From: a virus
DNA: 32,546 nucleotides
IMG/VR virus record: IMGVR_UViG_3300044645_002217
Span: 1 to 32,546 of that record
Direction: 5' to 3' (one strand)
Part shown: piece after piece, positions 1 to 32,546 of the stretch
Layout of the letters: every line of letters begins with the position of its first letter
Position numbering within the stretch: the first letter of the stretch is position 1
Translations under genes and position numbers: made by a program
Notes under the pieces: generated by a model
The model's input: the letters and a program-made list of their open reading frames with translations, nothing else
What the model was told of the DNA's origin: nothing
Database searches by the model: none

Positions 1-20
1 CTCATTCGGAGGTTTTTTCC

Positions 21-467
21 TTGGCCGAGACAGATTTCGAGGCCGACCGGGTCGGTCTTGACCTGTTCGGTCATCCAGTGGGTCCGCTGCGCGATCCGCG
101 GGGGCGTCCATCGTTTGCGAAAAGCAAAGAGAATCAGATGCTTGTGATAACCCTGCGAGCGCGCGGCTGGTCGCAGGCGCAAGTCGCGGCCTTCATGGGC
201 TGCGATGACAAGACTTTGCGGAAACATTTCTCCCGCGAGCTGGAGCACGGCGCGCTGTTCATGGAAGGGATCGCGATGCAGGCGCTGGTCCGCAAGATGC
301 AGGAAGGGCACGTCGGCGCGACCAAGGAAATCCTGGCCATCACGAAGGCAGCGGTCGCGCCGACTTCGCCGGCCAAGCCAAAGGCGACCGCGCCGATCGG
401 CAAGAAGGACGCGCTGCAGCGTGACGCCAAGGCGCCGCCGGAAAGCTGGGGCGAGCTGCTGAACTGA
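21..467 (+). CDS. Terminase small subunit-like DNA-binding protein
   Basis: This 148-aa protein probably recognises phage DNA for packaging as the small terminase subunit. Residues about 40-80 have a helix-turn-helix pattern (RARGWSQAQVAAFMGCDDKT), followed by a basic, Ala/Lys/Pro-rich tail. It lies one base upstream of the large terminase gene, the usual partner position, and that context is the main argument for the call. The start is TTG at 21, chosen because GGAGG at 8-12 sits 8 bases upstream; no ATG gives a better fit. Small terminases diverge strongly, so identity rests on HTH plus synteny. A different DNA-binding regulator is the alternative. Confidence 0.75.
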   Translation: MAETDFEADRVGLDLFGHPVGPLRDPRGRPSFAKSKENQMLVITLRARGWSQAQVAAFMGCDDKTLRKHFSRELEHGALFMEGIAMQALVRKMQEGHVGATKEILAITKAAVAPTSPAKPKATAPIGKKDALQRDAKAPPESWGELLN

Positions 468-468
468 C

Positions 469-2172
469 ATGCCCTTTGACTTTGCCTGCCTCGACTGGGC
501 CGAGAAACTCGCCCGGGGCGAAACGCCTATTGCCGATCTGCCGCTTGATGCCGCGGCGGCCGAGCGGGCGGTGGGGATCTTCAACCGGCTGCGCCTGCCA
601 GATGTGCCGGGGCAACCTTCGCTGGCGGAAGCTGCAGGCGAGTGGATGCGCGACATCGTTCGCGCGGCCTTCGGATCGATGGCGACGAGCGCCAGCGGCT
701 ACGAATCCAGGCAGGTTGGCGAGGTCTTCATCCTGGTGCCAAAGAAGAACGCCAAGACGACGAGCGCGGCGGCCATCGCCCTGACCTTCATGCTGCTCAA
801 CCGGCGGCGCAATGCGGACATGCTGATCATCGGTCCGACGCAGAAGATCAGCGAGACGGCCTTCGAGCAGGCAAAGGGCATGATCGATGCGGACCCGGAA
901 GGGTTCCTGCAGAAGCGGTTCCATGTCCAGGACCACAAGAAGACGATCCGCTGCCGGGTGACTGGCGCGCGGCTGATGATCCGGACGTTCGGAATGGATG
1001 TGCTGACCGGGGCAAAGCCGGTCTTTGCGTTGATCGACGAGGTGCATATCCTGGGGTCCATCCCCTACGCGGCCGATGTGATCCGGCAGATCAGGGGCGG
1101 CATGCTGCCCTTTCCGGAGAGCCTGCTGGTGATGATCACCACGCAGTCGGATCATCCGCCGCAAGGGGTTTTCAGGACCGAGCTTGACTATGCCCGCGCG
1201 GTGCGGGACGGCAAGATCACCGAGCGGGTCAGGCTGCTGCCTGTCCTGTACGAGTTTCCGGACACGATCCAGCGGAGCAAAGGCCGAGACTGGACCGATC
1301 CTGCGCTCTGGCCGATGGTCACGCCGAACCTCGGGCGGTCGGTGTCGATCGAGGCGTTACTGGACGGGTTCGCGCGGGCGAAGGCAGACGGGCAGACAGA
1401 GGTCATCGCCTGGGCGACGCAGCACCTGAACATCGAGGTCGGCGTCGGCATCAGGGCCACGACATGGATCGGGGCGCAGTTCTGGGAGGCCGCGGCCGAG
1501 CCCGATATCGCTGACCTTGGCGCGCTGATGGAGCGCTGCGAGGTTGCCGTTATCGGCATCGACGGCGGCGGGCTTGACGACCTGCTTGGTCTGGCCGTGA
1601 TCGGACGAGAGCGCGGCACGCGAAGGTGGATGTTGTGGACCCATGCCTGGGCGCATCCGGAAGTGCTTGAGCAGCGCAAGGAGATTGCCGGGATTCTGCG
1701 GCAATTCGAGGCTGACGGGGACCTTACGATCCTGTCGGCAGCCGACAAGACCGGCGATGTGACCGGCGTTGCCGACGTGGTCGAGAGGCTGCTTCAGGCC
1801 GGCTTGCTGCCCGGGACCGGGGCAGTCGGGCTGGACCCGTACGGCGTCAGCACGATCGTGGACGAGCTGGCATTCCGGGGCCTGTCAGAAGACCAGATGG
1901 CGGCGATTCCGCAGGGCTCGCGACTTTCGGCGGCGATCTGGGGAATGGAGCGAAAGCTGAAGGACGGAACGCTTGTGCATGCAGCACGTCCGTTGATGGC
2001 CTGGGTCCTGGGCAATGCGAAAACCGAACAGCGGGGCAGCGCGGTGATGATCACCAAGGAAACGGCTGGCAAGGCGAAGATCGACCCTCTGGTCGCGGCC
2101 TTCGATGCCTTCATGCTGATGGCGCGTAACCCGGAAGCGCAGGACGCGAAATCGTTCTGGGAAGCGGTCTAG
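469..2172 (+). CDS. terL: Terminase large subunit (packaging ATPase/nuclease)
   Basis: This 567-aa motor protein pumps DNA into the prohead and cuts the concatemer. The N-terminal ATPase half shows a deviant Walker A at residues 91-98 (PKKNAKTT), as is usual for the HK97-like terminase group, and a Walker B ending in acidic residues at about 186-191 (FALIDE). The C-terminal half has the RNase H-like nuclease pattern, with acidic residues at D365 in an IGIDGGG stretch, near D456 (GLDPYG), and in a KIDPLVAAFDA segment near the end. Length is normal for the family. It follows the small subunit by one base and overlaps the start of the portal gene. Function is secure; the packaging type (cos or pac) cannot be read here. 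Confidence 0.95.
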   Translation: MPFDFACLDWAEKLARGETPIADLPLDAAAAERAVGIFNRLRLPDVPGQPSLAEAAGEWMRDIVRAAFGSMATSASGYESRQVGEVFILVPKKNAKTTSAAAIALTFMLLNRRRNADMLIIGPTQKISETAFEQAKGMIDADPEGFLQKRFHVQDHKKTIRCRVTGARLMIRTFGMDVLTGAKPVFALIDEVHILGSIPYAADVIRQIRGGMLPFPESLLVMITTQSDHPPQGVFRTELDYARAVRDGKITERVRLLPVLYEFPDTIQRSKGRDWTDPALWPMVTPNLGRSVSIEALLDGFARAKADGQTEVIAWATQHLNIEVGVGIRATTWIGAQFWEAAAEPDIADLGALMERCEVAVIGIDGGGLDDLLGLAVIGRERGTRRWMLWTHAWAHPEVLEQRKEIAGILRQFEADGDLTILSAADKTGDVTGVADVVERLLQAGLLPGTGAVGLDPYGVSTIVDELAFRGLSEDQMAAIPQGSRLSAAIWGMERKLKDGTLVHAARPLMAWVLGNAKTEQRGSAVMITKETAGKAKIDPLVAAFDAFMLMARNPEAQDAKSFWEAV

Positions 2173-2174
2173 TG

Positions 2175-3383
2175 ATGAGCGTCCTGTCGCGGATCACTTC
2201 GGCCTTTCGCCGCGAACGCAAGGCAGTGACGGACATTCCGCTTGGGTTCTCATGGTCGGAAAGCCGGGCAGGTTATTCCGTTTCGGCCACGTCTTCGCTG
2301 GAAGTATCGACAGTCATGGCTTGCGTCAGGGCGATCAGCGAAGGCACGGCGCAGGTGCCGATTCATGCTCATCGCCGTGACGGCCGTGGTGTTCGAGGGC
2401 CAAAGGTCGCCCATCCAATCGTCGAGCTTCTTGGTCGCGCGCCGAACGAATGGCAGTCCGGGTACGAGTTCAGGGAAACCATCGCGCTGCATGTCATCCT
2501 GACCGGCAACGCCTATGTCTATGTCAGCCGCCGTGAAGACGGCGGTGTCCTTGAACTGATCCCGATCGAGCCAAGCCGCGTCATGGTCGAGCGCCGACGG
2601 GACATGTCGATCGTGTATCGAATTATGTTCGAGGACGGCAGCACTCCGCTTTTGTCGGCGGCCGATGTCTGGCACCTGCGCGGGCCTTCGTGGGACACAT
2701 GGCGCGGCCTTGATGCAGTCAAGCTGGCACGGCAGTCGATCGGTCTGGCAACGGCCACCGAGGCGGCTCATTCCGCGCTGCACAGAAATGGCGCCCAGGT
2801 CACTGGCCTTCTGTCGATGAACAACAAGCTGAGCCCTGACAGGTACGCTCAACTTGCGGCGTGGCTTGACAGGCATAGCGCGGGCGGAGAGCGCGAAGGC
2901 AAGCCCATCATTCTGGATGACGGCGCCAAATATCAGCCGATGCAGATGACCGGAGTTGACGCGCAGCACGTCGAGACCAGACGGCATCAGGTGCTGGAGA
3001 TTTGCCGCCATTTCCGCGTCATTCCGATGATGGTCGGAGCAAGCGAAACACCGACCTACGCCAGCGCAGAGCAGATGTTCATCGCGCATGTCGTCCATAC
3101 GCTGACCCCCTGGGCAGAACGCATCGAACAATCGGCAACCCGGGCGCTGATATCGTCGAGCGAAAATGTAGAGCTGCGCCACGACTTCAATGACCTGATG
3201 CGAGGCGCGGCACAGGATCGCGCGGAATACAACGCCAAGGCGCTTGGCTCCGGGGGTGCGCCGGCCTGGATGACGCCCAACGAGGTGCGCGCGCAAGAGG
3301 GCCTGGACCCGATTGCCGGCGGGGACGACCTGCCGCGGCCGATACAGGCGCAACCGTCACCGCCTACCGACGCAGCGGTTTGA
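2175..3383 (+). CDS. Portal protein, HK97 family
   Basis: This 402-aa protein would form the dodecameric ring at the capsid vertex through which DNA passes and to which the tail attaches. The sequence has the typical HK97 portal start (variable N-terminus, then a V-MACVRAISEG helix near residue 50), a central ETPTYASAEQ segment, and an Asp/Pro/Gln-rich C-terminus. Length matches the family (about 390-430 aa). The stop of the large terminase overlaps a GTG at 2172, which is directly followed by an ATG at 2175; either start is possible and they differ by one residue. It sits between large terminase and prohead protease, the standard order. Confidence 0.93.
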   Translation: MSVLSRITSAFRRERKAVTDIPLGFSWSESRAGYSVSATSSLEVSTVMACVRAISEGTAQVPIHAHRRDGRGVRGPKVAHPIVELLGRAPNEWQSGYEFRETIALHVILTGNAYVYVSRREDGGVLELIPIEPSRVMVERRRDMSIVYRIMFEDGSTPLLSAADVWHLRGPSWDTWRGLDAVKLARQSIGLATATEAAHSALHRNGAQVTGLLSMNNKLSPDRYAQLAAWLDRHSAGGEREGKPIILDDGAKYQPMQMTGVDAQHVETRRHQVLEICRHFRVIPMMVGASETPTYASAEQMFIAHVVHTLTPWAERIEQSATRALISSSENVELRHDFNDLMRGAAQDRAEYNAKALGSGGAPAWMTPNEVRAQEGLDPIAGGDDLPRPIQAQPSPPTDAAV

Positions 3384-3393
3384 GGATCAGGAC

Positions 3394-4068
3394 ATGAACA
3401 GACTGGAAGTCAAATTCGCGGCCGATGACGTAGACGCGAATACCGGAGAATTTTCGGGCTATGGGGCAGTGTTCGGCAACGTCGATTCCTACGGCGACAC
3501 GATCGCTCCGGGGGCGTTCAAGGCGTCGTTGCGCGAGTGGCGGAAGGCCGGGAAATTGCCCCCGATGCTGGTCCAGCATGGCGGCTGGGGGATGCGTGAC
3601 ATGGATGCGCTTCCGATCGGCATCTGGACCGACATGAGCGAGGACGACAAAGGGCTGACTGTCAAGGGCAGGATCATCAACCTTGACACGGATCGCGGCA
3701 AGACGATCCACGGAGCGATGAAGGAAGGTGCGCTGGACGGCCTTTCGATCGGGTATCTGGCAAAGAAATTCACGCTTGGCACCAAGCCGGACGAGCCGCG
3801 GCGGAAACTGGAAATGATCGACCTTGTCGAGGTTTCGGTTGTGACCTTTCCAGCCAATGGCCTGGCCCGAGTCGCATCCGTCAAAGCGGCCGAAGCGATC
3901 GAAACCATTCGTCAATTCGAGGACTTCCTGCGGGATGCAGGCGGGTTCTCGCACGCCGCGGCGAAAGCAATCGCCTCGCGCGGATTCAAGGCTGCGGATC
4001 CTCGGGATGAGGACGGGGCCGATCTGGCGGCGATCATTCGCCGCAACATCGAAACCCTTTCGACATAG
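3394..4068 (+). CDS. Prohead protease, HK97 (U35) family
   Basis: This 224-aa serine protease should mature the capsid by removing the N-terminal delta domain of the major capsid protein and then degrading itself. Visible family features are the N-terminal FSGYGAVFGNVDSYGD block, a conserved histidine in MLVQHGG, the GLSIGY serine block and the VEVSVVTFPANGLARV strand. The frame is open from 3313, but the ATG at 3394 is preferred: it follows an AGGATCAGG stretch and the upstream residues overlap the portal C-terminus and look non-native. The gene lies directly upstream of the capsid gene, consistent with substrate pairing. Confidence 0.93.
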   Translation: MNRLEVKFAADDVDANTGEFSGYGAVFGNVDSYGDTIAPGAFKASLREWRKAGKLPPMLVQHGGWGMRDMDALPIGIWTDMSEDDKGLTVKGRIINLDTDRGKTIHGAMKEGALDGLSIGYLAKKFTLGTKPDEPRRKLEMIDLVEVSVVTFPANGLARVASVKAAEAIETIRQFEDFLRDAGGFSHAAAKAIASRGFKAADPRDEDGADLAAIIRRNIETLST

Positions 4069-4077
4069 GAGGCCTCG

Positions 4078-5424
4078 ATGGCCGTGGAAGAAATCAAGAG
4101 CCTGATCGAGGATCAGGGCAGGGCTTTCGAAGAGTTCAAGGCGGCAAACGATGCGCGCCTGAAGGAACTCGAGAAGAAGGGCGCATCGGACGTGCTGACC
4201 GAAGAGAAGGTCGCGCGGATCGACGAAGCTCTCAACGTGCTGGCCGAGGCCAAGGAAGCGGTCGAAAAGAAACTGCCGTCGCGCCTGGATGCGATGGAAG
4301 CCAAGATCAACCGCGCCATGCTGGGCGGCGATCTGAAGGCCGACGAAAAGGCTGCTGCCGAGCTGAAGGTGTTCAACGCCGAGGCCAAGTCGCGCGCGGC
4401 GTCTCGCGGCCAGAGCGCAGTGGTGTTCGACGCCGAGGGCTATGCCGACTATCGCAAGGCTTTCGACACCTACATCCGCAACGGGATGACCGCCCTGGCG
4501 GTGTCCGAATCCAAGGCGCTTGCCTCAACCGTTGATCCGGACGGCGGCTACCTTGTTCCGGCGGACATCTCGGGGCGGATCGTTGCGCGGGCCTTCGAGA
4601 CCTCGCCGATGCGTGAATACGCAGCGGTTCAGGTGATCTCGTCGGACGCGCTTGAAGGGCTCTATGATCTCAATCCGGGCGTCTCCGGCGGTTGGGTGTC
4701 GGAGCGGCAGACGCGACCGGAGACCAATACGCCCCAGCTTGGGAAGTGGCGCGTCGAGGTTCACGAGCAGTATGCGAACCCCGCCGCGACCCAGCGCATC
4801 CTTGACGACGCGATTCTGAACGTCGAGGCCTGGCTGGCGGCCAAGACGGGTGACATTCTGGGGCGCACCGAGAATGCGGCTTTCGTGACCGGCGACGGTG
4901 TAGGCAAGCCGCGCGGCTTTGCTTCCTACACCACGGCGGCGACGGAGGACGCTACCCGTTCCTGGGGTGCTCTCGAACACGTCAACACCGGGCAGGCCAG
5001 TGGCTTCCTGACGACCACTGCAGGCTCCGATTGCCTTCTGAACCTGATCGGTGCCTTCAAGGCCGTCTACATCAACACGAACACGGCATGGTACGCTAAC
5101 CGCGCCGCGATCACGGCGGTGCGGAAGCTGAAGTCGCAGGACGGTGTCTATCTGTGGCAGCCCGGCCTGCAGCTCGGCCAGCCGCAGACCCTGCTGACCT
5201 TCCCGGTGCGGCTGATGCAGGACATGGCAGCGCTTGCTTCTGGATCGCTGTCGATGGCGCTTGGCGACATGAACCAGGCCTATCAGATCGTGCAGCGCGC
5301 GGGGATCACCACCCTTCGCGACCCGTTCACGAACAAGCCTTTCGTCCACTTCTACAGCATCGCCCGCGTTGGCGGCGGCATCGTGGACTTCGAAGCGCTC
5401 AAGTTCCTGCGGTTCGGTACCTGA
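4078..5424 (+). CDS. Major capsid protein, HK97 fold with delta domain
   Basis: This 448-aa protein forms the icosahedral shell. Residues 1-about 120 are charged and strongly helical (coiled-coil), the scaffold-like delta domain expected to be cut off by the upstream protease. The HK97 fold follows from about residue 145, with the recognisable DPDGGYLVPADISG entry, an acidic/aromatic E-loop region, a GDGVGKPRGFA block and a C-terminal VHFYSIARVGGGIVDFEA strand. Start at 4078 has a perfect AGGAGG at 4067-4072, overlapping the protease stop, the strongest ribosome site of the late block, fitting high expression. Two repeated hairpins begin at its stop codon. Confidence 0.96.
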   Translation: MAVEEIKSLIEDQGRAFEEFKAANDARLKELEKKGASDVLTEEKVARIDEALNVLAEAKEAVEKKLPSRLDAMEAKINRAMLGGDLKADEKAAAELKVFNAEAKSRAASRGQSAVVFDAEGYADYRKAFDTYIRNGMTALAVSESKALASTVDPDGGYLVPADISGRIVARAFETSPMREYAAVQVISSDALEGLYDLNPGVSGGWVSERQTRPETNTPQLGKWRVEVHEQYANPAATQRILDDAILNVEAWLAAKTGDILGRTENAAFVTGDGVGKPRGFASYTTAATEDATRSWGALEHVNTGQASGFLTTTAGSDCLLNLIGAFKAVYINTNTAWYANRAAITAVRKLKSQDGVYLWQPGLQLGQPQTLLTFPVRLMQDMAALASGSLSMALGDMNQAYQIVQRAGITTLRDPFTNKPFVHFYSIARVGGGIVDFEALKFLRFGT

Positions 5425-5492
5425 TGAGATGCGGGCGGGTATATGCCCGCCCCCATCACTTGATGAGATGCGGGCGGGCGAATGCCCGCCCC
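5422..5492 (+). repeat. Two tandem 39-bp hairpin units after the capsid gene
   Basis: The 18-base string TGATGAGATGCGGGCGGG occurs at 5422-5439 and again at 5461-5478, so the unit is 39 bp. Each copy folds: GGGCGGG (5433-5439) with CCCGCCC (5446-5452), loop 6, extended by GATG/CATC (5428-5431 with 5454-5457) across one C/C mismatch; and GGGCGGG (5472-5478) with CCCGCCC (5485-5491), loop 6. The first unit starts on the capsid stop codon. There is no T-run, so a classic intrinsic terminator is unlikely; mRNA 3'-end protection or processing, or partial attenuation, is more plausible. Confidence 0.85.
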
Positions 5493-5523
5493 TGCCCGAA
5501 ACCCTTTCCAAAGGAGAGCCATC

Positions 5524-5949
5524 ATGCGTGACATGATGAACAACATCCATCCGGTTCCGGCCATCGCGCCGGTCGTGGTGGCTGACAACACCGCCCAAGT
5601 CTCGGCGATCATCGATCTGCGCGACTATGACGGCTGCACTTTCGTTATCCAGACGGGTACGCTCGCCGACGCTGACGCAACCTTTGCGGTCACGCTTGAC
5701 CATGGCGACGCGTCGAACCTTTCGGACGCCACTGCCGTGACGGCGGCGACGGGCCTGATCGGGACGACTGCGCTGGCCGGTTTCAACTTTGCTGATGACG
5801 GCGAGTGCCGCAAGATCGGCTATGCCGGCTCGCGTCGGTACGTCCGGCTGACCGTCACGCCGGCAACCAACACCGGCAATGCCCCGATCGCTGCCGTTGC
5901 AATTCTGGGCCTGCCGAGGATCGCGGCGACCGCAAACCCGCCGCAGTGA
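5524..5949 (+). CDS. Probable capsid accessory/decoration protein, unknown function
   Basis: This 141-aa protein is acidic, Ala/Thr/Val-rich, and predicted mostly beta, with no membrane segment or signal peptide. I do not recognise a named family. Its place between the major capsid protein and the first head-tail connector is where head decoration or stabilisation proteins often sit, and it has a strong ribosome site (AAAGGAGA at about 5510-5517) before ATG 5524, suggesting abundant expression. The frame is open from 5482, but that part runs through the hairpin repeats, so 5524 is preferred. Its stop codon starts another hairpin resembling the two after the capsid gene. The decoration role is inference from position only. 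Confidence 0.75.
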   Translation: MRDMMNNIHPVPAIAPVVVADNTAQVSAIIDLRDYDGCTFVIQTGTLADADATFAVTLDHGDASNLSDATAVTAATGLIGTTALAGFNFADDGECRKIGYAGSRRYVRLTVTPATNTGNAPIAAVAILGLPRIAATANPPQ

Positions 5950-5986
5950 TGAGACCAGGCGGGGTTGCCCTGCAGCCCCGCCTGCT
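5947..5986 (+). other. Third stop-codon hairpin
   Basis: CAGGCGGGG (5956-5964) pairs perfectly with CCCCGCCTG (5976-5984) around an 11-base loop. It starts with TGATGAGA at 5947, the same lead-in as the two repeats after the capsid gene, again with the gene stop codon as its first three bases. It is followed by CTTTG rather than a T-run. Likely a transcript-level element between the capsid genes and the connector genes. Confidence 0.75.
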
Positions 5987-6044
5987 TTGACCGACGATCA
6001 AGCCCGATGCAGACCGTCATAACCATAGCCGCGACCGAGGCAGA

Positions 6045-6617
6045 ATGATGAAACCACTTGCGCCCGTGCTTGTGACGCCGCCTGCGGTGCTGCCTGTGAG
6101 CTTGCAGGAGGTAAAAGCCCAGGCGCGGGTCGACGGGGCTGACGAGGACGGCCTTATTCTCGACTACATCCGGGCTGCAGTGGCGCATCTGGACGGCTGG
6201 TCAGGCATTCTTGGCCGGTGCCTTGTGACACAAGTCTGGGATCAGTCGCTGGACGGTTTCCCTGCGGACGGGACCATCCGCTTGCCCTTTCCGGACGTGA
6301 CTGCGGCCGTCATCACGTATCGCGACCCCGCCGGTCAGGTGCAGACCCTGACGACAGGATGGGTTCTGGCGGCAGATGACGCGGGGTCGTTTGTCAGCTT
6401 GAGTGAAGGCGCGTCCTGGCCGGCGACGGCTGTGAGGCCGGATGCGGTGACGGTGCGCATGACCGCCGGATATGGGACGGCTGCGGCGGTACCTGCCGCG
6501 CTGAAACTTGCCATCCGGGTCAAGGCGGCGGCGATGTATCAGCAGCGCGAAGGTGAGGGCGCCGAGTCGCCCATGTTCGATGCGCTGTTTGCGCCATACC
6601 GGCGGGTCCTTCTGTGA
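6045..6617 (+). CDS. Head-tail connector, phiE125 gp8/gp6-like
   Basis: This 190-aa protein belongs to the head-tail connector group typified by phage phiE125 gp8, which forms the ring under the portal. Evidence is the N-terminal LVTPPAVLPVSLQEVKAQAR-type helix start, an ILDYIRAAVAHLDGWSGILGRCL segment typical of the family, a central beta region, and a C-terminal helical AALKLAIRVKAAAMYQQREG block. Two ATG codons are adjacent (6045 and 6048); GAGG at 6037-6040 spaces better to the second. It overlaps the next gene by a TGATG junction and precedes the head closure protein, the usual order. Confidence 0.85.
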   Translation: MMKPLAPVLVTPPAVLPVSLQEVKAQARVDGADEDGLILDYIRAAVAHLDGWSGILGRCLVTQVWDQSLDGFPADGTIRLPFPDVTAAVITYRDPAGQVQTLTTGWVLAADDAGSFVSLSEGASWPATAVRPDAVTVRMTAGYGTAAAVPAALKLAIRVKAAAMYQQREGEGAESPMFDALFAPYRRVLL

Positions 6618-6943
6618 TGCAAGCGGGACAGATGGACCGGCGGGTGCGGTTTGAGCGGGCGACGTTGACCGATGACGGGGTTGCCATGACTGAAGTCTGG
6701 GCTCCGCATGGCGCTCCAATCTGGGCTGCGAAGGCCGAAATCAGCGACGGCGAGCGGTGGCGCGCCGGCGAAGTGGCGGCGCATGTGACAACCCGGTTCC
6801 GCGTCAGATGGTCGGCGTTTGCGGCCGGCATCACCGCCAAGGACAGACTTGTCTGCGAAGGCCGGACGTTCGACATCACCGGGGTCAAGGAAATCGGCCG
6901 GCGAGAGGGTCTGGAATTCACCGCAGCGGCGAGGGCTGACTGA
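6617..6943 (+). CDS. Head closure (head-tail adaptor) protein
   Basis: This 108-aa small beta-barrel protein would close the portal channel and join head to tail (SPP1 gp16 / HK97 gp7 type). The family pattern is clear: an MDRRVRFER start, a GAPIWAAKAEI strand, an RFRVRWS strand, and a DRLVCEGRTFDITGVKEIGRREGLEF C-terminal half. ATG 6617 overlaps the previous stop (TGATG); a GTG at 6614 in frame adds one residue. It overlaps the next gene by one base, indicating translational coupling through the connector genes. Confidence 0.88.
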   Translation: MQAGQMDRRVRFERATLTDDGVAMTEVWAPHGAPIWAAKAEISDGERWRAGEVAAHVTTRFRVRWSAFAAGITAKDRLVCEGRTFDITGVKEIGRREGLEFTAAARAD

Positions 6944-7515
6944 TGGCTGATGTGAAGTTCGGCTTAACGGTTGACGGGCTAAGCGAGTTCAACGCTGCTC
7001 TGGAAGATCTGGGTAAGAGGATCGGAAAAGCCGTTCTCGAGCGATCGATGCGCAAGGCTGCCGATCCGATGCTGCAGGCAGCAAAGGATATGGCCCCAAA
7101 GCGGAAAGGCAATCTGCGAGACAGCCTGAAAATTGCCAAGGTAACGCTGTTCGACCCCGGCAAAGCTGCCTATGCGGCGACAATCCAGGCGACAGGAGAC
7201 CAGGCAGCTGCGCGCGCGGCCCTTCGCGAAGCCTACAGGGAGCAGGGCGGAGCGGTGGTCGACTTGGCGCTTGGCCCTGATCTGAATGCCAAAGGGCAAT
7301 TCGCGCATCTGGTCGAGTTCGGGACGGGTCCGCGTCATCATGAGAATGGCCGCTTTGTCGGTGAAATGCCGGCCAAACCGTTTCTGCGCCCGGCTTTCGA
7401 CGCCGAAGGTGGAAACACGCTTGAGCGGCTTAAGCCGATCCTGAGTGCAGAAATCGAAAAAGCGGTCAAGCGGCGCGCGGCGAGGGCGGCGCGGGCGGCG
7501 CGGGCCGCGTCATGA
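6943..7515 (+). CDS. HK97 gp10-type tail completion protein
   Basis: This 190-aa protein resembles the HK97 gp10 family, needed to finish or join the tail. Family features are the GLSEFNAALEDLGKRIGKAVLERSMRKAADPML N-terminal helix, the KRKGNLRDSLKI block and the AHLVEFGTGPRH motif followed by PAKPFLRPAFD. The last about 13 residues are an Arg-Ala repeat (RRAARAARAARAAS) made by a GCG/GGC-rich DNA repeat at about 7474-7512, a low-complexity extension I would not expect in the core family. The start ATG overlaps the previous stop by one base; the end overlaps the next gene by four. Confidence 0.88.
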   Translation: MADVKFGLTVDGLSEFNAALEDLGKRIGKAVLERSMRKAADPMLQAAKDMAPKRKGNLRDSLKIAKVTLFDPGKAAYAATIQATGDQAAARAALREAYREQGGAVVDLALGPDLNAKGQFAHLVEFGTGPRHHENGRFVGEMPAKPFLRPAFDAEGGNTLERLKPILSAEIEKAVKRRAARAARAARAAS

Positions 7516-7898
7516 AGGCAGCCTTTCGCGCGCTTCTGATGCAAGCTACGGCCGTTGCGGCTTTGGCCGGCACGCGGATCAACTGGGGTGCGCATCCGCA
7601 GGGGCTGCCATTGCCCGGGATCGTGCTGACGATGGTGAGCGATTTTGAGCCTCTGACGCTGGAGGGCCGCAGTGGCCTGCAACAGGGGCGCGTGCAGGTC
7701 GATTGCTATGCCATCGGATATCTGGCCGCGCACGACCTGTCGGTTGCGGTTCGCGCGGTCCTGCACGGTTACAAGGGCGGTCAGTTCAGATTGATCGAGC
7801 ACGCTGCCACGCGGGATGATCGCGAGGGCGGAAACGATGAAGCCGAGCGGCCATTCCGCATCGGCATGGATTTCATCACTCACTGGAGGACAACATGA
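7512..7898 (+). CDS. Tail terminator, DUF3168 family
   Basis: This 128-aa protein matches the DUF3168 group, thought to cap the tail tube at the head-proximal end (gpU/gp17-like). Seen features are the N-terminal helix FRALLMQATAVAALAGTRINWG, a GIVLTMVSD strand, a GLQQGRVQVDCYA block and the closing RPFRIGMDFITHWR strand. The start overlaps the gp10-like stop as ATGA; its end overlaps the tail tube start as ATGA. Order gp10-like, DUF3168, tube protein is standard for siphoviruses with HK97-type heads. Confidence 0.87.
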   Translation: MKAAFRALLMQATAVAALAGTRINWGAHPQGLPLPGIVLTMVSDFEPLTLEGRSGLQQGRVQVDCYAIGYLAAHDLSVAVRAVLHGYKGGQFRLIEHAATRDDREGGNDEAERPFRIGMDFITHWRTT

Positions 7899-8308
7899 GC
7901 GCTGACATCGGATATACGTCCGAATTCGCCATCGAGGGCGCAACGCCCGGAACCTATGTGAAGGTTGCGCAGGTCGTCGCTATCACGCCGCCCGGGATGA
8001 CACGAGATTCGGTCGAGATTACGCACCTCGAAAGTGCCAACGGGTACAAGGAATACATCGCCGGCCTTAAGGACGGCGGAGAAGCGTCGATCACGTTCAA
8101 CTTCGTCGCTTCGGCCACGGACACGATGGTGACCGCGTTCGAGGCTGACACTGGCAAGTACCAGATCAAGTTTCCCAACGGCGTGCGGATGCAGTTCAGC
8201 GGGTTCTTCACGGCCTACAATCCGCCCGAGCTGGCGCCTGGCAACGTGATGCAGGCGACGGCGACAATGAAGGTGACCGGCAAGGCCACGTTGCTGGCGG
8301 CTTCGTGA
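7895..8308 (+). CDS. Major tail tube protein
   Basis: This 137-aa protein should polymerise into the non-contractile tail tube. It is beta-rich, opens with a YTSEFAIEGATPGTYVKVAQV segment, includes an SVEITHLESANGYKEYIAGLKDGG loop region typical of tube proteins, and ends with an A-T-MKVTGKATLL strand. A GGAGGACA site at about 7883-7890 precedes ATG 7895. Position between the tail terminator and the chaperone pair with a frameshift site is diagnostic. Short for the family, but other Rhodobacterales phages have similarly compact tube proteins (from memory). Confidence 0.88.
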   Translation: MSADIGYTSEFAIEGATPGTYVKVAQVVAITPPGMTRDSVEITHLESANGYKEYIAGLKDGGEASITFNFVASATDTMVTAFEADTGKYQIKFPNGVRMQFSGFFTAYNPPELAPGNVMQATATMKVTGKATLLAAS

Positions 8309-8625
8309 TGGCGAACGCGTTTCTTGGCGAGGCAACTGCCAGGGTTGATGGCAAGGTCTATACCCTCCGGCTTGATTTCAACGCCATGTGCGATTTCGAA
8401 GAGAGGACCGGTCGGGACGCAATCGGCGTTCTGGCCGATTTCGAATTCGGCGGGAAGACAAGGATCAGCGATCTGCGCGCGCTGGTTCATGCCATGCTAC
8501 TGCGGCATCATCCCGATGCCACGTTGGCGCTGGCGGGCGATATCCTGTCGCAGGATTCGACGGCACTGATGGAGGCAGTGAAAGCTGCAACGCCAAAGGT
8601 GCCGGAGGGCCCCGCGGGAAACTGA
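8308..8625 (+). CDS. Tail assembly chaperone G-like (GTA/TAC type)
   Basis: This 105-aa protein would coat the tape measure protein during tail assembly. It resembles the gene transfer agent type chaperone: GEATARVDGKVYTLRLDFNAMCDFEERTGRD followed by a helical domain with RALVHAMLLRHHPDATLALAGDIL. ATG 8308 overlaps the tube stop (TGATG). The last two sense codons before its TGA (8623-8625) form part of a slippery heptamer, so a fraction of ribosomes should continue into the -1 frame to give a longer GT-like form (separate entry). Confidence 0.9.
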   Translation: MANAFLGEATARVDGKVYTLRLDFNAMCDFEERTGRDAIGVLADFEFGGKTRISDLRALVHAMLLRHHPDATLALAGDILSQDSTALMEAVKAATPKVPEGPAGN

Positions 8626-8945
8626 AACGGGCGGGGGCAGAGCGCGCCCGCCTGGATTATCTCCTTCTGCTCGAAAACTACGTCGCGGCAGGATTTGACC
8701 CTACGCAATTCTGGCATCTGTCGCCGCGGCTGTTTCAGGTCCACATGGCAGGTGCGGCGGTCGGCCGCCACAACATGGCGATGCAGCAAGCCTATGCCAC
8801 GGCGGCCCTGATGCGGTCTAAGCGCCTGCCGGACCCGGACCGGTTGATGCGCCGGCGTCTGCCGGAGCCGCGTACACAGTCTCGCGAGATGCTGCAAGCG
8901 ATGTGCGATGCCCTTGCCGCGGCCTGGGGCGCCAAGAAGGAATGA
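8308..8945 (+). CDS. Tail chaperone GT-like fusion made by -1 frameshift
   Basis: The frameshift product would be about 212 aa: the 105-aa chaperone plus 107 residues read in the -1 frame from 8622. The added domain has hydrophobic helices (LDYLLLLENYVAAGFDPTQF, then FQVHMAGAAVGRHNM) and a Pro/Arg-rich link, like the T domain that recruits tape measure and tube proteins. This second frame lacks a credible start of its own: there is no ATG before the conserved helix and no ribosome site. A slippery GGGAAAC at 8616-8622 directly precedes the stop. The arrangement equals lambda G/GT. Fusion is inferred; both frames and the site are seen. Confidence 0.85.
8616..8653 (+). promoter_or_regulatory. 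Programmed -1 ribosomal frameshift site
   Basis: The heptamer G GGA AAC (8616-8622) is in the right phase for tandem slippage, with the zero-frame TGA immediately after (8623-8625). A stem follows: GGGCGGG (8629-8635) pairs with CCCGCCT (8647-8653, one G-T pair) around an 11-base loop, starting 6 bases after the slippery site, the spacing expected for a stimulatory structure. Lambda uses GGGAAAG at the same place. Confidence 0.88.
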
Positions 8946-8948
8946 CGG

Positions 8949-10796
8949 ATGGCTGGAACGATCATCGGCGCCCTGCGCGTCACGCTGGGGCTTGACAGCA
9001 CTCAATTTTCGCGTGGCGTGCAGAAGGCGGAAACAGCATCGCAGCGGCTGTCGCGGTCGATGCAGACCGCTGGCTATGCCTTGTCCGCCATTGGCGTCGG
9101 TGTCGGGCTTGCCATGCGCGGCCGGGTGCAGGAAATCGATGCCCTGGCCAACAGTGCAACCCAGATCGGGGTGCCGGTCGAGGCATTGAGCCAGTTGGCC
9201 TATGCCGCCGAACAGGCTGACGTGACGATCGAGGCGCTTGAGAAGGCGCTTGCGCAGATGTCGCGCAGGATGATCGACAATGCGGGAGCCTTTGAAAAAG
9301 TCGGCGTCGCCGTAACCGATGCGAGCGGCCAGATTCGCCCGGTCCTTGATGTGTTCATGGACGTGGCCGATGCGATTGCCGCGATGCCAGAGGGCGCCGA
9401 AAGAACCGCGGCTGCCATGGACCTGATGGGCCGGTCCGGCGGCGACATGGTGCCGCTGATCAATGACGGCGCGCAGGCGATCCGCGACCTGATGCAAGAG
9501 GCCGACGATCTGGGCCTGACGATTTCGGAAGAAACGGCCGCGGCGATTCAGGCCTTTGATGACAACATGAAAAAGCTGAAAGGTTCGTTGAGCGGCCTGA
9601 CCAACCAGATCGTCGGAAGACTTGCTCCGGCGCTCGAAGACATCTCTGGATACATTGCCGGTCTGGCAGAAAAATTCGGACAATTGACACCTGAAATGCA
9701 GACCTTCGTGTCTGTCCTGGCCGGTCTTCTGGTCGTTGTCGGGCCTATTCTGATCGGGCTTGGCCTGCTTGTGACAGCCATCGGGGCGATATCAGCGCCT
9801 GTTCTTGCCGTGATCGCAGGTATCGGCCTGTTGACTGCTGCATTATGGGCGTTCTGGCCGACGCTGGTCAGTGCGAAGGATGCGATCGTCGCGTTTGTCA
9901 CCGAGGGTTTGGACCGTGCTCGCGAGGCCATTCACAACATGGCAACAGCCATGAGGGACGGCGCTCTGCAGGCGGTCGCCTGGGTCAAGCAAGGTTTTGA
10001 AGAACTGATGGAGTTCTTCCGGTCGCTGCCGGAGCAGTTCATGGAATTCGGGCGCAACATCATTACCGGGTTGTGGGACGGCCTGAAGGAAAAATGGGAC
10101 GCGATGAGCAACTGGTTTTCCGGCAAGGTCGACGAGCTTCTGAACATACTGCCCTGGCGCGCTGAAATTCAGTCGCCGTCGCGCGTGATGCACCGGCAGG
10201 GCGCCTATCTGGTCGAAGGTCTGGACAATGGCATCCGGTCCGGCATGCAGGCGCCGATCGACAGCATGCGAGAGCTGGCCGAGACACTGATGAGCACGAT
10301 GGATGAGCAGGACATCCATCGTGGGACCATGCGGCTGGCCGATCTGTTCGAAGCGATCATCGACGGTTCGATGGATGCCAGAGAAGCGCTTGGTCAATTG
10401 CTGCAGGAGCTGGCAAAGGTGCAGCTGCAGAAAGCACTTCTGGGGCTTGCAGGCGGCGGCGGCGTTTTCGGCCAGTTAGCCGGTGCACTTGGCGAGGCGC
10501 TGACCGCGCCGTCCTTTGCGGGCGGCGGGTATACGGGGCGCGCGGCCCGCGTTGGCGGTCTGGACGGGCAAGGCGGGTTCCTGGCGATCATGCATCCGCG
10601 CGAGACGGTGATCGATCATGCCGATGGGCTGCCGGCCGGAGGTCATGTGGAAGTGGTCGTGCGGGTCGAGGGTGGCAACATCGTCGCCGAAATCGAGCGC
10701 GTCAGCGGCGGCGTCACCGCCCGTGCCGTGGCCGCCTATGACCGCAATCTGTCGCAGAGGGTGCGGCAGATCAACGGCGACAGACGAGCTGTCTGA
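8949..10796 (+). CDS. Tail tape measure protein
   Basis: This 615-aa protein sets tail length and is ejected during DNA entry. It begins IIGALRVTLGLDSTQFSRGV, a common tape measure opening, then long helical stretches (residues about 60-245), a hydrophobic section at about 250-310 with two likely membrane-spanning segments, and a C-terminal LPWRAEIQSPSRVMHRQGAYLVEGLDNGI block, a hallmark of these proteins. Gly-rich C-terminal sequence follows. At 615 aa the tail should be short to medium, roughly 90 nm by the usual 1.5 Angstrom-per-residue rule (inference). It follows the chaperone pair by 3 bases and overlaps the next stop/start by one. Confidence 0.94.
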   Translation: MAGTIIGALRVTLGLDSTQFSRGVQKAETASQRLSRSMQTAGYALSAIGVGVGLAMRGRVQEIDALANSATQIGVPVEALSQLAYAAEQADVTIEALEKALAQMSRRMIDNAGAFEKVGVAVTDASGQIRPVLDVFMDVADAIAAMPEGAERTAAAMDLMGRSGGDMVPLINDGAQAIRDLMQEADDLGLTISEETAAAIQAFDDNMKKLKGSLSGLTNQIVGRLAPALEDISGYIAGLAEKFGQLTPEMQTFVSVLAGLLVVVGPILIGLGLLVTAIGAISAPVLAVIAGIGLLTAALWAFWPTLVSAKDAIVAFVTEGLDRAREAIHNMATAMRDGALQAVAWVKQGFEELMEFFRSLPEQFMEFGRNIITGLWDGLKEKWDAMSNWFSGKVDELLNILPWRAEIQSPSRVMHRQGAYLVEGLDNGIRSGMQAPIDSMRELAETLMSTMDEQDIHRGTMRLADLFEAIIDGSMDAREALGQLLQELAKVQLQKALLGLAGGGGVFGQLAGALGEALTAPSFAGGGYTGRAARVGGLDGQGGFLAIMHPRETVIDHADGLPAGGHVEVVVRVEGGNIVAEIERVSGGVTARAVAAYDRNLSQRVRQINGDRRAV

Positions 10797-11449
10797 TGGC
10801 GCTGTCATTTCCGCTGAACCGGGCTGCATTCTTCGACCTGATGCCGCGCCGGAGTGCCTCGATGCATCTTGGCGAGGCGCTGATCGTAAACCAGACCGGA
10901 GGGGGCGAAGTCATAGAGTCGGCGTATGGAAGCCGGCTATGGCAGGGCAGCATTACGACGCAGGGCAGGGTCAGCGGAGATCTGGACGAAGTCACGGCGC
11001 GGATCGAATTGCTTCTTATGGGTGGCGGGTCATTCCTGATGCCGCATCCGGTACGGATCGGCCCGGCCGCTGACCCGGCGGGCACGATCCTTGGGGCGGC
11101 GACACCTTCGATCACGGCAGTGAACGCGAACAACCGAGACATCACAATCAGCGGTTTGCCAGCGGGCTATGTCCTGCGGCGGGGTGATCTGATTTCGTGG
11201 ACCTACCTTTCCGGCCCGACGAGATATGCGCTGCATCGTGTGGTGACCCAGGCGACGGCAAACGGTTCTGGTGTGCTGACCACGGAAATCATGCCGCCGG
11301 TGCGGCCGGGTCATGCGACGCCCCAGGCCGTGACGCTTGTCAATGCGGTCTGCAAGGCCAAGATCGTGCCTGGCAGCTATCAGGCCCCGGAGGCTGAGCC
11401 TGGTGCAGTCGCAACGCTTGGATTTTCGTGGGTCCAGACCCTGCGATGA
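10796..11449 (+). CDS. Minor tail protein, probable distal tail component
   Basis: This 217-aa protein follows the tape measure, where the distal tail or tip ring protein is encoded. It is beta-rich (LWQGSITTQGRVSGDLDEVTARIELLLMGGGSFLMPHPVRIGP) and ends VATLGFSWVQTLR, resembling distal-tail-like proteins that start a small tip complex in Rhodobacterales phages; I do not recognise a named family with certainty. Start ATG overlaps the tape measure TGA, and the stop overlaps the next start as ATGA. Role is inferred from position and fold type. Confidence 0.75.
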   Translation: MALSFPLNRAAFFDLMPRRSASMHLGEALIVNQTGGGEVIESAYGSRLWQGSITTQGRVSGDLDEVTARIELLLMGGGSFLMPHPVRIGPAADPAGTILGAATPSITAVNANNRDITISGLPAGYVLRRGDLISWTYLSGPTRYALHRVVTQATANGSGVLTTEIMPPVRPGHATPQAVTLVNAVCKAKIVPGSYQAPEAEPGAVATLGFSWVQTLR

Positions 11450-12045
11450 GCTGGTCGGTCAACGCGCAGAACCATCTGCTGGCGCGCGGAGCGGTGAGCC
11501 CGCGCTGGCTGTTGTGGGTCAACGCCAAGGCGCCCGGCACGCTGGCCGCGGCGCCTGTCGGGCTTTGGAGCGGCGCAGACGATCTGACCTTTACCATCGG
11601 CGGCGAGGAGCGGGTCTATAATGGCGCGCTGTCGCAGTTCGACGTGGAACCCATCGTCTTTGGCACGGGGATGGATGTGCGGACCCAGCGCGTGACGCTG
11701 GCCGCCAACGCGCCGGAGACGGCCGACCTGGTGCGGGGCTATGTGATCAGGCTGGCCGAGGCCGAGCTGCATCTGGCGCTGTTCGACCCGCTGACCGAAA
11801 CGGTGATCGATGTGCAGCCGATGTTCCGGGGGTTCATCAACCGGGCGCCACTGTCGACGCCCGTCACGGGCGGCGGGGATGTCGTCACGATCGAGATCGT
11901 GAGCCGCATGCGCGTGCTGGTTCTGCCGGGGCCGGTGCTGCGCAAGACGAACGAGGCACGTCGGGCCTTCGACCCGAATGACGGGTTCCGCAAGTACGGC
12001 TCGATCGCGGGTGAAATCCTGACCGAGTGGGTCCAAAAGAAATGA
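11446..12045 (+). CDS. Minor tail protein (tip/baseplate hub type)
   Basis: This 199-aa protein opens MSWSVNAQNHLLARGAVSPR and is built of beta strands, ending in a segment DPNDGFRKYGSIAGEILTEW that resembles the conserved tail end of hub-like minor tail proteins in several proteobacterial siphoviruses (from memory). The frame is open from 11428, but ATG 11446 overlaps the upstream TGA as ATGA, the coupling used across this operon, so it is preferred. Probably part of the tail tip between the distal protein and the cell wall-acting protein. Confidence 0.75.
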   Translation: MSWSVNAQNHLLARGAVSPRWLLWVNAKAPGTLAAAPVGLWSGADDLTFTIGGEERVYNGALSQFDVEPIVFGTGMDVRTQRVTLAANAPETADLVRGYVIRLAEAELHLALFDPLTETVIDVQPMFRGFINRAPLSTPVTGGGDVVTIEIVSRMRVLVLPGPVLRKTNEARRAFDPNDGFRKYGSIAGEILTEWVQKK

Positions 12046-12473
12046 CGGCGTCGATCGAGGGTCTGACCGGGAACTCGCCCGGGCGGAAGCTGCCGGGGTG
12101 GCAGGCGCGGCTGACCGAGTTTCTGCGGGCCAATTACCGCCGGCCGTTCGAGCCGGGCCGGTGGGATTGCGCGATCTGGGCGGCCGGGGCCGTGCAGGCC
12201 ATGACCGGCGAGGATCATCTGCGGGGATTGCGCGGGTATCGCAGCATTGCCGAGGGGCTGCGACGGCTGCAGGCGAGAGGGTATGACGATCATGTGGCCT
12301 ATGTCGCGGCGTTTCTGCCGGAGATACTGCCCTCGTTTGCGCAGGCGGGGGATATTGCGGTTCTTGACGGCGCAAGCCTCGGGATTGTCCAGGGCGAGCA
12401 TGTGTACTGCTTCGGCACCAACGGGTTCGGCGTTGTGCCGATGACGGCGGCAGGGCGGGCCTTTCGGGTATGA
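12042..12473 (+). CDS. DUF6950-like tail-tip cysteine protein
   Basis: This 143-aa protein resembles the DUF6950 group, small proteins in the tail-tip cluster that look like reduced NlpC/P60 peptidases. The telling motif is RPFEPGRWDCAIWAAGAVQAMTG with the cysteine at residue 43, followed by LRGYRSIAEGLRRL, and a GDIAVLDGASLGIVQG block. A clear catalytic histidine after the cysteine is not obvious, so peptidase activity is uncertain. Gene order (before the TipJ-like protein) matches the slot occupied by NlpC/P60 proteins in gene transfer agents. ATGA overlaps bind it to both neighbours; an upstream ATG at 12027 is less likely. Confidence 0.8.
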   Translation: MTASIEGLTGNSPGRKLPGWQARLTEFLRANYRRPFEPGRWDCAIWAAGAVQAMTGEDHLRGLRGYRSIAEGLRRLQARGYDDHVAYVAAFLPEILPSFAQAGDIAVLDGASLGIVQGEHVYCFGTNGFGVVPMTAAGRAFRV

Positions 12474-15400
12474 GGGCCCTTGACGTCGTCTTTCTGGCGC
12501 TTGCCTTCGGGCTGAGCGCCGGCCCGGCCATGGCTGATCCGGCCTCGCTGATCATCGGCTTTCTGGGCGTTTCGGCGACCGGGGTGACGGCCGCGCTGAT
12601 CCGCATCGGCGTTGCCGTCGCGATGACGGCGCTGTCGCAGCTGATGGCCGCGCGGAAACTGAAAGACGGGCCGCAGGGATTCACGCTGCGGTCGATCACA
12701 GCCGGAGACCAGACGGGGCAGAGCTTCATTCTGGGGCGGTATGCCACCTCTGGCAACCTGACCGCGCCTGAAATGAGCCATGGCCCTTTTACGAGCGATG
12801 GCCTTTTTACAGTAACGCGTGACACGCGATATCTGACGCGGGTGATCGATCTGTCGGATGTGCGGATCGATGCGCTCGAGAGCCTGATCATTGATGGGGT
12901 CGCCTGTGAGCTGGCTACGGGGACGCCGGCCACGCTGACGATGACGGATGGTGACGGAGACACGCCCGCGATCCATCCGGTCTATGGCCCGACGGTGAAC
13001 AAGGGCGATTTCATCGGCACGGCCTGGTGCAAGTTCTATGACGGCACCCAGACCGAGGCTGACCCCTATCTGGTGGCGCGTTACGACAATCCGGACAAGC
13101 CGCGACCCTGGACCCCGGACATGGTTGGGCGGGGCGTGGCCTATGCCATTCTGACCTTTCTGCAGCGCGCAAGTCCGGTGGTGTGGCAGGGGCGGCCGAA
13201 TGTGCGCTTTGTCGTGCGGGGAATCAGGCTTTACGACCCGCGCAAGGACAGCACCGCCGGTGGGTCGGGGTCGCACAGGTATGGCAACGCCGCAACCCAT
13301 GAATGGACCGACAACCCTGTCGTCATGATCTACAACCTTCTGCGCGGCATTCGGGTGCCCGCGTCGCAGGCCGGGGAGTTGTACGGCGGTGGTTATGGGG
13401 CGGAAGACCTGCCCTATGCCAACTGGGCGGCCGCGATGAATGCCTGCGATGTGATGGAGGGCGAGCGCAAGCGCTATACGGCCGGGATGGAGGTCGTGAT
13501 CGGGGGGCGCGATGGCGGCGGCCAGTCGCCCGACGAGGTGATCGACGAGCTGATGAAAGCGTGCGGCGCGCAGATCACGGATGTGGGCGGGACAGTCTAC
13601 ATCCGTGTGGGCGCCCCGGGCCTGCCTGTGAAGTTCATCACGGATGCCGACATTCTGGTGTCGCAGCCGCAGGAGCTGGACCCGTTCCCGGGCGCGCAGG
13701 ACAGTTTCAACGTGGTGCATGCGACCTTCATGGCGCCCGGCCAGCTGTGGACGCCGCGGGAGGCGCCGCCGCGGCGCGACGCCGATGCGATTGCCGAGGA
13801 CGGGCAGGAGCTGGCGGCTGACATTGCGTTGCCGGCCGTGACGATTTCCGGCCAGGCGCAGCAGCTGATGAAGGCGTGGCTGAAGGATGCGCGACGGTTC
13901 ATTCGCCAGAGCGTGACCCTGCCGCCCGAGGGGCTGCTGCTGAAACCCCTGGACGTGGTCGACTGGACCAGTGAGCGAAACGGCTATGCCGGGAAGCAGT
14001 TCGAGGTGGGTCAGGTTGCCGTTGATCCGGCAAGCCTGTGCACCACGCTGGCGCTGCGCGAGGTGAACCCTTCGGACTATGACTGGTCGATCGGGGACGA
14101 GCTGGCGCAGGATGCGCCGGATGCCGAGATTACCCCGCCCAACCAGTTCAGATCGATTCCGGCGCCGCAGTTCGACGTGACGGCAGAGTTGCGGGTCGGC
14201 AACGAGCAGGTTGTCGGCGTGATGGTGATCCGGTGCCGGTCCGAGAGCGTTCTTCTGGACCGCTATGACGTGAGCTATCGCCGGGCGGGCGACGACGAAT
14301 GGCGGGTCGTCGGGATGAGCGATCTGTCGACGTTCGAGGTGTCGGGCCTGTCGGACGGCTCCTATGACGTGCGGGCCCGGGCGCGAAGCGTGTATGGCGC
14401 GGTCAGCCCGTACACGGAGAAGACCGGCGTGCAGCTGGCGTTCTTCAGCGCCCCGCCGGCGGATGTGCAGAATTTCAGCGGGAATGTGGTCGGCGGGTTC
14501 CTGCTTCTGACATGGGATGCGGTGCCCGATCTGGACCTGTCGCATTACAAGCTGCGCTATGCCCGGGCCACGACCGGCGCGACCTATCAGAACGCGGTCG
14601 ACCTGGTCACGAAGGTGGCGCGACCGGGCGTGAGCCTGACCGTGCCGGCGCGGACGGGCACGTATTTCATACGGGCCGTCGACAAGCTGGGGATTGCCAG
14701 CCGCACTGCGGCGCAGTTCGTGGTGGTCACGAATATCGATCAGGTCGAGAACCTGAACGCCGTCGAAGTACGGACAGAGGAGCCGGCCTTCGCCGGGGCG
14801 CGGCAGGGCGTGGTCAGGCTGGACGATGGCGGGCTGCCCTATCTGACACTCGACACGGCCACCCTGTTTGATGCCGCGACCGGCGATTTCGACGACGCGG
14901 TCGGGCTGTTCGACGGCGGTGGCGCAAGCGGTGAGGTGATTGCGGAAGGCGTCTATCAGTTCGCGGATGTGATCGATCTTGGCCAGCGCTACACGTCGCG
15001 CGTGCGGGTCGACCTGGACGTTCTGTTTCTGGACTATGCGGACAGTTTCGATGCCGCGCCCGGCCTGTTCGACAGTCGGCCGGGAGAGTTCGACGGCGAT
15101 CCTGCTGCATTCGACCTGACCAGCGTTCAGCCTCAGGTGTCGTGGACGGATGACAACCCGGCGGCATCGCCGGTCTGGAGCGGCTGGCAGAACCTGTCGG
15201 TGAGCGACATTTCGGCGCGGGCCTTGCGGTTTCGCGTTCTGCTGGGGACGCGATCCCAGAAGGCGGCGCCGGCCGTGACGGCGCTGCGGGTCGAGGTGGA
15301 CATGCCGGACCGGGTCGAGTCGGGGCAGGACATCACGTTCACCGGCACAAGGGTGGTGACATTCGGGCGGGCGTTCCGCGTCACGCCGGCCATCGGCGTT

Positions 15401-15550
15401 GCGGTGACGCTGGCGGCGGGTGACCGGTTCGAGATCAGCGCGAAATCGCGCTCCGGCTTCACGATCAAGACGTTCACCGGCGGGGCCGCGAGCACGAATG
15501 CCGCGACGTTCGACTACGTTGTCAGGGGATATGGCGGAGAGATCGCATGA
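12470..15550 (+). CDS. TipJ/lambda J-like central tail tip protein
   Basis: This 1026-aa protein is the central tip and probable host-specificity protein. The first about 23 residues are hydrophobic and end AMADP, looking like a signal peptide, an odd feature for a virion protein. A J-like core spans about 70-560, two fibronectin III-like domains lie at about 573-655 and 657-757 (SYDVRARARSVYG; LSHYKLRYARA; GTYFIRAVDKLG), and a beta-rich C-terminal part carries repeated FD motifs (about 795-880: TLFDAATGDFDDAVGLFD and SFDAAPGLFD). Start overlaps the previous stop as ATGA. Call is firm by length, domains and position; receptor-binding is inferred. Confidence 0.9.
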   Translation: MRALDVVFLALAFGLSAGPAMADPASLIIGFLGVSATGVTAALIRIGVAVAMTALSQLMAARKLKDGPQGFTLRSITAGDQTGQSFILGRYATSGNLTAPEMSHGPFTSDGLFTVTRDTRYLTRVIDLSDVRIDALESLIIDGVACELATGTPATLTMTDGDGDTPAIHPVYGPTVNKGDFIGTAWCKFYDGTQTEADPYLVARYDNPDKPRPWTPDMVGRGVAYAILTFLQRASPVVWQGRPNVRFVVRGIRLYDPRKDSTAGGSGSHRYGNAATHEWTDNPVVMIYNLLRGIRVPASQAGELYGGGYGAEDLPYANWAAAMNACDVMEGERKRYTAGMEVVIGGRDGGGQSPDEVIDELMKACGAQITDVGGTVYIRVGAPGLPVKFITDADILVSQPQELDPFPGAQDSFNVVHATFMAPGQLWTPREAPPRRDADAIAEDGQELAADIALPAVTISGQAQQLMKAWLKDARRFIRQSVTLPPEGLLLKPLDVVDWTSERNGYAGKQFEVGQVAVDPASLCTTLALREVNPSDYDWSIGDELAQDAPDAEITPPNQFRSIPAPQFDVTAELRVGNEQVVGVMVIRCRSESVLLDRYDVSYRRAGDDEWRVVGMSDLSTFEVSGLSDGSYDVRARARSVYGAVSPYTEKTGVQLAFFSAPPADVQNFSGNVVGGFLLLTWDAVPDLDLSHYKLRYARATTGATYQNAVDLVTKVARPGVSLTVPARTGTYFIRAVDKLGIASRTAAQFVVVTNIDQVENLNAVEVRTEEPAFAGARQGVVRLDDGGLPYLTLDTATLFDAATGDFDDAVGLFDGGGASGEVIAEGVYQFADVIDLGQRYTSRVRVDLDVLFLDYADSFDAAPGLFDSRPGEFDGDPAAFDLTSVQPQVSWTDDNPAASPVWSGWQNLSVSDISARALRFRVLLGTRSQKAAPAVTALRVEVDMPDRVESGQDITFTGTRVVTFGRAFRVTPAIGVAVTLAAGDRFEISAKSRSGFTIKTFTGGAASTNAATFDYVVRGYGGEIA

Positions 15551-16605
15551 GCCAGAACGACTTTGTTCTTTCCAATCAGGGTTTCGCCTCGATGCGGGCG
15601 GACCTGAATTCGGCCCTTGCCGCGTTGGCGACGAATTCGTCAGGCGCGACCGGACCGGCCACGACCTATGCCTATCAGTGGTGGTATGACACCACCGCCA
15701 ATATCCTGAAGATGCGGAATGCCGCGAATACCGCCTGGATTTCGATGTTCACCTTTGACCAGACGGGCGGCCTGTGGCGGATCGGCGGCGATCTGACGCT
15801 GTTTAACAACATCGTCCATCACAACGATGCGAACACCTATATCGGGTTTCCGGTGGATGACCGGATCAATTTCGTCACCGGCGGCGTGGAAAACCTGCGC
15901 CTTTTCCCCACCCAGGCCGTGTTCAACGACGATGGGGCCAACGTCGATTTCAGGGTCGAGAGCGATACATTTACCGATGCCTTCTTCGTCGACGGCGGGA
16001 CAGGAGCGGTGACGATGGGCGCCAAGAGCCTGACCGTCGGGGCGCCGAATACTTCCTCGAACAGCGGGGACGGGGCAACCCTGACGTCCGTTCTGGTAGT
16101 ACAGGTGCCTTCGACCGAGGCCGACACGACGCCCCTTATCCGCGTTTACCGCGGCACCACAGTGAACTTCCGCGTCGAAGCGAGCGGGCGGACCCAGATA
16201 CCCTGGGCGGATGCCAATACTACGGCAAACGCGGCCAATGTGCAGATCGACGCCAACGGCACCCTGCGGAAATCCACATCGTCGCGGCGATACAAGACCG
16301 CCATCCAGCCTGCGGATATCGCGGTTTCGGAAGGCATCGTCTATAATTCGGTGCCGGTGTCCTATCGCAGTCTGTCAGAGGCGGACGATCCTGACGCGCT
16401 GTGGTGGGGCTTCATCGCAGAGCAGGTGGCCGAGGAGGTGGACCAATCGCTGGTGCTGTGGAGCCCGGACGAAAACGGCAATCCGCGGCCGGATGGCGTG
16501 TTCTACGACCGGTATGCCGTGCATCTGTGCAACGTGGCGCGGGCGCAGCGTGACCGGATCGAGGCGCTGGAAGCGCGGATCGCGGCTTTGGAGGCGGCAG
16601 CATGA
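15547..16605 (+). CDS. Tail fibre with C-terminal S74 chaperone domain
   Basis: This 352-aa fibre protein ends in an intramolecular chaperone (peptidase S74-like) domain that trims itself after trimer folding. The domain begins near residue 244 with SSRRYKTAI, has the GFIAEQVAEEVD block near 288, and closes with a coiled-coil (RAQRDRIEALEARIAALEAAA). The upstream part is beta-rich with a WWYDTTANILKMRNAANTAW segment often seen in fibre N-termini. Its start overlaps the tip gene as ATGA. Short for a fibre, so it may be a side fibre or a brush on the tip protein. Confidence 0.88.
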   Translation: MSQNDFVLSNQGFASMRADLNSALAALATNSSGATGPATTYAYQWWYDTTANILKMRNAANTAWISMFTFDQTGGLWRIGGDLTLFNNIVHHNDANTYIGFPVDDRINFVTGGVENLRLFPTQAVFNDDGANVDFRVESDTFTDAFFVDGGTGAVTMGAKSLTVGAPNTSSNSGDGATLTSVLVVQVPSTEADTTPLIRVYRGTTVNFRVEASGRTQIPWADANTTANAANVQIDANGTLRKSTSSRRYKTAIQPADIAVSEGIVYNSVPVSYRSLSEADDPDALWWGFIAEQVAEEVDQSLVLWSPDENGNPRPDGVFYDRYAVHLCNVARAQRDRIEALEARIAALEAAA

Positions 16606-16838
16606 CCCTGCCCGAGGTGATCGACGCCGCGCTGACATGGATTGTCGCGCCGGTGCTGGCGGTGGTCTGGATGATCTACCGCACGCAACAGGAACAGACG
16701 ACCGATATCGCGGTTCTGGAGGCCAAAATGCTGGCCACGAAAGAGGCGCATGACCGGGAGATCAAGGAGGTGCGGGCCAGTTTCAAGGCGGTGCTGGAGA
16801 AGCTGGACCATATCGAGGCGCATTTGCGCGTCAAGTGA
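16602..16838 (+). CDS. Small membrane-anchored coiled-coil protein
   Basis: This 78-aa protein has one N-terminal membrane segment (about residues 11-26, WIVAPVLAVVWMIY) and then a charged helix likely to form a coiled coil (EAKMLATKEAHDREIKEV...LEKLDHIEAHLRVK). Such proteins are common next to lysis genes; it could be an inner-membrane spanin-like or holin-accessory protein, but no partner outer-membrane lipoprotein with a lipobox is adjacent. It is coupled to the fibre gene (ATGA) and overlaps the next gene by one base. Function is not assigned. Confidence 0.75.
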   Translation: MTLPEVIDAALTWIVAPVLAVVWMIYRTQQEQTTDIAVLEAKMLATKEAHDREIKEVRASFKAVLEKLDHIEAHLRVK

Positions 16839-17050
16839 TGGAGACGCGCAGTGATGATCCGGTTCTGCCAGCGTTCCTGGCCACGGCCGACAGGGTCGTG
16901 GAGCGGTACAGCCGGGGTGTGGTACTGCACCGGGCGATCCGGGGCGAGGAAGATGGTGACGTGATACGTGCGCTGGTCTTCTGGCAGAGGCTGGCGTGCG
17001 AGCTGGCCGAAGACAATGCGCGCCTGGCCGGGGCGGCAGGCCGAACCTGA
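16838..17050 (+). CDS. Small hypothetical protein
   Basis: This 70-aa protein is helical and mildly acidic, with no membrane segment (DDPVLPAFLATADRVVERYSRGVVLHRAIRGEEDGD, split here only for reading). I recognise no family. ATG 16838 overlaps the upstream stop (TGATG) and an in-frame GTG lies one codon earlier. High third-position GC and tight packing support it as real. It lies between the membrane-anchored coiled-coil gene and a secreted-protein gene, so a lysis or packaging accessory role is possible but unsupported. Confidence 0.65.
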   Translation: METRSDDPVLPAFLATADRVVERYSRGVVLHRAIRGEEDGDVIRALVFWQRLACELAEDNARLAGAAGRT

Positions 17051-17061
17051 AAGGACAGACC

Positions 17062-17349
17062 ATGAAGACATGGATGACCGCCCTGGCGGTTTGCCTTGGC
17101 CTGCCTGCGCTGGCACAGGATGCGCCCTGCGGCCCGCGTGACGCGATCATTGCCGAGCTGACGGACAGATGGGACGAGACCCGCGTTTCGGTTGCACTGG
17201 CCGGGCAGACGGCGCTGGTCGAAACGTGGGTCAACCTTGCGACCGGAACCTGGACGATCACGATCACGGATCCTGCCGGCCGGCTTTGTGTGGCGCTTGC
17301 GGGGCAGGCGTACCAGCCGATGACTGACGTCTTGGGAATACCGGGATGA
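17062..17349 (+). CDS. Small secreted protein with two cysteines
   Basis: This 95-aa protein has a clear Sec signal peptide (MKTWMTALAVCLGLPALA, cleavage after ALA expected) and a mature part of about 77 residues with two cysteines (in APCGPRD and RLCVALAG) that could form a disulphide in the periplasm. It is beta-rich (TALVETWVNLATGTWTITITD). No lipobox is present, so it is not a lipoprotein. AAAGGACAGACC precedes ATG 17062; longer open sequence upstream overlaps the previous gene and is not favoured. Function unknown; periplasmic action near lysis genes is inferred. Confidence 0.75.
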   Translation: MKTWMTALAVCLGLPALAQDAPCGPRDAIIAELTDRWDETRVSVALAGQTALVETWVNLATGTWTITITDPAGRLCVALAGQAYQPMTDVLGIPG

Positions 17350-18593
17350 AACTGCCGCCCGGAGAGGATGCCCGCCGCGCTGCTGCCGTGGCGGCCGCGC
17401 AAGCCCAGGGCCTGAGTCTGGCCGCGGCTGCCCGTGCACTGGGTATCGCGCCGACGACCTTGCGCGCCTGGGTTCACGATCAGCAGGGGAGGGGAAGTCT
17501 GCTTCCCCCACCGGAAAAGGACGCGCCGGCTTTCAATGAGCGGGCGCTGGGGTCAGACGCGGAAACCGCGCGCGAGCGGCGCGATGCGGAGTTCCTGCGC
17601 CGCCGGGTGGCGGCCCTGACGCGCGAGCTGGACGAAGCCGTGCACCTGACCGAGGAGCTTGCCGGGATCAGGGCTGCGGTTCAGCCGACCCCGCCTGACT
17701 GGCATGCCGCCCCCGGCGACGGGGCGAGCCGGTCGGTGCTGATCCTGCACACGTCGGACCTGCATATGGGCGAGCGTGTCGATGCCGGCGAGATTGCCGG
17801 GCTGAACGGCTATGACGAGGAGGTCGCGCGGACCCGTATGCACAGGCTGTTTTCGGCGGCTTGCACGGTCGGCCCGCGCTGGATGGAGGAGACGTCCTGC
17901 GACGGCGTGTTGCTGACGATGGCCGGGGACCTGGTCTCGGGCGACATCCATGATGAGCTGACGCGCACGAATGCGCTGGTGAGCAACGAGCAGGTGCGGG
18001 CGGTGGTCGAGGTCTATTCCGCCGGTATTGCCATGCTGTTGCGGACCTATCCGAAGGTGCATGTCGTGGCAGTTCCCGGCAATCACGGTCGGCAGACGGC
18101 AAAGCCCACGGCCAAGCTGGCGGCGCGCCTGTCCTATGACATTCTGGCGGCCGACATGCTGCGAGACCGGCTGCGCGAAGAGGCGCGGGTGAGCTGGAGC
18201 ATTGCAACGGGTTTCGATGTGACCGTTCCGCTTTACGGCCGCAACATCATGGTGACGCATGGTGACAGGATCGGGACTGGCGGCGGACAGGGGTTTGCCG
18301 GCCCGGTTCTGCCGATCATTCGTGGCGGAAACAAGGTCAGGCTGCAGGCGCATAGCGCCGGACTGGCCGTCGACCTGATCCTGATGGGGCATTATCACAC
18401 GTCGGCGGCGCCGCCGGGCATTCTGTGCAACGGATCGGTCGTGGGCCTGTCCGAATATGGCGCCGGGCTGCGGACGGCAATCGAGTCGCCGCGGCAATGG
18501 CTGGCGCGTTTCAGTTCGAATTGGGGCTTGTGCGAGCGGCTGGACGTGAATCTGGGCGAGCGACCGTCACGGATGCGGGTCAAGGCCGCATGA
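17346..18593 (+). CDS. HTH-metallophosphoesterase (calcineurin-like)
   Basis: This 415-aa protein joins an N-terminal helix-turn-helix (residues about 20-45, GLSLAAAARALGIAPTTLRAW) and a charged helical linker (about 70-110) to a metallophosphoesterase domain. The metal-binding motifs are all present in order: DLH at 138-140, GDLVSGD at 194-200, GNH at 245-247, THGD at 304-307 and GHYH at 348-351, so a two-metal phosphoesterase or nuclease is expected. The nearest theme is Mre11/SbcD-like or phage-borne repair phosphatases. It starts by ATGA overlap with the secreted protein and lies just before the endolysin, an unusual place for a DNA-metabolism enzyme. Substrate unknown. Confidence 0.88.
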   Translation: MKLPPGEDARRAAAVAAAQAQGLSLAAAARALGIAPTTLRAWVHDQQGRGSLLPPPEKDAPAFNERALGSDAETARERRDAEFLRRRVAALTRELDEAVHLTEELAGIRAAVQPTPPDWHAAPGDGASRSVLILHTSDLHMGERVDAGEIAGLNGYDEEVARTRMHRLFSAACTVGPRWMEETSCDGVLLTMAGDLVSGDIHDELTRTNALVSNEQVRAVVEVYSAGIAMLLRTYPKVHVVAVPGNHGRQTAKPTAKLAARLSYDILAADMLRDRLREEARVSWSIATGFDVTVPLYGRNIMVTHGDRIGTGGGQGFAGPVLPIIRGGNKVRLQAHSAGLAVDLILMGHYHTSAAPPGILCNGSVVGLSEYGAGLRTAIESPRQWLARFSSNWGLCERLDVNLGERPSRMRVKAA

Positions 18594-18603
18594 GGGGGCA
18601 ATC

Positions 18604-19314
18604 ATGATCTATGGCGTGCGGGCCGCGCAGGCGCGGCTGGCGGAGCTTGGCCATGCGCCCGGCCCGATCGACGGCATCTGGGGGCCGCGGACCCGGCGGG
18701 CTGTCATCGCGTTTCAGCGCCAGGCCGCGCTGCCTGCGGACGGCATCATCGGCCCGCGGACCCGTGAGGCCCTGTGGGGCGAGGGCGCGCGCCGGACGTC
18801 GCCGGACCGGGCGGTGCCGCCGGACCTGCCATGGCTGGCAGAAGCGCAACGCCTGCGCGGACTGCGCGAGGCGCCGGGCGCGGCTGACAACCCCGTCATC
18901 ATGGATTGGGCCGCCGATCTGGGCGTGACCTATCCTGACGACGAGACGCCCTGGTGCGGGCTTTTCGTCGCGCATTGCATGAGGACGGGCCTGCCGGATG
19001 CGGACCTTCCGGCCAATGTTCTGGGGGCCCGCGCATGGCTGCGCTTTGGCGAGACGGCGAAGCCGCAGTTCGGCGCGGTCCTTGTGTTCTGGCGCGGCAG
19101 CCCGGGTGGCTGGCAAGGGCATGTGGGGTTCTACTGGGCCGAGGACGATGCCTGCTTTCACGTCCTGGGCGGCAACCAGAGCAATGCCGTCACGGTGACC
19201 CGGATCGAGCGGCGCCGCCTGCTTGGCGCGCGCTGGCCGAACGGCGTGCGGGCCGAAGGCATCGTCCGGCGTGCCTCGCCGAAGGGCCATCTGATTTCGA
19301 CCAACGAGCAGTGA
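18604..19314 (+). CDS. Endolysin: peptidoglycan-binding plus TIGR02594-type domain
   Basis: This 236-aa lysin cuts cell-wall peptide bonds at lysis. Residues about 5-58 are a peptidoglycan-binding domain (AAQARLAELGHAPGPIDGIWG and the repeated GPRTR motif at 27-31 and 50-54). The catalytic part (about 75-225) is of the TIGR02594/NlpC-CHAP-like kind: TPWCGLFVAHCM with Cys118, GHVGFY with His173, and GGNQSNAVTV with Asn191 as a likely triad. There is no signal peptide, so it would need the downstream holin. AGGGGGC precedes ATG 18604. It is followed by the holin-like gene after a short gap. Confidence 0.92.
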   Translation: MIYGVRAAQARLAELGHAPGPIDGIWGPRTRRAVIAFQRQAALPADGIIGPRTREALWGEGARRTSPDRAVPPDLPWLAEAQRLRGLREAPGAADNPVIMDWAADLGVTYPDDETPWCGLFVAHCMRTGLPDADLPANVLGARAWLRFGETAKPQFGAVLVFWRGSPGGWQGHVGFYWAEDDACFHVLGGNQSNAVTVTRIERRRLLGARWPNGVRAEGIVRRASPKGHLISTNEQ

Positions 19315-19325
19315 AAGGACACCCC

Positions 19326-19562
19326 ATGCTTGCCAATCAGGCCAGCGCGCGCCCGACCAACAAGGCCCTGACCATGTTCGCCGGGTTCGTCGTGACGACG
19401 CCGCAGATCGCGCCGGTGGTCAACGAGGTCTGGCCGCAGATCGCGCCGGCCTTTCTTGCCGGCCCTGCCGCCACGAATGCCGTCGCCGCCATCATTGCCG
19501 CGGCGATCAGCCTGGGCGTGGCCTGGTTCGTTCCGGACCGCGCCAACACCCCGCGCATCTGA
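19326..19562 (+). CDS. Holin-like membrane protein
   Basis: This 78-aa protein has a short polar N-terminus, a moderately hydrophobic segment (about 15-45) and a strong membrane segment (about 50-70, ATNAVAAIIAAAISLGVAWFV), ending in a charged tail, a holin-like layout. The neighbouring endolysin lacks a signal peptide, which fits a holin-dependent release. Start at 19326 is set by AAAGGACACCCC directly upstream; the reading frame is open much further left but that part overlaps the endolysin and is spurious. The same AAAGGACACCCCATG string recurs in front of genes of the leftward operon. Confidence 0.8.
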   Translation: MLANQASARPTNKALTMFAGFVVTTPQIAPVVNEVWPQIAPAFLAGPAATNAVAAIIAAAISLGVAWFVPDRANTPRI

Positions 19563-19572
19563 GGCCTGATCC

Positions 19573-22500
19573 GTGGGGAACCAGACACTCAGTTCGGGGA
19601 CCGTCAATTACGACGACGGTGCGATCAGCGGGCTTCTGAATGGGGAGACAATCACCATTCAGGGCGGCGCTGTGCTGGTGATCAATTCCGACGTGCGATG
19701 GGGCCAGCAGGCGGCGGTTCTGGGGAACGTCTCGGTCACCGAAGGCGAGATGAAGATCGACGCCACGGAGACGTGGTGGGCGCCTTTCAGCGCGTCGAGC
19801 GGCAACGTGCCGGCTCTGGGCACGGTCGGGACGCAGGACGTGACGCGCGGCGGCACGAATGTGGGCGAGTTCCTGGGCGTCTTCACGGCGCTTGGCACGG
19901 CGCCTGTGGCGGCCGGCAGCGCGATGCCGGGATCGGGCTTCGTGAAGCTCAGGCGCAAGACGGCGACCTTTGCCAATGCCGATGTGCTGACCTTCACCGG
20001 CGGCGCGACCGCCACGCTTTCCGGGGCCGGGCAGCGGGGGTGGCTGCACATCGTCGGCGCCGAGGGCACCTCCACGACAACCGGGCTTGTGAGCATTCCC
20101 CGGCTTGGCAAGCTGACGGTGGCTGGCGACTGGTTCGAGCTGGGGACCTGCAACGGCTCGGCGGGGCAGACGTTTCAGTATTTCGTCGCCGATTTCTGCC
20201 CGGGCATTCAGATCGAGACCGCGGCAGGATCGGGCGTCTACGAGTGGTGGGGCAACTGCCCGTCCGGCAACTTCACCTCCTCTGTTCTGGGCACGGATGC
20301 GCGATCGGAGTTCTTCACCTGCTCTAGCGCGGGGGTGATTACCATCGGCGGGTCGACCCATGGCCAGCTGCCGCCGAACGGCGCGAAGGTGCGGGTGCCG
20401 AACGTCCATCTGTCAAGCTCGACCTCGGCCAACTGGGCGGCGAACACGTTCAACACGACCGCGACCGCGAACCGCTATGCCTTTGTGTCGACGGGCGGCG
20501 ATATCGACATGCAGTTCATGGCGCTCAACGGCTCTGTCGGCGCGTCGAACTGCAACCTCGCGAGCTTCAAGAACTGCTCGGGGTCGGACGGGGCTTTCAT
20601 CGACAACAGCACGGCCGTCTCGTCCTATGGCGGCTGCGCGGAGGTCTATTTCGAGAACTGCCAGATCGCGCAGATGTCCACGACCACGACGAATGGCGGC
20701 TTTCTGATCGGATACGCCGGCAAGGTGACGGTGAAGGATTGCGCGGGGTTCCGCACCGCCGGCGGCTCCACCGGCACGCTGCTGCTCGGTGCGAACAACT
20801 GCGCGGAGGTCAACGTCACCGGGGGCTTCTTCTATTCCAAGGCCACGGTCTCGCAGGTGGGCTTCACCGGATCGAGTCAGGTCACGATCGACGGGACGAC
20901 CTTTGTCCTGACCACCGCCAACAACGGGGTGACATTCGACGGCTGCACCGATGTGCGCGTCCTCTCGCCCAGGGTCTCGTGCAAGTTCATCTCGGGCGAC
21001 GTGACGCCCAACAGCTTCTTCAGCTTCATTGCCTGCAGGGACTGGGTTGTCGACGATGTGGCGTTCTTCGTCGGAACGGATGTCCCGACGCTGCAATTCG
21101 TGAGCGCGACCGAGCAGAGCGTGAACGGCCGGGTCCGCGACATCGGGGCCCGCGCCTCGCCCATTGACCTCGCAAGCGCGGGGCGGAGGATCGTCAGCCT
21201 GACCAACTGCCGGCGGGTCTTTGTGTCGCGGGTCTATTCCGCGAACGGGTCGCAGGGGATCGACAACCCGGTTCTGGTCGCAAACTGCGATGAGGTGATC
21301 GTCTCGGACGCGGGCAATCCGCAGGCCTATTCCGACAATTCGGTCATCGCCGCGCCGTGCAACACGCTTGTCGTGAAGCGGATCGCCTCGGGCGGCGCGA
21401 AGGCCTATTCCACCTCGCCGGCCGATGGCAGCACGCCAAGCCAGCCCGGCGCTTCGTTCGGGACGCACTTCTTCGAGCAGGAGGTCTCGGCCACCGAGGT
21501 GTGGCTGACGATCAACTGCGGCACCGAGAAGTCGGCGTCCGACTACAGCGTGGACGCCTATACCGTGGACGTGGGCACCCCGCTTTCGGACGGCAGCAAC
21601 GGCCTTCTGCTGCGCACGCTGAACGATCAGGTCACCTGGACCTGGACCTACCGGATCAGGGGGCTCACGGCCTTTGCCAACACCGCGCCGATCCTGAGCG
21701 GGACGAATACCGGCAACATGAGCTTCAGCTACGATCTGGACAAGGGGATTGGGTTTTCGGGCACGCTCAAGGCGCTGACCGCCGCCAACCTTTCGGCCGA
21801 GACGGGCATCACGCCGGCCGGGGTGACGCTGCGGGTGCGCGCGATCTGCACCACGGCGAACAGCGCCAACGTGCTGCGCTCGATCAGCGTGGTCGGGGTG
21901 ACCTCGGCCAGCGACGTGACGGCCAACCCCTACCCCTACAACGAGCCGCTGGTGTCCTTCACGGGGATGCAGAGCGGGTCCGTGGCCGCGATCTTTCGTG
22001 ACAGCGACGGCGTGCTGTTGGCCACGGCCGCGCCCGCCCGCCCGCGCATGTATCCCGGATGGTGGGAGGATGCGGCGGTCACCCTGCGCGTGCGCAAGCC
22101 GGGCTGGCAGGAGGTCTCGACGCCCTTCACGCTGACCGAGGATGGCGCGGCCTTCCCGCTCAACCAGATCGACGCGGCGACGATTTCGGACAGCAACCCG
22201 GGCGCGCTCTCGATCACCGTGACGGACCATGGCGCCAGCCCGGTGACCTGGAACGGCAAGGCCTTCTCGATCACCGTCACCGCCCCGGTCGGGACAAGCG
22301 CGGCGACGGTGGCGCAGTGGCTTTCGTGGCAGACCGCGCAGGACAGCTACAGCCTTGGCGCGGGCGTTCACAACCTGGCCTGGCCGGTCATGGTGGTCGC
22401 GGTCGGCACGGCGCTTGAGACGCAGCGGGGCGCGCTGTTCGGGTCAGCCGGCGCCGCGCTGAAGGGCGTCCGCGTGATCGACACGACGGGCGCGGAGATT

Positions 22501-22812
22501 CCGGGGTTCGCGCGGATGCAGGCGGATGATGGCAGCTATTATTCGCCGGCCGCTTCCTACACGCTGACGGTCTCTGGAATTGTATCGGGGTCGCGGATTC
22601 TTCTGCGGCGAACCGACACGCTTGTCGTGCTGGCAAACCAGACCGTCACCGGAGGCGCCTTCTCTTATACGTACACGCACACCACGGATATTCCGGTCGA
22701 AATCGTCGTTCGGAAGGCGACGGGTTCACCGGCTTATCAGGAGTGGCGCACGACGACGACCCTCAGCGCCAGCAACAACAGCCAAACCGCCAACCAGCAG
22801 CCGGATGAATAA
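19573..22812 (+). CDS. Giant beta-rich tail spike/fibre
   Basis: This 1079-aa protein is probably a receptor-binding spike. Residues about 280-620 look like a parallel beta-helix (short strands with many N/C/T/S turns such as FKNCSGSDGAFIDNST, VTVKDCAGF, VLVANCDEVIVSD), the C-terminal about 400 residues hold immunoglobulin-like beta domains, and there are no membrane segments. No catalytic pattern is obvious. The GTG start at 19573 is set by GAGG at 19561-19564, eight bases away; a start codon other than ATG for so large a gene is notable. It heads a five-gene cassette after the lysis genes. Confidence 0.82.
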   Translation: MGNQTLSSGTVNYDDGAISGLLNGETITIQGGAVLVINSDVRWGQQAAVLGNVSVTEGEMKIDATETWWAPFSASSGNVPALGTVGTQDVTRGGTNVGEFLGVFTALGTAPVAAGSAMPGSGFVKLRRKTATFANADVLTFTGGATATLSGAGQRGWLHIVGAEGTSTTTGLVSIPRLGKLTVAGDWFELGTCNGSAGQTFQYFVADFCPGIQIETAAGSGVYEWWGNCPSGNFTSSVLGTDARSEFFTCSSAGVITIGGSTHGQLPPNGAKVRVPNVHLSSSTSANWAANTFNTTATANRYAFVSTGGDIDMQFMALNGSVGASNCNLASFKNCSGSDGAFIDNSTAVSSYGGCAEVYFENCQIAQMSTTTTNGGFLIGYAGKVTVKDCAGFRTAGGSTGTLLLGANNCAEVNVTGGFFYSKATVSQVGFTGSSQVTIDGTTFVLTTANNGVTFDGCTDVRVLSPRVSCKFISGDVTPNSFFSFIACRDWVVDDVAFFVGTDVPTLQFVSATEQSVNGRVRDIGARASPIDLASAGRRIVSLTNCRRVFVSRVYSANGSQGIDNPVLVANCDEVIVSDAGNPQAYSDNSVIAAPCNTLVVKRIASGGAKAYSTSPADGSTPSQPGASFGTHFFEQEVSATEVWLTINCGTEKSASDYSVDAYTVDVGTPLSDGSNGLLLRTLNDQVTWTWTYRIRGLTAFANTAPILSGTNTGNMSFSYDLDKGIGFSGTLKALTAANLSAETGITPAGVTLRVRAICTTANSANVLRSISVVGVTSASDVTANPYPYNEPLVSFTGMQSGSVAAIFRDSDGVLLATAAPARPRMYPGWWEDAAVTLRVRKPGWQEVSTPFTLTEDGAAFPLNQIDAATISDSNPGALSITVTDHGASPVTWNGKAFSITVTAPVGTSAATVAQWLSWQTAQDSYSLGAGVHNLAWPVMVVAVGTALETQRGALFGSAGAALKGVRVIDTTGAEIPGFARMQADDGSYYSPAASYTLTVSGIVSGSRILLRRTDTLVVLANQTVTGGAFSYTYTHTTDIPVEIVVRKATGSPAYQEWRTTTTLSASNNSQTANQQPDE

Positions 22813-22814
22813 CC

Positions 22815-24251
22815 ATGCCCATCGCAGCCGATTTCAGCATTTCCGCATCGGGCGACATTCGTCACGTCAGCGGAACCACGATCTACTCCGTTCTGGACCT
22901 GCACGCCTGGCTGCAGGACCTGGCCGATGATGCGGCGGCGGCGGGCAATGACCTCCTTGATATTCTGGCGCCGAACCCGTCAAAGCTCGACGGCCCGCGC
23001 GATGTGGCTGTGGCTTCGCGTCTCAACCTGATGACGAGCGGCACGATCAGCTTCAATCTGGACGATGACGCGGCGCAGTACATCAACTTCGGCTCGGTGA
23101 AGCAGGCCAATGGCGATGTGCAGTATTCCGGCCTGACGACGATCGGCGGCATTGTCGCGGGCTCGCCCGTCTACGTGGTGCAGAACGGCGCGAAGCTGAC
23201 GAAGTTCTGGCCCGACGGCCATATCCAGATCATGGTGAAAGTGAAGACGGGCGGCGCACTGATCGACAGCGGAAACGTCACGGCGTTTTCGCGCAAGTGG
23301 GGCCAGAGCTACAGCCATTTCGATGTGAACCTTGCTGCCGGTGGCCAGGACAAGGCGGCGTTGCAGACCTCTGTGGATACGGCCATCACGCTGACCGAAG
23401 TGCAGGCCGCCGCGCTGTCCTCGAAGGTCACCGTCACCTTCGGTGACACGACTCAGGACCTTGGGAACGGCAATGGCGCGAAGCTGTACAAGGGAACCAT
23501 CGCGCTGTCTGGCGGATGCACGCTTTCGGAGGCCTACCAGTACCTTCAATACCTCACGCGCGAAAGCAGCACGTCCACGCTGAATGGCGTCCCGGGCTGG
23601 CGGTACAGGGTGCTCAACGCGGCCTATACGGAAATCCCGGCGGCGCCTTTTGGTACGTTCGCCGGGGGCACATTCTTTGCCGCGCGCGGCTGGTGGGTCA
23701 CGGGTGTGCTGCCGGGCGAAAGCACGAAGTATCAGCTCATTGCCGATGACGGCACCCCCCAATCGCCGCCGACCCTTATCGGCATCACCCTCGGCAATCT
23801 CGTCGTCGGCGACCGCATTCTGGTGGCGCGAGAGAACGGCTCGGGCGCCATTCTCAAGGATGAGTACACGCCGGTTGCCGCCAGCGCAGGCGCCACAGCC
23901 CTGACGGTGGTCGAGGCCATCAAGACCGACACCCCCGCCTCGGGGGTGATCCGCATCAAAGGCGCGCGATACACCTACAGCAGCTTCAATGCCGGGACCA
24001 AGACCTTCTCGGGGTTGTCGCCAGCCCTGGCCGCCAATATCGTCGCGGCGGATGATGTCTTTGTCCCCTATCTCGACAAGGTGGCCGCGAGCACCTCGGA
24101 GAGCGTGACGTTCATCTACTCGGCCAACTTCTCGGCCCGTGTGGATGTCCGAAACGGCTCTGGCGCTGCGCCGATCATCCCCTTCAATACGCTGATTTCC
24201 GTCACCAATGCCGGCGCATCGGTCAACGCCAGCCGCAACTCGGATGTCTGA
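22815..24251 (+). CDS. Structural/fibre-associated protein
   Basis: This 478-aa protein begins MPIAADFSISASGDIRHVSG, then a YSVLDLHAWLQDLADDAAAAGNDLLDI helix, a start I know from memory in putative adsorption or fibre proteins of marine proteobacterial phages. The rest is beta-rich and Gly/Ala/Thr-rich with a FAARGWWVTGVLPGESTKYQLIADDGT block (split in two for reading), and ends in a poor-complexity tail. It begins 2 bases after the spike stop. Likely a tail appendage component; no enzymatic motif seen. Confidence 0.75.
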   Translation: MPIAADFSISASGDIRHVSGTTIYSVLDLHAWLQDLADDAAAAGNDLLDILAPNPSKLDGPRDVAVASRLNLMTSGTISFNLDDDAAQYINFGSVKQANGDVQYSGLTTIGGIVAGSPVYVVQNGAKLTKFWPDGHIQIMVKVKTGGALIDSGNVTAFSRKWGQSYSHFDVNLAAGGQDKAALQTSVDTAITLTEVQAAALSSKVTVTFGDTTQDLGNGNGAKLYKGTIALSGGCTLSEAYQYLQYLTRESSTSTLNGVPGWRYRVLNAAYTEIPAAPFGTFAGGTFFAARGWWVTGVLPGESTKYQLIADDGTPQSPPTLIGITLGNLVVGDRILVARENGSGAILKDEYTPVAASAGATALTVVEAIKTDTPASGVIRIKGARYTYSSFNAGTKTFSGLSPALAANIVAADDVFVPYLDKVAASTSESVTFIYSANFSARVDVRNGSGAAPIIPFNTLISVTNAGASVNASRNSDV

Positions 24252-24254
24252 GTC

Positions 24255-24773
24255 ATGGCCTATTACGTCGCCCCGTTCACCTTCAGTTTCGGATCGAAGC
24301 TCATTGGCGTGGATGCTGGCTATGTGAACGTCGACTGCGCGGCGCTTTATGCTGCAATCAAGCAAGCTCAGGCATCTGAGGAAGGTATCATCTATGACAG
24401 AATCGCCGAAGGAAGCGGCCTTGTCGAACTTGGCCCAGGTGTCCAAGTCGGTCTCACCGTCGAACTATTGGGGGACTGGCAACTTAGCTTTCCGGTCGGA
24501 AACTACGTCGCCACCGTCGCCGGAGGAAACTTCGTCGGAGGCCCCGGCGGAGACCCCATCGCCTACTCGGCCGGGGTCCAAACCCTGATCATCCAGTCCG
24601 CCGCTTCAACGGTCGTGACGGCGGGCGGTTCTGTGCCAAGCGCTGCGCAGGTCGCGGCTGCGGTTCTGGCCGCGGCCGAGGCGGCGCCCATCGCGGCCAA
24701 CCTCGAGAAGGTGAACGCCATCCCGATTGTCGGCTCTGGCGTGGCGGGCGACAGTTTCAGGCCCGCGTCCTGA
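24255..24773 (+). CDS. Small structural protein of the fibre cassette
   Basis: This 172-aa protein opens AYYVAPFTFSFGSKLIGVDAGYVNVDCAALYAAIK, has a beta-rich centre (LTVELLGDWQLSFPVGNY) and a C-terminal helix-rich Ala stretch (SAAQVAAAVLAAAEAAPIAANLEK). I do not know a named family, but proteins of this layout often follow the 478-aa type upstream. It starts 3 bases after the preceding stop and overlaps the next start by one base (TGATG). Probably a fibre or baseplate accessory protein; function inferred from context. Confidence 0.7.
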   Translation: MAYYVAPFTFSFGSKLIGVDAGYVNVDCAALYAAIKQAQASEEGIIYDRIAEGSGLVELGPGVQVGLTVELLGDWQLSFPVGNYVATVAGGNFVGGPGGDPIAYSAGVQTLIIQSAASTVVTAGGSVPSAAQVAAAVLAAAEAAPIAANLEKVNAIPIVGSGVAGDSFRPAS

Positions 24774-25141
24774 TGTTCTGGGCCGCCGATTTCTGGGCGC
24801 CCGGCGTCTGGGCGGCGGCAGTCTGGGCCGATCTTGAGATCGGCCCCGTCGCGCCCGCTGATCCGGCCGAAAGCCCCACGTCCGGGCAGATCCTCGATGC
24901 GCAGCCCCGGCGCGGCATGCTTGGCGCCGCGCTTCTTTCGGGCGTGCTGGCCGATGACGGGCTGACCTTCGGAGAGGTGCGCGCGTCCTGCCTTGTCGGC
25001 TCTCTCGTGCCGGTCGATAGCCATACAGGGGCGATCACGCAAACGCTGCTGGCCGGCACGCTTCTGGATACTGAAACCCGCCGGGGAAAGGCTTCGCCGG
25101 AGACGCCGCTGGTTGGGCGATTGGAGAGAGACTATGCCTGA
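24773..25141 (+). CDS. Trp-rich small protein of the fibre cassette
   Basis: This 122-aa protein has a Trp/Ala-rich start (MFWAADFWAPGVWAAAVWA), five tryptophans in about 19 residues with a roughly five-residue repeat (FWAADFWAPGVWAA), then a beta-rich, charged remainder. It is a type seen in the same place in other phage cassettes, with function unknown. The tryptophan repeat could be a short membrane-interface or packing segment. Start overlaps the previous TGA; the end overlaps the next gene by 8 bases. Confidence 0.68.
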   Translation: MFWAADFWAPGVWAAAVWADLEIGPVAPADPAESPTSGQILDAQPRRGMLGAALLSGVLADDGLTFGEVRASCLVGSLVPVDSHTGAITQTLLAGTLLDTETRRGKASPETPLVGRLERDYA

Positions 25142-25457
25142 TATCTTCACGATCGGGCGGGGCGACACCCTGCCGGAGCTTTCCTTCGAGCTTTACCCGC
25201 CGGTCAATCTGACCGGGGCCACCGTCGTCTTCACGATGACACGAAGCGGCGAGACAACGCCGGTCATCAACCGGCGCGCGGCTGTGATCGCGCAGGCCGA
25301 TCCGGGCGTTGTCCGTCACGACTGGATCACCGGAGACACGGCGACGGTTGGCTCCTACCTCGGCGAGTTCGAGGTGACCTTCCCCAACGGCAAGATCGGA
25401 ACCTATCCGAACACAGAGGAGAAGATCGCCATCACCGTCACGCGCAGCCTCGGGTGA
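25134..25457 (+). CDS. BppU-like baseplate/fibre attachment protein
   Basis: This 107-aa protein matches the N-terminal fold pattern of BppU-type upper baseplate proteins: DIFTIGRGDTLPELSFEL, then PVNLTGATVVFTMTR, and a YLGEFEVTFPNGKIGTYPN strand pair. Such domains anchor side fibres to the tail tip. ATG 25134 is favoured since GGAGAGAG lies at 25122-25129 and the upstream open stretch is the wrong composition. It is the last gene of the rightward block, followed by the 235-bp region with repeated motifs. Confidence 0.8.
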   Translation: MPDIFTIGRGDTLPELSFELYPPVNLTGATVVFTMTRSGETTPVINRRAAVIAQADPGVVRHDWITGDTATVGSYLGEFEVTFPNGKIGTYPNTEEKIAITVTRSLG

Positions 25458-25468
25458 GGCGCCCGTGA

Positions 25469-25496
25469 GGAAGTGCGCTCTGGTTCACTGAACCTG
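25469..25496 (+). repeat. Direct repeat copy 1 with palindromic core
   Basis: GGAAGTGCGC (25469-25478), a 3-base spacer, then GGTTCACTGAACC (25482-25494), a perfect inverted repeat about a central C. A second copy lies 195 bp downstream with 24 of 28 bases identical and identical spacing. Confidence 0.85.
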
Positions 25497-25663
25497 CCGG
25501 CGCGGGGTGAACCGTGAACAGATTGGCGAAAGGCCCTTTCAGGAAGCGCACGCCGGGCCTGAAATCAATACCTTGGCCTAGGGCCGGTTTCTTCACACGG
25601 AACTGCGCAAATCTGCCGGAACTGAGCTAATGCCCTGTAATGGAATAGGGTTTTCGGATTCGG

Positions 25664-25691
25664 GGAAGTGCGCCCCGGTTCGGTGAACCTG
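25664..25691 (+). repeat. Direct repeat copy 2, just upstream of the tRNA
   Basis: GGAAGTGCGC (25664-25673), 3-base spacer, GGTTCGGTGAACC (25677-25689), a weaker palindrome. Ends 2 bases before the tRNA. A partial third copy GGAAGCGCAC is at 25542-25551. Confidence 0.85.
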
Positions 25692-25692
25692 A

Positions 25693-25767
25693 GGGCTGGT
25701 AGCTCAGTGGTAGAGCGCTCGCTTCACACGCGAGATGTCAGGGGTTCGAATCCCTTCCGGCCCACCA
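25693..25767 (+). tRNA. tRNA-Val(CAC)
   Basis: The full cloverleaf is visible. Acceptor GGGCTGG (25693-25699) pairs with CCGGCCC (25757-25763) with one T-G pair; the D arm is GCTC/GAGC; the anticodon arm is CTCGC / GCGAG around loop TTCACAC, giving anticodon CAC (valine, codon GTG); the T arm has the TTCGAAT loop; A and an encoded CCA (25765-25767) end it. The gene reads toward the integrase, whose stop is 26 bases away, the classic tRNA-integrase layout. Whether it is a phage-carried functional tRNA or an attB/attP copy is open. Confidence 0.93.
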
Positions 25768-25792
25768 TTTTCCCGGCGGTCACGTTGCCTGA

Positions 25793-26800
25793 TCACCCGC
25801 CGGGAACGGCGCGGACGCGGGCGAAGTCGACCACATCGGCGGCGCGGCGCAGGTGGTCGGGCGAATAGCGCGCATAGATGCGCTCGGTCACGGCCGTGCT
25901 GGAATGGCCAAGGAACTGCGCGATTTCGGACATGGGCACCCCGGCCTCGGCCATGTGGACGGCGGCGGAGTGGCGCAGGACGTGCGGGCTTACCGCCTGC
26001 AGCCCCGCGGCGGTCACGGCGGCGGAGAAGCCCCGGCGGATCGACCGGACCGGCCCGCCCGCCCATTCGACCACGTGATCGGACAGCGCGGCCGCGCGCG
26101 CCGTCTGCAGGGCCGCGCGCAGGCCCGCATTCATGGGCACCACCGCGCGCCCCTTGCGCGGGCCCGTCCCGCTGAGGCGCAGGTCGACCACGCCGCGGGC
26201 AAAGTCGACCCTGTTCCAGGTGAGATCGAGGACCGCACCGACGCGGGCTCCGGTGGACAGCATCAGCAGGATGGCCAGCCGGATGTGCGGCTGTGTCGCG
26301 GCGTCAAGCAGGCGGGCGATCTCGTCGCGGGTGAGGTAGCGTTCCTTCGGCGGCGGGCGCGGCGGCAGTTCGATCGGCGGGGCGCCGGCGATGAGCCCCT
26401 GACGCGCCGCCCAGGAGAGCGCGATCCGCAGGTGATTCAGCTCGGTCCAGATCGTGCCATCGCTGCGGCCGGCCTTGCGGCGGGCCTTGACATAGGCGCG
26501 GCAGGCCTCGGTCGTGATCCGGTCGGGCGGCAGGTTGCCGATATGGGGCAGGATGGCCTTGCCCGTCCATTCCATTGTCGCCGCGATGGTCCGGCCGGCG
26601 CGGTCGGCCCGGTAGGCCTCCCAGACCGTGGCGACGGTCTGCTCTCGCGGCGCGCTCAGTCGGCGGTAGAGGCTGACGGCCTCGATTTCAGCTTCCGCTC
26701 GGGTGCGTGCCGCAAGCTGATGACGTGTCCGCTTGCCGGTGGCGTCGCGCCAGTAGGCGCAGAGCCCGCCGCGGAGCCGTCCGATGGAGATGTCTGGCAC
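25793..26800 (-). CDS. int: Tyrosine recombinase (integrase)
   Basis: This 335-aa integrase should catalyse site-specific insertion and excision of the phage. The N-terminal part has an arm-binding-like domain (IGRLRGGLCAYWRDATGKR) and a SAM-like core-binding domain (about 55-140). The catalytic domain shows Arg186 (STGARVGAV), Lys216, His273-x-x-Arg276 (SPHVLRHS), His299 (LGHSS) and the nucleophile Tyr309 (ERIYARY). The GTG start at 26800 is chosen because AAGGAG lies 8 bases upstream; a longer frame from 27019 runs through the excisionase gene and is rejected. It overlaps the excisionase gene by 145 bases and faces the tRNA. Confidence 0.93.
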   Translation of the reverse strand: MPDISIGRLRGGLCAYWRDATGKRTRHQLAARTRAEAEIEAVSLYRRLSAPREQTVATVWEAYRADRAGRTIAATMEWTGKAILPHIGNLPPDRITTEACRAYVKARRKAGRSDGTIWTELNHLRIALSWAARQGLIAGAPPIELPPRPPPKERYLTRDEIARLLDAATQPHIRLAILLMLSTGARVGAVLDLTWNRVDFARGVVDLRLSGTGPRKGRAVVPMNAGLRAALQTARAAALSDHVVEWAGGPVRSIRRGFSAAVTAAGLQAVSPHVLRHSAAVHMAEAGVPMSEIAQFLGHSSTAVTERIYARYSPDHLRRAADVVDFARVRAVPGG

Positions 26801-26955
26801 GATTCGAACTCCTTCACCGCGTCGGCCGGGATCCTGATCATGCGGCCGACCCAGAAGCCGCGCAAGCGCTGCTGGTGGAAGAGCTGGCGCACGGTCTCGG
26901 CCGAGCAGCCCCACCGCTCGGCCAATGTCTCGGGCTTGAAGGGCCGGTCGGTCAT
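26656..26955 (-). CDS. Excisionase-like HTH protein
   Basis: This 99-aa protein begins with a MerR/AlpA-like helix-turn-helix (residues about 6-50: FKPETLAERWGCSAETVRQL, then GRMIRIPADAVKEFE), the pattern of phage excisionases and AlpA regulators. The second half (from about residue 52) is Ser/Thr/Ala/Lys-rich and is encoded by bases shared with the integrase start, so it may be a by-product of the overlap. It follows the upstream coiled-coil gene by a GACACCCCATGA junction. Direction control of integration is inferred from the integrase neighbour; a transcription factor is the alternative. Confidence 0.8.
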   Translation of the reverse strand: MTDRPFKPETLAERWGCSAETVRQLFHQQRLRGFWVGRMIRIPADAVKEFESCQTSPSDGSAAGSAPTGATPPASGHVISLRHAPERKLKSRPSASTAD

Positions 26956-27449
26956 GGGGTGTCCTTTCCCGGCAGGGGGTCGTTGCTGTAGAGCGTGGCA
27001 AGGTTTTCATCCCATACACGCTCGAAATCGGGGCCGAGGGGTTCCATGCCTTCCCACACGATCCGCGCGTCGGCTTCCGGTAACAATGCCCGCAGCCGCT
27101 CGTTTTCGGCGGTGAGGCGCGTCACTTCATCAAACTGGAAACCGATCTCTTTCGACTCCGCCAGCAGTTCCTGATTGGCCTCCCACAGTCGCCCAAGCTG
27201 TTTCGACTCAGCCCGCAGCCGCTCGACCTCCGCCTCTAGCTCTGCGATCCGGGCGGCGGCGGCTTCGGGCAGCGGGGCGAAAGTGGTGGGTTCCATGAGT
27301 TTCCAATCTTCGAACGTATACCACGACCGGCTTTCCTTGTGCCAAACGCATTCGGTCCAGAAAGAGGGGTAGCCATTCCACGGCGGGGAATAGGCGAGGC
27401 ACGTATACCCATCCGGGCGATCCTTCTCAGGCGGTGGGTTCCAGGTCAT
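26952..27449 (-). CDS. Modular coiled-coil protein 4 (MTWNPP type)
   Basis: This 165-aa protein has a Trp/Pro-rich N-terminal domain (MTWNPPPEKDRPDGYTCLAY, WTECVWHKESRSWYTF) like the DUF551-type openings of small phage proteins, then a coiled coil from about residue 65 (ARIAELEAEVERLR) with a long helical continuation and an acidic C-terminal part (WEGMEPLGPDFERVWDENL). It ends in DTP because its stop overlaps the next start within GACACCCCATGA. The N-terminal domain is related to that of the next upstream gene. Start at 27449 has GGAGGACACCCC; longer upstream frame is rejected. Confidence 0.78.
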   Translation of the reverse strand: MTWNPPPEKDRPDGYTCLAYSPPWNGYPSFWTECVWHKESRSWYTFEDWKLMEPTTFAPLPEAAAARIAELEAEVERLRAESKQLGRLWEANQELLAESKEIGFQFDEVTRLTAENERLRALLPEADARIVWEGMEPLGPDFERVWDENLATLYSNDPLPGKDTP

Positions 27450-27922
27450 GGGGTGTCCTCCATTGCAACTGTGATTGCCATAAGAACGCGGTTTGTAAGG
27501 GCGGCGGCTTTGGCTCGGCATATGCAGCTTTGCCCCGGCCTGATAAAGCAAAGTCCGACCTCACCATTCGCTTTAGGTGTGTCGCAGCCCTCCTCGCTCA
27601 ATACGATTCCCAGCATGAAACGATATACAGCATCGCGCCGAGACTTCCGCAGCCGCTCGATCTCAGCCTCAAGCTCTGCGATCCGGGCCGCCGGATCGGC
27701 CTGGCTCAGCGGGAAAAAGGCTGTCGGTTTCACTTCCTCTCCCGAGTGACTGATATACCAGTGCCCATCAACCAGCGCCGACTTGTGCCAAACCACCTTT
27801 TCCCATCCGCCGTAGCCAATGGTCTGTAGCCGGTTTGCCTCAACATAGCCAAAGCACTCGAACCCATGCGGGCGTTCGCTTTCACGGGGTGGCGTCCAGG
27901 CCATGGGTGGCGTCCAAGTCAT
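27446..27922 (-). CDS. Modular coiled-coil protein 3 (MTWTPP type)
   Basis: This 158-aa protein shares the Trp/Pro N-terminal type (MTWTPPMAWTPPRESERPHG, then a GGWEKVVWHKSALVDGHWYI strand pair) and the ARIAELEAEIERLR coiled coil at about residues 82-95. The C-terminal part differs from its neighbour and has cysteines (EEGCDTP, CFIRPGQSCICRAKAA) that could bind metal. The first 18 bases are duplicated in tandem at the start, giving the MTWTPP-MAWTPP repeat and a second possible start at 27904. Ends in DTP by the shared junction. Function unknown. Confidence 0.75.
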   Translation of the reverse strand: MTWTPPMAWTPPRESERPHGFECFGYVEANRLQTIGYGGWEKVVWHKSALVDGHWYISHSGEEVKPTAFFPLSQADPAARIAELEAEIERLRKSRRDAVYRFMLGIVLSEEGCDTPKANGEVGLCFIRPGQSCICRAKAAALTNRVLMAITVAMEDTP

Positions 27923-28344
27923 GGGGTGTCTCCTTTCTGCGCGCTATCGTCGGCGATGGCGCGAAGGGTGCGTGCCATGTCCGTCAGGCCGACGACGCTG
28001 GGGTAAATGGGGCGACCATCGCGCGCACACTGCGCCCAAGCCTCTAGGCTCTCTGCTATCAGCAGTACCTCCCGCAGCCGCCCGACCTTCGCCTCAAGCT
28101 CTTCGATCCGGTCGGCCATTGCGGGCACAAGCGAACGGGCCGCGGCGATGAACCGGGCGTTGGCATTGCCGTCGAAGTAATTTGTATCGCACTCGGTAAG
28201 CGTCCTAGTGGGCCAGCGGCTGATGCAATTGGAGCCCAAGCTGCAGTATACGTCGGACGGAGATTTGTCCTGATCGGTCGCCCACGGCCCTTCCGTCACG
28301 CCCACCAGCGCCTCACGCGCTGCCTTCACCAGATCATCGGTCAT
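27919..28344 (-). CDS. Modular coiled-coil protein 2 (Ea22-like)
   Basis: This 141-aa protein resembles the Ea22-like small phage proteins: DLVKAAREALVGVTEGPW start, then NARFIAAARSLVPAMADRIEELEAKVGRLRE, a common phage opening with a coiled coil (the same module as its neighbours, about residues 78-92). The C-terminal helix (TDMARTLRAIADDSAQKGDTP) ends in DTP through the junction to the next gene. Ea22-like proteins are early, non-essential and of unknown role in lambdoid phages. AGGAGACACCCC precedes ATG 28344... the start overlaps the upstream stop as ATGA. Confidence 0.78.
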   Translation of the reverse strand: MTDDLVKAAREALVGVTEGPWATDQDKSPSDVYCSLGSNCISRWPTRTLTECDTNYFDGNANARFIAAARSLVPAMADRIEELEAKVGRLREVLLIAESLEAWAQCARDGRPIYPSVVGLTDMARTLRAIADDSAQKGDTP

Positions 28345-28769
28345 GGGGTGTCCTCGTTTTCGGTGGCGTAGATCAGGTCAATGATTGCATCGCGGCACCG
28401 TAGGTATTGTTCGAGGGCGATGTGCATGTCTTGGGAGGTTTCCCCGAACAATGGGGTATCGTTCACTGCGGCAAATGCGCTTTTCAGCGCCGATTTACGG
28501 ACGGCAGCGGCGTCGGGCTGTGCCTCGCGCAGCCGCTCGACCTCCGCCTTTAGCTCCGCGACCTGATCTATCCAGAAGCGGCCAGCATCGCGCGTATCGT
28601 ATGTCACCGTGATCGGCCTGTCTGACTGTAGCCACACCGCCACGGATGTGCCATCAGCGCGCCCCATAGAGAGGAACCAGTGGCCGTCGTCCATTCGCTC
28701 CAAGTGCGCCCCGCCCACAACAAACTCGTGCGGGACGCCGCTTTGGTCAAACTCGATGCGGTCGCTCAT
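28341..28769 (-). CDS. Modular coiled-coil protein 1
   Basis: This 142-aa protein has a beta-rich N-terminal domain (MSDRIEFDQSGVPHEFVVGG, DGHWFLSMGRADGTSVAVWL), then the shared coiled-coil module (VAELKAEVERLREAQPD, about residues 68-82) and a helical C-terminus (LEQYLRCRDAIIDLIYATENEDTP, split by reading). The N-terminal domain is unrelated to those of the next three genes, but the central module is shared at DNA level. The frame is open from 28907, but that part overlaps the previous gene; ATG 28769 sits behind AGGAGACACCCC. Function unknown. Confidence 0.75.
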   Translation of the reverse strand: MSDRIEFDQSGVPHEFVVGGAHLERMDDGHWFLSMGRADGTSVAVWLQSDRPITVTYDTRDAGRFWIDQVAELKAEVERLREAQPDAAAVRKSALKSAFAAVNDTPLFGETSQDMHIALEQYLRCRDAIIDLIYATENEDTP

Positions 28770-29098
28770 GGGGTGTCTCCTTTTTGCGCGCCCACTCGGC
28801 CCGAAGGCAAAAAGTAATAGGTATGCCGCACACCACCCACGCGATAGTAGGCTGTGATTGACCCGCGACCGTTGGTGCCAATGCCGGGTCTGCAATCCGT
28901 TGGCCACTCAATCAGAGCCGACACGAATGCCCTGAGTGCGGTCAATGACGGCAACTCGTCGTCATCTTCCCATGCATCATCGGCCATCATGGCTGCGAAC
29001 TGTTCGTTAAGGTCCGCCGCGAAACCCTTTGGGAGCAGCGATGAGTGGTCGGAGATAATCCGCTGGATTTCATTCAGACGCATTTCGCGCGGGGTCAT
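28766..29098 (-). CDS. Gene B: small protein embedded at the end of the A2 frame
   Basis: This 110-aa protein starts MTPREMRLNEIQRIISDHSS with an AGGGG just upstream (29099-29105 region), right after the out-of-frame stop of A2. It has a helical N-terminus, an acidic ADDAWEDDDELPSL segment and a beta-rich C-terminal part (GSITAYYRVGGVRHTYYFLPSG), and ends in GAQKGDTP via the shared junction. Whether it is made as a separate protein or only as part of the 288-aa fusion depends on the A2 frameshift being real. It has no recognised family. Confidence 0.65.
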   Translation of the reverse strand: MTPREMRLNEIQRIISDHSSLLPKGFAADLNEQFAAMMADDAWEDDDELPSLTALRAFVSALIEWPTDCRPGIGTNGRGSITAYYRVGGVRHTYYFLPSGRVGAQKGDTP

Positions 29099-29632
29099 TC
29101 CCCTGCCCCCTTTACCTGCTGTGGAGCCCGGCGTCGCGCAGCCATTCGGCCACGCAGGCAGTAAGGGCGTCCTTTGCGGCCTGCTCGCCTCCTGGATCAG
29201 CCGGAGTAGGATGTCGCGCTGCCGGGCGCGGGAGACACCAGCACGGGCTGCAAGTTTCGCCGCCCATGCCGCCCACGCCGCCCGCGCCGCCCGCGCCGCC
29301 GCCCACGACGCCTCCGACGCCGCCCGCGCCGCCCGCGCCGCCGCCCACGCCCCCTCAAACGCAACCGCCCGCGCAACCGCCTGCGCCGCCCTCTCCGCCG
29401 CCCGCGCCTCGGGCCATTCCTCTCCGCGCCCGAGCCTGTCCATTCCGGCGATGACTCGGTCGATCACCGCCTGCACCTTTGCTGAGCCGGGCTTCATCTC
29501 CCTCATCACGGCGGCGAGGAAACGCCAGAGCACCAGCGACTGATCGAAGGTGCTGGCCTCAAGCGCCTCCAGGCAGGCGGTTCCGCCGACGGCCTGATCT
29601 ATGTCGCGGGCGATGGTGTAGAGTGGGGTCAT
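28766..29632 (-). CDS. Ala-rich paralogue A2, in-frame fused to a downstream domain
   Basis: As an open frame this is 288 aa: 1-about 76 is nearly identical to the upstream paralogue A1 (63 of 76 residues), 77-about 150 is an Ala/Arg/Trp-rich repeat, and the rest is the domain of the gene starting at 29098. The A-domain ends RARQRDILLRLIQEAS; after it the sequence changes to low-GC3 codons, whereas the other frame reads EQAAKDALTACVAEWLRDAGL ... ending with a stop at 29112-29114, with much better codon use. So A2 probably carries a frameshift at about 29190-29200 that joins it to gene B. Start 29632 overlaps A1's stop as ATGA with GGAGGCGAGC upstream. Function unknown. Confidence 0.6.
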   Translation of the reverse strand: MTPLYTIARDIDQAVGGTACLEALEASTFDQSLVLWRFLAAVMREMKPGSAKVQAVIDRVIAGMDRLGRGEEWPEARAAERAAQAVARAVAFEGAWAAARAARAASEASWAAARAARAAWAAWAAKLAARAGVSRARQRDILLRLIQEASRPQRTPLLPAWPNGCATPGSTAGKGGRGMTPREMRLNEIQRIISDHSSLLPKGFAADLNEQFAAMMADDAWEDDDELPSLTALRAFVSALIEWPTDCRPGIGTNGRGSITAYYRVGGVRHTYYFLPSGRVGAQKGDTP

Positions 29633-30075
29633 TGGCTCGCCTCCTGGATCAACCGAAGAAAGATGTCGCGCTGCCGGGCGCGGGGAACGTCGGCGAAGGT
29701 TGCCGCCCGCGCCGCCTCCGCCCACGCCGCCGCCCACGCCGCCCACGCCGCCGCCGTCCTTGCCGCCTCGGTCGTCACCGCCAACTCCGCCCACGCCGCC
29801 GGCGCGGGCGCCCGCGCCGCCTCCGCCCACGCCGCATCCGCCGCATCCGCCTCTGGCCATTCCTCTCCGCGCGCGAGGCGATCTAGCCCCTCGATGACGG
29901 GGTCAATCGCGGCCTGCGTCTTTGCTGAGCCGGGCTTCATCTCCCTCAGCACAGCGGCGAGGAAACGCCAGAGCACCAGCGAATGATCGAAGGTGCTGGC
30001 CTCAATCGCGTCCCGGCAGGCGGTCCCGCCGAGGGCTTGGTCTATGTCGTGGGCGATGGTGTAGAGCGGGGTCAT
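29629..30075 (-). CDS. Ala-rich paralogue A1
   Basis: This 148-aa protein has a conserved N-terminal helical domain (MTPLYTIAHDIDQALGGTA, STFDHSLVLWRFLAAVLREM, PGSAK) followed by a repetitive Ala/Trp/Arg/Glu stretch (about residues 76-125, AAWAAWAAAWAEAARAAT) and a short conserved end (RARQRDIFLRLIQEAS). It is a tandem duplicate of the next gene, with which it shares N-terminus and tail. It stops at the position where the paralogue continues, through an exact GGAGGCGAGC/CAATGA junction. Function unknown; the low-complexity middle is fast-evolving. Confidence 0.75.
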   Translation of the reverse strand: MTPLYTIAHDIDQALGGTACRDAIEASTFDHSLVLWRFLAAVLREMKPGSAKTQAAIDPVIEGLDRLARGEEWPEADAADAAWAEAARAPAPAAWAELAVTTEAARTAAAWAAWAAAWAEAARAATFADVPRARQRDIFLRLIQEASQ

Positions 30076-30419
30076 CGGGTGGCGCTCTTCATCATAACTT
30101 CTTCCGCCAATTGCGAAATGTAGAACAGTGTATCAACGTGGAAGCTCAGCCAATCCAGACCGTCGTGGTGCAGTTCAACACAGCCATCGCAATCGAATGT
30201 CACCAAGATCGCGTCCAAATCGTAATCTTCGATGACAGCAAACCAGACGCGCGGTTCGTCCCGCCGCGCCTTGAAACTCATCAGCTTGCCGACCTTTATC
30301 TTGGCCAGTTTCTTGTCGGGCAGGTTCCCGACTTTCGATCTGATCAAGTCGAGAACCGGTGAAACAACAATTTCGTTCAGGGCTTGGTTGACTTCTGCTT
30401 TTGTCACGTTTTGCGTCAT
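30072..30419 (-). CDS. Small hypothetical protein
   Basis: This 115-aa protein has a helical N-terminus (MTQNVTKAEVNQALNEIVVS), a Lys-rich middle (KVGNLPDKKLAKIKVGKLMSF) and an aromatic/acidic beta-rich C-terminus (VWFAVIEDYDLDAILVTFDCDGC). I recognise no family. ATG 30419 follows AAAGGACAGGACGC and overlaps the previous gene stop (ATGA); its own stop overlaps the A1 start. Composition is less GC-extreme than its neighbours, hinting at separate origin. Function unknown. Confidence 0.72.
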   Translation of the reverse strand: MTQNVTKAEVNQALNEIVVSPVLDLIRSKVGNLPDKKLAKIKVGKLMSFKARRDEPRVWFAVIEDYDLDAILVTFDCDGCVELHHDGLDWLSFHVDTLFYISQLAEEVMMKSATR

Positions 30420-30610
30420 GCGTCCTGTCCTTTGCGGATGAGGGTTTCGATCATGTCGGGGATCACGACGCCGAAGGTGAGCGCCTCGATCGGGGTGCGG
30501 CCGCGGCGGGTTTCGTGGTGGAAGGCGGCGCGGGCGGGGGGCGGCAGGCGGGCGATGAGCGCGCCAAGCGGCAGGCCGGGGGCATCGGCCGGATCGGGGG
30601 CGGCGGTCAT
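30416..30610 (-). CDS. Small hypothetical protein
   Basis: This 64-aa protein is Ala/Pro-rich at its start (MTAAPDPADAPGLPLGALIARLPPPARAAFHHETRRGR) and ends in a hydrophobic/charged helix (TFGVVIPDMIETLIRKGQDA). No signal peptide or clear membrane segment. It is placed by ATGA overlaps on both sides, the strongest evidence that it is real; too short for a family call. Function unknown. Confidence 0.6.
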   Translation of the reverse strand: MTAAPDPADAPGLPLGALIARLPPPARAAFHHETRRGRTPIEALTFGVVIPDMIETLIRKGQDA

Positions 30611-30747
30611 TCGAAGGGGTCCACGATGTGGCCGGTGGCCATGGCGATGAGCGCGCCGGCGAGGGCGGCAAGCAGCACTGCGGCGCCCGCGGCGGACAGG
30701 CCGACGCCGAACCAGAAGGCGAGGATGAAGGCCGCGTACCAGCTCAT
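30607..30747 (-). CDS. Small membrane protein
   Basis: This 46-aa protein is almost all hydrophobic (MSWYAAFILAFWFGVGLSAA, then VLLAALAGALIAMATGHI) with two possible short membrane segments and an acidic end. AAAGGAACC precedes ATG 30747, and ATGA overlaps on both sides fix its borders. Such tiny membrane proteins in phage early operons can be superinfection or cell-envelope modulators, but no function is supported here. Confidence 0.65.
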   Translation of the reverse strand: MSWYAAFILAFWFGVGLSAAGAAVLLAALAGALIAMATGHIVDPFE

Positions 30748-30941
30748 GCGAGGTTCCTTTCGAAGCGGGGCGCGAGCGGGCGGTGCATCGCAACAAGGCG
30801 GGCCATGTCGACCTCTTGCCCGCGGGCGGATTTCAGGAAGACCCACGCCGCCTGCCGGCAGATCAGCAGGCTGGACGGGTCCGTCACGGTCGCGCGGGCC
30901 TGATCGAGGTCGCGCGGGGCGCGGTGCAGCGGGGCGATCAT
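30744..30941 (-). CDS. Small hypothetical protein
   Basis: This 65-aa basic protein has no membrane segment (HRAPRDLDQARATVTDPSSLLICRQAAWVFLKSARGQEVD, split as read). Borders are set by ATGA overlaps with the genes on either side. It has several Arg and two His but no recognised motif; its function is unknown and the call rests on tight packing and codon use. Confidence 0.6.
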   Translation of the reverse strand: MIAPLHRAPRDLDQARATVTDPSSLLICRQAAWVFLKSARGQEVDMARLVAMHRPLAPRFERNLA

Positions 30942-31186
30942 GCGACGTGCCCTGCTGCGCGGGCGGCGCCGGCGAGTGTCTCGCTGCGCTGCACGATTGC
31001 CAGTTCTTCGTTGATGCGGGCCAGCGCCTCGGCCGCGCGGGCGGTCAGGATGGCGTCGCCGGGCAGCATTTCGGTGGCGGCGTAAAGCATCTGGGCCAGC
31101 ATGCGCGCATGCGGCAAGGCAGCCTTCATCGCCTCGATGGTGTGGGCCGGTGGCGCGGGCGGCGGGATGAGAGTGATCGGGAGCAT
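30938..31186 (-). CDS. Small helical protein
   Basis: This 82-aa protein has a Pro-rich start (MLPITLIPPPAPPAHTIEAM) and then two amphipathic helices (ALPHARMLAQMLYAATEMLPGDA; ARAAEALARINEELAIVQRSE), a helical-hairpin layout. ATG 31186 shares one base with the upstream stop; a GTG one codon earlier is also possible. Follows the acyl-carrier-protein gene and precedes the 65-aa gene. No family recognised. Confidence 0.62.
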   Translation of the reverse strand: MLPITLIPPPAPPAHTIEAMKAALPHARMLAQMLYAATEMLPGDAILTARAAEALARINEELAIVQRSETLAGAARAAGHVA

Positions 31187-31470
31187 CACGCGGCCTCCTC
31201 GGTGATGCGGTCCTGTTCGCGCAGGAGGGCGCAGGGCAGCGCGTGCAGGTCTGCGACGGTCCTTGCCCCCTCAAGGCTGCGGTCGCTGACCTCGATGCCG
31301 AAGGCGATCTCGAGGTCCATCGCGATCTCGACCATGTCAAGGCTGTCGGCGCGCAGGTCTGTCGTGATGGTCGTCCCGGGCGTAAGCGGCACATCCGGCG
31401 CGAGGATTGCGGTCAGGATGCGGTCGACGGTCGCCGCGGCCTCGGCCGGGGTGTAGCGGGCGGTGCGCAT
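31186..31470 (-). CDS. Acyl carrier protein homologue
   Basis: This 94-aa protein has the acyl-carrier-protein pattern: an amphipathic first helix (AAATVDRILTAI), a loop with TTDLRADSLDMVEIAMDLEIAFGIEVSD (split as read) and the DSL phosphopantetheine site with Ser43, then the V-D-LH-L third helix. Length is slightly above the usual 78-85 aa because of short N- and C-terminal extensions. The serine, DSL and helix-2 acidic residues are all kept, so it should be a substrate for host holo-ACP synthase. ATG 31470 is one base after the stop of the AT-hook gene. A role in phage biology is not known to me. Confidence 0.85.
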   Translation of the reverse strand: MRTARYTPAEAAATVDRILTAILAPDVPLTPGTTITTDLRADSLDMVEIAMDLEIAFGIEVSDRSLEGARTVADLHALPCALLREQDRITEEAA

Positions 31471-31471
31471 G

Positions 31472-31822
31472 TCAGCAGCCCTCCGCCAAGCGTTCAACCG
31501 CGATCGAGAGCTTCACGGTAAAGCGCGTGAAGTCCTCCTGTTCGACGGCCAGCATGGTGACGTCGGCAAGAACGGAGCCATCGTCGAGCCAGACAACGGG
31601 CGATTCGCCGTTTGCATCGAAGCTGACCTTCAGGATGCGCCGCAGGGGCCGCGGCTTCTTCTTCGAGCCTTTGGGGCGGCCCCTGCCGCGCTTTGGGACG
31701 ATCTCGCCGGGGGGCCTTAAGATGTAGCTGGACGGCGGCAGATCGGCCTCGGCATCCATGACGTTGGCGTTGAAAAAGCCGCCGGGTTCAAGGGCGTCGT
31801 CTCCGTATTCGTGCGCGCTCAT
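31472..31822 (-). CDS. AT-hook-like basic protein
   Basis: This 116-aa protein carries an AT-hook-like core (residues about 44-56, KRGRGRPKGSKKK) inside a basic stretch, preceded by an acidic/Pro N-terminus and followed by beta-rich sequence (RILKVSFDANGESPVVWLDDGSVLADVTML). AT-hooks bind AT-rich DNA minor grooves, so it may be a DNA-binding or chromatin-like factor. It ends GC, and the stop is followed by a CATG at the same GGGCTGCTGACATG junction that precedes it. Function beyond DNA binding is not supported. Confidence 0.7.
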   Translation of the reverse strand: MSAHEYGDDALEPGGFFNANVMDAEADLPPSSYILRPPGEIVPKRGRGRPKGSKKKPRPLRRILKVSFDANGESPVVWLDDGSVLADVTMLAVEQEDFTRFTVKLSIAVERLAEGC

Positions 31823-31823
31823 G

Positions 31824-32162
31824 TCAGCAGCCCTTGCGGGTGGCGGCGGATTGCAGGGCCTCGGCCTCGCCGCGCAGGCGGGCGAGTTCGGGGCCTACGT
31901 CGCCGGAGCCGATCCAGAGAAGGGCGGGCCAGAAGATGACCGCGGCGATCACGGCATTGGTCGCGTCGGCGGCGACGGCGGCCTGTTGCTGGCCGGTGAC
32001 CTGGGCGATCCTGTCAGAGAGGCGGACGGCCTCGGCCCGCAAAGCGCGGCAGTCGTAGGCGTCGAAGGTGGCCGGGCTGACATAGGCCGGCGCGATGGTT
32101 GCCGGGTCTGCGGCGCAGGCCGAGAGCGCGATTGCCGCCGCCGCGGCCAAAAGGGGTTTCAT
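31824..32162 (-). CDS. Putative lipoprotein
   Basis: This 112-aa protein has a lipoprotein signal (MKPLLAAAAAIALSAC, lipobox LSAC, Cys16), then a conserved Y-SPATFDAYDCRALRAEAVRLSDRIAQVTGQQQ helix, a hydrophobic segment (AVIAAVIFWPALLWIGSG) and an ELARLRGEAEALQSAA helix. I recall this layout as a widespread proteobacterial/phage lipoprotein of unknown function. GAGGAG lies just before ATG 32162, overlapping the stop of the upstream 50-aa gene. It ends GC at the same junction as the AT-hook gene. Confidence 0.82.
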   Translation of the reverse strand: MKPLLAAAAAIALSACAADPATIAPAYVSPATFDAYDCRALRAEAVRLSDRIAQVTGQQQAAVAADATNAVIAAVIFWPALLWIGSGDVGPELARLRGEAEALQSAATRKGC

Positions 32163-32175
32163 GGGGCAGGTCTCC

Positions 32176-32328
32176 TCAGAAGGGGGGTTCGTCGCCCGGG
32201 CGGGCGGGTTTCCATTCTGCGCTGATGCCGTCGCGGACGGCGCGCAGGGCGTCGGGGGGCAGCGGTGCCGGCGCGGGCCGGTCAAGGCCGATTGGGCACA
32301 GGAACGCGGCGAGGTCGGGAGAGGGCAT
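32176..32328 (-). CDS. Small 50-aa first gene of the leftward operon
   Basis: This 50-aa protein (MPSPDLAAFLCPIGLDRPAP, then APLPPDALRAVRDGISAEWK...) begins at ATG 32328 with GGAGA about 7 bases upstream and ends in a TGA that overlaps the GAGGAG of the lipoprotein gene. The coding frame has high third-position GC, and its end fits the next gene's start exactly. It is the first gene after the promoter/operator region. No family recognised. Confidence 0.6.
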   Translation of the reverse strand: MPSPDLAAFLCPIGLDRPAPAPLPPDALRAVRDGISAEWKPARPGDEPPF

Positions 32329-32375
32329 GCTGCAGGTCTCCACACGGCGGGATGCCGATGGAGCCTATCGGTAAA

Positions 32376-32390
32376 TGACCATAATGGTCA
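32376..32390. promoter_or_regulatory. Operator O1 (palindrome)
   Basis: TGACCATAATGGTCA is a perfect inverted repeat about a central A. It lies between the predicted -35 (32392-32397) and -10 of the leftward promoter, so a bound repressor would block transcription. A second copy (O2) with near identical arms is 31 bp away, about three helical turns, suggesting cooperative binding by a phage repressor encoded outside the window. Confidence 0.82.
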
Positions 32391-32391
32391 C

Positions 32392-32397
32392 TGTCAA
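32392..32397 (-). promoter_or_regulatory. Leftward promoter -35 element
   Basis: On the minus strand the bases read TTGACA, the perfect sigma-70 -35. The -10 after a 16-17 base spacer is weak (TTTACC or TTACCG at about 32369-32375), which is common in GC-rich alphaproteobacteria. The spacer is filled by operator O1. Transcription would run into the 50-aa gene and the whole leftward operon. Confidence 0.6.
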
Positions 32398-32406
32398 GCC
32401 GGATAA

Positions 32407-32421
32407 TGACCAATATGGTCA
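32407..32421. promoter_or_regulatory. Operator O2 (palindrome)
   Basis: TGACCAATATGGTCA has arms TGACCA/TGGTCA around 3 bases, the same arms as O1, and each copy is followed by CTG. It lies upstream of the leftward -35. Confidence 0.82.
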
Positions 32422-32485
32422 CTGCGTGAGAAACGGCTTGCCGAATCAATCCGCCGTGGCAATCTATGGTTGTCAGGTTGTTATC

Positions 32486-32503
32486 GGGGGGGGGGGGGGG
32501 GGG
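32486..32503 (+). repeat. 18-base poly-G tract
   Basis: Eighteen consecutive G between ttatc and tcgattgg, in gene-free DNA upstream of the leftward promoter. Homopolymers of this length are hypermutable or hard to sequence; the true length may differ. Confidence 0.85.
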
Positions 32504-32509
32504 TCGATT

Positions 32510-32532
32510 GGTGGGGGGTATTACACCCCACC
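32510..32532. other. Hairpin near the window end
   Basis: GGTGGGG (32510-32516) pairs with CCCCACC (32526-32532) around a 9-base loop. No T-run follows. Role unknown; it could be a transcription or replication feature or part of a regulator gene leader beyond the window. Confidence 0.5.
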
Positions 32533-32546
32533 ACACAAACGTAACG

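Follow-up and report, generated by a model that had tools for sequence, protein, structure and literature searches.

Stable GC-rich hairpins stand directly behind the stop codons of the major capsid gene and of the next gene in the head operon of a virus, and hairpins recur at the same two places in distant phages. As far as can be judged by comparing sequences, the place of the element and its pairing are conserved, and its letters are not. The element probably serves, although this is far from certain, as an intercistronic 3'-end hairpin that raises the dosage of the capsid and decoration proteins, in this virus mainly by blocking 3' decay. The DNA that was analysed, hereafter the window, is a stretch of 32,546 nucleotides (IMG/VR record IMGVR_UViG_3300044645_002217). 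The features discussed below, all on the plus strand, are the following.

4078 to 5424, plus strand: major capsid protein gene, HK97 fold, with its TGA stop codon at 5422-5424 (Pfam PF05065, E 3e-68; PHROG major head protein)
5422 to 5499, plus strand: pair of tandem 39-bp units, which can also cross-pair into one long hairpin
5428 to 5457, plus strand: hairpin 1, with a GATG/CATC base, core GGGCGGGT (5433-5440) / GCCCGCCC (5445-5452) and loop ATAT, 3 nt past the capsid stop
5472 to 5491, plus strand: hairpin 2, the tandem copy, GGGCGGGC / GCCCGCCC with loop GAAT, its core 47 nt past the capsid stop
5512 to 5516, plus strand: ribosome-binding site AGGAG of the next gene, assigned from sequence
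5524 to 5949, plus strand: next gene, 141 aa, phrog_5707 (unknown function), putative capsid decoration protein, with its TGA stop codon at 5947-5949
5952 to 5988, plus strand: hairpin 3, with 13-nt arms (5956-5968 and 5972-5984) that are 92% complementary, 2 nt past the next-gene stop
6045 to 6617, plus strand: head-tail connector gene (PF05135), with no strong hairpin at its end

The hairpins and genes of the head operon

The window carries an HK97-type head operon, with genes for terminase, portal, protease, capsid, the 141-aa protein and connector. The best PDB match of its capsid protein is Rcc01687, the capsid of the Rhodobacter capsulatus gene transfer agent (GTA) RcGTA (E 8e-65). For the 141-aa product, the profile of its family matched a single PDB chain, 8cjz ('Capsid Decoration Protein'), with a marginal E value of 9e-4. 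Its predicted structure is mostly beta (pLDDT 83.5); a Foldseek search of the PDB with this model brought up no structure that matched convincingly (TM of about 0.5 at most among the best rows), and in a viral structure library the best matches were uncharacterised proteins. The product of 5524-5949 is named here a putative capsid decoration protein.

The three hairpins reported in a preliminary description of this DNA are real inverted repeats. Folded as segments of 39, 39 and 44 nt, hairpins 1, 2 and 3 reach -22.8, -19.7 and -27.8 kcal/mol, with z-scores of -4.5, -3.3 and -5.9, and 0, 1 and 0 of 200 shuffles, respectively, folded equally well. The two tandem units behind the capsid gene were likewise found as described: a 35-nt repeat occurs in two copies (5419-5453 and 5458-5492) at a spacing of 39 bp and with 89% identity, and each 39-bp unit contains an 8-bp GC core. 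The TGA at the first and third hairpins is indeed the stop codon of the gene itself. That the hairpins start exactly on stop codons holds less strictly, as the stems of hairpins 1 and 3 begin 3 and 2 nt beyond the stops, their strong cores begin 8 and 6 nt beyond them, and the second unit lies at no stop. Similarly, hairpin 3 shares TGATGAGA with the other two, but its arms otherwise differ, and its supposed descent from them is unsupported.

The sequence TGATGAGA occurs three times in the whole 32,546-base record, always at the hairpins (0.78 expected; at least three in 5 of 100 shuffles), and its combination with a GC arm occurs twice, as compared with none in 100 shuffles. Among simple stem-loops in the first 12 kb, the three hairpins rank 1, 2 and 5 (-26.6, -21.3 and -18.3); between them fall a stem-loop of -18.6 at 41-72, ahead of the first called gene, and one of -18.5 inside coding DNA at 5100. 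Down to an energy of -16, the three hairpins and the one at 41-72 are the only stem-loops that lie in gaps of the plus-strand operon, to about 25.4 kb. It should be noted that the genome is GC-rich and that 25 stem-loops of -16 or better are found across the whole window, coding DNA included. Because stem-loops of similar energy occur inside coding DNA, energy alone does not single out the hairpins; their position and conservation do.

As regards known classes of element, the window hairpins share the GC-rich stem-loop of intrinsic terminators and lack the T run directly after the stem: their 8-nt tails, ACTTGATG, CTGCCCGA and GACCGACG, are T-poor, and a terminator scan of the plus strand returned no site between 3830 and 11170. 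They have the sequence features of intercistronic stabilising hairpins, being stable, placed between co-oriented genes, and without a downstream promoter of their own or a U-tract; a scan for promoters of the sigma-70 type found none on the plus strand in positions 1-20000. A dispersed repeat of the REP kind was considered and rejected, the unit pattern occurring twice and TGATGAGA three times in the whole record. In a scan of the window against Rfam at gathering scores, the only match was a tRNA, and nothing was found at the hairpins.

Hairpins at the same place in relatives

For comparison, 138 capsid loci were gathered, namely the window, 78 from viral contigs, 46 from a genome scan and 13 from regions of named phages. 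Eight without a readable capsid C-terminus or stop were dropped, as were L124, in which stop and match lay far apart, and L025 and L103, which had too little DNA, and the 127 usable loci were reduced to 56 non-redundant clusters (<70% identity). Genes of the relatives were called with a simple script on the plus strand. At the DNA level, the named phages gave a match in one record, of 145 nt, which was left out of the analysis. Plain windows of 45 nt scored by minimum free energy (MFE) against the same locus placed the capsid stop in the best 5% for 22 of 56 clusters (median rank 11%), and in the averaged MFE profile a coding dip 255 nt upstream was nearly as deep as the capsid stop. This test is weak in GC-rich coding DNA, and it was therefore replaced by scoring of single stem-loops and by dinucleotide shuffles. 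Two rules were used: a strict rule, which requires a stem-loop at least as stable as -12 kcal/mol, with its start no more than 30 nt from the stop, and a gap rule, which allows a start up to 45 nt from the stop but requires the hairpin to lie wholly inside the intergenic gap.

By the strict rule, a hairpin is present at 28/56 capsid stops and 24/55 next-gene stops, as compared with 10/185 upstream junctions (-4 to -1) and 28/295 downstream ones (+2 to +8). The gap rule gives 33/57 for the capsid gene, 23/39 for the family of the window's next gene and 24/502 for other genes, among them portal (2/48), connector (0/48), head-closure (0/37) and neck (0/25). The excess persists if only gaps of at least 30 nt are considered (33/49, 23/32 and 25/140 for capsid, next-gene family and others). 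Dinucleotide shuffles (300 each at capsid and next-gene stops, 60 each at other junctions) point the same way, a p value of 0.02 or less being reached at 27/56 capsid and 26/55 next-gene stops but only at 6/185 of the junctions -4 to -1 and 18/295 of the junctions +2 to +8. Given this excess at the capsid and next genes over other junctions, the pattern seen in one genome is general, and the window itself falls within the grouping so defined, a GC hairpin right behind the capsid stop whose sequence is free to vary. Absence of hairpins from these stops in homologous phages, named in the preliminary description as the observation that would speak against it, is not the rule, yet in half of the clusters (28/56) the strict rule detects no hairpin at the capsid stop; some of these have gaps of 2-27 nt, such as the streptococcal locus L139.

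The second hairpin tracks the next-gene family, not the map position: it is found in 21 of the 36 clusters in which this family lies behind the capsid gene (in one of them, L035, two genes behind it), and in 2 of the 20 without it. The major tail protein, which is also abundant, was considered as a third hairpin gene; this is unsupported, with a gap hairpin in 1 of 23 cases, although HK97 has one there.

A further sample was drawn from 394 genomes belonging to the same family as G001 (the Loktanella sp. genome that holds locus L084), presumably the Rhodobacteraceae, of which 286 gave capsid matches at E <= 1e-60. Seventy junctions were scored, 30 taken automatically and 40 in listed order with two listed places skipped, and some share a genome. 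Many of these loci are GTA-like; two of their capsids, compared with the R. capsulatus GTA capsid, gave E values of 2e-162 and 2e-178. A hairpin of -12 or better lies within 30 nt of the capsid stop in 55/70, and shuffling gave p <= 0.05 in 50/70 and p <= 0.02 in 40/70.

While the place is kept, the sequence is not. The preliminary description had taken TGATGAGA for a stop-linked signal and proposed a search for it at the capsid stops of relatives; that search found it at 6 of 127 loci, all in one of the 56 clusters, and at none of the 70 family-level capsid loci. Among the loci listed, the 39-bp tandem was seen, besides the window, only in L003-L006 and L008 of the same cluster. Since both TGATGAGA and the tandem are limited to one cluster, the stop codon is not part of the conserved signal; over the 56 clusters, the capsid stop codon is TAA in 30, TGA in 19 and TAG in 7.

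Changes in the arms tend to preserve pairing. In L005, a 96% relative, a G replaces the lone C-C mismatch of the window's hairpin 1 and creates a new pair; otherwise, by eye, the differences lie in the loops and flanks, in one pair that closes a loop and in one weak pair at the outer end, with the core arms unchanged. L007, with 75% capsid identity, has a single hairpin of different sequence behind a TAA capsid stop, and another behind the next gene. In a rhizobial set of 11 loci, picked by eye, double changes were found at 4 of 8 pairs, and 97.6% of cells were paired, as compared with 82.5% in shuffles and 43-59% in slid controls. The number of further pair types in this set is a weak measure, because 26 of 500 shuffles reached the observed number. 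Rhizobial-like loci left out were L080, L120 and L122, which look like repeats, L072, whose stop was misread, and L121, which has no hairpin.

A structured RNA behind GTA capsid genes

Behind the capsid hairpin, a second element is found in many GTA-like loci. It is built of an outer and an inner stem, of about 12 and about 10 pairs, and has a conserved interior, TCTAGCTGCTCCC(C)TCCGTCCGAG. The alignment of this element comprises 60 of 97 non-redundant stretches (of at least 131) found by the core TTGTCTAGC; among the matches listed, 46 of the 60 came from an exact 17-base scan. Because most stretches were found by this exact scan, the conserved interior is partly so by construction; the outer stem lies outside the search pattern, and the inner stem only partly inside it. 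Double changes occur at 16 of 22 pairs, in 121 cells as compared with 33 in shuffles, and 94.9% of cells are paired, versus 30-57% when slid. At E <= 0.01, a covariance model of the element picked out 38 of 69 capsid loci of the family-level sample, 14 of the 69 having been used in the model. Elsewhere, in 74 sources made up of the window, 72 phage, prophage or contig loci of the first sets and L142, the only match had an E value of 0.49, which is chance level. None of 16 loci scanned with Rfam showed a family match to the element, and the words 'capsid' and 'gene transfer' do not occur in the main text of two surveys of bacterial structured RNAs, as far as that text was available. This structured RNA deserves a separate study.

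Known counterparts and possible functions

In phage T7, the terminator T-phi lies behind the capsid gene, and the puf hairpin of Rhodobacter capsulatus is not known to have a U-tract. A close counterpart of the window element is found in HK97 (NC_002167, 5192-5213), where the same GGGCGGG/CCCGCCC core occupies the same place in an HK97-type head operon, with a stem that starts 6 nt from the first base of the stop codon and precedes the connector gene. It differs in being a single copy with a GAAA loop and a short TTTT, and in that the connector gene follows directly, with neither a decoration-type gene nor a second hairpin. In the T7-like phage LUZ100, an element that reportedly sets the dosage of the major capsid gene stands immediately behind it, although this phage belongs to another group and has a local capsid promoter, and the window has no U-tract (PMC10134795). 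The kind of element is therefore already known, given the HK97 hairpin and the apparent capsid terminator reported for LUZ100. The stabilising hairpins of E. coli described by Dar and Sorek and of the puf operon are also stable and intercistronic (those of E. coli without a U-tract), with the upstream product needed in excess (PMC5927463; PMC6238624), whereas the window element stands in a phage head operon. The terGTA element of Caulobacter similarly consists of GC-rich repeats with inverted repeats in an alphaproteobacterial GTA cluster, which terminate transcription and are bypassed by GafZ; it differs in lying behind the first gene, not at the capsid stop, and in having three 150-bp units (PMC11150451). 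In the literature searched, which leaves most subscription papers outside, no description of a capsid-stop hairpin across phages or of the GTA element was found. Within that literature, what appears to be new is the breadth of the hairpin, its link to a decoration-type gene and its T-poor form in GTA-like loci.

The preliminary description had proposed a role in protein dosage through the mRNA 3' end, and such a role fits best the stops concerned (capsid and putative decoration gene), the retention of the hairpin in distant phages and the lack of a U-tract in the window. Position, conservation, compensatory change, the link to two gene families and the missing U-tract are observed; that the genes are transcribed as one operon, that exonucleases are blocked and that more protein results, we infer. 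The hairpins would form on the mRNA of the late (virion) operon, the tandem behind the capsid stop and the single one behind the putative decoration gene, and would create or protect the 3' end of the cistron upstream. Exonucleases arriving from the 3' side, or from an internal cut in the polycistronic message, would stall there, so that capsid and decoration messages would outlast those for the connector and tail proteins, needed in few copies. The hairpin may fold and hold the 3' end once the last ribosome has left the message. Precedents exist in E. coli operons, where hairpins without a uridine tract hold 3' ends and puf is cited as an older case (PMC5927463), and in the Rhodobacter puf operon itself, in which stabilising mRNA structures set the product ratio (PMC6238624). 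In E. coli, the terminating ribosome represses a terminator lying a few nt past a translated stop almost completely, and only a spacing beyond about 27-30 nt allows the terminator to work at full efficiency (PMC4824070). Decay blocking is favoured for the window because there is no U-tract and hairpins 1 and 3 start 3 and 2 nt past translated stops; the ribosome shadow does not reach hairpin 2, which stands 47 nt from the stop.

The main competitor, which we hold to be possible but distinctly the less probable explanation, is that the hairpins are leaky intrinsic terminators, behind which part of the transcripts end while read-through feeds the rest of the operon. The preliminary description had dismissed intrinsic termination, and this stands for the window, with its T-poor tails and failed terminator scan, and, taken together, for the family-level capsid loci, whose tails (1.44 T per 8) are at the level found behind coding hairpins of the phage set (1.48, n=427). 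It does not extend to all relatives: capsid hairpin tails of the phage set (n=33) average 3.21 T per 8, with at least 4 T in 14 of them (42%), while the average on the other strand is 1.74 (n=23). The tail in L007, by eye, is TTCCCTTT, the HK97 counterpart is annotated 'terminator, putative', and LUZ100 has an apparent strong terminator right behind its capsid gene (PMC10134795). T-rich hairpins also stand farther from the capsid stop (median 18.5 nt vs 8 nt, p 0.017); but neither the next gene nor the family-level set shows this trend, the T bias behind the next gene is hardly directional (2.70 vs 2.43 on the other strand), and the repression of stop-adjacent terminators in E. coli tells against termination at hairpins placed as in the window. 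As many tails are T-rich in the phage set and tails are T-poor at the family level, the hairpin is the constant part and the U-tract is optional; in relatives with a weak U-tract, the hairpin probably also ends part of the transcripts.

The remaining readings are weaker. A site for RNase III comprises about 20 bp or more of double-stranded RNA, a length that the window reaches only if the two tandem units cross-pair, and it is quite unlikely that cleavage of such a stem separates the capsid mRNA from the rest. The cross-paired fold of 5422-5523 is indeed 5 kcal/mol better (-53.0 vs -48.0 for separate hairpins), with core-arm pairing probabilities of 95-100% at equilibrium, but in prefix folds up to 50 nt unit 1 folds before unit 2 exists, although longer prefixes rearrange. 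Moreover, in gaps of up to 400 nt, two or more capsid-gap hairpins occur only in the window, L096 and L108 of the 56 clusters, and processing of this type therefore cannot be the conserved function. A neutral feature or one acting at the DNA level, in which the hairpins mark gene boundaries or cassette scars, the next gene having been inserted with a hairpin of its own and no RNA function, is very improbable. It would agree with the hairpin travelling with the next-gene family and with the HK97 order of capsid gene, one hairpin and connector gene; it does not account for the hairpin being kept while its sequence is replaced, nor for the capsid T bias on the mRNA strand. Least credible is a translational role, with the stop and a start overlapping as TGATG and the hairpins forming part of a frame for re-initiation or coupling. 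An open frame does run from 5423 to 5531 through both units into the next start (within 5154-5531), apparently uninterrupted in L005 by eye, but L007 has a TAA and neither ATG nor TGA there, capsid stops vary as described above, and TGATGAGA is confined to one cluster. A conserved small ORF or re-initiation leader starting at TGATG was accordingly rejected on L007 and on the presence of the motif in 1 of 56 clusters.

A more far-reaching alternative, rather doubtful in our view, is that HK97-type head operons reserve the gap behind their capsid gene as a slot for RNA control, and that a hairpin placed there in the shadow of the terminating ribosome works as a translation-gated valve. Fast translation of the capsid gene would keep the stop-proximal hairpin unfolded on the nascent RNA and let the polymerase read on; when translation lags, or the message is finished, the hairpin would fold and end or protect the capsid mRNA, coupling capsid production to the supply of connector and tail proteins. 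The tandem of the window would add a second hairpin outside the ribosome shadow, always able to fold, and in gene transfer agents the same slot would also carry the structured RNA.

To return to the 3'-end hairpins that we prefer, a phage particle is built from capsid subunits in the hundreds and from portal or connector subunits numbering about a dozen, encoded by neighbouring genes. If the next gene does encode a decoration protein, the two hairpin sites belong to the genes of the most abundant head proteins, and hairpins are almost lacking behind the low-copy genes for portal, connector and neck. A hairpin with a conserved place and a free sequence would thus be a general answer to the problem of setting the ratio of capsid to connector, and the element would offer an easily testable handle on it in gene transfer agents and in the HK97-type phages that laboratory strains carry.

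Structured RNA behind GTA-like capsid genes

In capsid loci resembling those of gene transfer agents (GTAs; L146, L148, L150, L156, L166, L167, L169, L170, L184, L191, L211 and others), a structured RNA element sits between the capsid and connector genes, about 60-100 nt downstream of the capsid stop, as in the following example:

L170:1371-1454 (minus strand), one copy of this element

Its conserved pyrimidine-rich interior is enclosed by two covarying stems, with double changes at 16 of 22 pairs in the alignment among the matches listed. A covariance-model search of 69 family-level capsid loci, 14 of which were themselves in the model, detected the element in 38, and no matching Rfam family was found for the 16 loci scanned.

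Hairpins in other phage loci

Two stem-loops of phage HK97 (L140) are annotated as putative terminators:

3693-3720, behind the tail terminator gene
4444-4463, behind the major tail gene; without a T-run

In the wider set of non-redundant capsid loci, only 4 of 29 tail terminator genes are followed by a gap hairpin, and the tails of these hairpins are T-rich (4.75 T per 8).

Two related loci differ in their capsid-stop hairpins:

L061:5279-5345
L062:5279-5345

The loop region is apparently inverted between the two (CCTTTCGG vs CCGAAAGG), and the pairing is preserved.

Integrase and tRNA of the window

25693-25767, tRNA-Val
25793-27019, minus strand, integrase gene

The tRNA-Val directly adjoins the integrase gene; the phage is probably temperate, and this tRNA may be its attachment site.
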